DNA from: Streptomyces halstedii
GTDB lineage: Bacteria > Actinomycetota > Actinomycetes > Streptomycetales > Streptomycetaceae
Direction: 5' to 3'
Assembly: GCA_000720535.1 (NCBI GenBank)
Contig: JOAZ01000001.1
Coordinates: 124,001-188,000, forward strand
DNA: 64,000 nt
In this document: positions 1 to 64,000 of the stretch, in pieces
How the letters are laid out: each line of letters starts with the position of its first letter
How positions within the stretch are numbered: position 1 is the first letter of the stretch
Translations under genes and position numbers: made by a program
The notes under the pieces: model-generated
Database searches by the model: none
Told to the model about the DNA's origin: nothing
Seen by the model: the letters and a program-made list of their open reading frames with translations, nothing else

Positions 1-186
1 CCGGAAATCCGATGATTTCCCGGGAACGCTCACCGGGCGTGCGTCGGGCGGGCGTCGTCTTACCGCCGGTTTATGCGCGTTACGGGCAGGATGGACGCGC
101 ACAGCCGGCGCCGCCGGCGTGCGACGAGCGGCCGGGGACCCGGGCCGCTCGACGTCTGTTGCGAAGATCTACGGAAGGACTGCGCC

Positions 187-840
187 GTGCGCGTACTCGT
201 CGTCGAGGACGAGCAGCTGCTCGCCGATGCGGTGGCCACCGGACTGCGCCGGGAGGCCATGGCCGTCGACGTCGTCTACGACGGAGCCGCGGCCCTGGAG
301 CGGGTGGGCGTCAACGACTACGACGTCGTCGTCCTGGACCGGGACCTCCCGCTGGTGCACGGCGACGACGTCTGCCGGCGGATCGTGGAGCTGGGCATGC
401 CCACCCGGGTGCTCATGCTCACCGCGTCCGGGGACGTCAGCGACCGGGTGGAGGGCCTGGAGCTCGGTGCGGACGACTACCTTCCCAAGCCGTTCGCCTT
501 CAGCGAGCTCACCGCGCGCGTCCGCGCCCTGGGCCGCCGGACCACCGTCGCGCTGCCGCCGGTGCTGGAGCGTGCCGGGATCAGGCTCGACCCCAACCGC
601 CGCGAGGTCTTCCGGGGCGAGCAGGAGATCCAGCTCGCCCCGAAGGAGTTCGCGGTGCTGGAGGTCCTCATGCGCAGCGAGGGCGCGGTCGTCTCCGCCG
701 AGCAGCTGCTGGAGAAGGCCTGGGACGAGAACACCGACCCCTTCACCAACGTGGTCCGGGTGACCGTGATGACCCTGCGCCGCAAGCTCGGCGAACCGCC
801 CGTCATCGTCACCGTCCCCGGCTCCGGATACCGGATCTGA
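187..840 (+). CDS. cutR: Two-component response regulator CutR (OmpR/PhoB family)
   Basis: Predicted cytoplasmic transcription factor of 217 residues, phosphorylated by the CutS kinase encoded 5 bp downstream. The N-terminal receiver domain begins MRVLVVEDEQ, has the phospho-acceptor Asp in VVLDRDLPL near residue 51 and the conserved Lys in LPKPF. The C-terminal winged helix ends GSGYRI, typical of OmpR regulators. The GTG start was chosen because the receiver domain begins there at once; an upstream ATG in the same frame would add a tail of about 38 residues with no family match. I recognise the sequence as very close to Streptomyces CutR, which is known from copper and envelope-stress work. 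Its targets cannot be read here. Confidence 0.93.
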   Translation: MRVLVVEDEQLLADAVATGLRREAMAVDVVYDGAAALERVGVNDYDVVVLDRDLPLVHGDDVCRRIVELGMPTRVLMLTASGDVSDRVEGLELGADDYLPKPFAFSELTARVRALGRRTTVALPPVLERAGIRLDPNRREVFRGEQEIQLAPKEFAVLEVLMRSEGAVVSAEQLLEKAWDENTDPFTNVVRVTVMTLRRKLGEPPVIVTVPGSGYRI

Positions 841-845
841 GCGCG

Positions 846-2078
846 GTGCCCGTCTCTCCGGCGCCCCTGAAGGCGCCCCCGAAACCGACCTGGGAGCCGA
901 AGCCGCAGGACTCCCCGTACCCCTGGCTGCGTCCGACCATCCGGATACGCCTCACGCTGCTGTACGGCGGCATGTTCCTGATCGCCGGCATCCTGCTGCT
1001 CTCGATCATCTACATGCTGGCGGCCCAGGCTGTGAACGCGGGCAGCGACCTGCCGTTCGAGGTGGTGAACGGGCAGGTCACCAGCCAGGTGTGCGACCTG
1101 CCGACGAAGGCCAGCCCGGACACCTTCAACGCCGCCCTGAACGCCTGCGCCAACCAGCAGCGGGACCACGCGCTCGACTCGCTGCTGAACCGTTCGCTGC
1201 TGGCCCTGGTGGGCCTCAGCGTCATCGCCTTCGCGTTCGGCTACGCCATGGCGGGCCGCGTCCTGTCGCCGCTCGGCCGGATCACCCGCACCGCCCGCCG
1301 GGTGGTCGGCACGGACCTGAGCCGCCGTATCGAGCTGGACGGCCCGGACGACGAGCTCAAGGAGCTCGCGGACACCTTCGACGAGATGCTGGACCGCCTG
1401 GAGCGCGCCTTCACGGCCCAGCAGAGGTTCGTGGGCAACGCCTCGCACGAGCTGCGCACCCCCCTGGCGATCAACCGCACGCTGCTGGAGGTCCACCTCT
1501 CCGACCCGGAGGCACCGCCGGAGCTGCACCAGCTGGGCCGGACCCTGCTGGCCACCAACGAGCGCAGCGAGCAGCTGGTCGAAGGGCTGCTGCTGCTCGC
1601 CCGCAGCGAGAACCAGATCGTGGAGCGCAAACCGGTGGACCTCGCCGAGGTCGCCGACCGCGCCATCGACCAGGCCCGCTCGGAGGCGGCGGCGAAGGGC
1701 GTGGAGATCCGCGGCGAGCGGACCCCCGCGGTCGTCCAGGGCAACGGCGTCCTGCTGGAGCGGATCGCGCTGAACCTCGTCCAGAACGCCGTGCGCTACA
1801 ACGTGCCCGAAGGGGGCTGGGTGGAGGTCGCCACCGAGCTGCGGCCCGGACAGGCGCTCCTGACCGTCTCCAACACGGGGCCCGTGGTGCCCGCCTACGA
1901 GGTCGACAACCTCTTCGAGCCGTTCCGGCGGCTGCGTACGGAGCGCACGGGCAGCGACAAGGGCGTCGGGCTCGGTCTGTCGATCGCGCGGTCCGTCGCG
2001 CGGGCACACGGAGGCCGTATCATCGCGGAGCCCCGTGAGGGCGGTGGTCTCGTGATGCGTGTCACGCTTCCGGTCTGA
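846..2078 (+). CDS. cutS: Sensor histidine kinase CutS
   Basis: Membrane sensor kinase of 410 residues, partner of CutR. In order: a proline-rich cytoplasmic tail, TM1 around residues 36-60, an extracytoplasmic loop of about 55 residues, TM2 around 117-137, HAMP, HisKA with His201 in SHELRTPL, and HATPase with N-box QNAVRYN and G-box GVGLGLSIA. The loop has exactly two cysteines (about residues 83 and 101), which could form a disulfide and make the sensor respond to extracytoplasmic redox state; that is inference. The frame is open far upstream over cutR, but the GTG at 846 directly after the cutR stop gives the usual size and the operon layout. Confidence 0.92.
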   Translation: MPVSPAPLKAPPKPTWEPKPQDSPYPWLRPTIRIRLTLLYGGMFLIAGILLLSIIYMLAAQAVNAGSDLPFEVVNGQVTSQVCDLPTKASPDTFNAALNACANQQRDHALDSLLNRSLLALVGLSVIAFAFGYAMAGRVLSPLGRITRTARRVVGTDLSRRIELDGPDDELKELADTFDEMLDRLERAFTAQQRFVGNASHELRTPLAINRTLLEVHLSDPEAPPELHQLGRTLLATNERSEQLVEGLLLLARSENQIVERKPVDLAEVADRAIDQARSEAAAKGVEIRGERTPAVVQGNGVLLERIALNLVQNAVRYNVPEGGWVEVATELRPGQALLTVSNTGPVVPAYEVDNLFEPFRRLRTERTGSDKGVGLGLSIARSVARAHGGRIIAEPREGGGLVMRVTLPV

Positions 2079-2161
2079 GATGCTTCGCCGCGTGAAGTGG
2101 CATTGGATCGCCCTGTTCGCTTTGGGCGGAATTCAGGACCCCCGCCTCCGGCGTGTCCCTG

Positions 2162-2175
2162 TGTGATCGATCACA
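2162..2175. promoter_or_regulatory. Crp-like palindrome
   Basis: TGTGATCGATCACA is a perfect 14-bp palindrome containing GTG-N6-CAC, the half-site arrangement described for the Streptomyces cAMP receptor protein Crp. It lies 84 bp after cutS and 308 bp before the DUF4193 gene, in the 404-bp gap 2079-2482. It could act on either neighbour; no promoter was defined. Confidence 0.45.
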
Positions 2176-2300
2176 GCAACGAATTTAGGACTCTCTACTC
2201 TCTGTGACCACATCTCTCCCTTGATGCCAGGAAAAGTCCGGGTTTTCGGGGGGTGGTATCACGGGAAGTACACGGGGTGGCGCCCGTGAACCGCACGAAC

Positions 2301-2318
2301 GGGACCGTGTACGGTCCC
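2301..2318. promoter_or_regulatory. Operator-like palindrome upstream of DUF4193 gene
   Basis: GGGACCGTGTACGGTCCC has perfect 8-bp arms around a 2-bp centre. A looser pair follows, CACCCAA (2325-2331) with TTGGGTG (2356-2362). Symmetry this tight with a 2-nt centre suits a protein-binding site better than an RNA hairpin. The protein is unknown. Confidence 0.35.
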
Positions 2319-2482
2319 CATCGCCACCCAAGCTGATCGCTACCGAGGGATCCGGTTGGGTGTCGATTGAGTAACAGACCTTGATGTGAGGCAAAATCTC
2401 CGCCTCAGGTCGGGCACAAGTCCGGCCTCTCACGCGTTACGTGCGCTGAGACACCGCAGACACCCATGAGGGGGAGAGCGAC

Positions 2483-2779
2483 ATGGCAACGGATTACGAC
2501 ACCCCACGCAAGACCGACGACGACGTCGATCAGGACAGCCTGGAGGAGCTCAAGGCCCGTCGGAGCGACAAGACGGCATCGGCCGTCGACGTCGACGAGT
2601 TCGACGCGGCGGAAGGACTGGAGCTCCCCGGAGCGGACCTGTCCAACGAAGAACTGGCCGTGCGCGTGCTGCCCAAGCAGGCTGACGAGTTCACCTGCAT
2701 GAGCTGCTTCCTCGTGCACCACCGCAGCCAGCTGGCCCGCGAGAAGAACGGCCAGCCCATCTGCCGCGACTGCGACTGA
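2483..2779 (+). CDS. DUF4193 zinc-ribbon-like protein
   Basis: Small acidic protein of 98 residues, of the DUF4193 family found across Actinobacteria; function unknown. The N-terminal half is rich in Asp and Glu. The C-terminal part has two CxxC pairs (Cys72/Cys75 in CMSC and Cys94/Cys97 in CRDC), a likely zinc-binding knuckle. The ATG follows a strong GGGGGAG ribosome site. It has its own upstream gap with two palindromes, so it is probably transcribed separately from cutRS. The next gene begins 12 bp downstream. Confidence 0.9.
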   Translation: MATDYDTPRKTDDDVDQDSLEELKARRSDKTASAVDVDEFDAAEGLELPGADLSNEELAVRVLPKQADEFTCMSCFLVHHRSQLAREKNGQPICRDCD

Positions 2780-2791
2780 GTCCGGTCGGCC

Positions 2792-3748
2792 GTGGCAGGC
2801 GACACACCGTTTCGGAAGCGGCGCCTGCGGCGCACGAAATCGTCGGAGGCACATCAGGGCGGCACCGGCCCGGCAGAAGGCGTTCGCGCGTCTGCCGAGC
2901 ATCCGGCCGCCCTGTCCGCCTCTCCCGGCACATCCGACGACGAGCGAGGCCGGCCGGCCTCGCTCGAAGCAGTCCGGGCGGCGGACCCTCCGGGGACGCC
3001 CGGACCCCAGGACCCCCACGAGGACGCGAAGGCGCCGGGTCGTCCGCGTGGCCTGGGACGAGGTGCCCTCAAGGGCAGGGAGACCGTCCGCGCGATGGTC
3101 GGCCGGCTGGCCGACCGGATCATCGACACGGCTCCCAGGATCCCCGTACGGGACCTCGCCACCCTGCGCCGGCAGTTCCCCGGGCTCGGCCCGGAAGAGC
3201 TCGCCGACCGACTCGTCGCGGGCGCGTGCAACGCGACGGCGACCGTCGGCGCGGGCATCGGCGCGGCCGCCATGATGCCCGTACCCCCCGTCATGACGGC
3301 CGGACTGGCCGCGGAGATCACCGGGGTGGCCGCCGTGGAGATGAAGCTCGTCGCCGAGCTCCACGAGGTCTACGGCAGACGCCCGCCGGGCAACATCGCC
3401 CAGCGCGGCACCGCCTATCTGACGTCCTGGACGCACGAGCGCGGCATCGAGGTGGCGCGCCCCGCCACGCTGAACGCGGCACTCGGCGGCCAGATGAAGC
3501 GCGAACTGCGCCAGCAGATCATGAAGCGCACCGTGCGCGACCTGCCGAACCTCATCCCGTTCATGATCGGCGCCGCCGTCGGCGCGGTGATGAACCGCCG
3601 GGACACCAGAAAGCTCGCCGACCGGGTCAGGAGCGACCTGCGGCGCGACCAGGTCTCCTGGGACCGGCTCACCGGGCTTCCCCCGCTGGAGCAGCCGTCC
3701 GTCCCCGCGAAGGAACTCCCCGAAGGGCTCGACGGCCCCGGCCTCTGA
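2792..3748 (+). CDS. Hypothetical protein with Gly/Ala-rich hydrophobic centre
   Basis: Protein of 318 residues that I do not recognise with certainty. Residues 1 to about 95 are low-complexity and charged (Arg/Pro/Asp). The middle has an amphipathic stretch followed by a Gly/Ala/Met-rich hydrophobic segment around 150-180 (GAGIGAAAMMPV) and a second one around 255-270 (IPFMIGAAVGAVM), so weak membrane association is possible. The layout recalls the EcsC family, but this is only a resemblance. The GTG start follows the DUF4193 stop by 12 bp, suggesting co-transcription. The next gene is convergent, 14 bp away. Confidence 0.75.
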   Translation: MAGDTPFRKRRLRRTKSSEAHQGGTGPAEGVRASAEHPAALSASPGTSDDERGRPASLEAVRAADPPGTPGPQDPHEDAKAPGRPRGLGRGALKGRETVRAMVGRLADRIIDTAPRIPVRDLATLRRQFPGLGPEELADRLVAGACNATATVGAGIGAAAMMPVPPVMTAGLAAEITGVAAVEMKLVAELHEVYGRRPPGNIAQRGTAYLTSWTHERGIEVARPATLNAALGGQMKRELRQQIMKRTVRDLPNLIPFMIGAAVGAVMNRRDTRKLADRVRSDLRRDQVSWDRLTGLPPLEQPSVPAKELPEGLDGPGL

Positions 3749-3762
3749 GGAGCCCGGCCGCG

Positions 3763-4218
3763 TCAGGCGGGTACGGCCGCGAGCGCGGCCACCAGGGCCT
3801 GCGGCTCCCGGGTCGAGAGATAGAGATACGGCGTCGGGTCGGCCGGATCCGTGACCTTCACCCGCACCGCCGTCGGGACGTAGCTCCGCAGCAGCATGAA
3901 CGCGCGGGTGTCCGCCTTGTACGAACGCCAGGCGCGCGCCTCCTCCGCGTCCAGCACCTCGGCGTCGCCCAGGGCCGACAGCGGGATCGTGGCGTCCCCC
4001 GCGACGAGGGTGCCCCCCACCACCCGGATGCGCACCGAGCCGTAGCCGCTGACGGCCATCGCGGACAGGACCGCCCCGCCGGCCAGCCCGCCGAGCATGG
4101 GCAGGGTCCCCAGGGGCAGGAACATCAGCGCGCAGGCGACACCGATCAGGAAGGCGATGAGCCACCACGAGCGCGGCGCGGTGAGGCGTTCGTCGAAAGA
4201 CGATGCGGAAGGCTGCAT
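3763..4218 (-). CDS. DUF3093 membrane protein
   Basis: Protein of 151 residues matching the actinobacterial DUF3093 family. Two adjacent transmembrane helices (about 18-36 and 42-60) are followed by a soluble domain with the motif RAWRSYKADTRAF and the C-terminal YLYLSTREP typical of the family. Function unknown. It lies opposite to the dut operon, with its 5' end 58 bp from the thioesterase start, so the two are divergently transcribed. In Streptomyces this gene is usually next to dut, which supports the call. Confidence 0.85.
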   Translation of the reverse strand: MQPSASSFDERLTAPRSWWLIAFLIGVACALMFLPLGTLPMLGGLAGGAVLSAMAVSGYGSVRIRVVGGTLVAGDATIPLSALGDAEVLDAEEARAWRSYKADTRAFMLLRSYVPTAVRVKVTDPADPTPYLYLSTREPQALVAALAAVPA

Positions 4219-4276
4219 GGATCCAAGCTTGGCACGGAGCCCCCCGTACGAGGCCGCGCGGGTAAGGTCTGCGGCT

Positions 4277-4861
4277 GTGAGTGGAACATCTGAAGGTCTG
4301 ACACCCCCCGAGGACGCGGTGAAACCGGTCCGGCACCCGGACGCCCCGCAGCCCGGCGAGCCCCTCGGTTCGCACTACGAACACTGTTTCGGTTGCGGAG
4401 GCGCCCAGCCGCACGGTCTGCACCTGGAGGCCCGCGCCGGGGAGGGTGTGAGCGTCACGGCCGAGTTCACCGTGAAGCCGGCCCACCAGGGCGCCCCCGG
4501 CCTCGCGCACGGCGGTGTCCTGGCCACGGCGCTCGACGAGACCCTCGGCGCGCTCAGCTGGCTGCTCCGGGGCATCGCGGTCACCGGGCGGCTGGAGACC
4601 GACTACGTCCGGCCGGTGCCGGTGGACACGGTGCTCTTCCTGGACGCCGAGGTCACGGCGGTGCACAAGCGGAAGATCTACTGCCGGGCGACCGGCCGCA
4701 TCGGCGGCCCCAACGGCCCCGTCGCGGTCCGGGCGAAGGGCCTGTTCATCAAGGTCGAGGTGGACCACTTCACCCGCAACGGCCGGGCCGAGGACATCGA
4801 CGCGGCCATGTCCGACCCGGACACCGTCCGCCGCACCCGCGCCTTCGAGGTGAACCCGTGA
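4277..4861 (+). CDS. Hot-dog thioesterase (PaaI/4HBT family)
   Basis: Probable acyl-CoA thioesterase of 194 residues. The hot-dog signature is clear: FGCGG near the N-terminus, then PGLAHGGVLATALDETLG, where the His-Gly-Gly helix start and the acidic residue of DE(T)LG supply the usual active site, then strand segments such as TGRLETDYVRPVP. Substrate unknown. The GTG at 4277 was chosen because it yields a normal length and avoids long overlap with the divergent DUF3093 gene. Its stop overlaps the dut start in a GTGA junction, so translation is probably coupled. Confidence 0.86.
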   Translation: MSGTSEGLTPPEDAVKPVRHPDAPQPGEPLGSHYEHCFGCGGAQPHGLHLEARAGEGVSVTAEFTVKPAHQGAPGLAHGGVLATALDETLGALSWLLRGIAVTGRLETDYVRPVPVDTVLFLDAEVTAVHKRKIYCRATGRIGGPNGPVAVRAKGLFIKVEVDHFTRNGRAEDIDAAMSDPDTVRRTRAFEVNP

Positions 4862-5388
4862 CGCGCCCTCCCGTCGACGTACTCATCCGCCGGGTCGACC
4901 CGGACGTGCCGCTTCCGGCCTACGGGCACCCCGGCGACGCCGGTGCCGACCTGGTCACCACCGAGGCCGCCGAGCTCGCCCCGGGCGAGCGGACGGTGCT
5001 GCCCACCGGGGTGTCGATCGCCCTCCCCGACGGCTACGCGGCCTTCGTGCACCCCCGCTCCGGCCTCGCCGCACGCTGCGGACTGGCCCTGGTGAATGCC
5101 CCGGGGACGGTTGACGCCGGGTACCGTGGGGAGATCAAGGTGATCGTGGTCAACCTCGATCCGCGCGAGACCGTGCGGTTCGAACGGTTCGACCGGATTG
5201 CCCAACTGGTCGTCCAGCAGGTCGAGAAGGTCCGCTTCCACGAGGTGGCGGAACTCCCCGGTTCGGCGCGGTCCGAGGGAGGCTTCGGGTCCACCGGTGG
5301 TCACGCCGCCGTGGACGGCGTCAGGGGCGGTAACACCCAGGGTGGGAACAGCTACGCTTCGGTCGTATCCGACCGGGAAGGACAGTGA
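4858..5388 (+). CDS. dut: Deoxyuridine 5'-triphosphate nucleotidohydrolase (dUTPase)
   Basis: Cytoplasmic homotrimeric dUTPase of 176 residues, hydrolysing dUTP to dUMP and pyrophosphate; it keeps uracil out of DNA and feeds dTMP synthesis. All five motifs are present in order: DAGADLVT, HPRSGLAARCGL, NAPGTVDAGYRGEI with the catalytic Asp, RIAQLVVQ, and the C-terminal P-loop-like RSEGGFGSTGG. After motif V there is an extra tail of about 25 residues with Gly/Asn (GGNTQGGNS), longer than in many bacterial enzymes. The start overlaps the thioesterase stop and DUF3710 begins 1 bp after its stop, forming one operon. Confidence 0.95.
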   Translation: MTRPPVDVLIRRVDPDVPLPAYGHPGDAGADLVTTEAAELAPGERTVLPTGVSIALPDGYAAFVHPRSGLAARCGLALVNAPGTVDAGYRGEIKVIVVNLDPRETVRFERFDRIAQLVVQQVEKVRFHEVAELPGSARSEGGFGSTGGHAAVDGVRGGNTQGGNSYASVVSDREGQ

Positions 5389-5389
5389 C

Positions 5390-6163
5390 GTGTTCGGACG
5401 TCGCAAGAACAGTGATGCCGCCAAGGAACCGGCGGACGAGGCGCGCGAGGCCGAGCAGGTCGTCGACGGGCCCGACGACTCCGACGCGGCCGGGGAAGGC
5501 CGCCGCCGGACGAACCTCCCGCCGGCCCCCCGGCCGGACGGGCCGTGGGACCTCTCGGAGGTCTCCGAGCCCGGCGAGGGCCGGGTGGACCTCGGCGGCG
5601 TCTTCGTCCCCGGTGTCGAGGGCATGGAGCTGCGTGTGGAGGTCGCCGGCGACGCGATCGTCGCGGCCACCGTCGTGCTCCGCGACAGCGCGATCCAGTT
5701 GCAGGCCTTCGCCGCCCCCAAGAAGGAGGGCATCTGGGGCGAGGTCCGCGAGGAGATCGCCTCGGGCATCACCCAGCAGGGCGGGATCATCGACGAGGTC
5801 GAGGGCCCGCTGGGCTGGGAGCTGCGCGCGCAGGTCCCCGTACAGCTCCCGGACGGGACGAACGGCGTCCAGCTGGTGCGCTTCGTCGGCGTCGACGGGC
5901 CGCGCTGGTTCCTGCGCGGTGTGATCTCCGGCCAGGGCGCGGTGCAGCCGGCGGCGGCCGGGCTGCTGGAGACCATCTTCCGGGACACCGTGGTGGTCCG
6001 CGGCGACGGCCCGATGGCCCCCCGTGACCCGATCGTCCTCAAGCTCCCCAACGACGCCCAGATGGTGCCCGAGGGCGTGCAGCAGGACGACCAGGCGGGC
6101 TCGAAGTTCTCCGGCGGCATGGGCCAGCTCCAGCGCGGCCCGGAGATCACCGAGGTGCGCTGA
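5390..6163 (+). CDS. DUF3710 protein
   Basis: Protein of 257 residues matching DUF3710, an actinobacterial family always found near dut; function unknown. The first 60 residues are charged and disordered (FGRRKN, many Asp/Glu), and the rest is a globular domain with GPWDLSEV, IQLQAFAAPK, GIWGEVREEI and the segment GPRWFLRGVISGQ. No membrane segment or signal peptide is visible. The GTG start lies 1 bp after the dut stop. A strong hairpin terminator follows, so it ends the operon. Confidence 0.9.
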   Translation: MFGRRKNSDAAKEPADEAREAEQVVDGPDDSDAAGEGRRRTNLPPAPRPDGPWDLSEVSEPGEGRVDLGGVFVPGVEGMELRVEVAGDAIVAATVVLRDSAIQLQAFAAPKKEGIWGEVREEIASGITQQGGIIDEVEGPLGWELRAQVPVQLPDGTNGVQLVRFVGVDGPRWFLRGVISGQGAVQPAAAGLLETIFRDTVVVRGDGPMAPRDPIVLKLPNDAQMVPEGVQQDDQAGSKFSGGMGQLQRGPEITEVR

Positions 6164-6183
6164 CCCGCACATCCGTACGTCCA

Positions 6184-6224
6184 GGCCGGTGGGCCGCCCC
6201 GCACGAGGGGGCGGCCCACCGGCC
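6184..6224 (+). terminator. Terminator after the dut-DUF3710 operon
   Basis: A perfect 17-bp inverted repeat, arms 6184-6200 and 6208-6224 with a 7-nt loop, 20 bp after the DUF3710 stop. There is no T-run, as is usual for strong GC-rich hairpins in Streptomyces. Confidence 0.8.
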
Positions 6225-6430
6225 TTCGTACGTCCGGAGACGGCCCCGGCCGCCGCACGGGGTGCAAGGTTGCGCCCTCGCGGTCCGTCAGTGGCGCGTA
6301 TCGGCGGCGTACGGGGGCCGTCAAGGGTGGGCCGGCCGCCGTAGGGAAGCCGTCAACGCGGGCCGGGAGGGGGTGGGGACGGGGGTTTGCTCAGGAGGTC
6401 CCCGAAACCGACCTCTCCAAGGAGCTCACG

Positions 6431-6514
6431 ATGGCCGACGCGGCCTTCGTCGTCACCACGCTCGCGGTGTTCGCGCTGGTGGCCCTCATCGCCCGGGGGG
6501 TGGCCAAGCTGTGA
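6431..6514 (+). CDS. 27-residue membrane peptide upstream of kdpF
   Basis: A short gene encoding MADAAFVVTTLAVFALVALI plus RGVAKL: one transmembrane helix with a short basic C-terminus. It has a good AAGGAG ribosome site 7 nt before the ATG, and its stop overlaps the kdpF GTG in a GTGA junction, so it looks translated and coupled to kdpF. Size and topology resemble KdpF itself, the small lipid-like subunit that stabilises the KdpFABC complex. It may be a second KdpF-type subunit or a leader peptide. Not a formally named family as far as I know. Confidence 0.65.
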   Translation: MADAAFVVTTLAVFALVALIARGVAKL

Positions 6515-6600
6515 CCGCCGAGAACATCACCGGACTCGTCGTGGCCGTCGCCCTGCTCGGCTACCTCGTCCTCGCCCTCCTCCACCCGGAGAGGTTCTGA
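6511..6600 (+). CDS. kdpF: Potassium-transporting ATPase subunit KdpF
   Basis: Single-helix subunit of 29 residues ([20 protein letters not shown] then ALLHPERF) that sits at the KdpA/KdpB interface in the high-affinity potassium pump. The C-terminal LLHPERF matches KdpF proteins closely. The GTG start is coupled to the upstream 27-codon gene, and kdpA follows 7 bp after the stop. Confidence 0.92.
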
Positions 6601-6607
6601 GCGCGCC

Positions 6608-8272
6608 ATGAGCCCCGTCCTCGCCGGTGCCCTCCAAGTGCTCGCGCTCGTCGCGGCCCTGGCACTGGCCTACCGTCCGCTCGGCGACCACATGGCCCGG
6701 GTCTACTCCTCGACGAAGCATCTGCGGGTCGAGAAGTGGATCTACAAGGCCATCGGCGCCGACCCCGCCACCGAGATGCGCTGGCCCGCCTATCTGCGCG
6801 GGGTCCTCGCCTTCTCCGCGATGGGCGTCCTCTTCCTGTACGCCCTCCAGCGGTTCCAGGGCGCCCTGCCCGGTTCCCTGGGCTTCGCCTCGATCGACCC
6901 CGACCAGGCGTTCAACACGGCGGCGTCCTTCGTCGCCAACACCAACTGGCAGTCGTACTACGGCGAGCAGGCCATGGGCCACGTCGTGCAGACCGGCGGC
7001 CTCGCGGTGCAGAACTTCGTCTCCGCCGCGGTCGGCATGGCCGTCGCGGTGGCCCTCGTACGGGGCTTCACCCGGTCCCGCACCGGGGAGCTCGGCAACT
7101 TCTGGACCGACCTGGTGCGCGGCACCGTGCGGATCCTGCTGCCGCTCTCCGTGGTGGGCGCCCTCGTCCTGGTCGCCACCGGCGTGATCCAGAACTTCTC
7201 CGGCATCCACGAGGTCGGACAGTTCGACGGCGGCGGCCGGCAGTGGAACGGCGGCGCGGTCGCCTCCCAGGAGGTCATCAAGGTGCTGGGCACGAACGGA
7301 GGCGGATACTTCAACGCCAACTCGGCCCACCCCTTCGAGAACCCGAACGGGCTGTCCAACCTCTTCGAGGTCTTCCTGATCCTCGTCATCCCCTTCGCGC
7401 TGACCCGGACGTTCGGCAGGATGGCCGGTTCCCTGAAGCAGGGCTACGCGATCCTGGCGGCGATGGCCTCCCTCTGGCTCGGCTTCACCGCGCTGATGAT
7501 GTGGACCGAGTTTGCCCACCACGGGCCCGCGTTCGAGATCGCGGGCGGGGCGATGGAGGGCAAGGAGACCCGGTTCGGCATCGCCGGGTCCTCGGTCTTC
7601 GCGGTCGCCACCACCCTGACGTCCACCGGCGCCGTGAACTCCTTCCACTCCTCGTACACGGGCTTCGGCGGCGGCATCACGATGCTGGGCATGCAGCTCG
7701 GCGAGATCGCGCCCGGCGGCGTCGGGTCCGGCCTCTACGGCATGCTGGTCATGGCGGTCCTCGCGGTGTTCGTCGCGGGGCTGATGGTGGGCCGTACGCC
7801 CGAGTACCTCGGCAAGAAGATCGGTGCCCGCGAGATCAAGTTCGCGGCCTGCTACATCCTGGTCACGCCCGCCCTGGTGCTCTGCTTCACCGCCGCGGCG
7901 ACGGCCCTGCCCACCCCGGCCGACTCGACGGCGAACCCCGGGGCGCACGGCTTCTCCGAGATCCTCTACGCCTACACCTCCGGGGCCAACAACAACGGTT
8001 CCGCCTTCGCCGGGCTGAACGCGGACACCCAGTGGTTCAACACCACGATCGGCATCGCCATGCTGCTCGGCCGCTTCCTGCCGATGGTGTTCGTGCTGGC
8101 CCTGGCCGGCTCGCTGGCCCGGCAGAGCCCGGTCCCCGCGACCGCCGGGACCCTCGGTACGCACCGGCCGCTCTTCAGCGGACTGCTGGTCGGCACCGTG
8201 CTGGTCGTCACCGGCCTGACCTACTTCCCGGCGCTCGCGCTGGGACCGCTGGCGGAAGGGCTGGCGTCATGA
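6608..8272 (+). CDS. kdpA: Potassium-transporting ATPase subunit KdpA
   Basis: Membrane subunit of 554 residues forming the potassium-selective channel of KdpFABC. About ten transmembrane helices are visible. The four selectivity-filter loops can be recognised: [36 protein letters not shown] and [13 protein letters not shown]. The length is normal for the family. The ATG is preceded by GAGCGCGCC without a strong ribosome site, fitting read-through from kdpF 7 bp upstream. The stop overlaps the next ATG (ATGA). Confidence 0.97.
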
Positions 8273-10485
8273 CCGCCCTCCCGGAGCCGTCGAAGCGGAC
8301 CGCCCTCCCGGAACCCCCGAAGCGGACCGCCCTCCCGGAACCCCCGAAGCGGACCGCCCTCCCGAAGCCCCCGACGCAAGAGGACCCGATGTCCGCCGTC
8401 ACCCATGCACCCACACCGCACCAGGACACATCCGGCCAGGGGCCGGGCCGCGGCGGCCCCTCCGAAGGCCCGTTCGACCCCGCGCGGCTGCTCAGCTCCC
8501 TCCCGGACGCGATACGCAAACTCGATCCCCGGGTCATGGTCAAGTCCCCGGTGATGTTCGTCGTCCTCGTCGGGTCCGTGCTCACCACGGTCCTGGCCGC
8601 CCTGGACCCGACCGACCTGTTCGGCTGGGCGATCACCGGCTGGCTGTGGGCGACCACCCTCTTCGCCAACCTCGCCGAGGCCGTGGCGGAGGGGCGCGGC
8701 AAGGCGCAGGCGGACACCCTGCGCAAGGCGCGGACCGGCACGGTGGCACGCCGTGTCGTCGGCTCGACCGAGGAACGCGTCCCCGGCACCGCACTGCGCG
8801 TCGGTGACCTCGTGGTCTGCGAGGCCGGCGACCTGGTGCCCGGCGACGGCGACGTCGTCGAGGGCGTGGCGAGCGTCGACGAATCGGCGATCACCGGGGA
8901 GTCCGCCCCGGTGATCCGGGAGTCGGGAGGCGACCGCAGCGCCGTCACCGGGGGTACGAGGGTGCTCTCCGACCGGATCGTCGTCAGGATCACCGCCAAG
9001 CCGGGCGAGACGTTCATCGACCGGATGATCGGCCTGGTGGAAGGGGCCGCCCGGCAGAAGACGCCCAACGAGATCGCGCTCAACATCCTCCTGGCGTCCC
9101 TCACCGCCGTCTTCCTGCTCGCGGTCGTGACCCTCCAGCCCTTCGCGATGTACGCGGGCCAGGCGCAGTCGATGACCGTGCTGACCGCGCTGCTGGTCTG
9201 TCTCATCCCCACCACCATCGGCGCCCTGCTCTCCGCGATCGGCATCGCCGGGATGGACCGGCTGGTGCGGCGCAACGTGCTCGCCCTGTCCGGCCGGGCC
9301 GTCGAGGCGGCGGGCGACGTCTCCACCCTGCTGCTCGACAAGACCGGCACCATCACCCTGGGCAGCAGGCAGGCCGCCGAGTTCCTGCCCGTCGAGGGCG
9401 TCACGGAGGCGGAGCTCGCCGAGGCCGCCGAGCTGTCGTCCCTGGCCGACGAGACGCCCGAGGGCCGCTCCGTCGTGGCGCTGGCCACCGAGGGCCACGG
9501 CCCGCGCGAACGCCCCGGGGAGGAGCTGTCGGGCGCCACGTGGGTGGCGTTCACCGCCCGGACCCGGATGTCCGGCGTGGACCTCGCAGGGCGCCGGGTA
9601 CGCAAGGGTGCGGCCCGTTCCGTCGCCGCCTGGGTCACCGGGCAGGGCGGTGCCGTACCGCCGGACACCCAGGTGCTCACCGACCTGGTCGCCACCTCCG
9701 GGGGCACCCCGCTGCTGGTGGCCGTCCAGGACGACCGGGGCGCCCGGGTGCTCGGGGTGGTCCACCTCAAGGACGTCGTCAAGCCCGGCATGCGGGAACG
9801 TTTCGCCGAGCTGCGGCGCATGGGCATCCGCACGGTCATGATCACCGGGGACAACCCGCTGACGGCGAAGGCGATCGCCCAGGAGGCGGGGGTCGACGAC
9901 TACCTGGCCGAGGCCACCCCCGAGGACAAGATGGCCCTCATCAAGCGGGAACAGGCCGGCGGCAGGCTCGTCGCGATGACCGGGGACGGCACGAACGACG
10001 CCCCCGCCCTCGCCCAGGCGGACGTCGGCGTGGCCATGAACACCGGCACCTCGGCCGCCAAGGAAGCCGGGAACATGGTGGACCTGGACTCCGACCCCAC
10101 CAAGCTCATCGAGATCGTCGCCATCGGCAAGCAACTGCTGATCACCCGGGGCGCCCTGACCACCTTCTCCCTCGCCAACGACGTCGCGAAGTACTTCGCG
10201 ATCATCCCCGCGATGTTCACCGCCGTGTATCCGGGCCTGGACAGGCTCAACGTCATGGACCTGTCCTCACCCCGGACCGCGATCCTCTCGGCGGTGATCT
10301 TCAACGCGCTGATCATCGTCGCCCTGGTACCGCTCGCGCTGAAGGGCGTCCGCTACCGGCCGGCCGGGGCCGACCGGATGCTGCGGCGCAACCTCGCGGT
10401 CTACGGGCTCGGCGGACTCGTCGCCCCGTTCATCGGCATCAAGATCATCGACCTGGCCCTCACCCTCGTCCCCGGACTGCGCTGA
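8269..10485 (+). CDS. kdpB: Potassium-transporting P-type ATPase subunit KdpB
   Basis: Catalytic subunit: ATP hydrolysis drives potassium uptake through KdpA. Visible motifs are TGES in [12 protein letters not shown], the phosphorylation site DKTGT (Asp357 by this start) and the hinge [16 protein letters not shown]. Two starts are possible. ATG 8269 overlaps the kdpA stop and gives 738 residues, but the first 40 residues are a fourfold tandem repeat of [12 protein letters not shown] 8389 has an AGAGGA ribosome site, gives 698 residues, begins like other Streptomyces KdpB proteins and puts the phospho-Asp at 317, nearer the E. coli position 307. The downstream start may be the real one. Confidence 0.95.
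8272..8379 (+). repeat. 27-bp tandem repeat at the kdpA/kdpB junction
   Basis: Four copies of a 27-bp unit: 8272-8298, 8299-8325, 8326-8352 and a diverged copy 8353-8379. Copies 2 and 3 are identical. Each encodes TALPEPPKR in the kdpB frame. The unit is a multiple of three, so copy-number change would keep the frame open. Confidence 0.95.
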
Positions 10486-10505
10486 AACCGGAGCGTGCAG
10501 ACACC

Positions 10506-11183
10506 ATGAACACTTCCGCGGGCACCACCGCCCGACTTCTCGGAGCGGGCCTCCGCGCCCTGCTCGTCCTGACCGCCCTGTGCGGGGTGCTCTACCCCCT
10601 CGCCGTCACCGGGGCCGCCCAGGCGTTCTTCCCCGGCAGGGCCAACGGCTCAGAGGTCACCTCCGACGGCGAGGTCGTCGGGTCGCGCCTCGTCGGACAG
10701 CGCTACGACCTGCCGACGGCCGACGGCCAGGAGACCCCGGAGCCGGACCTGCGCTGGTTCCAGCCGCGCCCCTCGAACGGTCTGGGGAGCAACGGCGTCA
10801 ACACCCGGTACTCGCTGCTCCTCTCCGGCGCCACCAACCTCTCCGCCGACAACGGGGAACTCGTCGACCAGGTCACCGAAGCCAAGGAAGCCGTCGTGCG
10901 GGACAACTCCGTCCCCGGCCACCCGGTCGACCCCGCCGACGTACCGGCCGACGCCGTCACCTCCTCCGCGTCCGGCCTCGACCCCCACATCTCCCCGGAG
11001 TACGCCCGGCTCCAGGTCCGCCGTGTCGCCGCACACGACGACCTGCCGGTGGAGCGGGTCGCCCAACTGGTCCGGGAGCACACCGAGGGCCGGATCCTCG
11101 GCTTCGTGGGGGAGCCCCGGGTCAACGTCCTCGCGCTCAACACCGCCCTGAGGGAACTGCTGGAGCCGGCCGCGACGCCCTGA
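10506..11183 (+). CDS. kdpC: Potassium-transporting ATPase subunit KdpC
   Basis: Accessory subunit of 225 residues with one N-terminal transmembrane helix (about 15-40, ALLVLTALCGVLYPLAVTG) and an external domain that assists potassium binding. Family motifs: FPGRANGS, VGSRLVGQRY, WFQPRPS, SGATNLS, TSSASGLDPHISPEYA and NVLALNTAL. The ATG lies 20 bp after the kdpB stop. The stop codon is inside the first unit of a 19-bp tandem duplication. Confidence 0.96.
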   Translation: MNTSAGTTARLLGAGLRALLVLTALCGVLYPLAVTGAAQAFFPGRANGSEVTSDGEVVGSRLVGQRYDLPTADGQETPEPDLRWFQPRPSNGLGSNGVNTRYSLLLSGATNLSADNGELVDQVTEAKEAVVRDNSVPGHPVDPADVPADAVTSSASGLDPHISPEYARLQVRRVAAHDDLPVERVAQLVREHTEGRILGFVGEPRVNVLALNTALRELLEPAATP

Positions 11184-11203
11184 CCCGGCCGCGACGCCCT
11201 GAC
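11166..11203 (+). repeat. 19-bp tandem duplication over the kdpC stop codon
   Basis: Two identical 19-bp copies, 11166-11184 and 11185-11203. The first contains the kdpC stop codon, so the repeat straddles the gene end. Confidence 0.93.
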
Positions 11204-11235
11204 CCGGCGTGCGCGGGCCCGCCAGGACCGGCGGA

Positions 11236-11298
11236 CCCGCGCGCCGGTACGGGTGGCCCGCGCACCGGTCCAGGTGGCCCGCGTGCCGGTCCGGGCGG
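11236..11298 (+). repeat. Three 21-bp imperfect tandem repeats upstream of the ABC gene
   Basis: Units 11236-11256, 11257-11277 and 11278-11298 share the pattern CCCGCGnnCCGGTnCnGGnGG; a partial fourth follows. They lie in the 277-bp gap between kdpC and the ABC ATPase gene. Confidence 0.88.
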
Positions 11299-11460
11299 GC
11301 CCGCGCACCCGCTCTCCGCCCCGGGGGCCATTGCCCCGCCGGACACCTCATGCCCATACTGGCCGCGGTCGAGGAGCGGTACGCGCGCCGGCGCACAGAG
11401 CGGTACACGGCAGCGCACGCACAGAGCGCGGCGCGTGGCGGCGCGGCACGGGGGAGAGCG

Positions 11461-12195
11461 ATGACACAGCACACCGCGGGACAGAGCGGCACGGCCCTGG
11501 CCGAGGGCCCCGGCGACGGACCCATGATCCGCGTCGAGGACCTGCACCGCTCCTACGGGACCGGGACGGCGGCCGTACACGCCCTGCGGGGGGTCTCCTT
11601 CGAGATCCCGCGCGGCGAACTCGTCGCGCTCAAGGGCCGCTCCGGATCCGGCAAGACGACCCTGCTCAACCTGCTCGGCGGCCTCGACACCCCCGACAGC
11701 GGCCGGATCACCGTCGCCGGCACCGAACTCTCCGGCCTCGGCGAGGACGGCCTGCTCGCCCTGCGCCGGGACCGTATCGGCTTCATCTTCCAGTCGTTCG
11801 GCCTGATCCCGATCCTGACCGCGGCGGAGAACATCGGCGTGCCCATGCGGCTGCGCAAGGCCGACCCGCGCGAACGCGAGGAACGGGTGGCGCTCCTCCT
11901 CTCCCTGGTCGGTCTCGGTGACCACGCCCGGCAGCGCCCCTCCGAGCTGTCCGGTGGCCAGCAGCAGCGCGTCGCCATCGCCCGCGCGCTCGCCAACCGG
12001 CCCGCCCTCCTGATCGCCGACGAACCCACCGGGCAGCTCGACGCGGAGACGGGCCTGGCCGTCATGGAACTGCTGCGGGCCGTCGTACGCGGCGAAGGCG
12101 TCACCGCGCTCGTCGCCACCCACGACCCCCAGCTCCTCGGATTCGCGGACCGGGTCCTGGAGCTCAGCGACGGGCACATCGTCGAACACGCCTGA
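11461..12195 (+). CDS. Orphan ABC transporter ATP-binding protein (LolD/MacB type)
   Basis: Nucleotide-binding protein of 244 residues. Walker A GRSGSGKTT, Q-loop FQSFGLIP, signature LSGGQQQRVAIARAL, Walker B LLIADEPTG and the H-loop ATHDPQ are all intact. The sequence fits the LolD/MacB/FtsE-like group that energises FtsX-type permeases in lipoprotein or drug export. No permease gene lies beside it: kdpC is upstream and kdpD downstream. The ATG follows GGGGGAGAGCG. It sits inside the kdp locus but a role in potassium uptake is not implied; it probably works with a permease encoded elsewhere. Confidence 0.9.
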   Translation: MTQHTAGQSGTALAEGPGDGPMIRVEDLHRSYGTGTAAVHALRGVSFEIPRGELVALKGRSGSGKTTLLNLLGGLDTPDSGRITVAGTELSGLGEDGLLALRRDRIGFIFQSFGLIPILTAAENIGVPMRLRKADPREREERVALLLSLVGLGDHARQRPSELSGGQQQRVAIARALANRPALLIADEPTGQLDAETGLAVMELLRAVVRGEGVTALVATHDPQLLGFADRVLELSDGHIVEHA

Positions 12196-12290
12196 GCGGG
12201 CGGGCCCACCGCGTCGGGAGGAACACGTCTGAGCGGGCGGGCCCACCGCGTCAGGATGAACACGCCTGAGCGGGCCCACCGCGTCAGAAT
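12184..12290 (+). repeat. 37-bp tandem triplication over the ABC gene stop codon
   Basis: Units 12184-12220, 12221-12257 and 12258-12290; the third lacks 4 bp. Each contains CTGAGCGGGC and so carries a copy of the stop codon region of the ABC ATPase gene. Confidence 0.94.
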
Positions 12291-12406
12291 CCCGTCAATA
12301 CGGACCCCACGGACACCACCCCGGGCCCTGTGCCGCGACGCGCCGGGGTAGCTTCGAGCAGGGCCTCCGCATCGGCAGCGGCCTCCCGGAAGAAGACAAT
12401 GGGGCC

Positions 12407-14950
12407 ATGGGACGCGGCAAGCTTCGGATCTACCTGGGTGCGGCACCCGGCGTCGGCAAGACGTACGCGATGCTGTCCGAGGCCCACCGCCGGGTGGAGC
12501 GGGGCACGGACTGCGTCGTCGCGTTCGTCGAGCACCACGACCGCCCCCGCACCGAGACGCTGCTGCACGGCCTGGAGCAGATCAGACGGCGTGAGATCGA
12601 ACACCGCTCCGCCGTCTTCTCCGAGATGGACGTGGACGCCGTCCTGGAACGCGCCCCCGCGGTCGCCCTCGTCGACGAGCTCGCCCACACCAACGTGCCC
12701 GGCTCCCGCAACGCCAAGCGCTGGCAGGACGTCGAGGAGCTCCTGCGGGCCGGCATCGACGTCATCTCCACCGTCAACATCCAGCACCTGGAGTCCCTCG
12801 GCGACGTGGTCGAGTCGATAACCGGCGTACGGCAGCAGGAGACGGTCCCCGACGAGGTCGCCCGCCACGCCGACCAGATCGAGCTGGTCGACATGTCGCC
12901 CCAGGCCCTGCGCCGTCGCATGGCCCACGGGAACGTCTACCAGTCCGACAAGGTCGACGCGGCCCTGTCCAACTACTTCCGCCCCGGCAACCTCACCGCC
13001 CTGCGCGAACTCGCCCTCCTCTGGGTCGCCGACCGGGTCGACGAGTACCTCCAGCAGTACCGCGGCGAACACGACATCAGCGCCCCCTGGCAGGCCCGCG
13101 AACGCATCGTCGTCGGACTGACCGGCGGACCCGAGGGCCGCACCCTGATCCGCCGCGCGTCCCGGATGGCCGCCAAGGGGTCCGGCAGCGAGATCATGGC
13201 CGTCTACATCGCCCGCAGCGACGGACTGACCTCCGCCTCGCCCAAGGAGCTGGCCGGACAGCGCACCCTCGTCGAGGACCTCGGCGGCACCTTCCACCAC
13301 GTCATCGGCGACGACATCCCCTCCGCGCTCCTCGCCTTCGCCCGCGGGGTCAACGCCACCCAGATCGTCCTCGGCTCCAGCCGCCGCAAGGCCTGGCAGT
13401 ACATCTACGGGCCCGGCGTCGGCGCCACCGTCGCCCGCGAGTCCGGCCCCGAGCTGGACGTCCACATCGTCACGCACGAAGCGGTCGCCAAGGGGCGAGG
13501 ACTGCCCATCGCCCGCGGCGCCCGGCTCGGCCGCACCCGGATCCTGTGGGGCTGGGCGGTCGGCGTCGGCTGCCCCGCCCTGCTGGCCCTGCTGCTGCGC
13601 GGCATGGAGAACGGACCGGGGCTCGCCAACGACGTCCTGCTCTTCCTCTTCATGACCGTCGCCGCCGCCCTGCTCGGCGGACTGGCACCCGCCCTGGCCT
13701 CCGCCGCGGTCGGCTCGCTGCTCCTGAACTACTGGTTCACCCCGCCCACCCACACCCTGACCGTGCAGGACCCGGAGAACTTCGTCGCCATCGTGATCTT
13801 CTTCGCGGTGGCCGTCGCGGTCGCCTCCGTGGTGGACCTGGCGGCCCGCCGCACCCACCAGGCGGCCCGGCTGCGCGCCGAGTCGGAGATCCTCTCCACC
13901 CTGGCCGGCAGCGTGCTGCGGGGCGAGACGGCCCTGGACGCCCTCCTGGAGCGGGTACGCGAGACCTTCGGCATGGAATCCGTCGCGCTGCTGGAGAGGC
14001 AGAGCGAGGTCGAGCCCTGGACCCGCGCCGGATCCGTCGGCCCCGCACCGGTGGCCCGGCCCGACGACGCCGACGTGGACATGCCGGTCGGTGACCACAT
14101 GGCCCTGGCGCTCTCCGGCCGGGTCCTGCCCGCCGAGGACCGCCGGGTGCTCGGCGCGTTCGCCGCCCAGGCCGCCGTCGTCCTGGACCGCCAGCGCCTC
14201 GTGGACGAGGCCGAGACGGCCCGGCGCCTCGCCGAGGGCAACCGGATCAGGACCGCCCTGCTCGCCGCCGTCAGCCACGACCTGCGCACGCCCCTCGCCG
14301 CCATCAAGGCCGCCGTCAGCTCCCTGCGCTCCGACGATGTCGCCTGGTCCGAGGAGGACGAGGCGGAGTTCCTGGCCGCCATCGAGGACGGCGCCGACCG
14401 GCTGGACCACCTGGTCGGCAACCTGCTCGACATGTCCCGGCTCCAGACCGGCACCGTCACCCCGCTGATCAGGGAGATAGACCTGGACGAGGTGGTACCG
14501 GTCGCGCTCGGCGGCGTACCGGAGGGCAGTGTGGACCTGGACATCCCGGAGACGCTGCCGATGGTCGCCGTCGACCCGGGGCTGCTGGAGCGGGCCGTCG
14601 CCAACATCGTCGAGAACGCCGTCAAGTACAGCCCCGGCGGGGAACGCGTCACCGCCGCCGCCAGCGCCCTGGGCGAACGGGTCGAGCTGCGGGTCGCCGA
14701 CCGGGGCCGCGGTGTGCCCGACGAGGCCAAGGACCGCATCTTCGAGCCCTTCCAGCGGTACGGCGACGCCCCGCGCGGCGCGGGCGTGGGCCTCGGGCTC
14801 GCCGTGGCCAGGGGCTTCGTGGAGTCCATGGGCGGCACCCTGGGCGCCGAGGACACCCCGGGCGGCGGGCTCACCATGGTCCTCACCCTCAAGGCCGTGC
14901 CCGGCCGGGCACGCGACTGCCCCGGCGCCCCGGAGCGGGCGGTCCCGTGA
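12407..14950 (+). CDS. kdpD: Osmosensitive potassium-channel sensor histidine kinase KdpD
   Basis: Membrane sensor kinase of 847 residues controlling kdp expression. The N-terminal KdpD domain has Walker A GAAPGVGKT (about 11-19) and VDELAHTNVPGSRN. A universal-stress-like domain follows (about 225-365). Four closely packed transmembrane helices (about 375-485) come next, then a GAF-like region, HisKA with His624 in SHDLRTPL and HATPase with VENAVKYS and GVGLGLAVARGF. Order and length match actinobacterial KdpD. kdpE starts 64 bp downstream. The ATG gives the standard MGRGKLRIYLG start. Confidence 0.96.
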   Translation: MGRGKLRIYLGAAPGVGKTYAMLSEAHRRVERGTDCVVAFVEHHDRPRTETLLHGLEQIRRREIEHRSAVFSEMDVDAVLERAPAVALVDELAHTNVPGSRNAKRWQDVEELLRAGIDVISTVNIQHLESLGDVVESITGVRQQETVPDEVARHADQIELVDMSPQALRRRMAHGNVYQSDKVDAALSNYFRPGNLTALRELALLWVADRVDEYLQQYRGEHDISAPWQARERIVVGLTGGPEGRTLIRRASRMAAKGSGSEIMAVYIARSDGLTSASPKELAGQRTLVEDLGGTFHHVIGDDIPSALLAFARGVNATQIVLGSSRRKAWQYIYGPGVGATVARESGPELDVHIVTHEAVAKGRGLPIARGARLGRTRILWGWAVGVGCPALLALLLRGMENGPGLANDVLLFLFMTVAAALLGGLAPALASAAVGSLLLNYWFTPPTHTLTVQDPENFVAIVIFFAVAVAVASVVDLAARRTHQAARLRAESEILSTLAGSVLRGETALDALLERVRETFGMESVALLERQSEVEPWTRAGSVGPAPVARPDDADVDMPVGDHMALALSGRVLPAEDRRVLGAFAAQAAVVLDRQRLVDEAETARRLAEGNRIRTALLAAVSHDLRTPLAAIKAAVSSLRSDDVAWSEEDEAEFLAAIEDGADRLDHLVGNLLDMSRLQTGTVTPLIREIDLDEVVPVALGGVPEGSVDLDIPETLPMVAVDPGLLERAVANIVENAVKYSPGGERVTAAASALGERVELRVADRGRGVPDEAKDRIFEPFQRYGDAPRGAGVGLGLAVARGFVESMGGTLGAEDTPGGGLTMVLTLKAVPGRARDCPGAPERAVP

Positions 14951-15014
14951 GCCGCACGCGGACCTGGGGTCCGCCCTCACCCCGTACACACTTCTCCGGA
15001 AAGGCAGGACCGCG

Positions 15015-15707
15015 ATGACCCGGGTGCTTGTGGTCGACGACGAGCCGCAGATCGTACGCGCCCTCGTGATCAACCTGAAGGCCCGCCGCTACGAGGTGGA
15101 CGCGGCGCCCGACGGGGCGACCGCCCTGCAACTCGCCGCGGCGCGCCACCCCGACGTCGTCGTCCTCGACCTGGGGCTGCCGGACATGGACGGCGTCGAG
15201 GTGATCAGGGGACTGCGCGGCTGGACCCGCGTGCCGATCCTCGTCCTGTCCGCCCGGCACACCTCGGACGAGAAGGTGGAGGCCCTGGACGCGGGGGCCG
15301 ACGACTACGTCACCAAGCCGTTCGGCATGGACGAGCTGCTGGCCAGGCTGCGCGCCGCCGTACGCCGGGCCGAACCCGTCGGCCAGGACGGCGCGGACGA
15401 CCTGGTGATCGTGGAGACCGGCGGGTTCACCGTGGACCTGGCGGCGAAGAAGGTGAACCGGCAGGGCCGCGACGTACGGCTCACCCCCACGGAGTGGCAC
15501 CTGCTGGAGGTACTGGTCCGCAACGGCGGCCGGCTCGTCAGCCAGAAGCAGCTGCTCCAGGAGGTCTGGGGGCCCTCGTACGGCACCGAGACCAACTATC
15601 TGCGGGTCTACATGGCCCAGCTCCGCCGCAAGCTGGAGGCCGACCCCTCGCACCCCCGGCACTTCGTGACGGAGCCGGGCATGGGGTACCGCTTCGAGCG
15701 GGGCTGA
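15015..15707 (+). CDS. kdpE: Response regulator KdpE
   Basis: OmpR-family regulator of 230 residues, phosphorylated by KdpD to activate the kdp operon when potassium is scarce. The receiver has VVDDEPQI, phospho-Asp52 in VLDLGLPDMDG and the Lys in VTKPFGMDE. The winged helix includes LTPTEWHLLEVL and ends PGMGYRFERG. The ATG follows GGAAAGGCAGGACCGCG. Normal length. Confidence 0.95.
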   Translation: MTRVLVVDDEPQIVRALVINLKARRYEVDAAPDGATALQLAAARHPDVVVLDLGLPDMDGVEVIRGLRGWTRVPILVLSARHTSDEKVEALDAGADDYVTKPFGMDELLARLRAAVRRAEPVGQDGADDLVIVETGGFTVDLAAKKVNRQGRDVRLTPTEWHLLEVLVRNGGRLVSQKQLLQEVWGPSYGTETNYLRVYMAQLRRKLEADPSHPRHFVTEPGMGYRFERG

Positions 15708-15870
15708 CGGGGGTCGTGAGCTGACGCGGCTGACGGGGGCTGACGTGGGGTGGGCCTGACGGGGCCTCCTGGGGGCCTCCGCGATGGCTCCGGGTGCCTT
15801 CCTGGTGACTCCGGGTGACTCCTGGGTGTCCTCGCGCCGAGGCGTCCGAGGCGTCCGGGGCGTCCCCGAG
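15703..15870 (+). repeat. Degenerate short repeats between kdpE and the OB-fold gene
   Basis: A run of short imperfect repeats in the 272-bp gap: GCTGACG/GGGGGCTGACG several times, then GGGCCTCC twice, GGTGACTCC twice and GGCGTCCG/GGCGTCC three to four times. No coding signal is seen. Confidence 0.6.
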
Positions 15871-15979
15871 GCGGCTCCACGCGGCGGCCCGACGGCCTTC
15901 CCGGGGGCTCGACGGGTCCTCCGTCCGGGTGACCCGCCTCGGGCCGCCCGGTGCCCTGGACGACCGGTACCCTTCGGGT

Positions 15980-16396
15980 ATGAGCGCTGTTTCCCGACCC
16001 GAGAAGTCAGGCAGGGCGGAAAGGCCGTCCGGCCGCTTCCGCCGCATGCTCGACCGGCTCTCCAGCTCCCAGGAGGACCTGGAGTCCGAGGAGCTGCGGG
16101 AGGACGCGCAGGCGTCGGGCTGCACGCGTATCTCCGAATGCAACGACCGCCAGATCGTCAAGGTGACTGGTACCTTGCGGACGGTCACCTTGCGTCCGCG
16201 GGCCGGAGTGCCCGCCCTGGAGGCGGAGCTCTTCGACGGCACCGCGCCGCTCGACGTGGTCTGGCTGGGACGGCGTTCCATCGTCGGCATCGAGCCGGGC
16301 CGCAAGCTCATCGTCTCGGGCCGCATCGCCATGAGTCACGGGCGCCGGGTGCTGTTCAATCCCACATACGAACTCCGACCGTTCGGCAAGGAGTAG
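15980..16396 (+). CDS. OB-fold nucleic-acid-binding protein
   Basis: Protein of 138 residues. Residues about 45-135 form an OB-fold: CTRISECNDRQIVKVTGTLR, then AELFDGTAPLDVVWLGRR and IEPGRKLIVSGRIAM. The N-terminal 40 residues are charged. Conserved at this position in Streptomyces; the role is unknown, with single-stranded nucleic acid binding inferred from the fold. The ATG at 15980 gives a compact product, while the frame runs open upstream through the repeat region. DUF3159 starts 3 bp after its stop, so the two form an operon. Confidence 0.82.
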   Translation: MSAVSRPEKSGRAERPSGRFRRMLDRLSSSQEDLESEELREDAQASGCTRISECNDRQIVKVTGTLRTVTLRPRAGVPALEAELFDGTAPLDVVWLGRRSIVGIEPGRKLIVSGRIAMSHGRRVLFNPTYELRPFGKE

Positions 16397-16399
16397 CCG

Positions 16400-17179
16400 G
16401 TGACGTCTCTCGACAAGCCGACGTCCGACACGGACCAGCCCCACCGCACGCCCCAGCAGGACGCCGAGGCGAAGGCGGTCACCGAGGCCGCGCTCTTCGA
16501 GGCCTTCGGCGGCGTGCGCGGCATGGTGGAGACAGTCCTCCCCGGGCTGCTCTTCGTCACGATCTTCACCATCAACAAGAACCTGCACTTCTCGGCGATC
16601 GCCGCGCTGGCGGTGTCGCTGCTGCTCGTCGTCGTGCGCCTGGTCCGCAGGGACACCGTCAAGCACGCCTTCAGCGGCGTCTTCGGTGTGGCCTTCGGCG
16701 TGGTCTTCGCGATGATGACGGGGAACGCCAAGGACTTCTACCTCCCGGGCATGGTCTACACGCTCGGACTGGCGCTCGCCTACCTCGTCACCACCCTCGC
16801 CGGGATGCCGCTGATCGGCCTCATCCTCGGCCCGGTCTTCAAGGAGAACCTCTCCTGGCGTACGAGGAACCCCGGCCGCAAGAAGGCGTACGCCAAGGCC
16901 AGCTACGCCTGGGGGCTCATCCTCCTCGCCAAGTGCGCGATCCTCTTCCCGCTGTACTGGTGGGCCGACACCACCCAGCTCGGCTGGGTGCTGGTCGCCC
17001 TCAAGATCCCACCGTTCCTGCTCGCGGTGTATCTGACCTGGGTCTTCCTCGCCAAGGCGCCGCCGCCCATCGACGTCTTCGCCGAGATGGAGGCGGAGGA
17101 AGAGGCCGAGAAGGCCCGCAAGGCCGCCGCGGCGCGAGGCGGTGACCGGGCCCCGGAGGCCCGCGGCTACGAGGGCTGA
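16400..17179 (+). CDS. DUF3159 membrane protein
   Basis: Membrane protein of 259 residues matching DUF3159. About six transmembrane helices lie between residues 45 and 230, between a polar N-terminus and a Glu/Ala/Arg-rich cytoplasmic tail (EMEAEEEAEKARKAAAARGG). Family pointers are ALFEAFGGVRGMVET, IFTINKNLHFSA and the SWRTRNPGRKKAYAKASYAW segment. Function unknown. It begins with GTG 3 bp after the OB-fold gene and ends before a bidirectional terminator. Confidence 0.87.
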   Translation: MTSLDKPTSDTDQPHRTPQQDAEAKAVTEAALFEAFGGVRGMVETVLPGLLFVTIFTINKNLHFSAIAALAVSLLLVVVRLVRRDTVKHAFSGVFGVAFGVVFAMMTGNAKDFYLPGMVYTLGLALAYLVTTLAGMPLIGLILGPVFKENLSWRTRNPGRKKAYAKASYAWGLILLAKCAILFPLYWWADTTQLGWVLVALKIPPFLLAVYLTWVFLAKAPPPIDVFAEMEAEEEAEKARKAAAARGGDRAPEARGYEG

Positions 17180-17200
17180 GGACCGCACCCCGTACGTGTG

Positions 17201-17248
17201 AAAGAGGGGACCCGGACCGTGATCACTCACGGTCCGGGTCCCCTCTTT
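17201..17248. terminator. Bidirectional terminator between DUF3159 and trkA genes
   Basis: Perfect inverted repeat with 22-nt arms (17201-17222 and 17227-17248) and a TCAC loop. The right arm ends in CTCTTT and the left begins AAAGAG, so it can end transcription from both convergent operons. This is the strongest hairpin noticed in the window. Confidence 0.92.
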
Positions 17249-17408
17249 CGCTGTTCGCCTTCGTGTTCGGCGGGCGTATACGAAGGCCTTGCCGCCCCGC
17301 CTCCGCTGCTGTGCCACGCCGCCGGACGGTGTTCCCGCACCCCGCAGCGAGGGGTTCCCGCGCCGACGAGAGCTATCCGAAGGCAGCCCGCGCCGGCGAG
17401 GGCGGCGC

Positions 17409-18086
17409 TCAGGTGCCGGACGACTCCTGGCGGACCGACAGCAGGTCTTCCAACTGTTCCTCGCGCGCCTGGGCGGCCACGAACAGCAGCTCGTCACCGG
17501 GCTCCAGGGTCTCCTCCGTGCTCGGCGTCAGGACGCGCGGACCCCGGATGATGGTGACCAGCGAGGTGTCCTCCGGCCAGGCCACGTCACCGACCCGGGT
17601 GCCGGCCAGCGCCGACTCCGGGGGCAGGGTGAGTTCCACCAGGTTGGCGTCGCCGTGGCTGAAGCGCAGCAGCCGGACCAGATCGCCGACGCTCACCGCC
17701 TCCTCGACCAGCGCGGACATCAGACGCGGCGTGGAGACCGCGACGTCCACCCCCCAGGACTCGTTGAACAGCCACTCGTTCTTGGGGTTGTTGACCCGGG
17801 CCACGACCCGGGGGACGCCGTACTCGGTCTTGGCGAGCAGCGAGACGACCAGGTTGACCTTGTCGTCGCCGGTCGCGGCGATCACGACGTTGCACCGCTG
17901 GAGCGCCGCCTCGTCGAGCGAGGTGATCTCACACGCGTCCGCGAGCAGCCACTCGGCCATCGGCACCCGCTCCACCGAGATGGCGGTGGGCGCCTTGTCG
18001 ATCAGCAGCACCTCGTGCCCGTTCTCCAGGAGCTCGGCGGCGATGGAACGCCCCACCGCACCCGCCCCGGCAATCGACACGCGCAT
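17409..18086 (-). CDS. TrkA-family potassium uptake regulatory protein (RCK), second of pair
   Basis: Cytosolic RCK protein of 225 residues that gates a potassium channel in response to nucleotides. The N-terminal Rossmann fold has GAGAVGRSIAAEL and an acidic residue in LLIDKAP; the C-terminal TrkA_C region includes VGDVAWPEDTSLVTIIRG and EPGDELLFVA. Resembles the mycobacterial CeoB/CeoC pair. It shares one base with the stop of the upstream paralogue (TGATG), so the two are translated together and may form a heteromer. A Trk/Ktr membrane subunit is not encoded nearby. Confidence 0.92.
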   Translation of the reverse strand: MRVSIAGAGAVGRSIAAELLENGHEVLLIDKAPTAISVERVPMAEWLLADACEITSLDEAALQRCNVVIAATGDDKVNLVVSLLAKTEYGVPRVVARVNNPKNEWLFNESWGVDVAVSTPRLMSALVEEAVSVGDLVRLLRFSHGDANLVELTLPPESALAGTRVGDVAWPEDTSLVTIIRGPRVLTPSTEETLEPGDELLFVAAQAREEQLEDLLSVRQESSGT

Positions 18087-18754
18087 CAGTGACCGCCCTC
18101 CTCGGGACCCTCGGCGAAGGCCTCCTCGACCTGCGCGATCTCGTCCGTACGCATCATCACGTGAACCAGATCACCGTCCTGGAGCACCGTCTGCGACGTC
18201 GGCAGTATGGCCTCGCCCAGGCGGGTGAGGAAGGCGACACGGACGCCCGTCTCCTCCTGCAACGTACTGATCTTGTGGCCGATCCAGGACGGCGTGGTGT
18301 GGACCTCGGCGAGCTGCACACCACCGCTCGGGTCCCGCCACAGCGGCTCGGCGCCCGACGGCAGCAGCCGCCGCAGCATCTGGTCGGCCGTCCAGCGGAC
18401 GGTGGCCACGGTGGGGATACCGAGACGCTGGTAGACCTCGGCGCGGCGGGGGTCGTAGATGCGCGCGGCGACGTTCTCGATGCCGAACGTCTCGCGGGCC
18501 ACCCGGGCCGCGATGATGTTGGAGTTGTCGCCGCTGCTCACCGCGGCGAACGCTCCGGCCTCCTCGATCCCCGCCTCACGCAGGGTGTCCTGGTCGAAGC
18601 CGACACCGCTGACGCGCCGGCCGCCGAACCCGGAACCGAGGCGGCGGAAGGCCGTGGGGTCCTGGTCGATCACGGCGACCGTGTGCCCCTGCTCCTCCAG
18701 AGTCTGTGCGAGAGCGGCTCCGACGCGCCCGCAGCCCATGATGACGATGTGCAC
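18086..18754 (-). CDS. TrkA-family potassium uptake regulatory protein (RCK), first of pair
   Basis: RCK protein of 222 residues. TrkA_N has GCGRVGAALAQTL for nucleotide binding and the acidic VIDQDP; TrkA_C covers about 130-215 (GHKISTLQEETGVRVAFLTR, LQDGDLVHVMM). First gene of a two-gene operon with the paralogue downstream. A KimA-like transporter lies divergently across a 482-bp gap, which makes a shared role in potassium homeostasis plausible. Confidence 0.92.
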   Translation of the reverse strand: MHIVIMGCGRVGAALAQTLEEQGHTVAVIDQDPTAFRRLGSGFGGRRVSGVGFDQDTLREAGIEEAGAFAAVSSGDNSNIIAARVARETFGIENVAARIYDPRRAEVYQRLGIPTVATVRWTADQMLRRLLPSGAEPLWRDPSGGVQLAEVHTTPSWIGHKISTLQEETGVRVAFLTRLGEAILPTSQTVLQDGDLVHVMMRTDEIAQVEEAFAEGPEEGGH

Positions 18755-19236
18755 CTCGCGCCTACCTCGCAGTCCTGGTCGTCGGGATGACCTGCGAAAA
18801 CACCCTGCTCACACTTCTCTCTCAGCTTGCGGGGCAGAACAGTGGGCCGACCGTCTTCGGGGTCGCCGGGGATGAGCTTATGCGGCTGCGCGTCCGCCGA
18901 CTCATCCGCGTGCGCGTACGACGTGTCCTCGCAGGTGCGGGCGGGGGCGCGGGCGGGGTGCGGAGGGGAAACGGGCGGGGGTGAGGCCGCCCGCGGAGTC
19001 CGCTCCGGCACCGCTCGGCCCTGGTACCGGATCCGGCGACGGTTCAGGCGACGGACCTGGCTCGGACCGGGGCTCGGCCTGGCCGGATCCGGGCTCGGCC
19101 GACCGCCTCCACCGCAAAAATTCCGTTAAGGATTTCATGGACTTTTGCGGTGACGACGGGTAATTATGAAGGTTTTCCTGGCTTTGGGAGGGTGGTGGCC
19201 CGTCTGCCCCTCCCCGCACCGCTTACGATCCTCAGC
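18755..19236. other. Divergent intergenic region, trkA pair / KimA-like gene
   Basis: 482 bp without a credible gene. It must hold the promoters for both directions. Most is GC-rich with GGATCCGGG/GGGCTCGGCC-like short repeats (about 19020-19105), then it becomes AT-rich next to the transporter gene, where the hairpin listed separately lies. Confidence 0.6.
19110..19152 (+). promoter_or_regulatory. Stem-loop in the KimA-like gene leader
   Basis: CACCGCAAAA (19110-19119) pairs perfectly with TTTTGCGGTG (19143-19152). The 23-nt loop is unusually AT-rich and holds a smaller partial stem (AAATTCC with GGATTT). It lies 85 bp before the GTG start. It could be a leader RNA element or a protein operator. 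It is too short for the known c-di-AMP (ydaO) riboswitch. Confidence 0.4.
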
Positions 19237-21276
19237 GTGTCCAAATTGACCGACGTTCCGAAACGGATCCTGATCGGCCGGGCGCTGCGCAGCGACAGGC
19301 TGGGGGAGACGCTCCTTCCGAAGCGCATCGCGCTCCCCGTGTTCGCGTCCGACCCGCTGTCCTCGGTGGCGTACGCACCCGGAGAAGTCCTCCTCGTGCT
19401 GTCCATCGCGGGCGTTTCGGCGTACCGCTTCAGCCCGTGGATCGCGGTGGCCGTCGTGGTGCTCATGTTCACGGTCGTCGCCTCGTACCGGCAGAACGTC
19501 CGCGAGTACCCGAGCGGCGGCGGCGACTACGAGGTCGCCAACACCAACCTCGGGCCCAAGGCCGGCCTGACCGTCGCCAGCGCCCTCCTCGTCGACTACG
19601 TCCTCACCGTCGCCGTGTCGATCTCCTCCGGCGTCGAGAACCTCGGCTCCGCCATCCCCTTCGTCGTCGAACACAAGACGTTCTGCGCCGTCGGCGCCAT
19701 CGTGCTGCTCACCCTGATGAACCTGCGCGGGGTCAAGGAGTCCGGGAAGCTCTTCGCCATCCCGACGTACCTGTTCGTGGCGGGCGTCTTCATCATGATC
19801 ATCTGGGGGGCGTTCCGGGGACTGGTCCTCGGGGACACCATGCACGCGCCGACCTCGGACTACGAGATCAGGCCCGAGCACCAGGGGCTCGCCGGCTTCG
19901 CCCTCGTCTTCCTGCTGCTGCGGGCGTTCTCCTCCGGCTGCGCGGCGCTCACCGGCGTCGAGGCGATCAGCAACGGCGTGCCCGCCTTCCGCAAGCCGAA
20001 GAGCAAGAACGCCGCCACCACGCTCGCCGCGATGGGACTGCTCGCCGTCACCATGTTCTGCGGCATCATCGCCCTCGCCATGGCCACCGACGTGAAGATG
20101 GCCCAGAACCCGGCGACGGACCTGATCCACAACGGTTCCCCGGTCGGCGGGGCCTTCGTCCAGGACCCGGTGATCTCCCAGGTCGCCGCGGCGGTCTTCG
20201 GCGACGGCTCGTTCTTCTTCGTCCTGCTGGCCGCGGCGACCGCGCTGGTGCTCTTCCTCGCCGCCAACACCGCCTACAACGGCTTCCCGCTGCTCGGCTC
20301 CATCCTGGCCCAGGACCGCTACCTGCCACGCCAGTTGCACACCCGCGGCGACCGGCTGGCCTTCTCCAACGGCATCGTGCTGCTCGCCGGCGCCGCGATC
20401 CTGCTCGTATGGGTCTACGGGGCGGACTCGACGCGGCTCATCCAGCTGTACATCGTCGGCGTCTTCGTCTCCTTCACCCTCAGCCAGACCGGCATGGTGC
20501 GGCACTGGAACCGCCACCTGCGGACCGAGCGCGACCCGGCGCGGCGCCGCCACATGATGCGCTCGCGGGCGATCAACACGTTCGGCGCCTTCTTCACCGG
20601 GCTGGTCCTGGTCGTCGTCCTGGCCACCAAGTTCAGCCACGGCGCCTGGGTCGCGCTGCTCGGCATGGTCATCTTCTTCGGCACGATGACCGCGATCCGC
20701 AAGCACTACGACCGTGTCGCCGAGGAGATCGCGGCGCCCGACACCCCGGCCGACGACAGCATCCGGCCCTCGCGCGTGCACTCGATCGTCCTGGTCTCCA
20801 AGCTCCACCGGCCCACGCTCCGCGCCCTGGCCTACGCCAAGCTGGTGCGCTCCGACCAACTGGAGGCGCTCTCCATCAGCGTCGACGCGGCCGACACGAA
20901 GGCACTCCGCGAGGACTGGGAGCGGCGGGGCATCGACATCCCGCTGAAGATCCTCGACTCGCCCTACCGCGAGGTGACCCGGCCGGTCATCGACTACGTG
21001 AAGGCGCTGCGCAAGGACCGCCCGCGCGACGTGGTCAGCGTCTACATCCCCGAGTACGTCGTCGGGCACTGGTACGAACACCTGCTGCACAACCAGAGCG
21101 CCCTGCGCCTGAAGGGCAGGCTGCTCTTCACTCCGGGGGTGATGGTCACCTCGGTTCCGTACCAGCTGGAGTCCTCGGAGGCGGCGAAGCTGCGGGCCAG
21201 GAGGCGCGCGAACTGGACGGCGCCGGGATCGGTGCGGCGCGGTCCGGTGGAACGGCGTCACAAGGAGCCGCGCTGA
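19237..21276 (+). CDS. KimA-like potassium importer (APC superfamily)
   Basis: Membrane transporter of 679 residues. About twelve helices occupy residues 40-480; the N-terminal FASDPLSSVAYAPGE matches the KimA/KUP-like branch of the APC superfamily, and a cytoplasmic C-terminal domain of about 190 residues follows (HSIVLVSKLHRPTLRALAYA, then YIPEYVVGHWYEHLLHNQ). Bacillus KimA is a proton/potassium symporter inhibited by c-di-AMP. Older annotation would be amino-acid permease. The GTG at 19237 precedes SKLTDVPKRILIGR, the usual start; upstream codons are in the leader. Nearby kdp and trkA genes support potassium transport. Confidence 0.85.
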   Translation: MSKLTDVPKRILIGRALRSDRLGETLLPKRIALPVFASDPLSSVAYAPGEVLLVLSIAGVSAYRFSPWIAVAVVVLMFTVVASYRQNVREYPSGGGDYEVANTNLGPKAGLTVASALLVDYVLTVAVSISSGVENLGSAIPFVVEHKTFCAVGAIVLLTLMNLRGVKESGKLFAIPTYLFVAGVFIMIIWGAFRGLVLGDTMHAPTSDYEIRPEHQGLAGFALVFLLLRAFSSGCAALTGVEAISNGVPAFRKPKSKNAATTLAAMGLLAVTMFCGIIALAMATDVKMAQNPATDLIHNGSPVGGAFVQDPVISQVAAAVFGDGSFFFVLLAAATALVLFLAANTAYNGFPLLGSILAQDRYLPRQLHTRGDRLAFSNGIVLLAGAAILLVWVYGADSTRLIQLYIVGVFVSFTLSQTGMVRHWNRHLRTERDPARRRHMMRSRAINTFGAFFTGLVLVVVLATKFSHGAWVALLGMVIFFGTMTAIRKHYDRVAEEIAAPDTPADDSIRPSRVHSIVLVSKLHRPTLRALAYAKLVRSDQLEALSISVDAADTKALREDWERRGIDIPLKILDSPYREVTRPVIDYVKALRKDRPRDVVSVYIPEYVVGHWYEHLLHNQSALRLKGRLLFTPGVMVTSVPYQLESSEAAKLRARRRANWTAPGSVRRGPVERRHKEPR

Positions 21277-21315
21277 GCGCGGGACGGCGACGAGAGGCAG
21301 CCGGAGGGGAAGCCG

Positions 21316-21381
21316 GGGCGGGGTGTGCTCTACGAGCGGGCGGGGTGTGCGCCACGAGCGGGGCAGGCATGCTCCACGAGT
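21316..21381 (+). repeat. Three 22-bp tandem repeats after the KimA-like gene
   Basis: Units 21316-21337, 21338-21359 and 21360-21381, each ending in (C/T)ACGAG(C/T); CCACGAGCAG recurs further on. They lie in the 267-bp gap before the methyltransferase gene. Confidence 0.85.
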
Positions 21382-21543
21382 AGGTGCCGCCGCACGGCCA
21401 CTCCACGAGCAGAGGCCGCCGCACCCCGGACGGGGCTGACGCGGGGGCCCTCGCCGTGGTAAAAGGCCGGCTGCCTTCCACGTAGACTGGTGGGCTGTTG
21501 TCCGGCCGTACCCGCTTGACCCGATCACTGGAGCCACCCCCTC

Positions 21544-22887
21544 ATGCAGAACGAATCCACCCCGTCGCCGGCCGGGGAGTCGCTGGTCGGCCGGGAGTAC
21601 GAGGTCGAGGTCGGCCCCGTCGCCCACGGCGGCCACTGCATCGCGCGTACGGCGGAGGGCCAGGTCCTCTTCGTACGCCACACCCTGCCCGGCGAGAAGG
21701 TCGTCGCCCGGGTCACCGAGGGGGAGAGCGACTCGCGGTTCCTGCGCGCCGACGCCGTCACGGTCCTCGACGCGTCCAAGGACCGGGTCGAGGCCCCGTG
21801 CCCGTACGCCGGCCCCGGCAAGTGCGGCGGCTGCGACTGGCAGCACGCCAAGCCGGGCGCCCAGCGCCGCCTCAAGGGCGAGGTGATCACCGAGCAGCTC
21901 CAGCGCCTCGCGGGCCTCACCCCGGAGGAGGCCGGCTGGGACGGCACGGTCATGCCGGCCGAGGGCGACAAGCTCCCGCCGGGCGAGGTCCCGGCGTGGC
22001 GCACCCGCGTCCAGTACGCGATCGACGCGGACGGCCTGGCCGGACTGCGCAAGCACCGCTCGCACGAGGTCCAGCCGATCGACCACTGCCTGATCGCCGC
22101 GCCCGGCGTCTCCGAGCTCGGCATCGAGAAGCAGGACTGGCCGCAGATGGCCACGGTGGAGGCCATCTCCGCCACCGGTTCCCACGACCGCCAGGTCATC
22201 CTGACCCCGCGCGAGGGCGGCCGGCTCCCGCTGGTCGAGCTGGACAAGCCGGTCTCCGTGCTCCGCGTCGACGAGAAGGACGGCGGTGTCCACCGCGTCC
22301 ACGGCCGCGCCTTCGTCCGCGAGCGCGCCGACGACCGCACCTACCGCGTCGGCTCCGGCGGCTTCTGGCAGGTCCACCCGCAGGCGGCCGACACCCTGGT
22401 CCGCGCGGTCATGCAGGGCCTGCTGCCGCGCAAGAACGACATGGCACTCGACCTCTACTGCGGCGTCGGCCTCTTCGCCGGCGCCATCGGCCAGCGGATC
22501 GGCGAGAAGGGCGCGGTCCTGGGCATCGAGTCCGGCAAGCGCGCGGTCGAGGACGCCCGGCACAACCTGAAGGACCTCGACCGGGTCCGCATCGAGCACG
22601 GCAAGGTCGACCAGGTCCTGCCGCGCACGGGCATCACGGAATGCGACCTGATCGTCCTGGACCCGCCCCGCGCGGGCGCCGGCAAGGCGACGGTGAAGCA
22701 CCTGTCCTCGCTGGGGGCACGCCGCATCGCGTACGTGGCATGCGACCCGGCGGCGCTGGCACGTGACCTCGCGTACTTCAGGGACGGGGGATACCGGGTG
22801 CGGACGCTGCGGGCGTTCGACCTGTTTCCGATGACTTCGCACGTGGAGTGCGTGGCGATTCTGGAGCCGGCGGCGAAGGGCCTTTGA
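21544..22887 (+). CDS. 23S rRNA (uracil-5)-methyltransferase, RlmCD/TrmA family
   Basis: SAM-dependent RNA m5U methyltransferase of 447 residues. An N-terminal TRAM domain (about 15-75) is followed by an Fe-S type cysteine group CPYAGPGKCGGCDW, the SAM motif LDLYCGVGLFAG, LDPPRAGAG, and the catalytic Cys400 in YVACDPAALARDL. The C-terminal Glu lies in HVECVAILEP. Which uridine is modified cannot be told. The 3' end is the left boundary of a genomic island: a diverged copy of the last 70 bp, including the stop, recurs at 38962-39036, so the present C-terminus was probably supplied by the element. Confidence 0.92.
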   Translation: MQNESTPSPAGESLVGREYEVEVGPVAHGGHCIARTAEGQVLFVRHTLPGEKVVARVTEGESDSRFLRADAVTVLDASKDRVEAPCPYAGPGKCGGCDWQHAKPGAQRRLKGEVITEQLQRLAGLTPEEAGWDGTVMPAEGDKLPPGEVPAWRTRVQYAIDADGLAGLRKHRSHEVQPIDHCLIAAPGVSELGIEKQDWPQMATVEAISATGSHDRQVILTPREGGRLPLVELDKPVSVLRVDEKDGGVHRVHGRAFVRERADDRTYRVGSGGFWQVHPQAADTLVRAVMQGLLPRKNDMALDLYCGVGLFAGAIGQRIGEKGAVLGIESGKRAVEDARHNLKDLDRVRIEHGKVDQVLPRTGITECDLIVLDPPRAGAGKATVKHLSSLGARRIAYVACDPAALARDLAYFRDGGYRVRTLRAFDLFPMTSHVECVAILEPAAKGL

Positions 22888-22890
22888 CCT
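22819..22890 (+). repeat. Left attachment-site repeat (attL, inside methyltransferase gene)
   Basis: The last part of the methyltransferase gene, encoding DLFPMTSHVECVAILEPAAK plus GL and the stop, with TGACCTG just after. It aligns with 38962-39033 without gaps, with roughly three quarters of positions matching; the longest shared runs include TTCCGATGAC and GTGGAGTGCGT. Confidence 0.8.
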
Positions 22891-23039
22891 GCCGCTTTGC
22901 ATTTCAGGTGGTTAGCTCGACCTGTTTTCGCTCGCGGAATGCGTCGACTGAGGTTCGCTTATGCAGAACGCTCTGAGCTGCAGGTCCAAGGGCCGGTGTG
23001 GGTCTCGCGGCGGCGTGGCGATGCGCAATGCAGAATTTT

Positions 23040-23058
23040 TGACGCTCGGGTGACGCTC
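23040..23058 (+). repeat. Left pair of arm-type repeats TGACGCTC
   Basis: TGACGCTC at 23040-23047 and 23051-23058, start-to-start 11 bp. The same pair with the same spacing occurs at the right end (38870 and 38881). This is the arrangement expected of integrase arm-binding sites. Confidence 0.65.
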
Positions 23059-23253
23059 GAATATCGGAAGCCTCAACCTCGGACCTCTGCGGCCCTGGGC
23101 GGCAGACCGGGGCCGTCGGCGCGGGGCAAGGACTCAAGTTCGGGGGGCGACTGCACTCCGCCAGCGGCGGTGCGTGCTGCTACCTCGTCGCACGCACCTC
23201 GGAACCCGAGACCGCGGCCCGACCGGACCACGAAGGACGGCGTCGTGATCCGA

Positions 23254-23297
23254 GGTATGAGTGTCTGGTATTCGCCTCCCAGATACCAGTCCGGTAT
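23254..23297. promoter_or_regulatory. Operator of the RHH/Doc operon
   Basis: Four GGTAT half-sites: 23254-23258, 23267-23271, inverted ATACC at 23283-23287, and 23293-23297. The longest dyad is CTGGTAT (23265-23271) with ATACCAG (23283-23289). The last half-site ends 9 bp before the antitoxin ATG, fitting autorepression by the ribbon-helix-helix antitoxin. Confidence 0.65.
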
Positions 23298-23306
23298 CAT
23301 TCCTGT

Positions 23307-23501
23307 ATGGCGATGACACTGCGACTCCCCGAAGACCTTGACGCGAAACTCACCGAGCGGGCTCGTCGGGAGGGTCGCAGCAAGCAGGAACTTGCCATCG
23401 AGGCCATCCGTGACGCCCAGCACCGGGCCGAGCTGAAGGTCGACGACGTCCTGGCTGAGCTGATGGACAGCGATGCGGAGATCCTGGACTACCTGAAGTG
23501 A
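23307..23501 (+). CDS. Ribbon-helix-helix antitoxin
   Basis: Antitoxin of 64 residues. The first 40 form a ribbon-helix-helix DNA-binding unit (MTLRLPEDLDAKLTERARRE then GRSKQELAIEAI), and the acidic C-terminal part (VDDVLAELMDSDAEILDYLK) should bind and neutralise the toxin encoded next. The toxin start overlaps its stop (GTGA). The gene sits directly behind a multi-half-site operator. First gene inside the island from the methyltransferase side. Confidence 0.85.
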   Translation: MAMTLRLPEDLDAKLTERARREGRSKQELAIEAIRDAQHRAELKVDDVLAELMDSDAEILDYLK

Positions 23502-23890
23502 TCCAAGTGCGCTACATCCATATCGACGAGATCCTGGCCATCGCTCACGCAGTCAACGATACCGAGCACAGCGTGCGTGACATGGGACTCTTGGTGTCAG
23601 CGATCGAACGGCCCCGGACGAACGTGTTCGGGGCCGAGCTGTATCCCACGCTGCACGAGAAGGCGGCGGCACTGCTGCACTCCGTCGCTCGCAATCACGC
23701 GCTGATCGACGGCAACAAGCGCACCGCCTGGCTTGCCATGCGTGTCTTTCTGCGGTTCAACGGCGTCAGCGCCAGTACCGCCCCGCCACCCGTCTCCGTG
23801 GCTGGCCCGTTCGTCGAGGAAGTCGCGCAGGACAACATCGATGTACCGGCTATTGCCAAGCGCCTGTCGGCCTGGTTCCCCGCTTCCTGA
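23498..23890 (+). CDS. doc: Doc-family toxin (Fic fold)
   Basis: Toxin of 130 residues. The Fic/Doc motif is intact: HALIDGNKRTAW with His67, Asp71, Asn73, Lys74 and Arg75. Doc proteins phosphorylate elongation factor EF-Tu and stop translation. The FIC domain covers most of the protein; length is typical of Doc (about 125). Coupled to the antitoxin by a GTGA overlap. A GTG 9 bp further in is an alternative start. A 30-codon relic of a close paralogue lies at 42777-42869. Confidence 0.88.
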   Translation: MIQVRYIHIDEILAIAHAVNDTEHSVRDMGLLVSAIERPRTNVFGAELYPTLHEKAAALLHSVARNHALIDGNKRTAWLAMRVFLRFNGVSASTAPPPVSVAGPFVEEVAQDNIDVPAIAKRLSAWFPAS

Positions 23891-24345
23891 CGTTCGACGT
23901 CGTGGGTACGGGACGGAATGAGGTTCTGGGAGCGGTGCTGGCTCCTGGCAGTCCGCCGGGGGACTGACCCGTTCGTTCAGCGGGTGGATTCCTATGCTTT
24001 CGCGAGACGGGGCAGTGGGCCGGCGTGGCGCGAGAATGGCGTCCCACGCGCCTTCCCGTTTGGGCGGCTGAGGTCCACATTGGCTACGGCGGTCTCTTCC
24101 CAACCAAGGTTCCTGCGGGCACAACTCGGGCGCGCAGGTGCGCCCGGACGAGGACTCGTGCGTCGGTGACGCGGTCGGGGCCCTCGTCGGTGGCCTCGGC
24201 GAAGAAGGAGGGCATCCTTTCGCCCTCCGATTGCCGAGCAGCCGCGGAGAACCGTGCGGCGCACGTCGGCGGCGAACGGCCCGTCGTAGGAGGCAGGGCC
24301 GTGCGGCTCCGTGGCCGATGCCACGAAGCCGCACGGTGGTTACCG
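23891..24345. other. Decayed stretch where an integrase gene would be expected
   Basis: 455 bp with no convincing gene. In many Streptomyces integrating elements the integrase follows the excisionase gene on the same strand and lies next to the attachment site, which would be here. Only the 43-codon open frame listed separately shows any coding-like codon use. Confidence 0.5.
24084..24215 (-). CDS. Possible small protein or gene fragment
   Basis: Open frame of 43 codons starting MPSFFAEATDEGPDRVTDAR. The first 17 codons all end in G or C, as in real Streptomyces genes; later codons do so less often. The ribosome site (GCGAAAGG) is too close to the ATG. It lies 130 bp downstream of the excisionase-like gene on the same strand. 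Either a small gene or the remnant of a larger one; unrecognised. Confidence 0.25.
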   Translation of the reverse strand: MPSFFAEATDEGPDRVTDARVLVRAHLRARVVPAGTLVGKRPP

Positions 24346-24582
24346 TCAGAAGCCGACGCTCGGATCGTCCGTGTCCTCTTCCGGGTCCACGCTGTACAGC
24401 GGGCGGTCCTCGATCCCCAGGGCGCGCATCAGCTCGCTGGTCGGAATCCTGTACCTACGTCCGATGCGGAGGACGGGGCAGGGGAACTCGTGCTCGCGGA
24501 TCAGCCGGTACGCGGTCGTTGAGCCGATTCCGAGTGCTCGGGCCGCCGTGCGCAAATCCACTGCGACGGGCAGATCGAACAT
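24346..24582 (-). CDS. Excisionase-like helix-turn-helix protein
   Basis: DNA-binding protein of 78 residues. It has the MerR/AlpA-type winged helix of excisionases: LRTAARALGIGSTTAYRLIR, then FPCPVLRIGRRYRIPTSELM. An acidic tail follows. Xis proteins of this type direct integrase-mediated excision and are encoded beside the integrase in Streptomyces integrating elements; here no integrase gene is found. The 255-residue gene is upstream on the same strand, 35 bp away. Confidence 0.78.
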   Translation of the reverse strand: MFDLPVAVDLRTAARALGIGSTTAYRLIREHEFPCPVLRIGRRYRIPTSELMRALGIEDRPLYSVDPEEDTDDPSVGF

Positions 24583-24617
24583 CTCCGTGAAACTGAGGCA
24601 GCCCTCTGCCGGGTCCT

Positions 24618-25385
24618 TCACCCTCGCCTCCCCGCAGGGCGAACCGGCCGGGTGTCCGCGCGGCGCCCGGGTCGTCGCCTCTTCCCGGGGCTGTGTCCCG
24701 CCGAGCGGTCCTGCGACCCGTCGTCGGTGTCGATGAAGATTCCCTGTCGGCGCAGATGCTCCGGGCGCACCCGGAAACGTAGCGGTGCGCACAGCCCGTC
24801 CGGGTCGTCCGGACGGTCGACCCGGATGTCCAGGCTCTCCGCCGCCGGAGCGTCCGCCTCCTCGCCGGACGAAGTGAGAGCGTGCTCCCCGGTGATGCGC
24901 TCGATCTGGGTGGAGGGAAGCTCCCGCAACCCTTCCCGGGCGAGATGCCACGCCCTGGCGCGCGCCGCGTGCAGCAGGGAGGAGTCGGTGAGACAGCTCG
25001 CGCCGTCCCGATCCGCCAGCTTCTCCAGGAGAGCCAGGACCATCTCGGCCTCCACGTCCGACCGGTCGGCCCGCAGGCGCGTGCAGACCCGGTGGACCGT
25101 CCCGGTCAACCGGGGCAGGGCCAGCCAGATCGCCAGGAGTTTCCCCGTGCTGTCTGGAGTCAGGTCGCTCTGCGCCGTGCGGATGACCTCCTTCCAGACC
25201 GCCGTGGCGAACTGCGGGTCGGAGCCGGGGCCGTACAAGGCCTCGTGCGTCTCGGTGGCGGTCAGCCGGACCGGATTGGCCTCGCCGGCGTCCGTGGGGA
25301 TGAGCACGAAGACCGCGTCACTGGTCTGGGGATCGTCGAAGTGCCGCCTCACCGAGGCGAACGCACTACTGTGCGGGGGATACAT
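24618..25385 (-). CDS. Hypothetical protein of integrating elements
   Basis: Protein of 255 residues that I cannot assign. Its position just upstream of the excisionase gene is common in actinobacterial elements. The N-terminus (MYPPHSSAFASVRRHFDDPQ) leads into a mostly helical body (about 60-170, with LLAIWLALPRLTGTVHRVC and DVEAEMVLALLEKLADRD), an acidic linker, and a basic tail (GKRRRPGRRADTRPVRPAG). The body is reminiscent of sigma-factor-like helices but no motif is decisive. The ATG 25385 has GAGAGGA upstream; the frame is open for 35 further codons. Confidence 0.7.
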   Translation of the reverse strand: MYPPHSSAFASVRRHFDDPQTSDAVFVLIPTDAGEANPVRLTATETHEALYGPGSDPQFATAVWKEVIRTAQSDLTPDSTGKLLAIWLALPRLTGTVHRVCTRLRADRSDVEAEMVLALLEKLADRDGASCLTDSSLLHAARARAWHLAREGLRELPSTQIERITGEHALTSSGEEADAPAAESLDIRVDRPDDPDGLCAPLRFRVRPEHLRRQGIFIDTDDGSQDRSAGHSPGKRRRPGRRADTRPVRPAGRRG

Positions 25386-25648
25386 CAGGAAATGTCCTCT
25401 CTTTGGGCTGCGGGAACCTGAGTCCGGAGGTGCTGGAGATACCGAGATGCTGGACGAGGTGGGTCCTGCGGTGGGGACGTACCGCCTCATATCCGCGTCA
25501 AGCGAAGACGAGTCCCACCAGCCTCACTTTGATGCGTGAACATGCGGTAGTGGTCTTCTCGACCAGGTAACGCTGCCTTTGACCACGAGCGTGTAACAAG
25601 CGAGGCAGTCAGGCCGCGAGCTCGCCGGTGACGGAATACGCGAGGCGG

Positions 25649-25677
25649 GTGGGTGCCCGTACGGAACGGGCACCCAC
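25649..25677 (-). terminator. Terminator hairpin for the small minus-strand gene
   Basis: Perfect 12-bp stem, arms 25649-25660 and 25666-25677, with a 5-nt loop. It lies 13 bp beyond the stop of the 52-codon gene at 25690, which supports that gene being real. Confidence 0.7.
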
Positions 25678-25689
25678 GAACTGTTGCGC

Positions 25690-25848
25690 TCAGGCGGTAT
25701 CGGAAGACGAGGTGTCCGGCGCCTCGGTGGGCGGGGTCGCCGGGGTGGTGTCCTCGGTCTGGACGGCCCCCCGCCGGCGGCGGCTCGGCGGCCAGTCGGG
25801 GGACTTGCGCAGACGGGCTGCCCGGCGGTTGCGCTGACGACTGTTCAT
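25690..25848 (-). CDS. Small basic protein, unknown function
   Basis: 52 residues: a strongly basic N-terminal half (MNSRQRNRRAARLRKSPDWP) and an acidic, Thr/Pro-rich C-terminal half ending in TSSSDTA. A short protein with separate charge blocks could bind nucleic acid, but this is a guess. A clean hairpin terminator directly follows. The ribosome site is weak (GAGAGGA about 12 nt from the ATG). Confidence 0.45.
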   Translation of the reverse strand: MNSRQRNRRAARLRKSPDWPPSRRRRGAVQTEDTTPATPPTEAPDTSSSDTA

Positions 25849-26093
25849 CGGGTTCGCGGTTCCTCTCTGATGAGTCGATGGATGACTAAGCCGCCGTTTC
25901 GTGCTTCTGCGAGCGGCTGGTGCCATCGTGCCCGGAGGTGAAGCGGGGCCGCAGAGTGAAAACTGAGGGATAACTGAGTCCCCGGGGGGCGTGAAGAAGC
26001 AAGCGCGTGTGAAGCGGCACGGCGCGGCGCACAGATGAAGGAGCGCCGGCGAGGGGCCGGATCACTGACTGCGGCGCGGTGAGGGGGAGGGCG

Positions 26094-28853
26094 ATGGAGG
26101 GGTACGTGCTGGGCCCGGTGCGAGCCGAAGGGGACGGCGGCAGGAGGGTGGTCGAAGGGTCGAAAATGGCGGCCCTGTTCGCGCTCTTGGTGACCTTGCC
26201 AGACTGCCGATGTAAGAGGAAGGACATAGCCGAAGTCCTCTGGGAGGGCGTCGAGGATGTCGGCGATCTGGTTGACCGCGTCGTCGCCGACCTGCGGAAG
26301 CGGCTGGGCCGGGAGTCCGTGCCCCATAGCGGCAAGTCGGGTTACTGCACGCTCCGCGTGCCGGTGGGAGACGTCGACCTGCTCCGTTTTCGCGAAAAGG
26401 TGAAGCATGCTGAGGGACTGACCTGCAAAGCGCAGTTCGAGCTGCTCGGTGCGGCCTTGGAGGAGTGGGACGGCGAGGACGAACCGCTGCACGGACTGTC
26501 CGAGACCGGCTTCCACTTGCGTCGGGCAGAGCTACGGGCCGAGTTGATGGCCGCCGTGTACGCGCGGCTGGACGCAGCCTACAAGTCCAGGGAGGTCAAA
26601 TGGCTGCGCGAGGAGACGGAGAAATGGTTCGAGCGCGCGCCAGAATTGCCCCAGATTTTCCGGTTCTATCTGCTTGCCCACGCAGACCTGCCGGAGTCCC
26701 AACGTGAGCGGCTCATCAAGAAGTGGGAGAAGCGCAACGGAAAAGCGGATGTCGATGTACAGAGCGCCATCGACCAGGTCCGAGGAGAGAGCCGCCGGGC
26801 GGGTGGGGTGCTCCTGCCCCCCGTTCCCGACCAGTTGCCCGGCGGCAGGCGCAAGCCGATCGGGCAGAACGAGCTGATCGGCGACCTCTTCGAGGCCGTG
26901 TGCGAGGAACAGGATGCCGGCAATCTGGCGCTGGTCCTGATCAGCGGCATGGCGGGTGTCGGGAAGACCACGGTGGCCGAGAACCTCGCCGGTCGGCTTC
27001 GGGAGCGCTTTCCCGACGGGGTGCTGCGCGGCGAACTGAACGGATTCGCCGACGGAGACGTGCGGCCCGCCGAACCGGACGAGGTCCTGGACGGCTTTCT
27101 GGCCGCGCTGCCGCCCTACACCACGGTGACCGGAACGGAGAGCAAGAGCAACGCGCTGCGGTCGGCGCTGGCCCACCGATCGGTGCTCATCGTCCTTGAC
27201 GACGCGCTCAGCGTCCAGCAGGTGCTGCCGCTGCTTCCCGGAGACGGTACCTGCGCCGTGATCGTCACCAGTCGTAACGACCTCTTGCGGCTGCAGTCCG
27301 AGAGGAAGGTGCTGTTCCGCAAGATGGAGCCGCTGCGCGAGGCGGACGCGCTGGAGGTGCTCCAGGAGAAAGTGTCGGCCGAGGACCGGGCCAAGCACGC
27401 CATGGCCTTCAGTGAACTTGTCGACCTCTGTGGCCGACTGCCGCTGGCCCTTGTGGTGGTGGCCCGGCTTCTGGAAGGTGGTGCGCGTCCGCTGCACACC
27501 CTCCCTCTCCTGGTGCAAGAGATGAAGGAGGAGCGGAAGCGGGCGATGTTGGACACCCTGGACCTGCCCGAGCACGAACTGTCGGTCCGCGCAGCACTCA
27601 ACTGCTCCGTGCGCGTGCTGAATGAGGAAGCCCGACTGCTGCTGTGGCAGCTCGCCGTCCACCCCGGGCCCAGCGCTTCCTGGGAGGCGGTGATGAATCT
27701 GGGACGGGCAGTGGACGAAGGGACGCGTACCGACCGGGCCCTGGTGGACCTCGTGGCAGCGAACCTCGTGGAACATCACGGCGACCGCTACGGGCTGCAC
27801 GACCTCGTGCGGGCCTTCGCCCTTCGGTACGTGCGGCCGGTGTCGGACGGAGAGAACGCGGAGATCGAGCGGGCGACCGTACGGCAGGTGCTGGAACACC
27901 AGCTGCACAACGTCCGAGCCTGCGACCGGGTGCTCGACCGCGAACGTGCCCTGCCCACCGGCGAGCCCGGAGCGGTCAGGGCCACCGACCCCGCGGACCT
28001 CGCGGAGGCGATGGCGTTCCTGGACGAGGAGTACCCCGCCGTCCAGCGAGGCATTCGCTTAGCGATCAATCGGCGTATCGACCGGTACGTGTGGCTGCTT
28101 CCGATGGCCCTGGTCATCTACCAGTGGCGCCGTCGCCTGCTCGATGATGCGCGGCAGAACCTCCGGTACGCCGCCGAGGCGGCGGAAACCGTCGCCGGAC
28201 CGGTCGATCGCGCCATGGTCTACCGGTCGCTGGCAGGGACCCACTGGCGGCTCGGTGAGTACGACTTGGCTGTGGGCAACCTGCGCAGGGCCGTCCGGCT
28301 CAGCGAGGAGGACCGCAGCACGGAAGGCCGGCTGAGCCTTGCCCGTACGCTGCACCGGCTCGGACTCACCCTGCGCAAGCAGGGCGACCGGACGGGAGCG
28401 GAAGAAGCGCTCGGCCGCGCACTGGAGTTGTGCCGGGAGGTGTCCGACCGGGTCGGAGAGGCGGCTGTTCTGAACGTCCTCGGCGCGATCGACCTCGACC
28501 GGGGCGAGCACGAGCAGGCGCTCCGCCGGTGCGCCGACGCCCTGGGCGTAGTGGAGCGCACGACGGAGCGCAGCGGCCTGGCCGATGTGCTGTTCACCCT
28601 GGCCAAGGTGCACCTGGCCCGTTCCGAACGGGACGAGGCCATCACCCTGTACCGGAAGGCCTCCGACGTCTACCGCGAACAGGAGAACTGGCCCAACGAG
28701 GACAAGGTACGGATGCTCTTCGCTGATGTCCTGGTGTCCGCTGGCGACACCGACTCGGCGGTGCGGGAGCTGGAGAGAGTCATCGTGCTGCGTGAGCTGA
28801 TGGACGGTGAGGGGGTGCGGGAGGTCCGAGAGCGGCTGGAGGGGCTGAGGTGA
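26094..28853 (+). CDS. STAND NTPase, SARP/BTAD-NB-ARC-TPR architecture
   Basis: Protein of 919 residues built like AfsR-type regulators. A winged-helix and BTAD-like N-terminal part (about 1-230) is followed by an NB-ARC NTPase with P-loop GMAGVGKTT (285-293), LIVLDDALSVQQVLPLLPG, the sensor TSRNDL and the winged-helix HDLVRAFA, then TPR repeats from about 680 to the end. Such proteins use ligand-triggered oligomerisation; in defence islands they act as infection sensors. A TTA codon (28059-28061, Leu656) should make translation depend on the bldA tRNA. ATG 26094 is preceded by GGGGGAGGGCG. Confidence 0.85.
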   Translation: MEGYVLGPVRAEGDGGRRVVEGSKMAALFALLVTLPDCRCKRKDIAEVLWEGVEDVGDLVDRVVADLRKRLGRESVPHSGKSGYCTLRVPVGDVDLLRFREKVKHAEGLTCKAQFELLGAALEEWDGEDEPLHGLSETGFHLRRAELRAELMAAVYARLDAAYKSREVKWLREETEKWFERAPELPQIFRFYLLAHADLPESQRERLIKKWEKRNGKADVDVQSAIDQVRGESRRAGGVLLPPVPDQLPGGRRKPIGQNELIGDLFEAVCEEQDAGNLALVLISGMAGVGKTTVAENLAGRLRERFPDGVLRGELNGFADGDVRPAEPDEVLDGFLAALPPYTTVTGTESKSNALRSALAHRSVLIVLDDALSVQQVLPLLPGDGTCAVIVTSRNDLLRLQSERKVLFRKMEPLREADALEVLQEKVSAEDRAKHAMAFSELVDLCGRLPLALVVVARLLEGGARPLHTLPLLVQEMKEERKRAMLDTLDLPEHELSVRAALNCSVRVLNEEARLLLWQLAVHPGPSASWEAVMNLGRAVDEGTRTDRALVDLVAANLVEHHGDRYGLHDLVRAFALRYVRPVSDGENAEIERATVRQVLEHQLHNVRACDRVLDRERALPTGEPGAVRATDPADLAEAMAFLDEEYPAVQRGIRLAINRRIDRYVWLLPMALVIYQWRRRLLDDARQNLRYAAEAAETVAGPVDRAMVYRSLAGTHWRLGEYDLAVGNLRRAVRLSEEDRSTEGRLSLARTLHRLGLTLRKQGDRTGAEEALGRALELCREVSDRVGEAAVLNVLGAIDLDRGEHEQALRRCADALGVVERTTERSGLADVLFTLAKVHLARSERDEAITLYRKASDVYREQENWPNEDKVRMLFADVLVSAGDTDSAVRELERVIVLRELMDGEGVREVRERLEGLR

Positions 28854-28883
28854 CCCGCCCGGTCGGCGGCCGTCAGCTCACCG

Positions 28884-29792
28884 TCAAAGCCGGGGCGGAT
28901 GCGTGCGATAGTACTCGGTCGGGTCCGGGCGCAGGGGCTTCGATGGCCGTTGCGAGCCGAGCTGGGGTAGGTAGCAGCGGAGCCGATCGAACACTTCACG
29001 GACATCCGAGGGGCGCTCCGCCGCCTTCCACCGGACCATCCACAGCGCCAGGGAGGCGAACTCCGGGGGCAGTTTGGCGAGCCGGTCGGCCGGCAGCACT
29101 GGGGTGCCCTCTTCCGCCCGCTCGTCCTGTCCGCCGTAGGGCAGGCGCATCACGGTCATCTCCAGCAGGATGCAGCCGAGTGCGAAGATGTCCGCTTGCC
29201 GCGTCAGACCTGACGGGCACGCGTCGGACTGCTCGGGGGAGGCCCAGCCGCGCGTGCCGCGTGCGCATTCCGTCTCTTGATCCACCACGACCGCGTGGCC
29301 CATGTCAATGAGCCGGAGACGGCCGTCCGGCTGCACGATGACGTTCTCGGGCTTGAGATCGCAGTGCACCAGATTCCGGTCGTGGACTTCTGTCAGAATT
29401 TCGCACAGTTGGCCGATGACGGCCGCAACGGTCCCAGGATCCTTAACGGGCAGGGCCGCCGACAGGACTTTCTGCAGTTGGTGCCCTTCGACAAATTCCA
29501 TGACCAGGCACCGGCGTCGCCGGTGTGTCCCCGTGGCGATGACTTCGGGAATCGCCTGGATTCCCGTCAGCATCATCATGCGTGATCCCTCTTTGAGGAG
29601 TTCATCGCCGGCCCAGTGGAAATCGCTCTCGGGTCCGAGGTCCCGGGCCTTCTGAAGCTTCAACGCCACCTTCTGCCCGCTGTTGCGGTCACGCCCGAGG
29701 AAAAGGTCGCCTTGGCCGCCGTCGCCGACCATGTCCAGCACTTCGTAGCGCCTCTCCACATCGCCGACCTCCTCGATCTCCCTCACGGCCAT
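28884..29792 (-). CDS. Serine/threonine protein kinase, soluble
   Basis: Eukaryotic-like kinase of 302 residues. Glycine-rich loop GDGGQGDLFLG, Lys45 in ALKLQK, catalytic loop HCDLKPENV (Asp145), metal-binding DMG (163-165, in place of DFG) and the substrate-site RGTRGWASPEQ are present. No transmembrane helix or PASTA sensor follows; the C-terminus is basic. It converges with the STAND gene (30 bp apart) and diverges from the nuclease gene (33 bp apart), so it shares a promoter region with the pPIWI-RE operon. The ATG has GGAGG upstream. A defence role is inferred from position only. Confidence 0.88.
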   Translation of the reverse strand: MAVREIEEVGDVERRYEVLDMVGDGGQGDLFLGRDRNSGQKVALKLQKARDLGPESDFHWAGDELLKEGSRMMMLTGIQAIPEVIATGTHRRRRCLVMEFVEGHQLQKVLSAALPVKDPGTVAAVIGQLCEILTEVHDRNLVHCDLKPENVIVQPDGRLRLIDMGHAVVVDQETECARGTRGWASPEQSDACPSGLTRQADIFALGCILLEMTVMRLPYGGQDERAEEGTPVLPADRLAKLPPEFASLALWMVRWKAAERPSDVREVFDRLRCYLPQLGSQRPSKPLRPDPTEYYRTHPPRL

Positions 29793-29825
29793 CCACCTTT
29801 CCTCCGCACGGAAATGGAGCATGAA

Positions 29826-31388
29826 ATGTCGCAGCCATGGCTGCCCCCCGACGGGGTGACCCGCACGTCCGACGTCATCACGGTATCCGCCGGAATGTTC
29901 AAGGGGGGAGAGTTCCGATGCCCCGCCGCTGACGCTCTCAAGACCCGCGGTTACCACACCACCGCCCCCGTACCGCGCCGCCGTGAGCGGTTGGAGCACT
30001 TCGCCCTGGGCCCCTTCATGGCTGCCTGCGACATCCGTTCGGGGCCTGCCGGCCACCGGCCCCGGACACGTACCGGGCCCTTGCACGACGGTCTGCGGAC
30101 CTGGTCGGAGCATGGCGTGACGTTGTACGAGGCGGCCTTCCCCCTCGACCCGGAACGCCCCCTGCACGAGGTGCCCGAGCCGTGGACGTACCGCTACCGT
30201 CCGTCCGGTCCCGACCCGCGCGACGCCCAGGAGTACCGCCTCACCGTGTGGGGCCGCTGCCTGGCTTCCCCCGACGGTGCCTACCGCGAGCTTCGTCTGC
30301 CCGTGCACCGCCTGCGGGACCTGCCGCCCGACGGGTTCACCGCGGCCGTCGCCCTGGTGCTGGCCGAGGGCGCCCCCGGACCACCGCCGGAGCACGTACG
30401 GATCGTAGAGTTCGCGCTCTTCGACGGCCGTACGCGTGAACTCTTCGCGGGAAGCCGGGAAGAGGCGCGCGCCCGGTACCGCGAACACGGCCCCGCTGCT
30501 CTGGCTGGCGTACTGGACGGACGAAAATACCGCCCAGGGTCGGCCTGTGCCGGATGCCCCTACCTGTCGGTGTGCCCGGCCCTGCGCACAGCGCCCGGAC
30601 TGCTGGGCATCGAGGCGCACGACCGGCCCCGCCGCACCTGGTCGGTCACCAACGGGCGGGCCTACCGAGCCTGCCCGGCGCGTGACCATATGCGCCGGCT
30701 GCACCTGCCCACGGCGGATTCCGTCGAACGCGAGGTGACGGCCGAGCGCGGCCGGGCGCTGCACGCCTACCTCGCCGAACGGCACGCCCACGGATCGCCT
30801 CGGCCCTGCACTGTCGAGGTCCCCGAGGAGTGGGTACCGGAGGGATTCGACCTGCCCGCACACGAACGCGCACTCGGCACCCTGATGTTGCGGCGGCACG
30901 CCGCGGTCTGTCCGCTGCGGTACGTCGGGGACGGTGCGGATGTGCGGACCGAGCCCCGGGTGGTGCGGCACGACACAGCAGCCGACGTGGTGGTCCTGGC
31001 CGCGCCCGACCTGCTCTACCGGGATGCCGGGTCATGGGTGTGGCGCGAGACCAAGACCTCCGTCACCGATCGGCGGTTCGACCGCCCCCTGCTGGAGCGC
31101 TATCCGCAGTTGGCCCTGGCCGTCGTGCTGATCGCCCGCGGTGACCTGGGCGGTGATCCGTTCCGCGCGCGGGTCGAGCTGGAGGTGCTGCGCCCCGACG
31201 GCGCCGACCTGGAGATCATCGATCCCTTCGCCCCGGCCAATCGGGTCACCGCGGAGAAGGTACTGCGGGCGATGGTGGCCGACTGGCACCGGGACGACCA
31301 GTACGCGGCCCGGCCCGGACGCTCCTGCGAGCGATGCGAAGTGGCCCGCTGGTGCACGGCGTCGTCCGTCAGCGAGGCCGCGGCATGA
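29826..31388 (+). CDS. PD-(D/E)XK nuclease with cysteine cluster (Cas4/RecB-like)
   Basis: Predicted nuclease of 520 residues, first gene of the pPIWI-RE operon. The core reads PDLLYRDAGSWVWRETKTS, giving Asp395, Glu408 and Lys410 in the D-x12-ExK spacing of RecB-family exonucleases, with RYPQLALAVVLI after it. Cysteines in SACAGCPYLSVCPAL, RACPARD and the C-terminal CERCEVARWC would ligate an Fe-S cluster, as in Cas4 and AddB. The N-terminal half is unassigned. ATG 29826 has TGGAGC upstream; ATG 29814 is an alternative. The stop overlaps the next ATG. Confidence 0.8.
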   Translation: MSQPWLPPDGVTRTSDVITVSAGMFKGGEFRCPAADALKTRGYHTTAPVPRRRERLEHFALGPFMAACDIRSGPAGHRPRTRTGPLHDGLRTWSEHGVTLYEAAFPLDPERPLHEVPEPWTYRYRPSGPDPRDAQEYRLTVWGRCLASPDGAYRELRLPVHRLRDLPPDGFTAAVALVLAEGAPGPPPEHVRIVEFALFDGRTRELFAGSREEARARYREHGPAALAGVLDGRKYRPGSACAGCPYLSVCPALRTAPGLLGIEAHDRPRRTWSVTNGRAYRACPARDHMRRLHLPTADSVEREVTAERGRALHAYLAERHAHGSPRPCTVEVPEEWVPEGFDLPAHERALGTLMLRRHAAVCPLRYVGDGADVRTEPRVVRHDTAADVVVLAAPDLLYRDAGSWVWRETKTSVTDRRFDRPLLERYPQLALAVVLIARGDLGGDPFRARVELEVLRPDGADLEIIDPFAPANRVTAEKVLRAMVADWHRDDQYAARPGRSCERCEVARWCTASSVSEAAA

Positions 31389-32524
31389 GGGCGGGGTCGG
31401 CCGACGGGGCCGATCGGCCGAACGCCAGCGAGGCGCCCGAGGGCGTGGGCAGCGACATCTTCGGCGAACTCGCCCGCATGGTGGCGGCTCTCTCCGAGGT
31501 CCAAGGGCTCCGCTCCTTTACCCTGCCCTATCCCGGCCTCGCCCAGCGGGCGCTGGATCACACGGTGATGCGCTGCCTCAATGCGGGGGAGGCGCCGCCG
31601 AGGAGTCTTCCGGAACTGTGGGAGTGGTGCCGGACCAGGCCGTCCGACGACCCACTCTTCGCGGTCCCCTCCTCCCTGGTGTCGCCGGGCACCACGCTGG
31701 TGCACCGGGTCGGCCGGATGCCGACCCGGTCGTGTCTCGAGGTGGCCTCGCACGGACCGGACGGAGGCGTGGCGGCCCACGCCCGCGCGCTCCTCGGGGA
31801 CCTGCACGCGCGGAGTGGAACGGAGGAGCGCTACCGTCAGTGCAGGGCGTTCCTGGCGCGTCACCCGGTCGTCCACCAGCAGGACCGCTTCGCGCCGGGT
31901 TGGAACAGGGCGGTCTGGAGCCGGGTCAAGAACCTCTACGGTCCGTTGCCCGAGTTCCTGCTCGTCGACGGAGACTTCCTGTACTGCCCCTCGTGCAGGC
32001 TCCCCGCGCTGCCCCGGGACGGTGCCGTACCCGGACCGTCCGGCACCGGCGCGGAAGTCTGGTGCGAGGGGGAGGACTGCCCGCGCGACGCCCCTCCGCA
32101 GCTCATCCGTGAGCCGGACCAGGCTTGGATCCTGCAGCGCTCGCTGCGGTGGTACCTCGTACTGCCGCACCGCACCGACGAAGCCGCCCGGGAGACACTG
32201 GAGCGCGCCGGAGTCGCGTACGAGACCCTGCCCGGCCTTCTGCCCTCCTACCGGCTCAGGGATACCGGCCCCCGCATCGTGGACATCCAGGCGTACGACC
32301 GCCTGCAGCCGGCGCTCCTCGCAGCCCATCTCACCGACAACACACCCCTCGCGGACCGCACCCTCGTCGTGGTCCCCGACGCGCTCGCCGGACGGGACGG
32401 CTACCGGCAGGCCTTCACCGACGCCCTTCCCGCGCTCCTGCGGGACCGGCTGGTGCTCACCACCCCCATGGACCTTGTGCCCGACCTGGGACAGGCCCGG
32501 CGAGAGGAGAAGGACGATGCGTAG
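31385..32524 (+). CDS. pPIWI-RE-associated REase-like protein, probably lacking catalytic Lys
   Basis: Protein of 379 residues in the operon slot of the pPIWI-RE restriction-endonuclease partner. A zinc-ribbon-like region has CPSC and CEGEDC (about 200-240). The C-terminal part (about 245-370) follows the partner's layout as I remember it: a helical WILQRSLRWYLV, then IVDIQAYDRLQPALLAAH, TLVVVPDALAGRDGY and LVLTTP. The motif expected to read VDVK reads VDIQ, so the catalytic Lys seems replaced by Gln. The family assignment rests on pattern memory and position. It overlaps the nuclease by ATGA and the helicase by 8 bp. Confidence 0.62.
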   Translation: MRAGSADGADRPNASEAPEGVGSDIFGELARMVAALSEVQGLRSFTLPYPGLAQRALDHTVMRCLNAGEAPPRSLPELWEWCRTRPSDDPLFAVPSSLVSPGTTLVHRVGRMPTRSCLEVASHGPDGGVAAHARALLGDLHARSGTEERYRQCRAFLARHPVVHQQDRFAPGWNRAVWSRVKNLYGPLPEFLLVDGDFLYCPSCRLPALPRDGAVPGPSGTGAEVWCEGEDCPRDAPPQLIREPDQAWILQRSLRWYLVLPHRTDEAARETLERAGVAYETLPGLLPSYRLRDTGPRIVDIQAYDRLQPALLAAHLTDNTPLADRTLVVVPDALAGRDGYRQAFTDALPALLRDRLVLTTPMDLVPDLGQARREEKDDA

Positions 32525-35500
32525 CATCACTCCGCCTTTGACCGACGTGTTCAACGCGCTCAAAGCCTTTCTGGGGTCCTCCGTGCCCCAGCCCGCGCTG
32601 GAAGCCCTCTGCCAGGTCGAACTCGGCCTGTACCTCCAGCAGAAGATGATGCCGGGCAGCCCCGCGGGCAGCGCCTGGGTGCTGTTCAGCGGGTACGGGT
32701 TCGCCGAGGCGCACCGGGCACCGCTGCCATCCGATGCGGCGAAGACCCTGCGTATCGCCAGGTACTCGCTGTGGACGCTGCGCCGGAGCCGTACCTGGCT
32801 CGAGGCGCTGGACACCTACCAGAGGTTCGACCCCAGGGTGCGCGCCTACGACGTACCGGACGCCGAGACACCCGCTGCCCGCCGCGACCTCTCCGTCGGC
32901 GGCGACCGCTTCTCCGTCTACGAACAACTGCTGCGTGCCGCACCGCCGCTGGCGGGCAGGCGCCTCCCGGTCGCGGGTCATGGCCCGCACGCCTTCCCCG
33001 TCAGTCGCACCATGGCCGTCGTCGACCTGCCGCCGGTCCCCGCCATCCCCCTCGTCGCCCACGACATGGACCTGGAACCGGTCGGCGGCGGCGAGCCCTT
33101 GAGCTTCACCAAGGAGAACCTGGAGCGCACGGCGGCGGAGATGGACGCCCAGCACGCTCGCTCCGGCAAGGGCCGGGCACCACGGTGGCTGGAGCGGCTA
33201 CGGTCGTTCGACCTGTCCACCAAGGAGAACGGAACCTTCCACAAGGCGAGGAAGGACGAGGACTTCGCCTTCACGGTCGACGGCATCCAGCACCTGCTCG
33301 GCATCGTCGGCGCCGGCAAGAGCACACTGCGTGACATCATCGCCGTCCATCTCGCCAAGCTGGGCAAACGCACCACCATCGTCGTCACCGATGTCGCGGA
33401 GGTGCTGAAGCTCGTCAGGCTCTACGACCTCTACACCGACGGTGCCGCCGCACCCGTGCTCGGCTCCTCGGGCCGTGAGCGGCACGCCCAGCGGTTGCAC
33501 CGTCGGCTGGCGGGCCGGGGCGAGCACCGACTGCTCGCCCACGACGACCCCGCCTTCGCCTACCTCGGCACGTCCTGCCTGCTCAACGTCAGACGGCAGG
33601 GCGCCACGTCGACGACCGAACCACTCGCCTACGGTGAGGCACCCTGCTCCCGGCTCCGACCCCCCTCGGCCCTGCGGCGTGCCCCGAGCGACGGACGGCA
33701 CTCCGCGTGGCAGAAGAGGGTGGCGAGCTGCCCGTACTGGTCCGCCTGTCCCCGTCACCACGGAGCTCGGACCCTGGTCGGCGCCCTGATCTGGGTGGCC
33801 ACGCCGGCCGGGCTGATCGACTCCTCGCCGCCCCGCCCTCAGAACGGCGAGCGCATCCGCTTCCTCGAACTCGCCTGCCGCCGTAGTGACCTCGTGATCA
33901 TCGACGAGGCCGACCGTGTCCAGATGCAGCTCGACCGGACTTTCGCACCCGCCGTGGTCCTCGCCAGCGACGAGGACAAGGGCCTCATCGACCAGCTGAG
34001 CCGGCACAAGATCCGGGAACTCGCGGCCAGCGGACGCACCCAGCTCTCCGAACGGGACGTCGAGACCTTCGCCGCAGCCCTCAACACCGCGGGCGCGGCC
34101 ACCGACCGGCTGTACGCGATGCTCGTCGCCGGGTACGAGCTGCGCAAGTGGGTGCGGACGGGCTACTTCAGCGCCTGGACGCTCCAGCTGGGGCTCCTCG
34201 ACGAACGCTACGAACTCCCCGACGACAGCGGTCCGGACCACCCTCATCACGCCCCCCGCGAGGCTCTCGGGAAACTGCTCGACGCGTTCCGGGACAACCC
34301 CTTCGGTGATCGTCACCGCAGGACGGAGGAGGACTTCAGCCAGCTGACCGCCCTCCTCAACGAACTGCTCCACACCGGAAACCCGGAGAACACCCGGCGC
34401 CGCCTCACCGAGGTCATGGACGAGGCCTTCGCCATCGGCCCGATGTACATGGCTGCCCGGCAGCGGAAGTACCAAGAGGCGTACGACGAGTGGCGGCGCG
34501 AGGAGGAGGAACAGGAGAAGAAGCGCGGACGCCGCAGGAAGCCCAAGCCTCCGCCCGAGACTCCCGAGGAATGGCGGAAGCAACTCGCGGAGCGCTTCGA
34601 GTTCACACTGTTGCTCAGCGCCCTGGAACCACGGCTCGCCATGATCAACGCCATGTGGCCCCGCGTCGAGGCCGCCCTCAGCCTGGGTTTCAACACGATG
34701 TACCGCCGACCGCTCGACTACGGCCCGATGGTGCCCGAGGCCCCGATGGGCAATGTTCTCGGCTTCCAGTTTCGGGTCCCGGGTGAGGACAAGGGCGGAG
34801 TCCGCAGTGGCGAACTGACCTTCTTCCGGTGCAGCGGCGTCGGACGTGAGCTGCTGCGCGCCATCCCCGATCTCACCTCCGTCGACGGCAGGCCCGGCGC
34901 CCACTTGCTGCTCATGTCAGGCAGCAGCTGGGCGGGCGCGTCCAGCCGCTACCACGTCTGCGTCCCGGTCGGTGTGGTCATCGAACCGCCTGCCGAGGTG
35001 ACCGAACGCATTGCCAACGAGAGCTCCATGCGCTTCGAGTTCATCGACGACGGCGACGAGAAACTGCGCATGTCGGGAACCCGTCCGGACGACCGCCCGG
35101 AGAAGTTGCGCCGCATCGCGTGCCATCTAGGTGAGGGCGGAGACGAGTACGAGGTCACTGAAGGTGGTCCGCTCCAGCAGGAGTTGCTCTCTCTTCCTCC
35201 AGGGCGCGACCAGATCCTTCTGCTGGTCGGCAGCTATGCCGAGGCACGTATGGTGGCCGACACACTGCACAACCTCAACGTCCGCTGGCGCAACAAGGTG
35301 CTGTGCCTGGTGTCGGACGACGAGGAGATCACCGCGGAGGACGAGGCACCGTCCGCCTACCACGCCCGATCACTGCGCCGGGGCGACGTCGAGCACCTGA
35401 AGGACCTCGAGGCGGACATCCTGGTGGCGCCCCTGCTCGCGCTGGAACGTGGCCACAACATCCTCAACGAGGACGACGAGGCGGCCATCGGCACGGTCTA

Positions 35501-36026
35501 CTTCCTGGCACGGCCCCATCCGCACCCGGAGGACCTCCACCTGGCTGTCAACGCCGTCAACGACTGGGTCGTCCGCGCCGTCACCGGCGGTGACTTCGCC
35601 ACCCTGGTACAGGGAAAACCCACCGTCGAGGAAGGAGCGGAGGAGTTCCGCCGCCTCGCCCGTTCGTACTGGTACCAGGTACTCGCCCGTTCGATGGCGT
35701 GGAGCCGTCTCGACGACGATGTACGGGAACAGGTCACCTGGGACATGCTGGTCCTGTTGTGGCAGGTGATCGGGCGACTGGTACGCGGTGGCGTACCGGC
35801 CCGGGTGGTCTTCGTCGACGCCGCCTTCGCCCCCAACCGCGGCGCCGTACCGGCGCGGCCCGACACCCCCGAATCCAGTCTGCTGCACAGCGTCCTCGCC
35901 GTCCTGGACCCGCATTTCGACGGCGGCACGACGACCGCAGAGGAGCAGTTCATCGTCCGCGCCCTGTACGCGCCACTGCGCAGCATGCTCACCCGCCTGC
36001 TCGCCGCCGTACCTGCCCACCCGTAA
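32517..36026 (+). CDS. DinG/XPD-like Fe-S helicase of the pPIWI-RE system
   Basis: Large SF2-type helicase of 1169 residues. Walker A is GIVGAGKST (Lys268) and motif II is IIDEADRVQ (Asp463). Four cysteines between them, Cys354, Cys377, Cys405 and Cys411 (TSCLLN, PCSRL, SCPYWSACP), match the Fe-S domain of XPD/DinG helicases. The second motor domain ends with QVIGRLVRGG, a motif VI-like Gln/Arg segment. The N-terminal 250 residues are probably an accessory domain specific to the system. A charged segment with EEEEQEKKRGRRRKPKPPPE lies near 665. This helicase type is the standard partner of pPIWI-RE proteins. Confidence 0.85.
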   Translation: MRSITPPLTDVFNALKAFLGSSVPQPALEALCQVELGLYLQQKMMPGSPAGSAWVLFSGYGFAEAHRAPLPSDAAKTLRIARYSLWTLRRSRTWLEALDTYQRFDPRVRAYDVPDAETPAARRDLSVGGDRFSVYEQLLRAAPPLAGRRLPVAGHGPHAFPVSRTMAVVDLPPVPAIPLVAHDMDLEPVGGGEPLSFTKENLERTAAEMDAQHARSGKGRAPRWLERLRSFDLSTKENGTFHKARKDEDFAFTVDGIQHLLGIVGAGKSTLRDIIAVHLAKLGKRTTIVVTDVAEVLKLVRLYDLYTDGAAAPVLGSSGRERHAQRLHRRLAGRGEHRLLAHDDPAFAYLGTSCLLNVRRQGATSTTEPLAYGEAPCSRLRPPSALRRAPSDGRHSAWQKRVASCPYWSACPRHHGARTLVGALIWVATPAGLIDSSPPRPQNGERIRFLELACRRSDLVIIDEADRVQMQLDRTFAPAVVLASDEDKGLIDQLSRHKIRELAASGRTQLSERDVETFAAALNTAGAATDRLYAMLVAGYELRKWVRTGYFSAWTLQLGLLDERYELPDDSGPDHPHHAPREALGKLLDAFRDNPFGDRHRRTEEDFSQLTALLNELLHTGNPENTRRRLTEVMDEAFAIGPMYMAARQRKYQEAYDEWRREEEEQEKKRGRRRKPKPPPETPEEWRKQLAERFEFTLLLSALEPRLAMINAMWPRVEAALSLGFNTMYRRPLDYGPMVPEAPMGNVLGFQFRVPGEDKGGVRSGELTFFRCSGVGRELLRAIPDLTSVDGRPGAHLLLMSGSSWAGASSRYHVCVPVGVVIEPPAEVTERIANESSMRFEFIDDGDEKLRMSGTRPDDRPEKLRRIACHLGEGGDEYEVTEGGPLQQELLSLPPGRDQILLLVGSYAEARMVADTLHNLNVRWRNKVLCLVSDDEEITAEDEAPSAYHARSLRRGDVEHLKDLEADILVAPLLALERGHNILNEDDEAAIGTVYFLARPHPHPEDLHLAVNAVNDWVVRAVTGGDFATLVQGKPTVEEGAEEFRRLARSYWYQVLARSMAWSRLDDDVREQVTWDMLVLLWQVIGRLVRGGVPARVVFVDAAFAPNRGAVPARPDTPESSLLHSVLAVLDPHFDGGTTTAEEQFIVRALYAPLRSMLTRLLAAVPAHP

Positions 36027-36057
36027 GCGCCGAACCCCTGTCCCAGGAGGTAATTCC

Positions 36058-38799
36058 GTGTACCACCACATTCGCGTCGCGGCCTACGAACCCGACCCGC
36101 TCCAAGGACCCTGGCGGGAGGAGATGAAAGTGCTGCGGCTCGGCGAGGACCTGCACGCCGAGCTCACCGGGATGCATGCCGAGGCGGACAAGAACTCCGT
36201 TCACCCCCACCGGCTCCCCGTGCGCAGGCTCAACTCCCTGCTCCAGGCGATGGCGCCAGGCGTCATCGCGACCGGCCGCAACGCCGGGACGGATGGCCGT
36301 CTGCCGTGGCTCTACGCGCGGGAAGCCGTCCCGCCGGACGTGCTGGCCCCGGTGGTAGGAGCCTGGGCGGCGGGCATGCACCGGGAGGACGACGACTCGG
36401 AGGGAGCCGACCTCGAGGAGAGGCTCCGCTCCGATGACCCGGCCGAGACGGTAAGTCTGCCCCACTGGGAGACGGAACCGGTCGACCTCGCCGAGAGTGT
36501 GCTCTCGGCGGGCGGAACCGCCGAACCCGCCGCGCGGCTCTACAGCCTACTGCCCGAGTGGATCGCCTTCCGGCTGGCCGCCCGGACGTTCCGCACGGGC
36601 GGCAGCACTCTCCACTTCCGAGTCGAGAGCTCGGGTGACGGCGCGCGACTCGTCTCCTGGCCGCCTCAGCGCTACGAGCGCCGCGGGCAGACCTGGTACT
36701 ACTCGGCCTGCCTCACCATCACCGTCCACACCGTGCCGTTCGCCCCGCGTTTCCGCGTCCATGTGTCCACCCGCGTACGCCGGTGGGCCACCCGACTGGA
36801 CGTACGCCCCCACCAGCTCGGCGGTACGACCGTCCTGCTCGACGCCCCACTGCCGTGGCCGGAAGGGCCGGACCGCGGCCACCGGCTGATGGTGAACACG
36901 CTGGGCTACGACCGGCGGTCGAAGAAACTGGCCTGGCGCCGGCACAGCCCCGCACCACTCGTGCCCGAGCTGGACATCGTGCGCAACTACCCCCGGCCCG
37001 AAGCACTCTTCTCCGACCCCGAACGCTGGATCAACGGTTCCGGGGACGTGGCCGCCGGCATCGTCTACCACCCGTCGATCGGCCCGCACGAGGTCGGACC
37101 CGGGCTGATGCCACGGGAGCGGGCGGATCTGGACGCCTGGGTCGAGGAAGGGCTGCGCCCCCTGCTGACCCGGGTCCCCGACCTCACGCGCGTCTCCCGG
37201 AGCAACACACCCTCCCTGCTGCCCCGTTCCGGCGCCGGCGGCGGCCCGGGCGTCCGCGACGCCCAGCTGGCTCTGCAACGGCGTACGGCGCTGACACGCG
37301 CACTGAACGGCCGCCCCCTGGAGATCGACGTCTTCTGGCAGTCCCCGGAAACCCGTGCGGCGCTGCTCGCCGAGCTGCCCAAGCTCATTGGTCTTCCCGC
37401 CGGGCAGCAAGTGCCGTCGGCCGACGGGGAGACCTGGCAGTGGCAGTGCGAGGGGGTCGACATCCGCGTCCGGGCCCGGCCCGTGGGACCTTTGGCCGAC
37501 GCTCTGCCGACCACCCGAGCCCGCGGGCGCCTCAGGGCCGTCCGGCTGGCCGAGGCCATCGAAGGGCGCTGCGGGCTCGTGGCGGATCGGGCGGACCCGC
37601 TCCTCGGCGGGACCGGAGTCGTGATCACGGAGATCGCTGGCAAGGAGCGCTTCGCCGCCGTCCCGGACTCCGACCCCAAGCACGCGCTGCGCATCGCCTG
37701 GGCACGGCAGGGACGGCTGACCCAGTTCGTGAACTCGCCCGACGACACCGACAGCGCTCTGGAGCACCGGGTCAGGTGGACCTGGCTGGACGCCTTCCGG
37801 CAGCTGGGCGCGATCAGCCCGCCCGCCCATCGGGTGGGAGCCGGCATTCCGGGCGACCTTCAGTATGCGGCGCTCTGGCTCGTACGCCACACCAGGAAGG
37901 GGCCTACGCGATGCCCCGTCCACCGGCTGGTGGCGGTGCGGGTGCGCCCCGGGGACGGGCCGGGCGTCATCGAGGGGTGGGACGCAGAACGAGCCGAATG
38001 GGTGCCGTATCCGAAGCTGTTGCTGCTGCTCTCCCAGGCACGGGAACCGGCGGCGAGCGGCGGGAAGGAGATCGGCACGGGGAAGCTCGTCGATGACTCG
38101 CCAGCCCCGGGAGGATCCCGGCCCGCTACCCGCCCGGGCGTGGAGCAGGACAGGCAGCGGGAGACCGAGCGGCAGATCCGGGCACTGCTCTTCCAGCTCC
38201 GCGACCGCCCGACGCTGCTGCTGGCGGACGCCGGCAATCTGCGCCAGTGCTGGCCTGGCCTGCGCAACGGTGCACTGGACCGCGACACGCTCGGCTTCGG
38301 GGCCGAACCCGCCCAGCGGCACACGCTCTACGGCCACGACCTGCGGATGTTGCTCGTACGGGACGCCAACGCCCGGGGTGAAGTGGCGGAGTGGTACGCC
38401 CACGACACCGAGGACGGGGTCGGCTTCGCCGAGGGTGTGTGGGGGACGGCGGATACGGAGGGCCGTGTCTTCGCGAGCACGGCCTCGAAGCCGCACACGG
38501 TGGCGAAACTACCGAAGGGGCTCATGAAGCTGGTGCCTACGGCACAGGGCCGGACAGCGCCCGGGAAGACCGCGTGGAACCCCGGGCAACTGGAGATCAC
38601 CGTGCTCGGCTGTCTGTCGGAGAAGGCGCTGACGGACTCGGGGCGTGCGGGTGACTCGCCCGACCGGCCGGCGGAGTGGGCGACGCTCGCGCACCAGTTG
38701 CGTTACCACGACGACTACCCGCCGCTCGCTCGGCCTCTCCCGCTGCACTTGGCACGTCTCGCCGGTGAGTACGTGCTTCCGGTGGCCGGAACGAAGTGA
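36058..38799 (+). CDS. pPIWI-RE protein (prokaryotic PIWI, RE family)
   Basis: Protein of 913 residues. The N-terminal two thirds match the pPIWI_RE_X (formerly DUF3962) region (WREEMKVLRLG, LPEWIAFRLAARTF, VSTRVRRWATRLDV). The C-terminal RNase H-fold PIWI-like domain has TLLLADAGNLRQCWPGLRNG with Asp724, MLLVRD (Arg768), GEVAEWY (Glu775/Glu778), and the family ending HQLRYHDDYPPLARPLPLHL then ARLAGEY. The RE name refers to conserved Arg and Glu; these residues are candidates. The family is predicted to bind guide-target duplexes in defence. Strong ribosome site AGGAGGTAATTCC before the GTG. Confidence 0.87.
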   Translation: MYHHIRVAAYEPDPLQGPWREEMKVLRLGEDLHAELTGMHAEADKNSVHPHRLPVRRLNSLLQAMAPGVIATGRNAGTDGRLPWLYAREAVPPDVLAPVVGAWAAGMHREDDDSEGADLEERLRSDDPAETVSLPHWETEPVDLAESVLSAGGTAEPAARLYSLLPEWIAFRLAARTFRTGGSTLHFRVESSGDGARLVSWPPQRYERRGQTWYYSACLTITVHTVPFAPRFRVHVSTRVRRWATRLDVRPHQLGGTTVLLDAPLPWPEGPDRGHRLMVNTLGYDRRSKKLAWRRHSPAPLVPELDIVRNYPRPEALFSDPERWINGSGDVAAGIVYHPSIGPHEVGPGLMPRERADLDAWVEEGLRPLLTRVPDLTRVSRSNTPSLLPRSGAGGGPGVRDAQLALQRRTALTRALNGRPLEIDVFWQSPETRAALLAELPKLIGLPAGQQVPSADGETWQWQCEGVDIRVRARPVGPLADALPTTRARGRLRAVRLAEAIEGRCGLVADRADPLLGGTGVVITEIAGKERFAAVPDSDPKHALRIAWARQGRLTQFVNSPDDTDSALEHRVRWTWLDAFRQLGAISPPAHRVGAGIPGDLQYAALWLVRHTRKGPTRCPVHRLVAVRVRPGDGPGVIEGWDAERAEWVPYPKLLLLLSQAREPAASGGKEIGTGKLVDDSPAPGGSRPATRPGVEQDRQRETERQIRALLFQLRDRPTLLLADAGNLRQCWPGLRNGALDRDTLGFGAEPAQRHTLYGHDLRMLLVRDANARGEVAEWYAHDTEDGVGFAEGVWGTADTEGRVFASTASKPHTVAKLPKGLMKLVPTAQGRTAPGKTAWNPGQLEITVLGCLSEKALTDSGRAGDSPDRPAEWATLAHQLRYHDDYPPLARPLPLHLARLAGEYVLPVAGTK

Positions 38800-38869
38800 G
38801 CGGGGAGTATGTATCCGCTTCCTGAGCGCGTCTGGTGCACTCCTTGCTGGGATCACTGGGCGTCCGCCG

Positions 38870-38888
38870 TGACGCTCGTCTGACGCTC
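38870..38888 (+). repeat. Right pair of arm-type repeats TGACGCTC
   Basis: TGACGCTC at 38870-38877 and 38881-38888, 11 bp start to start, identical in sequence and spacing to the left pair. Confidence 0.65.
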
Positions 38889-38961
38889 TTCGCACCTGGT
38901 GGCTCAAGGCGGAGACGAGAGACTTCACCTGACCTGCGGTTTTCTCTGAGCCCACCCGGGT

Positions 38962-39036
38962 GACATGCTTCCGATGACGCATCATGTGGAGTGCGTCGCG
39001 ATCCTTGAACCGGCCGCGAAGAGCTCCTGACCTGCG
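38962..39036 (+). repeat. Right attachment-site repeat (attR): copy of methyltransferase 3' end
   Basis: Encodes DMLPMTHHVECVAILEPAAK plus SS and a stop, against DLFPMTSHVECVAILEPAAK plus GL in the intact gene, and is followed by TGACCTGCGG. It has no upstream gene body, so it is a stranded 3' end: either the original host end displaced by insertion or that of an earlier element. Confidence 0.82.
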
Positions 39037-39085
39037 GTCTTGTGCGTGCGCGTTATGTGCGGTGTAGGCGTTACAGGCGATGTCT

Positions 39086-39113
39086 TGACGCTGAAATGGC
39101 GCTTGTGACGCTC
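39086..39113 (+). repeat. Further TGACGCTC-type repeats beyond attR
   Basis: TGACGCTG (39086), TGGCGCTT (39097) and TGACGCTC (39106), again with an 11-bp step; another TGACGCTC is at 39942. They suggest the edge of a second, decayed element. Confidence 0.45.
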
Positions 39114-39368
39114 ATCCTGATGTCATGTCAGGTGGCCTGCCAGGCAGATCAGCGGATCTGTATCGGCTCAGTGTCGGCACACGCCTCGGGACGGCTGCGG
39201 CCCGATCCGTCCGAGCTACTGCGCCCCGCAGTCGACCAGGGGACCTCTCCCACAGATCTTGTTGCATCAGCCGTCGGGCCCGCCGAGATGCGACAGGTGG
39301 CAGGCGGGCGGTATGCGAGGGCGTAATCCGATGGCAGCCGTCCGCGCTGAGTCCGTACGGTCGGTGGA

Positions 39369-39590
39369 ATGGCACAGAGCACGGTGGACCCGGCGACGGT
39401 CACACCCCGAATGGCTGCTCAGATCCGCACCTGGCGGGTGGATGACGACCTCACCTGGCGCTCCGTGGCCCAGGCTGCGACCGACCTGTGGCGGTCCGAG
39501 TGGGGCGGCAGCCAGATCTACGGCCGTGACCTCTGCGCGGTCGCAGCGAGGATGACGGGTGAGGACCCCGACGAGGAGCCGTGGAACTGA
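39369..39590 (+). CDS. Small hypothetical protein
   Basis: 73 residues, Trp-rich (QIRTWRVDDDLTWRSVAQAA then TDLWRSEWGGSQ) and ending DEEPWN. The sequence looks like a small Streptomyces protein that I have met as conserved hypothetical; the N-terminal helical part could be a helix-turn-helix, but there is no clear recognition motif. The ribosome site is weak (GGTGG). No operon partner. Confidence 0.55.
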   Translation: MAQSTVDPATVTPRMAAQIRTWRVDDDLTWRSVAQAATDLWRSEWGGSQIYGRDLCAVAARMTGEDPDEEPWN

Positions 39591-40013
39591 TCCTGCCAGA
39601 CGCTTACTTGGGTCAGTGGGCGGCCCGGAGAGAAGATTGCCGGCGATATGGGGCCCGGTTCGGAGATCACGGCAGCCCTCTCGTAGCGGGTTGCCGGATC
39701 CTGCCAGGTCCTCCACCGGTTGATGCGGCGTTCGACGGTGTCGCGTTGTTTGTAGCCCCCGCGATCCAAGGCCGCAGGAGGTCCGCCCTAGCGGCCGCGT
39801 TCCCGCCCGCGCACTACCGCCCGAGCCCGAGAGGCGGAGCCGGTACATACGGGGATTCGCACCACCTCCGAAGGACGTATCCCTCCGAACGTCCCCACAG
39901 AACCGCGGCACCCGCACCCTTGCGTGAAGTTGTCACGCATGTGACGCTCTGGCGCCCCGCACAACAGGCTCAGAACCTCCAGTTACCGTGGACAGCCCTC
40001 TGCCGACGAAGAG
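39591..40013. other. Noncoding stretch
   Basis: 423 bp with no gene that I can support. It contains one TGACGCTC (39942-39949). Confidence 0.5.
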
Positions 40014-40239
40014 GTGCGGTCTCGCGCGATCACGCCCCCCACCCGCCCCACCGGAGTCCTGCTCGCGACGCTCGCGGGCGCGGTGCTCGTTCTCGGCGGC
40101 ACATCAGCCGCATCGGCATCCGCGTCCCCGGACACCGCCACCGTCTCCGCCAAGACCGGCGCCTCGACGGCCTCCGGCGACATCGGCGGCCGGGCAGGTC
40201 CTCCCGGAGGTGGCGTGCAAGATGATCTACGGGTACTGA
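40014..40239 (+). pseudogene. Frameshifted small secreted peptide
   Basis: GTG 40014 begins a clear signal peptide: basic start, hydrophobic core GVLLATLAGAVLVLGGTS and cleavage after ASASA. The reading continues to about 40185 and then loses sense, while a frame shifted by one gives GQVLPEVACKMIYGY and a stop at 40239. The simplest reading is a secreted peptide of about 75 residues broken by a single-base indel near 40180-40200. A sequencing error would look the same. Confidence 0.4.
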
Positions 40240-40313
40240 GGGTCCGAACCGAGCGGGGGTGGTCCGAACAGGACCCCGGGCTCAAATCTGCCGCGTGCCG
40301 CACCGTGCCTTCT

Positions 40314-40490
40314 CTACTTCTTCGGGCTCTTCTGAGCTCTGATGATCACGAGCACCGTGAGCGCGCCGCAAGCCAGGCCCGCGAGCGCCCAAGGGATGCT
40401 CGGCCTACCGCCGTTGAGGTTGTAGCCGACGGTGCAGAAGATGAGCGTCTCGATCAGGACGATGAGCAGCCACCAGCGTCTTCCTGGCAT
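40314..40490 (-). CDS. 58-residue membrane protein, unknown
   Basis: A short gene with two transmembrane helices: MPGRRWWLLIVLIETLIFC and a second around residues 33-51 (PWALAGLACGALTVLVII), then a basic tail RAQKSPKK. The ATG has a clear AAGGAG ribosome site 8 nt upstream, and third codon positions are G/C-rich, so it is probably expressed. No family recognised. Confidence 0.68.
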   Translation of the reverse strand: MPGRRWWLLIVLIETLIFCTVGYNLNGGRPSIPWALAGLACGALTVLVIIRAQKSPKK

Positions 40491-40837
40491 CCGGCTTCTC
40501 CTTTCAGTTCATGAGATGGGGTTCTGGCCTAATTTCCGTGATCGGTCACTGAGCGTGTCCGCTGCTGGAAGAAGCAAGCTTCGTAGTACGGCGGTGACTC
40601 TGTCGTACGGAGCGCAGGCCTCGGTGAGCTGAACGCCGGCCGCTCGGGACCCGGGACGCGGATCTTCTCCCGTACGAACTCGACCTGGGCGCCGTCCACT
40701 CGATGCCCGAGCCGACGACCCAGGCCGGTGGTAGTCACATGATCGGGCCAGCAGGGGCGGGCGCGGGCCGCCCGGGGCAACCCGCACGTGTCGTGTCCCG
40801 GCTTCGGTGCCGACCGCAGCGCCCCGGTGTCCCCGAC
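40491..40837. other. Noncoding stretch
   Basis: 347 bp between the 58-residue membrane protein and the TetR gene. Open frames on the minus strand lack ribosome sites and known motifs; one may be a remnant. Nothing else seen. Confidence 0.4.
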
Positions 40838-41413
40838 TCAGGCCGCGGTGGCTTCCCAGGCTGCCTTGATCATTTGGAAGACTTCGTCCACCGTGGCCCC
40901 GGGATCGTCCGCCCGGCACGCCAGCGCGTAGGCGTCGATGGTGAACCGCGCGGTCGCCCGGCAGGCAGTCGTACTCCGGGACAGGTGGGGATCGGCGGAT
41001 AGTGCCGCCGCCAGCGCGTGCGCGTGACGCAGGCTCATTGACTCCTCGTATTCCCGCAGAGCGGGTGATCCCTCGATCATGCGTCGGACGGGGGCACTGC
41101 CTTCCGCCGTGCAGTGCCGCACCAGAGCATGAACCTCGCGGTGCAGCGCCGGGATGATCGGCTCGTGCGGAGGCCGGTCGGTCACCGCACGGGTGAGGCG
41201 CTGCTCGAAGTCCTGGTCGCGTTCGAACACCAGGGCCTCTTTCGAGGCGAAGTGGGAGAAGACGGTGGTGACGGCCACGTCTGCTTCGGACGCCACGTCA
41301 CGGATGCCCACAGCGTCGTACCCGCACTCCAGGAAGAGTCGCAGCGCGGTGTCAGCGATCTTCTGACGGGTCGCGGCCTTTTTGCGTTCGCGGCGTCCGG
41401 ACGGCTCGGTCAT
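40838..41413 (-). CDS. TetR-family transcriptional regulator
   Basis: Repressor-type regulator of 191 residues. The N-terminal HTH reads TRQKIADTALRLFLECGYDA then VGIRDVASEADVAVTTVFSHF, and the C-terminal ligand domain is helical. It is divergent from an NADPH-type oxidoreductase gene 70 bp away, with a perfect 19-bp palindrome in between, so it very probably controls that gene and itself. Confidence 0.92.
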   Translation of the reverse strand: MTEPSGRRERKKAATRQKIADTALRLFLECGYDAVGIRDVASEADVAVTTVFSHFASKEALVFERDQDFEQRLTRAVTDRPPHEPIIPALHREVHALVRHCTAEGSAPVRRMIEGSPALREYEESMSLRHAHALAAALSADPHLSRSTTACRATARFTIDAYALACRADDPGATVDEVFQMIKAAWEATAA

Positions 41414-41452
41414 AACCTGACACTACCAGGTAGGAATCCGTAGCCGTTGTGA

Positions 41453-41471
41453 AACCCTAACGGTTAGGGTT
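41453..41471. promoter_or_regulatory. Palindromic operator between tetR and oxidoreductase genes
   Basis: AACCCTAACGGTTAGGGTT is a perfect palindrome with 9-bp arms around a single G. It ends 12 bp before the oxidoreductase ATG and lies 39 bp upstream of the TetR gene, the expected place for a TetR operator. Confidence 0.8.
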
Positions 41472-41483
41472 ATCTTCGATCGC

Positions 41484-42461
41484 ATGAGGAAAATCATTTT
41501 TGCCGAGTTCGGCGGTCCCGAGGTCCTGCACCTGGTGCAAGCCGAGGAGCCCCATGCGGGTCCCGGTCGGATACGCATCGCCGTACGGGCGGCGGGTGTC
41601 AATCCCGTCGACTGGAGGATCCGGGAGGGCCAGGTTTTGGGAGCCCATCCGGTCGAGCTGCCCGCCGGGGTCGGACTGGACGCCGCAGGGGTGGTGGATG
41701 AGATCGGCGAGGGCGTCGAGGGGGTCGAGGTCGGCGACCGGGTGTTCGGCGAAGGAGCCGACACCTACGCCGAATTCGCCGTGCTGTCGGCCTGGGCCCG
41801 AATGCCCGAGGGGCTGGCCTTCGAGGAGGCGGCCGGGTACCCGTCGGTGGTGGAAACCGCGCTGCGCGTCATCCGCGAGGTCGGCGTGCGGCCCGGGCAG
41901 ACACTGCTGGTCAGCGGTGCGTCCGGTGGCGTCGGGTCGGCGGTGCTGCAGATCGCCCGCGCGCGCGGCATCGCGGTGATCGGCACGGCCGGGGCCGCGA
42001 ACCAGGACTACCTGCGCGGTCTGGGCGCCCTCGCCACGACCTACAACGAGGGGTGGGTAGAACGAGTGCGGCACCTGGGCCGGGTCGACGCGGCCCTCGA
42101 CCTGGCCGGCTCGGGCGTGATCCGCGAACTCGTCGAGCTGACGGGGGATCCCGGCAAGGTCGTCTCCATCGCCGACCTCGGTGCGCCGCGGTTGGGCGTC
42201 CGGTTCTCCGGCGTGGCCGGGAGCGTGCCGGATGCGCTCACCGAAGCCGTCGACCTCATCTCCCAGGGGAGGCTCCACATCCCGGTCGAGAAGGCGTACT
42301 CGCTCACCGAGGCAGCGGCGGCGCACACGGACAGCCGCGCCGGCCACACCCGGGGGCGCCGGGTCCTGGTCGTCCGAGCCGAGTCCCACCCGGCGTCCCG
42401 CGCCGAACAGCCGGTCGCCAGAGGGGTGGTGAAACCGCGTCGGAGGCAAACGGGACGGTGA
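41484..42461 (+). CDS. NADP-dependent quinone oxidoreductase-like protein (MDR superfamily)
   Basis: Medium-chain reductase of 325 residues without the catalytic zinc ligands. The GroES-like part includes AAGVNPVDWRIREG and GLDAAGVVDEIGEG, and the Rossmann fold has VSGASGGVGSAVLQIARARG. Likely reduces quinones or enones with NADPH. After the normal end (GRRVLVV, about 297) there is an extra basic tail of 28 residues (RAESHPASRAEQ onward), so the original stop may have been lost. Regulated by the divergent TetR protein. Confidence 0.88.
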   Translation: MRKIIFAEFGGPEVLHLVQAEEPHAGPGRIRIAVRAAGVNPVDWRIREGQVLGAHPVELPAGVGLDAAGVVDEIGEGVEGVEVGDRVFGEGADTYAEFAVLSAWARMPEGLAFEEAAGYPSVVETALRVIREVGVRPGQTLLVSGASGGVGSAVLQIARARGIAVIGTAGAANQDYLRGLGALATTYNEGWVERVRHLGRVDAALDLAGSGVIRELVELTGDPGKVVSIADLGAPRLGVRFSGVAGSVPDALTEAVDLISQGRLHIPVEKAYSLTEAAAAHTDSRAGHTRGRRVLVVRAESHPASRAEQPVARGVVKPRRRQTGR

Positions 42462-42776
42462 CGCCTCGCCCACCAGGGCGACCGCGGCGCCCTCCGCCGA
42501 GACCGGGTTCAGGCCGTCGGCATTTCCGGGCGGGCCGGTCGCCGCCCGGTACGGAGACGGCTAGGACAATCGCCTGTCTCGCGGGAATTCCCCCTCTCTT
42601 TGCGCCCGGGCCCTGGACTTCCGTACTCGACAGCCCTCCAGCAGTTCGACGTGGCGTGGACGAACAGTTCCTCAGCCCACCCCACACCTTGACCTGTACC
42701 GACCCGACGATCGGGAGCGGTTCGGACAGGAGCACGGCCGTGAGGGCCGGCACCGGTGATCCCACTGCTCGTCTTC
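42462..42776. other. Noncoding stretch
   Basis: 315 bp without a supportable gene, leading into the doc relic. Probably decayed element DNA. Confidence 0.4.
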
Positions 42777-42869
42777 CTTGCCGGACCGTTCATCGAGGAA
42801 GTCGCGCAGGACGATATCGATGTGCCGGTCATTGCCAAGTGCCTGGCGGCCTGGTTCCCCGTTTCCTGA
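42777..42869 (+). pseudogene. Relic of a second doc toxin gene (3' end only)
   Basis: 30 codons plus stop encoding LAGPFIEEVAQDDIDVPVIA then KCLAAWFPVS, against VAGPFVEEVAQDNIDVPAIA then KRLSAWFPAS at the end of the intact Doc; 23 of 30 residues agree. Nothing upstream encodes the FIC motif, so it is a truncated paralogue. The DNA similarity continues into the stop (TTTCCTGACG, against CTTCCTGACG after the intact gene). Confidence 0.82.
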
Positions 42870-42999
42870 CGCACGGCGACGTGAGGGCTCGGCACTGTGG
42901 ACCTTCGCGAGTGGGTCGGGCAGGTGGGGGCAGTGACGTCGTCGCAGGTATGAGGATTGTCCCGTGTCCGACCTTGGGCAGTCCGTGGCTCCGGCGCTC

Positions 43000-44199
43000 T
43001 CACCCGCTGTCCGGCGACAGGGCCGCGGCCTGAAGGAGGCGCGTTTCGGTGACCGTGCGGCGGGCGTTGACGGCCAGGCGCATGGCGAGCGAGCGAACTG
43101 CCCGCAGGCTGCGGCTGGTCGGCACGAACCACTGGTGTTTCAGGCGGGCCATGCGCTGATGGGTCGTGATGAACGGACGGAGGCCCGCTTCCCAGGCCGC
43201 CAGGGCAGCGTCGAGATCATCAGGGTGGGCCCGCAGGGCGCGGCCGAGTTCCGCTCCGCCTCGAAGGGCCGCGGTGGCGCCCATGCCGGAGAACAGGTTC
43301 AGGCACCACGCCGCGTCGCCGGTGAGAAGCACCCGCCCGGTGCTCCACCGTTTCATCTTCACCTGGTGCACGGAGTCGAACAGGTAGTCCGACGTCGTGG
43401 GCAGCGCGTCGAGGACGTGCCGTACGGCCGGGTGGCCCATGTCGTCGAAGACGGCGCGCAGGCGCTCGGCGCGGTCTCCCGTGAACTGGGCGTCGATGTC
43501 CTTGGTGCAGTACGTCAGAAGTGCGGTGGGGGCCCGGTCGGCCAGGCCGAACACCCACACCGCGCGCCCGGTGCGCGCACTGATGAGGCTGTCCTGCGCG
43601 GCGAAGGACGGGGCCTGGACGGGCAGGGGGAACGCGCAGATCATCGCGTTCCATGTGGTCATGAACTCCTCGTGCGGGCCGAAGGCGAGGCGGCGCACGC
43701 TGGAGCGAAGTCCGTCGGCGCCGATGACCAGGTCGAAGGACTCGCGGTACCGCGTGCCGGTGGAGGCGTCCTCCAGCAGTACCCGCGCCGCGCCGGCGCC
43801 TTCGGTGATCTCTGTGGGCGCGGTGGAAAAGCGGACCTCGACAGGATCAACGCCCTGTCCGCTTCCCGCGGTCCTGTCCCACAGGGCGGCCTCGACGTCG
43901 CCGCGGACCATGGCGGTCGGCCGGCCCGGCTGGTCGAGCCAGCCCAGCGCCGGCCTGCGGTGGCCTCGACGGCTCAGCGCCCAGGTGGTCCCGCGCTCGG
44001 GGTTGCGGGTGTGCAGAGTGTCCAGGCCGAGGCGGGCGGCCGCGTTCATGCCCTCGGGCATGAGGTTGATGAAGTACCCGCCGGTGCGGCGCCGGGGCGC
44101 TCGTTCGATGATCACGGGGGTCCAGCCGGCGTCGCGCAGGCCGATGGCCGCGGCCATGCCCGCGATCCCGAGGCCCACGACCAGCGCGCGCTTGTGCAT
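43000..44199 (-). CDS. FAD-dependent monooxygenase
   Basis: Flavoprotein of 399 residues of the p-hydroxybenzoate-hydroxylase fold. FAD motif VVGLGIAGMAAAIGLRDAG, the DG motif LVIGADGLRSSVRRL and the GD motif VLLTGDAAWCLNLFSGMGA, where the usual HP after the GDAA is changed to WC. Closest in feel to tetracycline-type or aromatic hydroxylases acting on soluble substrates. ATG 44199 follows AAGGAAGTGAAC. It is transcribed after the zinc-type oxidoreductase gene, 138 bp downstream, under likely MarR control. Confidence 0.86.
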   Translation of the reverse strand: MHKRALVVGLGIAGMAAAIGLRDAGWTPVIIERAPRRRTGGYFINLMPEGMNAAARLGLDTLHTRNPERGTTWALSRRGHRRPALGWLDQPGRPTAMVRGDVEAALWDRTAGSGQGVDPVEVRFSTAPTEITEGAGAARVLLEDASTGTRYRESFDLVIGADGLRSSVRRLAFGPHEEFMTTWNAMICAFPLPVQAPSFAAQDSLISARTGRAVWVFGLADRAPTALLTYCTKDIDAQFTGDRAERLRAVFDDMGHPAVRHVLDALPTTSDYLFDSVHQVKMKRWSTGRVLLTGDAAWCLNLFSGMGATAALRGGAELGRALRAHPDDLDAALAAWEAGLRPFITTHQRMARLKHQWFVPTSRSLRAVRSLAMRLAVNARRTVTETRLLQAAALSPDSG

Positions 44200-44337
44200 G
44201 TTCACTTCCTTGCTCCAGACTGCCGCCCGCCCCCCGGCGGGGCGGCGGGCAGCCACGAAGACCGGCGATGAGCGGGGTGGGGACGTCCCCCCCCGGGGCC
44301 GGAACGGTGAGGGGCCGGGTGGCCGGGACCCGCGGTG

Positions 44338-45264
44338 CTACGGGACGAAGACGAGGCGCTCGCCGGTCTCCTCGTCCCATGACCGCGCGATGTCGGCAAG
44401 CGGTACGGGGCGGGCCTGGACGTCGAGGGTGCCGTCGGTGACGGCCGCGGCCAGCTCGGGGAACTCCGCGATGAAGTCGGCGGGGGAGACGGAGCCGATG
44501 CCGCTGCCCACGATCCGCAACCGGGCCGCGCGCAGCGCGGCGGACGGGATCGGCGCGGTGGCACCGGCGATCGAGCCGATCTGGATCCAGGTCAGCGGGG
44601 CACCGCGGTCGGCACGGGCCTTGAGCAGGGGGAGCATCGCGTCGGCGGCGGGCGCGCCCCATACGAAGTCGAGGACGACGTCGACGTCGGCCGCCACCGC
44701 GACGTCGTCGAAGGTGACCGCCTGGTCCGCGCCGAGGTCCCGCAGCGTCGTGAGGCGTGTGGCGTCGCGGCCCACCGCGATGACCTGGGAGGCGCCGAAC
44801 CGCTTGGCGATCTGGATCGCCATCCGTCCGGCGCTGCCCGTGGCGCCGAGGATCAGGACGCGCCGGCCTTCGGGGAAGGAGACGCGGCGGCGCAGTGCGA
44901 CCCAGGAGGACATGCCCGGGTTCATCGCGGCGGCGACACGGACCGGGTCCGCGTCCTCGGGCAGGAGCACGCTGCGGCGTACGTCGATGACGGTGCGCTC
45001 GGCGAAGGTGCCGGACGCGGTGTCGTCCAGGACCGCGTAGCGAAGGCGGCCCTGCGGGTCGCGTACGACGCCGTCGACACCGGGGACGAGCGGGAAGGTG
45101 CCGGTGGCGGTGTAGTGCGTGCCGTTCGCCTTGGCCCGGGTCAGGTGGTGCAGTCCCGCCGCGAGGACGTCCACCACTATCTCGTTCTCACCGGCGGCGA
45201 CCGGTTCGGGGTGCTCGCCGTAGGCGGGCGGGGCGTCGTAGGCCGTGATGATCGCAGCATGCAT
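44338..45264 (-). CDS. MDR-family oxidoreductase
   Basis: Reductase of 308 residues. GroES-like N-terminus (AAGLHHLTRAKANG, VPGVDGVV) and Rossmann motif LILGATGSAGRMAIQIAKRF. Zinc ligands are not evident, so a quinone/enone reductase is more likely than an alcohol dehydrogenase. It reads away from a MarR gene with an extended dyad in between; MarR proteins with such neighbours often respond to phenolics or oxidants. Confidence 0.86.
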   Translation of the reverse strand: MHAAIITAYDAPPAYGEHPEPVAAGENEIVVDVLAAGLHHLTRAKANGTHYTATGTFPLVPGVDGVVRDPQGRLRYAVLDDTASGTFAERTVIDVRRSVLLPEDADPVRVAAAMNPGMSSWVALRRRVSFPEGRRVLILGATGSAGRMAIQIAKRFGASQVIAVGRDATRLTTLRDLGADQAVTFDDVAVAADVDVVLDFVWGAPAADAMLPLLKARADRGAPLTWIQIGSIAGATAPIPSAALRAARLRIVGSGIGSVSPADFIAEFPELAAAVTDGTLDVQARPVPLADIARSWDEETGERLVFVP

Positions 45265-45284
45265 GGTGATCTCCCACCGGTTTG

Positions 45285-45327
45285 GTTTGCATTACCAATT
45301 GAATCCAGAGTGATTGGGATTACAAAC
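45285..45327. promoter_or_regulatory. MarR-type operator dyad
   Basis: Two 16-bp half-sites in inverted orientation, 45285-45300 and 45312-45327 (consensus GTTTGnATTnCCAAT), 11 bp apart. They fill the gap between the divergent oxidoreductase and MarR genes and should block both promoters when bound. Confidence 0.65.
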
Positions 45328-45349
45328 AATGTCAAGTAGTGTGGTCTCC

Positions 45350-45805
45350 ATGGCCATCGACGACTCCGAGGACGTCCTGCTGGACGGCCTGGTCCGCAGC
45401 GCGTTCCAGATCATGGGGGTGCTCACCCGCATAGGCGCCGAGCACGATCTGTCCCTCACCCAGCTGCGCGTACTCGGCATCCTGCGTGACCGGCGCCCCC
45501 GCATGAGCGACCTGGCGACCTTCCTGGGACTGGACAAGTCGACTCTGTCCGGCCTCGTCGACCGCGCCGTACGCCGCGGGCTGATGACACGCGCCCCCAA
45601 CCACGACGACAAACGGGCCGTCGACGTCCTCATCACCGACGCCGGCCGTGAACTCACCGAGCGCCTCTACGGGGAGGTCCGGGCGGCCCTGGCACCGGCG
45701 ACGGGCCGCCTCGACGCACAGCAGCGCCGGCATCTCGCCGAGCTGCTCGAACCCGTCCTCACCCCGCCCCTGCCGCTCACACAACGCCCCGCCGCCCCGC
45801 GCTGA
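45350..45805 (+). CDS. MarR-family transcriptional regulator
   Basis: Dimeric winged-helix regulator of 151 residues. The HTH region is LSLTQLRVLGILRDRRPRMS then DLATFLGLDKSTLSGLVDRA, and the wing contains APNHDDKRAVDVLITDAGREL. ATG 45350 was chosen since the usual family start lies here; ATG 45329 would add seven residues. It is divergent from an oxidoreductase-monooxygenase operon that it probably represses. Confidence 0.88.
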   Translation: MAIDDSEDVLLDGLVRSAFQIMGVLTRIGAEHDLSLTQLRVLGILRDRRPRMSDLATFLGLDKSTLSGLVDRAVRRGLMTRAPNHDDKRAVDVLITDAGRELTERLYGEVRAALAPATGRLDAQQRRHLAELLEPVLTPPLPLTQRPAAPR

Positions 45806-45862
45806 GTGGCCTTCAACGCGCTTCGGCGTCGTGCGCGGGACCCTCTACCCGCAGGTGCCCGG

Positions 45863-45918
45863 CATCACCATCACCATCACCATCGCCGTCATCATCACCA
45901 TCACCATCACCATCACCG
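45863..45918 (+). repeat. Hexanucleotide microsatellite (ATCACC)n
   Basis: About nine near-perfect ATCACC units with one interruption (ATCGCCGTCATC). It lies after the MarR gene. One frame would give alternating Ile/Thr residues, another poly-His. Confidence 0.93.
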
Positions 45919-46044
45919 TCGCCCTGTCGGCCTGTCGCCCCCGTGCCGACGCGGCCGACGTGTCGGGGCCGCCGCTGTGGAACTGATCTCCGCTGCGGCG
46001 GTCCCGGGCGGTGACGGCCCTCCGTGGGGCCCGATAATGGCCTC

Positions 46045-46710
46045 ATGTTCAACAGGCGTCTGCGCGTGCTGCTGGCCGAGGACTCCGTCGTCCTCCGTGA
46101 CGGCATGGTCGAGCTCCTCGGCGCCCGGGGATGCGAGGTGGTGGCCACCGCCGGGACGGCGCCCGAGCTGCTCGCCGGGGTGGCCGAACACCGGCCCGAC
46201 GTCGCCGTGGTGGACATCCGGATGCCGCCCACGCACACCGACGAGGGCATTCGCGCCGCCGTCGAGATCCGTGCGAAGACGCCCGAGGTCGGCATCCTGG
46301 TCTTCTCCCAGCACATCGAGACCGCCTGGGCCTCCCGGCTGCTGGCCGGCGGCGCGGCGGGCATCGGGTACCTGCTGAAGGAACGCGTCGCCCGGACCTC
46401 CGAGTTCGTGGCCGCGCTGCACCGGGTCGCCGAAGGGGGCGTGGCGCTCGACCCCGAGGTGGTCACGCTCATGATGCGCGGTGGCCGGCGCAGCCGGGTG
46501 GACACCCTGACGCCGCGCGAGCACGAGGTGCTGGAGCTGATGGCGCAGGGGCATTCCAACCGCTCCGTCGCCGCGCTGCTGGTGGTGTCGGAGCGTGCGG
46601 TGGAGAAGCATGTCGCCGCCGTCTTCACCAAGTTCGGCCTGCGGGCGACACACACCGACAACAGGCGGGTGAAGGCCGTCCTGACCTACCTGGCGGAGAG
46701 CGGCGGCTGA
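46045..46710 (+). CDS. NarL/FixJ-family response regulator
   Basis: Regulator of 221 residues. Receiver: VLLAEDSVVLRDG, phospho-Asp57 in VAVVDIRMPP, and Lys in YLLKERV. C-terminal LuxR-type HTH: LTPREHEVLELMAQGHSNRS then VAALLVVSERAVEKHVAAVF. It converges with a histidine kinase gene of matching class 4 bp away, the likely partner. ATG 46045 gives a standard start; an upstream GTG at 46024 is possible. Confidence 0.9.
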   Translation: MFNRRLRVLLAEDSVVLRDGMVELLGARGCEVVATAGTAPELLAGVAEHRPDVAVVDIRMPPTHTDEGIRAAVEIRAKTPEVGILVFSQHIETAWASRLLAGGAAGIGYLLKERVARTSEFVAALHRVAEGGVALDPEVVTLMMRGGRRSRVDTLTPREHEVLELMAQGHSNRSVAALLVVSERAVEKHVAAVFTKFGLRATHTDNRRVKAVLTYLAESGG

Positions 46711-46714
46711 GGCC

Positions 46715-47941
46715 TCAGCACAGCCGCGTCGGCAGTTCGGCGGTGACGACCGTGGGCCCGCCGGGCGGGCTGTCGACGCGCAGGATCCCGTCCACCGCCG
46801 CGAGCCGCTCGGCCAGACCGGTCAGGCCGGTGCCGGTGCCGAGCGCCGCGTCGCCGCGGCCGTCGTCGCGCACGGTCAGACGGACACGGCCGTCGGCGGC
46901 CCGCGCCGTGAGTTCGGCCGAGCGGGCACCGCTGTGCTTGGCGATGTTGGTGAGGAGTTCGGCGGCGCAGAAGTAGACGGCTCGGGCGACCACCGGGTGC
47001 GGGCGTTCGCGCAGGTCGAGGTGGACGCCGACCGGTACCGGAGAGGTGGCGGCGAGGCCCGTCAGCGCCTCGTCGAGGCCGCCGTCCAGCGCCACCGGGT
47101 GGATTCCCCGGGTGAGCCGCCGCAGTTCGGCGACGGTGTCGTCGGTCTGGGTACGGGCCCGGTCCACCAGGGCGCGCAGCCGTGGGAGGTCCGGGCCGGC
47201 GGTGGGAGAGAGCGCGTCCTCGGCCAGTGAGAGGGTGATGGCCAGGGCCACGAGCCGGGCCTGGGTGCCGTCGTGCAGATCACGCTCCAGACGGCGGAAC
47301 AGGTCGGTGTTGTCCGCGAGCAGGGTGGCGCGGGCGGCCTCCAGATCGCGCACGCGCCGCTGGGTACGGGCCGGGCCCAGCAGCAGCCGTGCGAGGTGCC
47401 GGTTCGCCGCGCTCAGCGACCGGATCGCGACGGGCACCGCGCACAGGAGAAGAAGGCCCAGCGCGGGGGAGGCGGCGTCCAGCCGGACGTCCGGCCGCGG
47501 GCCCGCCTGTATCAGGCGGATCCAGAGCGGAAAGCCGATCAGCCAGCCGCAGCCGAGCGGGAGCGCCACGGCGGCGGCGAACCCGAGCACCCCGAGGGGC
47601 AGGCGCAGCACCAGATAGAACAGCGCCCGCCAGCCGACCGGATCGGTCAGCACGACGCGGCCACGGGCGATCAGGCCCGCCGGGAGGGGCGGCTTCCCCG
47701 GTGCCTCGACGTACTCGCCGAGCAACCGGCCTACCAGCCGCCGGTGCAGCGCGCCCAGACCGCGCGCGCCCAGCAGCCCGGCGACCACGAACGGCAGGCC
47801 GAGCACGGTGAGCGAGAGCAGCGTCCCGGCGTACAGGACGGCGAACGCGTAGACGCCGCCGAGGAGGGCGAGCGGCAGCCCGACGACGGCGAAGGCCCAT
47901 TCGCCGCCCCGGACGGACAGGGGGCGCCGCCGCTCAGTCAT
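46715..47941 (-). CDS. Sensor histidine kinase, HisKA_3 type
   Basis: Membrane kinase of 408 residues. Four hydrophobic segments occupy residues about 14-60 and 105-175, the latter region containing the PspC/sensor-like arrangement of actinobacterial NarX-type kinases. The dimerisation domain has the phospho-His223 in ERDLHDGTQARLVALAI, and the HATPase part has ELLTNIAKHSGA and GTGTGLTGLAERL. It follows the ABC exporter operon on the same strand, and the cognate regulator is convergent. Confidence 0.9.
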   Translation of the reverse strand: MTERRRPLSVRGGEWAFAVVGLPLALLGGVYAFAVLYAGTLLSLTVLGLPFVVAGLLGARGLGALHRRLVGRLLGEYVEAPGKPPLPAGLIARGRVVLTDPVGWRALFYLVLRLPLGVLGFAAAVALPLGCGWLIGFPLWIRLIQAGPRPDVRLDAASPALGLLLLCAVPVAIRSLSAANRHLARLLLGPARTQRRVRDLEAARATLLADNTDLFRRLERDLHDGTQARLVALAITLSLAEDALSPTAGPDLPRLRALVDRARTQTDDTVAELRRLTRGIHPVALDGGLDEALTGLAATSPVPVGVHLDLRERPHPVVARAVYFCAAELLTNIAKHSGARSAELTARAADGRVRLTVRDDGRGDAALGTGTGLTGLAERLAAVDGILRVDSPPGGPTVVTAELPTRLC

Positions 47942-47960
47942 CTCCGGCCCCGGGTGCCCC

Positions 47961-47991
47961 GGCCGGCCGCCGTGCGGCGGGCGGCCGGGCC
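47961..47991 (-). terminator. GC hairpin between ABC permease and kinase genes
   Basis: GGCCGGCCGC (47961-47970) pairs with GCGGCCGGGCC (47981-47991) with one bulged G. It lies downstream of the exporter genes on the minus strand; it could attenuate transcription before the kinase. Confidence 0.35.
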
Positions 47992-48082
47992 GGCGGGCGG
48001 CGCGTCCACCCCGGTCCGAAGTCCCGCCCGGGTGGGCGTCCGCCCGCCGGCCGGGTTCACGGCGACAGGCCCACCGGCGCGC

Positions 48083-49456
48083 TCAGTCACGGCCACCGCC
48101 CACCAGCTCCGCCGCCGGGCCGTGGACCGCCCGCAGGCCCGTGGCCAGGACGGCGGGCACGGTCAGCAGCGCCGCACCCGCCACGACCAACCCGCAGGCG
48201 GCCACCGGGACGGACGGCATCCCCGATCCGGTCACCGCCCTGCTGAACGCCGCCGACGCGGCGCCCGCGACCGCCGCGCCGAGGAGGACACCCACCGCCG
48301 TGGTCAGTACCGCTTCCGTGGTCAGCATGCGCATCAGCTGCGGCCGGGTGGCGCCGACGAGCCGCAACAGCGCGAACTCGCGGCGCCGTTCGGCGGTCAC
48401 GGCCACCAGGGTGTTGAGGGTGGAGACGGCGGCGAAGCAGGCAAGGAGCGCCAACTCGGCCTGGCGCAGCCAGACGTCCGTGGCGGACGTGACGGCGGCC
48501 GCGGTCGGGCTCGCGGCGTGCTCGGCGGTGCTCGTCATGATCAGCATGGTGCCCGACAGCCCCACGAGCAGAGCCACCGGTACCACGGCGGACGAGAGCC
48601 GTCGGGCGTACCCCCGGAGGCCGGCGTCGGCCAGCCATCCCGTACCGGGTGCCAGCGCCCGTACCGGTGCCCCCGACACGGCCGCCAGGAAACGCGCCAG
48701 GAACGGCCCCGTCAGGGCGACGGCGACCAGCAGGACCAGCGAACCGAGCAACGCCGCCTGCCCCGCCTTGTCCGCCTGCTCCGCCGGGCGCGTCGCGGCC
48801 AGTCGCAGCAGCAGGACGCCGCCCACCAGCACGCCGGTACCGGCGAGCAGGCGTGGTGCGCCCGTCCGCCCGTGTTCGGTCGAACTCGCGGTGAGGGCCG
48901 CGGCGGGCGCGATACGGGAGATCCGCCGGGCCGCGACGGCCGAGGCCGCCAGGCCCACGGCGAGCGCGGCGACCAGCGCGACCAGCATCGGCAGAGGTGC
49001 CACCGGCACCCGTACGTCCGGCGCCGTCAACCCCAGTCGCCGCAGCCCGGCGAGGAAGCGGCGGGCCGCGAACACCCCGACGACCCAGCCCGGCACGGCC
49101 ACCAGCACGGTGACCGCGACGACCTGGCCCCGGACCAGCCGCCGTATCTGACGGGGCGTCGCCGCGATCGTACGCAGCAGGGCCAGCTCACGGTGCTGCT
49201 GACGGAGAGCGAATCCCATCGCGTTGACCACGACGAAGAACGCGACCAGGACGGCGATCTCACCGAAGGCGCCGGCGATCACCGTCAGTCCGGGGCCGTC
49301 GACCGGCCCACCGGTGGGCGCGGGCGCGGCCGCGTCGGCGGCGAACAGCGAGCCGAACAGCGTCACGGTGGCGACGGCGAGGAACAGCGCGACCGCCAGA
49401 CCGAGGAAGGCGGCCGGACGCCGGCGCATCTGTCCGAGAGCGAGGACGACGGTCAC
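48083..49456 (-). CDS. FtsX-like ABC transporter permease
   Basis: Permease of 457 residues, two FtsX domains. The first block (about 65-190) has FGEIAVLVAFFVVVNAMGFA and RQQHRELALLRTIAATPRQI; the second (about 330-450) has STLNTLVAVTAERRREFALL then RLVGATRPQL. There is only a short external loop, so it lacks the large periplasmic domain of MacB. Together with the ATPase it should export or extract a hydrophobic substrate. It starts 4 bp inside the ATPase gene end (coupled). Confidence 0.88.
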   Translation of the reverse strand: MTVVLALGQMRRRPAAFLGLAVALFLAVATVTLFGSLFAADAAAPAPTGGPVDGPGLTVIAGAFGEIAVLVAFFVVVNAMGFALRQQHRELALLRTIAATPRQIRRLVRGQVVAVTVLVAVPGWVVGVFAARRFLAGLRRLGLTAPDVRVPVAPLPMLVALVAALAVGLAASAVAARRISRIAPAAALTASSTEHGRTGAPRLLAGTGVLVGGVLLLRLAATRPAEQADKAGQAALLGSLVLLVAVALTGPFLARFLAAVSGAPVRALAPGTGWLADAGLRGYARRLSSAVVPVALLVGLSGTMLIMTSTAEHAASPTAAAVTSATDVWLRQAELALLACFAAVSTLNTLVAVTAERRREFALLRLVGATRPQLMRMLTTEAVLTTAVGVLLGAAVAGAASAAFSRAVTGSGMPSVPVAACGLVVAGAALLTVPAVLATGLRAVHGPAAELVGGGRD

Positions 49457-50211
49457 AGGCGCTCACCCAGCCGGCTCAGACGCTCGCCGACCTGGGCGGC
49501 GGTGGGCCGGTCCAGCTCGTCCACCACCAGCCCGTCGGCGAGCAGCAGCACCCGGTCCGCGTACCCGGCGGCGACCGGGTCGTGGGTCACCATCACGCAG
49601 GTCCGGCCCTCCTCGTCCACACCGGCGCGCAGAAGGGCGAGGATCTCGTGGCCGGTGGCCCGGTCGAGCGCGCCCGTCGGCTCGTCGGCGAAGAACACCT
49701 GAGGGCGGGAGACCAGCGCACGGGCGATCGCCACCCGCTGCTGCTGCCCGCCGGACAGCTGTCCGGGCCGGTGCCGCTCACGGCCCGTCAGTCCGACCCG
49801 GGCGAGCGCGTCCGCCACCCGGCTCCGGTCAGGCCGCTTCCCGGCCAGCCGGCCGGGGAGCTCGACGTTCTGCGCGACCGTCATCGCCGGCATCAGGTTG
49901 AACGCCTGGAACACGAATCCGACCCGGCTGCGCCGCAGTTCGGCGAGCCGCCGCTCGGGCAGCCGGGACACCTCGGTGCCGCCCCACCGGACGGAGCCCC
50001 GCGTGGGCCGGTCCATCCCCGCGAGACAGTGCAGCAGGGTGGTCTTGCCGGAGCCCGAGGGCCCCATCACCGCCGTGAACGTCCCGGGCGCGAGGGCCAC
50101 CGACACCCCGCGCAACGCGTGTACGGCCGCGGTGCCGCGCCCGTACTCACGGTGCAGGTCCTCCGCCCGGACGGCGGTTCGCGTTCCGATGTCCCTCGTC
50201 GTCTCAGCCAT
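49453..50211 (-). CDS. ABC transporter ATP-binding protein
   Basis: ATPase of 252 residues partnering the FtsX-type permease. Walker A GPSGSGKTT, Q-loop FQAFNLMP, signature LSGGQQQRVAIARAL, Walker B VFFADEPTG and THDP. ATG 50211 begins MAETTRD; a GTG 21 bp upstream is possible. First gene of the operon ATPase, permease, then possibly histidine kinase. Confidence 0.92.
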   Translation of the reverse strand: MAETTRDIGTRTAVRAEDLHREYGRGTAAVHALRGVSVALAPGTFTAVMGPSGSGKTTLLHCLAGMDRPTRGSVRWGGTEVSRLPERRLAELRRSRVGFVFQAFNLMPAMTVAQNVELPGRLAGKRPDRSRVADALARVGLTGRERHRPGQLSGGQQQRVAIARALVSRPQVFFADEPTGALDRATGHEILALLRAGVDEEGRTCVMVTHDPVAAGYADRVLLLADGLVVDELDRPTAAQVGERLSRLGERL

Positions 50212-50305
50212 GCCCACATCCTCGGCGGGCACGGCGCGGCGATCGATCGTGGCACCCCCCGATTCGGGGGTTCGGGAAACCGAACCCCGCGTGACGTCGG
50301 GTCCG

Positions 50306-50339
50306 GGCCGGGCTTCCGTGGTCCGCCGGAAGCCCGGCC
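50306..50339 (-). terminator. Terminator after the MFS gene
   Basis: Perfect 13-bp stem (arms 50306-50318 and 50327-50339, 8-nt loop), 15 bp after the MFS stop on the minus strand and before the ABC operon. Confidence 0.8.
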
Positions 50340-50353
50340 GGCCGGAACGGTGG

Positions 50354-52024
50354 CTACCTCGCTGTGGGTTCGGGAGCGCCGTACCGCTCGGTGGCCGGGG
50401 GAGAGGTGGCGGAGGTCCCGGGGAACGCGGAGGATCCGGCCGGGGACGGGGCGGGGGAGGAGCGGGCGGGCCGTACCCCGATCATGCCGACGGCGGTCAG
50501 GACCGCGGCCGCGCCGGCCGCTGTGCCGCAGACGAGGAAGGCGTTGCTGAAGCCGCTGCCCAGTGCTTCGAGAGCGAGGTCGTGCGCCGCCGACCCCGGG
50601 GCGCCGGGCGGCAGGCTGTTCACGGCGATGGGTCCTCCCTCCGCCGCGATCCCCCGGGCGGCTCGCAGGTGCTCCGCCGGCAGATCCGCCCCCTCCAGAC
50701 GGGAGGTGAACGCCGTTCCGGCCTTGCTCAGGGCGATCGCGCCGACGACGACCGGGCCGAGCGCGAAGCCGAGATCGCGGAGCATGTTGGTCGTGGCGCT
50801 CGCCATGCCGGCCAGTTGCGGGGGAACGCTGTCCAGCGCCACGGCCGTCACCGAGCTGACGCACAGGGCGAACCCGATACCGATCAGCAGATGCGGTACG
50901 ACGAACGCGGTCAGGCCGGTGTCCGTGATGTCGAGCCGGGAGGCCAGCAGGCAGCCGACGGTCATCAGGAGGAAGCCCGAGGCCAGCAGCCAGGCCGGGG
51001 CCACCCGGTGCAGCAGCCGGGAGACCACCGGGATGAGGACGAAGGCGGGCCCTTGCAGCAGCAGGAACGGGACGGCGACGCGCAGCGGGTCCTGGTGCTG
51101 GATCGGTCCGAGCCACATGCTCGTCGCGAAGCAGGCGCCGAGGAAGGCGAGCATGCCGATCACCGCGACGACGGACGACACCGTGAAGGCCCGGTTCCTG
51201 AACAGGCTCAGGTCGAAGATCGGGGACTTGGCGCCCACTTCGACCAGGACGAAACCGGCGAGGAAGGTGATGCCGATGGTGCCGGACAGGATCACGGGGA
51301 GCGTCGTCCACCCGGTCTCGGGCCCCTCGACGGCGGCGTACAGCACCAGGACGAGGCCGATGGCGAAGGTGATCTGGCCGGGTACGTCGAGTTCACGCTT
51401 CTCGGGCGATCTGGACTCCGAGGTCAGCCGGAGCGTGAACAGCACGCTCAGCGTGGCGAGCCCGACGAGCACGAGGAAGGAGCCGCGCCAGGAGCCGTAC
51501 GTGGCGAACACCCCGCCGAGAAGGGGCGAGAGGGCCGCGCCGGCGGACAGGAACCCGCTCCACAGGGCGACGGCCTGGGCCCGTTCCCGGGCGTTGCGGG
51601 TGACCGAGGCGAGCATGGTGAGCGAACCGGGGAAGAGGGCGCCGGCGCCGAGGCCGTTGAGCGCCGCACCGATCCAGAGGACCTGCACGGTGGGCGCGAC
51701 CGCGGCCACCGTGCTGCCGGCGGCGACGAAGGCCGCGCCCGCGGTGATCAGCTTCTTGCGGCCGAACCGGTCGCCGAGCACACCGAAGGTGAATTCGAAG
51801 CAGACCACGGCGATCATGAAGGCGGCGGTGATCCAGGTCAGTTGTGAGCCGTGGGTGTTCAGGTCCTCCTGGAAGAGTCCGTTGAGCGATGCCGGCAGTG
51901 CGTTGGCGACCTGCGCCACGAACACCGCGCAACTGGTCGCAGCCAGCGTCCCCGCGTAGCCCGGCTTCCGGGCCGCCCCCGCGGTGGGGCCGTGGGACGC
52001 CGCTGTCCCGTTGTTGAGCGTCAT
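50354..52024 (-). CDS. MFS transporter, DHA2 (14-TM) drug-export type
   Basis: Proton-coupled exporter of 556 residues with about fourteen helices. Motif A appears as GVLGDRFGRKKLI, motif C as GFLSAGAALSPLLGGVFA. A long external loop (about 430-480) and a Ser/Pro-rich C-terminal tail follow. Such proteins export antibiotics, dyes or aromatic compounds; the neighbouring aromatic pathway gives no proof of substrate. A shared 11-bp element upstream links it to the TetR gene at 57851. Confidence 0.9.
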   Translation of the reverse strand: MTLNNGTAASHGPTAGAARKPGYAGTLAATSCAVFVAQVANALPASLNGLFQEDLNTHGSQLTWITAAFMIAVVCFEFTFGVLGDRFGRKKLITAGAAFVAAGSTVAAVAPTVQVLWIGAALNGLGAGALFPGSLTMLASVTRNARERAQAVALWSGFLSAGAALSPLLGGVFATYGSWRGSFLVLVGLATLSVLFTLRLTSESRSPEKRELDVPGQITFAIGLVLVLYAAVEGPETGWTTLPVILSGTIGITFLAGFVLVEVGAKSPIFDLSLFRNRAFTVSSVVAVIGMLAFLGACFATSMWLGPIQHQDPLRVAVPFLLLQGPAFVLIPVVSRLLHRVAPAWLLASGFLLMTVGCLLASRLDITDTGLTAFVVPHLLIGIGFALCVSSVTAVALDSVPPQLAGMASATTNMLRDLGFALGPVVVGAIALSKAGTAFTSRLEGADLPAEHLRAARGIAAEGGPIAVNSLPPGAPGSAAHDLALEALGSGFSNAFLVCGTAAGAAAVLTAVGMIGVRPARSSPAPSPAGSSAFPGTSATSPPATERYGAPEPTAR

Positions 52025-52602
52025 TGCTTCTCCCTGGCTGGGAAGGTGAGTGCCCCGACGTGGGGCGGAACGGGCTCCGGCCGACTGCCGGAGCGAGGGG
52101 GAGGGTGAGCGCCGGGTCGCTCGCCGCTCGCACCGGCATCTCGCCCCCCGGGCGTGTCGACGGGGTGCGTGTCGAGAGCCGGGGCCTGTCCTGTGCGGGA
52201 CAGAGGCGCGGCGAGCCGCCGCCGTACGCGAGGTGGAGGGAAGGGTGCGACCGGAGTCCGGTGCGGTGTCGTGGAGGATGACACTTCGCCTTACGCCGCG
52301 TCAATGAAATGTGCACCGTTAACGAGAAGTGATCTCGACGTCAGGTCCGACCCGCTTCGGGCCGGAGGCGCGTCGCGACCATCCGCGGCGCGGCCGTACG
52401 GGGCCGGGAGCCCGTCGGGAACCCGCCGGGGTCGGCGGATGCGCGGGCGTACGAAACGGGGCGCGCGGGCCCAAGCGCGGGCGGAAGCGCACCGGGCGTC
52501 GCCGCGCGGCGGTGGACAGCGTCGGAGGGCCCGGGTGCGGCGTCGGCGGGTCCGTGGGCGGCGCGTCGGTCCCCCCGCCGCCGCCTCGTCGTGCCGGGCG
52601 AG
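52025..52602. other. Intergenic region upstream of MFS gene
   Basis: 578 bp without a gene. It includes a less GC-rich patch (52275-52335) likely to hold the MFS promoter, and TTACGCCGCGT at 52291-52301, also found upstream of the TetR gene at 57766. Confidence 0.5.
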
Positions 52603-53379
52603 TCAGCGCGCCGCGGCCAGCTCCGCCTCCACCGCGCGCGCCGCGGCGTTGAGGGTCGCGACCAGTGACGGAAGGCTGCGGGGTTCGTAGCGCGCACTGG
52701 GCATCGACACCGACAGACCCGCCTGTGCCGTGCCGTCCGGGTCGCGCACCGGCACCCCCACGGCGACGAGCCCGCGCTCGGACCGGTCCCGGTTGACGGC
52801 GAACCCGTTGCGGGCGACGCTCTCCAGCTCGCGCCTCAGCCGCACGAGGTCCGGGCGGTCCGCGGGCCGGTCGCGGTAGCGCGCGGCGGAGTAGACCTCC
52901 GCCAGCTCGGCGTCGTCGAGCCCGGACATCAGGAGCAGTCCTGCGGTCGTGTGGTGGGCCGGGAACACCATCCCCTCCCGTGAGCCGACCCGCAGCGCCT
53001 GGCCGCTCTCGACGCCGGCGATGAACCGGGTCGTGTCCCCCGTGCGGACCGTGAGGTTCGCCGTCTCGTCCAGCAGATCGACCAGCCGGCGCAGATGGGG
53101 CAGCGAGGCGGCCCGCAGCCGCGACACCCGCGACTGCGAGTGCGCGGCCAGCTCAAGCACCGGGCCCGCCCGGTAGGCGCGGTTCTCGTCCCGCACGGCG
53201 AAGTCCCGGTAGACGAGCATCGCCAGCAGCCGGTGGGCGGTGGACCGGGCGACCCCCAGCCGCTCGGCGATCTGCGAGACGGTCGCCGTACCTTCCAGCT
53301 GGAGCAGGGTCGCCGCCCTGAGGGCGTGGTCGACGCTCGCGATGGGGTACGGGGGCGGTGTCTTGAGCGGCTTGTCCAC
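52603..53379 (-). CDS. IclR-family transcriptional regulator
   Basis: Regulator of 258 residues. N-terminal winged helix (LRAATLLQLEGTATVSQIAE then RLGVARSTAHRLLAMLVYRD) and IclR effector domain (about 80-250) with TRFIAGVESGQALRVGSREG. IclR proteins often control aromatic-acid catabolism; here it is divergent from the gentisate genes, with a 15-bp palindrome in the gap, so local control is very likely. Confidence 0.92.
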   Translation of the reverse strand: MDKPLKTPPPYPIASVDHALRAATLLQLEGTATVSQIAERLGVARSTAHRLLAMLVYRDFAVRDENRAYRAGPVLELAAHSQSRVSRLRAASLPHLRRLVDLLDETANLTVRTGDTTRFIAGVESGQALRVGSREGMVFPAHHTTAGLLLMSGLDDAELAEVYSAARYRDRPADRPDLVRLRRELESVARNGFAVNRDRSERGLVAVGVPVRDPDGTAQAGLSVSMPSARYEPRSLPSLVATLNAAARAVEAELAAAR

Positions 53380-53477
53380 GGTGCCTCCCGGTGCCTCTGC
53401 TGCCGGTCCGGTGCCGGGGGGCGGCGGTTCGGCCCGGCCTGATCCGTTCCGCCTCCGCCAGGACCACGGTCGGGATG

Positions 53478-53492
53478 TTCTGCTCTCCAGAA
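53478..53492. promoter_or_regulatory. Candidate IclR operator
   Basis: TTCTGCTCTCCAGAA is TTCTG-N5-CAGAA, a perfect-arm palindrome of the size usual for IclR proteins. ATGTTCTG recurs at 53475 and 53498. It lies between the IclR and gentisate dioxygenase genes. Confidence 0.6.
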
Positions 53493-53533
53493 TCTACATG
53501 TTCTGTCGTCCGGCCTGGCACACGCTGTGGACC

Positions 53534-54706
53534 GTGACGCACTCCTCCCTCACCCCAGACATCGCCACGGGATCCCCCGTCCGGCTGCGGGCCGTTTCCG
53601 CAGTGGGCCAGCCCGAGGTCACCCCGGCGCTCAAGGAGCTGTACCGGGGCTTCGAACAGGAACTCCTCGTCCCGCTGTGGACCGAGATCGGTGATCTGAT
53701 GCCGACGCGTCCGCGTTCGCGCGCGGTGCCCCACGTATGGCGGTGGGAACAGCTGCGGGCGCTCGCGGAGCGGGCCGGGGAGATCGTCCCCGTCGGCCGG
53801 GGCGGTGAGCGCCGCGCCATCGCGCTGGCCAACCCCTCGCTGGGCGGCCGGCCGTTCGCCACGCCCACCCTGTGGGCCGCCATCCAGTACCTCATGCCCG
53901 GGGAGGACGCCCCGGAGCACCGCCACACCCAGCACGCCTTCCGGTTCGTCGTCGAGGGCGAGGGCGTGTGGACGGTCGTCGGCGGCGATCCGGTGGCCAT
54001 GCGGCGCGGCGACTTCCTGCCGCAGGCCGGGTGGAACATGCACGCGCACCACAACGCCACCACCGAGCCGATGGCCTGGATCGACGGGCTCGACATCCCG
54101 TTCCAGTACGCGGGCGAAACCCAGTTCTTCGAGTTCGGCAGGGACCAGATCAGCGACGCCGAGCGCGTCACCCCCGACCGCTCGCGCGCCGAACGCCTGT
54201 GGGGCCACCCCGGCCTGCGCCCGGTCTCGGCCGCCGCCGCGCCGGGCACCGGAACGCCCCTGACGGCGTACCGCTGGGAGCACACCGACCGCGCGCTCGG
54301 CGACCAGCTCGCCCTGGAGGCGGAGGGTTTCGCCGGTACCGTCGAGCCCGGCCACGCCGCCGTCCGGTTCACCGACCCGGCGACCGGTTCCGACGTGCTG
54401 CCCACCATCCGCGCCGAGATGCACCGGGTGGCGCGCGGCGCCGAGACCGCCCCGGTCCGCGAGACCGGCTCCTCCGTCTACCAGGTCTTCGACGGCTCCG
54501 GCACCGTCACCGTGGGAGAGACGTCCTGGTCCGTGACGCGCGGCGACCTCTTCGTCGTCCCCTCCTGGCAGCCGCTGTCCGTGTGCTCCGAGGCCGGCAC
54601 CACCGACTCCGACTCCGGCGCCCTGGATCTGTTCCGCTTCAGCGACTCACCGATCTTCGAGGCACTGGGCCTCGACCGCGTCCACGTGGAAGGAACCACC
54701 CCATGA
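53534..54706 (+). CDS. Gentisate 1,2-dioxygenase
   Basis: Bicupin iron enzyme of 390 residues, opening gentisate to maleylpyruvate. The first cupin carries the metal site: PEHRHTQHAFRFVVEGEG with two His, and the later His in WNMHAHHN. The second cupin (about 300-370, SSVYQVFDGSGTVTVGE) lacks obvious metal ligands, as is normal. GTG 53534 was chosen to give the family's length; ATG 53498 in the same frame is an alternative that would still leave the IclR palindrome upstream. Coupled to the next gene by ATGA. Confidence 0.92.
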   Translation: MTHSSLTPDIATGSPVRLRAVSAVGQPEVTPALKELYRGFEQELLVPLWTEIGDLMPTRPRSRAVPHVWRWEQLRALAERAGEIVPVGRGGERRAIALANPSLGGRPFATPTLWAAIQYLMPGEDAPEHRHTQHAFRFVVEGEGVWTVVGGDPVAMRRGDFLPQAGWNMHAHHNATTEPMAWIDGLDIPFQYAGETQFFEFGRDQISDAERVTPDRSRAERLWGHPGLRPVSAAAAPGTGTPLTAYRWEHTDRALGDQLALEAEGFAGTVEPGHAAVRFTDPATGSDVLPTIRAEMHRVARGAETAPVRETGSSVYQVFDGSGTVTVGETSWSVTRGDLFVVPSWQPLSVCSEAGTTDSDSGALDLFRFSDSPIFEALGLDRVHVEGTTP

Positions 54707-55551
54707 AGCTCGCCACCCTCCGTACCGGCACCACCACCAGGGCCGTCCGGCTCGACGGTGACGTCCTGGTCGATCTCGGTGTCCCGGACGTGGGCACCCT
54801 GCTGGGCCAGGACGACTGGGCCGGGCGCGCCGCCGGGGCCACCGCCGAGAACGCCGAGACCTACCCCGTGGAGGGCGCCGAGTACGCGCCCGTGGTGCCC
54901 CGGCCCTCCAAGGTGATCTGCGTCGGACTCAACTACCGCACCCACATCAAGGAGATGGGCCGGGACCTGCCCGAGCACCCCACCCTCTTCGCGAAGTTCG
55001 CCGACGCGCTGATCGGCGCCGGCGACGACATCCTCCGGCCCGCCGAGACCGAGCGGTTCGACTGGGAGGTGGAACTCGCGGTCGTCGTCGGCAAGCCCGT
55101 GCGCCGCGCCCGGGGCGAGGAGGCCGAGCGGGCGATCGCCGGTTTCACCGTCCTGAACGACATCACCTGCCGGGACTGGCAGTTCCGTACCCGTGAGTGG
55201 CTCCAGGGCAAGATGTGGGACTCCAGCACCCCGGTCGGACCCTTCCTGGTCACCCCCGACGAGCTGCCCGGCGGCGTACGGCCCGCTCTCGGCCTCCGGC
55301 TGACCGTGGACGGCGAGGTCATGCAGTCCGACTCCACGGCCGACCTGCTCTTCGATCCGGTGCACCTGGTGGAGTACGTCTCGACCATCACACGCCTGAA
55401 CCCGGGGGACGTCATCGCCACCGGAACCCCGGGCGGTGTCGGGCACGCCCGCACGCCGGGGCGCTATCTGCGGGGCGGCGAGAGGGTCGTCGCCGAGATC
55501 GACGGCATCGGCCGCCTGGAGAACACCGTGGTGACGGAGGACTCCGCCTGA
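54703..55551 (+). CDS. Fumarylpyruvate hydrolase (FAH family)
   Basis: Hydrolase of 282 residues that cleaves fumarylpyruvate to fumarate and pyruvate, the last step of the gentisate route. The FAH fold shows ICVGLNYRTHIKEMG, metal-binding acidic residues in FDWEVELAVVVGK, TCRDWQFR, and TGTPGGVGHART. Substrate assignment comes from the operon. Its stop and the next start share one base. Confidence 0.9.
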   Translation: MKLATLRTGTTTRAVRLDGDVLVDLGVPDVGTLLGQDDWAGRAAGATAENAETYPVEGAEYAPVVPRPSKVICVGLNYRTHIKEMGRDLPEHPTLFAKFADALIGAGDDILRPAETERFDWEVELAVVVGKPVRRARGEEAERAIAGFTVLNDITCRDWQFRTREWLQGKMWDSSTPVGPFLVTPDELPGGVRPALGLRLTVDGEVMQSDSTADLLFDPVHLVEYVSTITRLNPGDVIATGTPGGVGHARTPGRYLRGGERVVAEIDGIGRLENTVVTEDSA

Positions 55552-56255
55552 TGTCCCGTACGTTCGAGGACGCCCGCCGGTGGGCGCGGCTCGGCACCGC
55601 CCTCTTCGTCCAGGCGGCGGACCTCGGCGACGCCGCCCTGGAGGAGCCGAGCACGCTGCCCGCCTGGACGCGCAAGCATCTGGTCGCGCACGTCGCCGCC
55701 AACGCCGATGCTCTGCGCAACCTCGTCCACTGGGCGGCCACCGGTGAGCCCACGCCCATGTACTCCTCGCCCGGGGAACGCGCCGCCGGTATCGACCGGG
55801 GCGCCGGGATGCCGGCCGCCGAGCTGACCGCCTGGCTGCGCCGCTCCGCGGAGGAGCTGGCCACGTCGACGGCCGGGCTCGGCGACGAGCAGTGGCACTC
55901 CCCGGTCGTGACGGCACAGGGCCGCACCGTGCCGGCCACCGAGCTGCCCTGGATGCGTTCCCGTGAGGTGTGTGTCCACGCGGTCGACCTGGGTACCGGC
56001 CTGACCTTCGCCGACCTGCCGGCCGGCTTCCTCGCCGCGCTCTGCGACGACGTCGTCGCCAAGAGGGTGAAGGAGCACGGCCCGGCGCTGGTCCTGGCGG
56101 CCGGCACCGGCCATCGCTGGGAGCTTCCGGGGGAGGGGGAGCCGACCGTGCTCGCGGCACCCCTCCACGAGATCACGGGCTATCTCACCGGGCGCGGGCA
56201 CGCCCTCACGGCCCCCGGCGGCGGGCCCGCGCCGGTCCTGGCCCCCTGGCTCTGA
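55551..56255 (+). CDS. Mycothiol-dependent maleylpyruvate isomerase
   Basis: Isomerase of 234 residues turning maleylpyruvate into fumarylpyruvate with mycothiol as cofactor, typical of Actinobacteria. The DinB-like N-terminal domain has TLPAWTRKHLVAHVAANADA, with the metal-binding His, and later VCVHAVDLGTGL; the C-terminal domain ends HEITGYLTGRGHALTAPGG. Overlaps the hydrolase gene by one base (TGATG). Confidence 0.9.
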   Translation: MSRTFEDARRWARLGTALFVQAADLGDAALEEPSTLPAWTRKHLVAHVAANADALRNLVHWAATGEPTPMYSSPGERAAGIDRGAGMPAAELTAWLRRSAEELATSTAGLGDEQWHSPVVTAQGRTVPATELPWMRSREVCVHAVDLGTGLTFADLPAGFLAALCDDVVAKRVKEHGPALVLAAGTGHRWELPGEGEPTVLAAPLHEITGYLTGRGHALTAPGGGPAPVLAPWL

Positions 56256-56398
56256 CCACCGGTCCGGCTGCCGTCCGGCACGGCGGCCGGTCCGCGTGGA
56301 CCCCGCCGGGTGACGGCCCCGGCCACCCCGGTCGACGGGCCCGCCGGCCGACGCCCCCACCACCACTCGACGACTCGCGCGATCCGAGGAAGACGACG

Positions 56399-57706
56399 AT
56401 GAACCCTGCGACACCTCCCCCCGCCGGCCGACCCGACGTGATCATCGTCGGAGGAGGCATCGGCGGCCTCAGCTCCGCCCTCGCCCTCGCCCGGCAGGGG
56501 GTGCGCGTGCGCGTCCTGGAACGCGCCCCCGAGTTCGGCGAGGTCGGCGCCGGCCTCCAGATCGCCCCCAACTGCACCCGCATCCTCGACGCGTACGGAC
56601 TGCTCGACGAGGCCAAGGAGTTGGGCGTGCTCCCGGAGAGCATGGTGATGCGCGACGCCCTCGACTCCCAGGAGCTGACCCGGCTCGACCTGAGGGACGT
56701 GGAGCGGCGCTACGGCTTCCCGTACATGGTGATCCACCGGAGCGATCTGCACGGCATCTTCCTCCGCGCCTGCCGGCGGGCCGGGGTGGAACTGCTGACC
56801 GGTCGGACGGTGGTCGACTACGAACACACCGACGGCGGCGCCCGGATCCGCCTGGAGGACGGCCGGACCGAGGAGGCGCCGGTGGTGATCGCCGCCGACG
56901 GCCTGCACTCGGTGGCCCGCCGCAAGCTGGTCGGCGACGACGTGGTCAGCTCCGACTACGTCGCCTACCGTGCGGCCGTCCCGATCGACGCGGTGCGCGG
57001 CAACGGCGTCGAGGAGAAGGACGTCACCGTGTACGTCGGTCCCCGCTGCCACTTCGTGCAGTACGCCCTGCGCGGCGGCGACATGTTCAACCAGGTCGCC
57101 GTGTTCCGGTCACCGAAGGCTCTGGCGGGGAAGGAGGACTGGGGCACCCCGGACGAGCTGGACGCGGCGTTCGCGGCCACCTGCGACACCGTACGCAAGG
57201 GCATTCCGCTGATGTGGCGGGACCGGTGGTGGCAGATGCTCGACCGGGACCCGGTCGAGACGTGGGTGCACGGCCGGATCGCCCTGCTCGGCGACGCCGC
57301 CCACCCCCCGCTCCAGTACATGGCCCAGGGGGCGATCATGGCGATCGAGGACGGTTGGGTCTTCGCCCAGCACGTCGCCCGGCAGACCGCGGGCCACGCC
57401 GGAGCGCCGGACTGGGACGCCGTCCTCGCCTCCTACGAGGCGGTCCGCGTCGAGCACTGTCGCCGGGTGCAGTCCACCGCCCGTGCGTGGGGCGAGCTGT
57501 GGCACCTGGACGGGGAGGACCGGCTGCGGCGCAACGCGATCATGCGCGGCCGCGACGTGCGCGACTACGGCTTCACCGACTGGGTGTTCGGCCCCACGGC
57601 GCTGGACCCGGACGAGGAGCCCGCGATGTTCACACCGATCCCGCTGGCCTCGGCCCGGGTCGAGGAGAGGGACGCCGAGGGCGCGCTCGCACAGGGAGGG
57701 CGCTGA
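56399..57706 (+). CDS. 3-hydroxybenzoate 6-hydroxylase (FAD monooxygenase)
   Basis: Flavoprotein hydroxylase of 435 residues, predicted to convert 3-hydroxybenzoate to gentisate. FAD motif IIVGGGIGGLSSALALARQG, DG motif VVIAADGLHSVARRKL, GD motif ALLGDAAHPPLQYMAQGA. Salicylate 5-hydroxylation is a less likely alternative, since single-component enzymes of this size usually act on the 3-isomer. It lies 143 bp after the isomerase gene with its own ribosome site (GAGGAAG), on the same strand. Confidence 0.88.
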   Translation: MNPATPPPAGRPDVIIVGGGIGGLSSALALARQGVRVRVLERAPEFGEVGAGLQIAPNCTRILDAYGLLDEAKELGVLPESMVMRDALDSQELTRLDLRDVERRYGFPYMVIHRSDLHGIFLRACRRAGVELLTGRTVVDYEHTDGGARIRLEDGRTEEAPVVIAADGLHSVARRKLVGDDVVSSDYVAYRAAVPIDAVRGNGVEEKDVTVYVGPRCHFVQYALRGGDMFNQVAVFRSPKALAGKEDWGTPDELDAAFAATCDTVRKGIPLMWRDRWWQMLDRDPVETWVHGRIALLGDAAHPPLQYMAQGAIMAIEDGWVFAQHVARQTAGHAGAPDWDAVLASYEAVRVEHCRRVQSTARAWGELWHLDGEDRLRRNAIMRGRDVRDYGFTDWVFGPTALDPDEEPAMFTPIPLASARVEERDAEGALAQGGR

Positions 57707-57850
57707 GCGGCACGGGCCGGCGCGTTCCTGGGAGCCGTCGGCCCGGTGGAGTCCCCCTCCTCCGCTTACGCCGCGTACATTTCGAGTACGGCCGGTGAAA
57801 TCTCAGGCTCCTCTGCGCGCTCGGTGTACGGCGGCCGTTAGGATCCACCC

Positions 57851-58459
57851 ATGGCGAACCTCCGTGAGCAGCAGAAGCAGATGACCCGCCGGCTGCTCCT
57901 GGAATCAGGTCTCGACCTGTTCAAGACGAAGGGGTACGCGGCCACGACGGTCGACGACATCGCGACCACCGCGGGCACCACACGCGTGACCTTCTACGCG
58001 TACTTCTCCTCCCGCAGCGAACTGATGAAGGCGCTCATGGACGAGCGGCTCAACGAGGCGCTGGAGCGCGTCGGCTCCTCCGGGCACGGCTCCACGGCGC
58101 GGGACCTCGTCGCCACCGTGGCCGACGGGACGCCGGACGCGGTCATGGCGTGGCTGCGGCGGACCGCCGACAGCTGGCCGGCCATCCGCCCCATCATCCG
58201 GGCGGGCCGCGACGCCGCGGTGGTCGATCCGGAACTCACCGACCTGGTCGAGCGGTGGATGGAGGAGGCCATCAGCGACATCGAGGACGGACTGACGGCC
58301 GCCGGGCGCTTCGAGCCCCATCAACGTCGTTTCCGGGGGGTCCTGGCGATGGCTCAGCTCGATTTCGTCGCCCAGAACTGGGACCGGTCCGACTGGAAGC
58401 TGACGCGCGATCAGATGCTCGACGAGCTGGGTGCCAGCTGGGTGGGGCTGCTGACCTGA
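57851..58459 (+). CDS. TetR-family transcriptional regulator
   Basis: Regulator of 202 residues. HTH: LLLESGLDLFKTKGYAATTV then DDIATTAGTTRVTFYAYFSS. The C-terminal domain (about 65-200) has repeated Trp residues. Target unknown; an 11-bp element 85 bp upstream recurs before the MFS gene, suggesting export control. Converges with the LysR gene. Confidence 0.9.
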   Translation: MANLREQQKQMTRRLLLESGLDLFKTKGYAATTVDDIATTAGTTRVTFYAYFSSRSELMKALMDERLNEALERVGSSGHGSTARDLVATVADGTPDAVMAWLRRTADSWPAIRPIIRAGRDAAVVDPELTDLVERWMEEAISDIEDGLTAAGRFEPHQRRFRGVLAMAQLDFVAQNWDRSDWKLTRDQMLDELGASWVGLLT

Positions 58460-58519
58460 CCGCGCGGACCGGTCCGGCCGGTCCCGCCCGGCGGGTGTGG
58501 CCGGAGGGCGCGGCGGGCG

Positions 58520-59443
58520 TCAGAGGCGCCTCGCGACATCGGTCAGCAGCGCCCGAAGCCATGCGGCGAACTGCTCGTCGGCCAGTCGCGGGTTCCAGAC
58601 CATGTCGATCCCGAGCCCGGGGAGCGGGAACGGGAACTCCTCGATCCGCAGGTCGGTGAGCGCGCGCATGGCGGCCGCGACCTTGTGACGGAGGAGGGCG
58701 ACACCGCCCGCGCGGGCGACCAGGAAGGGCACCAGCAGGAAGTCCGAGACCAGCTGGCCGACGCGATAGCCGACACCCTCGTCCTCAAGGACCGTATAGG
58801 GGAAGACCCGCCGGTCGGTGTCGACGACGACGTGCGGCTGCGTGGTCAGCAGGCCGAGCGCGCTCACCTCCGGCGGTGTGTCCGGTGAGGCCACCACCAC
58901 ACAGCGGTCGTCGTACAGCCGCTCGCGCGGGAACGGGGAGAAGTGCCCCTCGGAGAGCAGCACGACGTCCACACCCTCGTCGGTGAAGGTCGCCTCGGTC
59001 GGCACCGTGATCGTGCGCAGCCGCAGCGTGGCGTGCGGGGCGCGCTCGGTGATCAGCCGGGTCAGCCGGGGGCCGACGACGAACGCCGTGCTGGTCGTCA
59101 TGGCGACCGTGATGACACGCCGGTCCGTGGCGGGGTCGAAGGAGGGGAAGTCCACGACGCGTGCCGTCTGCCGCAAGGCACCCCGCAGCGGCGCGATCAG
59201 TTCCAGCGCGCGCGGGCTGGGCGTGAGTCCGGTGCCCTGGCGGACGAGGAGGTCGTCACCCAGCAGCCGCCGCATTCTCTTCAGCGCGTGGCTCATCGCC
59301 GGCTGTGACAGCCCGACCCGCTCCGCCGCCCTGGTCACCGAGCGCTCCTCCAGGAGCGCGAGGAGGGGCACCAGCAGATTGAGGTCGACCGATGCCAGCC
59401 GGTCCAGCCCGGAAGCCGTGGTGCCCTCTTCGCCGTCGCCCAT
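58520..59443 (-). CDS. LysR-family transcriptional regulator
   Basis: Regulator of 307 residues. N-terminal HTH: SVTRAAERVGLSQPAMSHAL, then RRLLGDDLLVRQGTGLTPSP. The substrate-binding domain spans about 100-300. Its ATG is 11 bp from the reductase stop, so it is the last gene of the P450 operon and probably regulates it and the divergent hydrolase genes. Confidence 0.9.
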   Translation of the reverse strand: MGDGEEGTTASGLDRLASVDLNLLVPLLALLEERSVTRAAERVGLSQPAMSHALKRMRRLLGDDLLVRQGTGLTPSPRALELIAPLRGALRQTARVVDFPSFDPATDRRVITVAMTTSTAFVVGPRLTRLITERAPHATLRLRTITVPTEATFTDEGVDVVLLSEGHFSPFPRERLYDDRCVVVASPDTPPEVSALGLLTTQPHVVVDTDRRVFPYTVLEDEGVGYRVGQLVSDFLLVPFLVARAGGVALLRHKVAAAMRALTDLRIEEFPFPLPGLGIDMVWNPRLADEQFAAWLRALLTDVARRL

Positions 59444-59454
59444 GAAGCGGAAGC

Positions 59455-60603
59455 CTATGCGGCCGCCTGGGCCGTCCGGCGCAGCCGGGGGACCGGGATC
59501 CGGTAGTTGAGCGCCGCGGCCGTACCGGTGCCGTCGCCGTGCGACCAGCGCATCAGCGCCGGCCCGCCGCCGGGGCCTCCCTCGATGTACGACGGCTCGC
59601 CTTCCGGCGGCAGACGCCCCACCGCCTTGAAGTGCAGCCCGAACTGCTCCGTCCAGAAGTACGGCTGGAACCGGAGCGGTGGCGCCTCCTCGCCGACGAG
59701 GAGGGCCCGTGCGGCGACCTTCGCCTGCTCGACGGCACTGGTCCAGAAGGGCAGGCGACGCGGACCGTGCGGGGTGGGGAAGGCCGCGAGGTCGCCGACG
59801 GCGGCGACCTCGGGGCGGACGAGGCCACGCGGGCCGACCGGGACGGCGTCCCCGCCCTTCGCCACGAGGCCCGCCTCCGCGAGCCACTCCGTGTTGGGTA
59901 CGTCGCCGACGGCGCTCAGCAGGACCTCCGCCTCGATGACCGTGCCGTCGTGAAGGACGACCCGGGCGTTGCCCTCGCGCCCCTCGACACGCGCCAGCTC
60001 GGTCTCGACGAGGGTGAGTCCCAGGTCCGTGGCGGCCCTGGCGAAGACGTCGGCGAGGTAGGGGCCGAACTGGAGTGTGAGCGGGGGCCCTTGGGAGACG
60101 ACGGTGACCCGGCAGCCGGAGGCCAGGCACCCCGAGGCGATCTCCATGCCGAGCGGGCCCCCGCCGACCACGACGACCGACGGGCGGTCCGCCAGCCGGC
60201 CGCGCAGGGACAGCGCGTCGTCGAGTCCGCGCAGGGTGAGTTCGTCGGGCAGAGCGGACAGCCGGCGCGCCCGGGAGCCGGTCGCGAGGACGAGGCGGTC
60301 GTACGGCAGGGCCGTGCCCTCGTCGAGGGTCACCAGCCGGCGGTCGGGGTCGAGCCCCACCGCCCGTACGCCCAGGAGTTCGTCCGCCCCGTGGCCGGCC
60401 GCCGGAAGCTTGTGCGAGGACAGGTCCGCTCCGTCGAGCAGGAGCGCCTTGGACAGGGCCGGGCGGCTGTAGGCGGGGTGCGGTTCGTCGCCGACGACGG
60501 TGAGTTGGCCGTCGAAGCCGGCCTCGCGGAGCGTGTCGGCCGCGGTGAGCCCGGCGATCCCGTTGCCGACGACCACGACGCGGCGGATCGTGCCGCCGTT
60601 CAC
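59455..60603 (-). CDS. NAD(P)H-dependent ferredoxin reductase (FAD)
   Basis: Reductase of 382 residues passing electrons from NAD(P)H to the ferredoxin. FAD site VVVVGNGIAGLTAADTLREA, NAD site VVVVGGGPLGMEIASGCLAS, and AAVGDLAAFPT for FAD. The GTG start overlaps the ferredoxin stop in a GTGA junction. With the P450 it makes a complete three-component monooxygenase. Confidence 0.9.
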   Translation of the reverse strand: MNGGTIRRVVVVGNGIAGLTAADTLREAGFDGQLTVVGDEPHPAYSRPALSKALLLDGADLSSHKLPAAGHGADELLGVRAVGLDPDRRLVTLDEGTALPYDRLVLATGSRARRLSALPDELTLRGLDDALSLRGRLADRPSVVVVGGGPLGMEIASGCLASGCRVTVVSQGPPLTLQFGPYLADVFARAATDLGLTLVETELARVEGREGNARVVLHDGTVIEAEVLLSAVGDVPNTEWLAEAGLVAKGGDAVPVGPRGLVRPEVAAVGDLAAFPTPHGPRRLPFWTSAVEQAKVAARALLVGEEAPPLRFQPYFWTEQFGLHFKAVGRLPPEGEPSYIEGGPGGGPALMRWSHGDGTGTAAALNYRIPVPRLRRTAQAAA

Positions 60604-60788
60604 GCGACCCTCAGCGCCGCGACCGGGCACACACGGACGGCGGCGTTCGCCGGGCCGGCGTCGGCCTCGCCGAACTGCTCGACGTCGAGTACGAGTTCGC
60701 CCTCGTCGTCGAGGTGCATGAGGTGGGGCGCGGCCTCCTCGCACAGGCCGTGGCCCTCGCAGCGGGGGCGGTCAAGAATGATCTTCAT
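60600..60788 (-). CDS. [3Fe-4S] ferredoxin for P450
   Basis: Electron carrier of 62 residues. The cluster site is CEGHGLC (Cys10 and Cys16, with His in place of the middle Cys) plus the distal Cys in VCPVAAL, the single-cluster pattern of actinobacterial P450 ferredoxins. Start overlaps the P450 stop (ATGA). Confidence 0.93.
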   Translation of the reverse strand: MKIILDRPRCEGHGLCEEAAPHLMHLDDEGELVLDVEQFGEADAGPANAAVRVCPVAALRVA

Positions 60789-61960
60789 GCCGGGATCACC
60801 TCCAGGACGGGGAGCTTCTCGATGCTCCGGGTGATGTTGCTGGGGACGCGGACCTCGGGTCCGAGCACCAGGCGCCCGACGCGGCGGGCGAGCGCCTCGA
60901 TCACGGCATGGGCCTCCAGGCGGGCGAGTCCCTGGCCCGCGCAGCCGTGGGGGCCGTACCCGAAGGAGAGGTGGTCGGACGGGTTGCGCTCGACGAGGAA
61001 GGCGTCCGGGTTCTCGTAGTGCCAGGGGTCGCGGTTGCCGGCGCCGAAGAGGATCGCGACCTGCGCTCCCGCGGGGACGGTGGCCCCGTCGATGTCGATG
61101 TCCTTGGTGGCACGCCGGCCCCAGGCGTGGACGGGAGCCCAGAAGCGCAGCACCTCGTTGAACGCCGCCGGCACCAGCGAGGGGTCCGCGCGCACGCGCG
61201 CGAGCTGGTCGGGGTGCGAGCCGAAGAGGGCGACGATGTTGCCGATCGCGGCCATGGTGGTGTCGACACCGGCCCCGAGGTACTGGTGGATGATGTGGCC
61301 GGCCGTGTCCGGTGGGATCGCGCCCCGTGCCTCGGCGTCGAAGATGCCGCGGCCCACGGACCCCTCGGCCAGGTCTGCGGCCCTGACCTCGGAGCACCAG
61401 CTGTAGAGTTCGCCGGCGATCGGGAAGCTCTCGGTCGTCCGCCGGTTCATCGGCCCGAGTACCTGCATCGCGGCCTGTCCCCAGCGGAGCATGTTGTCGC
61501 GCGCGGCCCCCGTGAAGCCGATCAGGTCCGCGACGACCTCCAGCGGGAACGCGCGGGCCAGGGCGTCGACCGCCTCGAAGGAACCCTTCTCGACGAGCTC
61601 GGCGACGAGTGAGTCCGCCTTCGCTTCGATCTGCCCTTTCAAGCCACGCAGCGCCCGCGGCGACAGGTTCTCGGTGAGCGCCGCGCGCAGCCGGGTGTGC
61701 GCCGGGGGGTCGGACGCGAGCGAGGTGCCGGCGAGCGCCTCGTTGACCATCGGGTTGAAGCCGACGGACGTCGAGGAGAACGACTCCCAGTCCGCGATCG
61801 CGCCGCGGATGGCGTCGTACCGCGTCAGCACGTGGACGTCGTTCTTCCGCAGGTGCACGACCGAGCCCCGTTCCCGCAGTTCGGCGTAGACCGGATAGGG
61901 GTCGAGCAGGACCTCGTCGGCGAAGAGATCGACGTCGGAGGTGGGTGGGTTGGTGGTCAT
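60785..61960 (-). CDS. Cytochrome P450
   Basis: Soluble bacterial P450 of 391 residues. I-helix GAGVDTTMAAIGN with the oxygen-binding Thr, ExxR in NEVLRF, and the heme loop SFGYGPHGCAGQGLARLEA with the Cys ligand. Substrate unknown; the loop has HGCAGQ, as in camphor/cineole-like and other small-molecule oxidising P450s, but that is weak evidence. First gene of the P450-ferredoxin-reductase-LysR operon; divergent from two hydrolase-family genes. Confidence 0.94.
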   Translation of the reverse strand: MTTNPPTSDVDLFADEVLLDPYPVYAELRERGSVVHLRKNDVHVLTRYDAIRGAIADWESFSSTSVGFNPMVNEALAGTSLASDPPAHTRLRAALTENLSPRALRGLKGQIEAKADSLVAELVEKGSFEAVDALARAFPLEVVADLIGFTGAARDNMLRWGQAAMQVLGPMNRRTTESFPIAGELYSWCSEVRAADLAEGSVGRGIFDAEARGAIPPDTAGHIIHQYLGAGVDTTMAAIGNIVALFGSHPDQLARVRADPSLVPAAFNEVLRFWAPVHAWGRRATKDIDIDGATVPAGAQVAILFGAGNRDPWHYENPDAFLVERNPSDHLSFGYGPHGCAGQGLARLEAHAVIEALARRVGRLVLGPEVRVPSNITRSIEKLPVLEVIPA

Positions 61961-62011
61961 GTCCCCAGTGAAGTGGCCGGGTTGGCATCCAACAAATGAA
62001 TGATCGGTATG

Positions 62012-62165
62012 GGCTGGCATGCATGCCGTGCATGCGCTCGGGCCCCGTCCGGATGGCTCGAACCGACCGGTGGACAGCAGTCGTAACACCATCCGTGTTG
62101 TGTTTTTTCGTAGTGTCCAATTCATTGACGGCGTGTAAACCCAATGGCTACTGTGCATGCCAGCC
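62012..62165. promoter_or_regulatory. Paired inverted operators in the P450/hydrolase gap
   Basis: GGCTGGCATGCA (62012-62023) recurs as its exact reverse complement TGCATGCCAGCC at 62154-62165. The left copy is also part of the palindrome GGCATGCATGCC (62016-62027). The two sites bracket the divergent promoters, suiting a regulator that loops or binds both ends. Confidence 0.6.
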
Positions 62166-62206
62166 ACAGGGTGCGGTTCACCCCAGACGGACACGTGAGG
62201 GCAGAC

Positions 62207-63181
62207 ATGAGCGTCGAGAGCAAGACTGTGAACACCGTTCTGGGGCCGGTTCCGGCCGACGATCTGGGTGTCGTCTCGGTCCATGAGGCGCTGCTGTCGG
62301 TGGTGCCGGGAGCCGAGCACGCCTTCGACATCACCATCGACCGCGCGGACGTCTTCGGGACACTCGCCGCGAAACTGAAGGACTTCCGCGCCCACGGCGG
62401 CGGCACCCTCGTGGACAGCACCGGCATGTTCCACGGCCGGGACGTCCCGCTGTACGAGGCACTCTCCCGCACGACCGGTGTGCACATCGTCGCCTCGACG
62501 GGACAGGGGCCCGAGGAGATGCTCGGCGGCTACTTCCTCACACCGCAGACCAACCCGCCGACCCCGTGGCCGGCCGAGAAGTTCGCGGGCCTCTTCACCG
62601 ACGAGGTCACCCAGGGCATGGTGGTCCCCCGTGTGGAGCGCCGCGGCGCCGCCGGCCTGGTGGCCACCACGGCGACGCGCACCGGCATGACCCCGACCGA
62701 CGAGAGCCTGTTCCGCGGAGCGGCCCGTACCGCCCTCGCCACCGGCGTCCCGGTGTCCATCCGGTACGGGAGCGACGCCGTCCACGACCTCGGCGTCGTC
62801 CTGGACGAGAAGGTGCCGGCCCACCGCGTCGTCGTCGGCGGACTCGACCGCAGGGACGCCGTCGCCGCCGGCGCGCCCCTGGAGACCGCCCGCCGCGGCG
62901 CCTGTGTCGCGCTCGACCACGTCGGCACCGAGGACGAGGCCCACCTCACGGACGACGAGCGTGTCGCCCTCGTCGCCGAGCTCGTCGCGGCAGGCTTCGG
63001 GAACCGGGTCCTGCTCTCCTGCGGCGCGACGGGCGTGGCCAAGGGCCACGCCGGACACGACCTGCCGTACAGCTACGTCCTGACCACCTTCGTCCCGCTG
63101 CTGAAAGCCCGGGGCGTCAGCGACGCGGACATCCGGCGGATGCTCGTGGACAACCCGCGCGACCTGCTGTCGGCGCCCTGA
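62207..63181 (+). CDS. Phosphotriesterase-family protein, metal ligands lost (pseudoenzyme)
   Basis: Protein of 324 residues, a tandem paralogue of the next gene (both start with VNTVLGP(V/I)PA). The phosphotriesterase barrel is recognisable, but the ligands are changed: HEH is HEA (His26, Ala28), the carboxylated Lys is Ala153, and the two later His are Arg186 and Gly212. The acidic residue after VLLS is also not evident (CGATG follows). It should not form the binuclear metal centre. A regulatory or partner role for the active paralogue is possible. ATG 62207 follows GTGAGGGCAGAC. Confidence 0.82.
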   Translation: MSVESKTVNTVLGPVPADDLGVVSVHEALLSVVPGAEHAFDITIDRADVFGTLAAKLKDFRAHGGGTLVDSTGMFHGRDVPLYEALSRTTGVHIVASTGQGPEEMLGGYFLTPQTNPPTPWPAEKFAGLFTDEVTQGMVVPRVERRGAAGLVATTATRTGMTPTDESLFRGAARTALATGVPVSIRYGSDAVHDLGVVLDEKVPAHRVVVGGLDRRDAVAAGAPLETARRGACVALDHVGTEDEAHLTDDERVALVAELVAAGFGNRVLLSCGATGVAKGHAGHDLPYSYVLTTFVPLLKARGVSDADIRRMLVDNPRDLLSAP

Positions 63182-63230
63182 GCGGGCCGGAGCGAACGAC
63201 CATCAAGTCTCTTACTCGAAGGTGAGTGTT

Positions 63231-64000
63231 GTGTCGAGAGTGAACACGGTCCTGGGGCCGATCCCCGCCGAGGAGCTGGGCCTCGTGGCCATCCACGAGC
63301 ACATCGGCTACGGCATGCCCGGCTCCGAGCTGGACACGCAGTGGTGGAAGTCTCCCGAGCGGCGCTACGAGGAGACGGTCCCGAAACTGCGCCAATTCCA
63401 CGAGCACGGCGGCGGTACGTTCGTCGACGCCACCGGGATCTGCAACGGCCGCGACGTCGACCACTACAAGTCGCTGTCCGCGAAGACGGGCGTCCACATC
63501 GTCGCCTGCACCGGCTTCGTCGGGGGCGACACCGCCCTGCCGCACTTCGCCCGGGCGAGCGTGGACTACCTGACCCGGCAGTTCGTCCACGAGATCACGG
63601 TCGGCATCGGCGACACCAAGAGCCTCGCCGGAGTCATCAAGGTCGGGGTCAGCCGCGGCGGCCGTATGACCGACCTGGACAAGCGCATCTACCGCGCCGC
63701 GGCCCGCGCCGCACTCGGCACGGGGGCGCCGATCCTGACGCACCTCGCGATCGACGCGGAGAACGCCATCGCGATCTTCGCCGAGGAGGGACTCCCCCTG
63801 GACCGCGTCCTGTTCGGACACGTGGACGACGGGGTGAACGCCGACAAGACGCGTGACGTCTGGATCGCGGAGCAGGGCGGCCGCATCGGCTTCGACACCT
63901 TCGGCTACGAGACCGAACTGCCCGATCCGCCCTTCTGGGCCCGCCCGCGCAAGGAGCGGCTGGACCACTTCCTCCGGTTCGTCGGCGGCGGCCGGCTGCA
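63231..64000 (+). CDS. Phosphotriesterase-family metal-dependent hydrolase, partial
   Basis: First 256 residues of a phosphotriesterase/lactonase-family enzyme; the gene continues past the window. Metal ligands present: His22 and His24 in AIHEHIG, Lys137 in VIKVGVS, His171 in LTHLAID and His197 in FGHVDD; the last Asp lies beyond the end. Real substrates of this family are often lactones or esters. GTG 63231 has GAAGG at good spacing; GTG 63222 would align better with the paralogue's N-terminus. It lies 49 bp after the paralogue. Confidence 0.88.
   Translation, partial: MSRVNTVLGPIPAEELGLVAIHEHIGYGMPGSELDTQWWKSPERRYEETVPKLRQFHEHGGGTFVDATGICNGRDVDHYKSLSAKTGVHIVACTGFVGGDTALPHFARASVDYLTRQFVHEITVGIGDTKSLAGVIKVGVSRGGRMTDLDKRIYRAAARAALGTGAPILTHLAIDAENAIAIFAEEGLPLDRVLFGHVDDGVNADKTRDVWIAEQGGRIGFDTFGYETELPDPPFWARPRKERLDHFLRFVGGGRL

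Follow-up and report, generated by a model that had tools for sequence, protein, structure and literature searches.

The window (the whole 64-kb stretch of DNA analysed here) contains a pPIWI-RE operon in which the usual restriction-endonuclease (REase) site is lost and a separate nuclease gene stands in front. We read the locus, with a probability of roughly 55%, as a regulated, nuclease-swapped pPIWI-RE system, most likely one for defence against invading DNA. A fuller picture, for which we would give somewhat less than even odds, is a kinase/AfsR-controlled Argonaute-like complex whose RNase H and REase sites are gone and in which a recruited, two-module AdnA/Cas4-like nuclease is the sole working blade. 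If true, this would be an effector replacement within a PIWI system, under a STAND/kinase switch of the antibiotic-regulator type. The pPIWI-RE family has been known since 2013, and our literature search recognised one biochemical study of a family member.

The four genes of the operon

The four genes, here A to D, lie on the plus strand at 29826–31388 (A, 520 aa), 31334–32524 (B, 396 aa), 32517–36026 (C, 1169 aa), and 36058–38799 (D, 913 aa). The start codon is ATG in A, B, and C, and GTG in D. A and B overlap by 55 bp and B and C by 8 bp, and a 31-bp gap separates C from D, in agreement with the preliminary description of a four-gene operon spaced by overlaps or at most 31 bp. All four are identified with Pfam and PADLOC-DB. 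The Ppr set of PADLOC-DB v2 corresponds to A–D: the models PprPDDEXK, PprRE, PprDinG, and PprPIWI each match one window protein over nearly its full length (for A against PprPDDEXK, E 3e-207; for D against PprPIWI, E 0). Since the database has a model for each gene, the four components were recognised by 2023, and the four-gene operon type is already known at the database level. Our literature search found no paper describing the four-gene set under the Ppr names, and at least 12 of the 13 passages of PMC7641849 that match "PIWI-RE" are unrelated to pPIWI-RE.

The 2013 description presents pPIWI-RE as a module of three genes that begins with the REase gene; its passages on the module mention no additional nuclease (PMC3702460). 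The window has the same proteins as the module described there (Y plus REase, Z plus DinG-like helicase, and X plus MID plus RNase H), closely spaced and in the same strict order of REase protein, helicase, and pPIWI-RE protein. It differs from that description in that A precedes the REase gene, the REase site is lost, and a kinase gene and an AfsR-like gene flank the operon.

Gene A matches PDDEXK_1 of Pfam (4e-23). Its catalytic residues, D395 (31008) and E408-x-K410 (31047 and 31053), are in the C-terminal half. Its cysteines form two sets, C32/C241/C244/C250 and C283/C501/C504/C510, and C328 and C362 are also conserved. D395, E408, K410, and the ten cysteines are present in 109 of 109 distinct A sequences from four-gene loci and in 6 of 6 A sequences that stand alone, one A fragment (L123) being left unscored for the active site; "distinct" refers to the last 420 residues of A or the last 300 of B, and one locus may enter from two sources. 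Fe-S nucleases of the Cas4/AddB type have a D and an ExK, with one cysteine before the core and three after it. Gene A has this arrangement on a PD-(D/E)XK fold, and we assign it as a Cas4/AddB-type PD-(D/E)XK nuclease with a predicted Fe-S cluster and predicted DNA cleavage, which bears out the earlier identification of a Cas4/RecB-like nuclease with a cysteine cluster at the operon front.

The fold neighbours of gene A in the PDB include Cas4, ACE1, AdnA, AddAB, Dna2, and RecB. The matches cover mainly residues 236–518, and this catalytic half is AdnA-like in the fold comparison. When the PDB is searched by sequence, A, C, and D find no significant relative (best E 0.42, 0.25, and 0.51, respectively); the best match of A is a Cas4. 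When the two halves of A are compared as profiles, they show moderate similarity in their C-terminal parts only (local probability 81%, E 1.3e-5, 85 columns). The repeated cysteine pattern and the similar order of secondary-structure elements suggest a duplication of the whole domain. The two-half cysteine pattern is new as far as our literature search reaches.

Two relatives are useful for comparison. ACE1, an Argonaute-associated Cas4-family protein, has chains of 266–269 residues in its PDB entries (9iac and 9iab) and is 11–12% identical to A over the match, whereas A is 520 residues long and includes a further, N-terminal half that bears a separate set of four cysteines. In AdnAB, the nuclease domain of AdnA is located at residues 787–1039 of a long chain and is fused to a helicase. 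Unlike this domain, A is encoded as a protein of its own, next to genes for a DinG-like helicase and an Argonaute-like protein. In a distant PIWI family, the locus and its relatives form a parallel to Argonautes that are paired with Cas4-family nucleases. A literature search on ACE1 and on MADS kinases gave nothing usable.

Gene B is composed of a pPIWI_RE_Y domain (residues 43–181; 6e-40) and a REase domain (residues 286–385; pPIWI_RE_REase, 5e-6), with cysteines 218/221/244/249 in between that look zinc-ribbon-like by eye. The REase domain scores 27.0 bits against a cut-off of 26.1, though a scan of the window's own genome with this family gives 0 of 1 at E 0.001. We define the REase site by conservation in 50 three-gene loci; section 6 of PMC3702460 does not list the residues. 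The residues E, D, D, D, and K are common to the REase domain of these loci and are ordered as a PD-(D/E)XK site. In gene B, residues R307, Q319, and Y321 stand at the D, D, and K positions, so that the window lacks the intact site expected under the 2013 working model as outlined with the module, in which the REase domain cuts (PMC3702460). Misalignment was considered and rejected: no gaps are needed to align the segment with live relatives (IVDIQAYDRLQPALL versus WAVDVKDRVNPVLL), and the lysine is still missing after a shift of two residues. By its sequence, gene B is assigned as the usual Y-plus-REase protein of the module, with the predicted REase site gone.

Gene C matches pPIWI_RE_Z (2e-46). 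It has a Walker A motif (GAGKST, 33309), a DEAD box (33903), and motif VI (QVIGRLVRGG, 35763), as well as four cysteines (C354/C377/C405/C411) whose columns are conserved in four-gene and three-gene loci. These features are those of a DinG-like Fe-S helicase, as the preliminary description had it, and iron binding is predicted.

Gene D has the three domains of a pPIWI-RE protein in one chain (pPIWI_RE_X, 4e-111; RNaseH_pPIWI_RE, 4e-79; MID, 4e-27), and its predicted fold is Argonaute-like over most of its length. Spacing relative to the published R639 and E718 assigns R763 and E846 as the R and E of the family. R763 is found in 103 of 106 and E846 in 104 of 106 D sequences from loci with A; on the same alignment, an R occupies the 763 position in only 21 of 56 D sequences from loci without A. 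The 913-residue protein is thus a pPIWI-RE protein, as first proposed.

In the predicted structure of D, the first RNase H strand spans residues 602–611 and the fourth residues 719–724, and residues 667–690 fall below pLDDT 50. W607 is at the inferred position of the first RNase H aspartate and D724 at that of the second. They are placed opposite D525 and D610 of the Pseudomonas stutzeri protein by model strands and spacing rather than by structural superposition, and the W607–D724 spacing agrees roughly with D525–D610 once the poorly predicted insert is subtracted. All 162 D sequences have W, H, Y, or K at position 607, and none has a D there (0/162); position 724 is D in 27 of 106 sequences from loci with A and in 24 of 56 from loci without A. 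D therefore does not have both RNase H aspartates of the active pPIWI-RE subset. With the REase site of B lost and the first RNase H aspartate of D absent, A has the only intact nuclease site in the window.

Association of gene A with the module and loss of the REase site

A search of 392 Streptomyces genomes with the PprPDDEXK model gives 64 places, 56 of them at E <1e-50. Fifty-four of the 56 are directly in front of homologues of B, C, and D and two stand alone, which excludes A as a chance neighbour; the 54 include L115, where B, C, and D are in pieces, and L053, where a contig split leaves just the start of D. The other places are one A fragment that stands alone (E 2e-19) and seven weak matches (E 6e-5 to 8e-4). 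Among the 200 loci examined from all sources, 132 are A-B-C-D, 52 are B-C or B-C-D without A, 7 are A alone (one of them a fragment), and 9 have less. As many loci were gathered through searches for A or for the four-gene D, these counts are not frequencies; one source, a list of the 80 best among the 115 relatives that a four-gene D retrieved as query, is biased, and 77 of its 80 loci carry A-B-C-D. Besides Streptomyces, four-gene relatives are found in Kitasatospora, Nocardiopsis, Actinospica, Nocardia, Actinophytocola, Prauserella, Umezawaea, Virgisporangium, Wenjunlia, Frankia, and Actinomadura. The extra nuclease thus stands beside B-C-D in many related neighbourhoods; it is named in PADLOC-DB and recurs in actinomycetes, and the idea that it is particular to this locus has to be dropped. 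A diverged A hidden in the three-gene loci was rejected, the best E in a relaxed scan being 0.04.

The RNase H domain is patchily distributed, in 86 of 295 Streptomyces genomes. Three-gene relatives are present on plasmids. Among 72,556 plasmid records, D has matches in 5, all below 60% identity, and A in 2, both without B-C-D in the annotated stretch; none contains a four-gene locus. A PF18156 scan of 60 relatives of G766 gave no match anywhere, the controls being equally without a match, so that the scan does not indicate absence.

Across 159 distinct B sequences, 50 of 51 loci without A and 72 of 108 with A retain the second D, the D/E, and the K of the REase site together. The exception among the 51 is L144, whose contig ends directly before B, so that A is unscorable; it was left out. 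The REase site is thus lost in 36 of 108 distinct four-gene loci, the window included, versus 0 of 50 assessable three-gene loci (L222 and L244 are counted in the 50 with just 558 and 1542 bp upstream of B; for 10 of the 51 three-gene rows, the final profile does not match D). Three groups account for the losses: the window clade, with 31 sequences; L111, L115, and L147, in which both Ds are replaced by G and the K is kept; and L193 and L197 (Frankia and Actinomadura). This active-site survey of four-gene and three-gene loci is new as far as our literature search reaches.

In the tree of helicase C (157 tips), the three losses are separate events, all within A-bearing clades. This is also what the B and D trees show, but in the A tree the second loss group falls with the window clade. 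The trees are midpoint-rooted, and the support for monophyly of the A-bearing loci is low in the C and B trees (0.17–0.18). L115 is counted for B and A but is out of the C and D trees, and L125, with a split C ORF, is out of the C tree. L117 and L118 have A and yet group with the three-gene loci in the trees of B, C, and D (their placing in the A tree is weak), indicating that A was acquired at least two times, if absent at first. A-bearing branches make up 31% of the at-risk branch length, and three of three losses would fall on them by chance with a probability of 0.03. The result is suggestive of a link between REase loss and the presence of A, with few events and a test framed after the pattern was seen. 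Fisher values, which disregard relatedness, were not taken as evidence.

Within the window clade, seven comparisons give dN/dS values of 0.20–0.27 for A, 0.18–0.24 for C, and 0.22–0.26 for D. In gene B, it is 0.19–0.26 for the Y domain and 0.30–0.61 for the REase part. The median REase/Y ratio is 1.7 in the dead clade versus 0.8 in the live four-gene and three-gene sets; only the ratio is used, as pairs are not independent, many are saturated, and absolute values are inflated in distant pairs. The strong constraint on the Y domain and the faster change of the REase part suggest that B is probably kept for something besides cutting.

Alternatively, the REase site could have been lost by neutral drift in one successful lineage, independently of A. 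Losses number just three, one clade holds 31 of the 36 dead B sequences, and the A tree is discordant; these points count against our main reading, and the first two favour drift. However, drift does not account for 0 of 50 dead three-gene loci when branches without A represent 69% of the at-risk length, and the constraint on the Y domain in the seven pairs argues that B is still used. We regard drift as very unlikely.

The preliminary description had also suggested that the nuclease activity moved to the added protein. For the window clade this stands, as the REase site is lost and that of A is intact, but it does not hold in general. Three lineages are concerned, and 72 of the 108 distinct four-gene loci keep both nuclease sites, indicating that A is not simply a replacement.

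A different role for A would be to make or trim guide strands or 3' overhangs for D, with cutting lost or left to host enzymes and silencing achieved by binding. Cas4 makes or trims such strands or overhangs in CRISPR adaptation, and Cas4 and the Argonaute-associated ACE1 are among the fold neighbours of A. Further, a study in S. elongatus reports that a Cas4-like nuclease and Argonaute both limit RSF1010 plasmids (PMC10653904). This role leaves unexplained why loss of the REase site is restricted to loci that have A. Moreover, the catalytic half of A resembles AdnA, the nuclease of an end-resecting machine. We consider guide-making by A unlikely.

The flanking kinase and AfsR-like gene

The conserved unit extends upstream of 29826–38799. 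The preliminary description was right about A–D as an operon and missed two neighbours, a Ser/Thr protein kinase gene (28884–29792, minus strand, 302 aa), which diverges from A with the start codons 33 bp apart, and an AfsR homologue (26079–28853, plus strand, 924 aa). The kinase is a conserved partner of A-containing loci: a divergent kinase lies within 400 bp of A in 78 of 108 four-gene loci but in none of 50 three-gene loci, 49 of which were covered for 1.2 kb or more upstream. In one three-gene locus (L242), a kinase is 1.5 kb away. The window's genome has 34 Pkinase places in 7.74 Mb, so that a divergent kinase within 400 bp would be rare by chance; together with the 0 of 50 three-gene loci, this rejects the kinase as a chance neighbour. 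By REase state, the divergent kinase is found in 33 of 36 dead and 45 of 72 live four-gene loci.

Thirty of the 108 four-gene loci have no divergent kinase within this distance, which counts against our main reading. In 25 live four-gene loci there is no kinase match at all, and the upstream ORFs were viewed in 13 of these. In three, a divergent ORF takes the place of the kinase about 100–180 bp from A (L119 12571–14501, L175 1363–3531, and L180 1358–3568) and, read by eye, has an HTH-like start and N6-methyltransferase-like sequence. Three further kinase-less loci have an upstream ORF of 297–333 aa.

The AfsR homologue stands beside the kinase in the window clade. Both genes are present in 37 of 37 fetched loci of this clade (30 distinct), the AfsR-like gene being cut at the stretch end in several. 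Elsewhere, 2 of 88 live four-gene loci have an AfsR-like match above 80 bits, as against none of the 51 three-gene loci; the upstream sequence covered is 2–4 kb in most. The protein aligns with the solved AfsR over residues 6–904 (E 4.5e-34) and through this match has, in one chain, the SARP-like DNA-binding domain at its N terminus, the NB-ARC/NOD, and the TPR of AfsR. NB-ARC and TPR are above the Pfam cut-off and Trans_reg_C is below it (E 0.022, 15.2 versus 26.2 bits). The best PDB match of the kinase is StkP/PknB. In PADLOC-DB, the kinase matches other defence kinases (mad6, PD-T4-6), with no Ppr name among the best 25 of 35 families. The AfsR-like protein matches only four TPR or weak models, with no Ppr name among the matches listed.

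In the passages of PMC10936776 that treat the pair, AfsK, encoded near afsR in Streptomyces coelicolor, phosphorylates AfsR, a STAND regulator, and this phosphorylation has little effect on activation by AfsR. The likeness to the window is that of an AfsR homologue with an adjoining Ser/Thr kinase gene, the kinase being likened to AfsK by position alone. The S. coelicolor pair, as presented there, acts on antibiotic genes, whereas the window pair flanks a nuclease operon. The linkage of kinase and AfsR-like genes to a pPIWI-RE operon is new as far as our literature search reaches, and these genes may connect a nuclease system with Streptomyces signalling; the phage-defence literature that we searched yielded no described connection of this kind.

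The flanking genes and A–D are included in a co-conserved block (24195–38828), defined by nucleotide conservation in the closest relatives, which is the sole basis for the part left of 26079. In two other Streptomyces genomes, G443 and G428, the block is 95–97% identical, versus 82–91% for the left-hand genes, which keep the same order (for example, the TRAM methyltransferase gene, 21544–22887). The difference points to a recent transfer into a fixed site. No tRNA gene is found in the 64-kb window.

The block identity bears on another explanation, that the locus is a repair or replication-stress module in which the helicase, the Fe-S-type nuclease, and a hybrid-binding PIWI protein process stalled forks or R-loops under stress-kinase control. 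The fold relatives AdnA, AddAB, Dna2, and RecB are repair nucleases, and no four-gene locus was seen among the plasmid records searched. In addition, the P. stutzeri pPIWI-RE protein has an active RNase H site (D525, D610), and its deletion causes ciprofloxacin sensitivity, a phenotype that is not phage-related (PMC10991935); this speaks against our main reading as well. However, the patchy occurrence, the three-gene relatives on plasmids, and the higher identity of the block than of its flanks better fit a mobile accessory system than housekeeping repair. We judge the repair module rather improbable.

Two features of the left side of the block deserve mention. The minus-strand stretch 24346–25490, inside the block, contains an HTH_17 gene (in the ORF 24346–24951) and an overlapping 290-aa ORF without a Pfam match; the HTH_17 protein weakly matches PADLOC mad1, and the kinase, as above, mad6. 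Just left of the block, a 214-bp stretch (23441–23654) recurs at 84% identity immediately to the right of the block in G443 (L087 2656–2869), in the orientation of the block, and is perhaps a flanking repeat.

A possible mode of action and related loci

According to the 2013 proposal, as given with the module, the target of a pPIWI-RE system is found via a guide or by sensing of RNA-DNA hybrids (PMC3702460). In the nuclease-swapped system that we favour, Argonaute-like D, with its incomplete RNase H site, would bind the guide strand or the hybrid and mark the target. The DinG-like helicase C would open the DNA or track along it, and the AdnA/Cas4-like nuclease A would cut or resect the target. 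B may stay as a non-catalytic subunit that holds the complex together via its Y domain and zinc ribbon, while in other pPIWI-RE systems its REase domain would cut. The REase site may have become dispensable after A joined the operon and would then have been lost in three lineages, that of the window included. The kinase that diverges from A probably sets when the operon is switched on, together with the AfsR-like regulator in the window clade, and phosphorylation may take part in this control. Homologues with a live or dead REase site beside an always intact A make the question of which protein cuts directly testable.

Gene A is also found outside pPIWI-RE loci, indicating that it has other uses. 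Six solo A sequences (L061, L062, L075, L076, L121, and L122) form one clade with a support of 0.99. In L075 and L076, A is followed by an ORF of about 265 aa (with a weak PIN match in L075 only) and by an ImmA/IrrE peptidase gene in opposite orientation, possibly another small module. L115 (G699) is a decaying copy: A is intact, and the homologues of B, C, and D are split into several pieces spread over different ORFs. On a Streptomyces plasmid (L077 9606–11359), a three-gene pPIWI-RE module is followed by two close genes, the second of which is annotated as a restriction endonuclease. Three-gene modules are also present on plasmids of Nostocales (cyanobacteria; L206–L209), where the REase gene is annotated "Fis family transcriptional regulator", possibly a misannotation.
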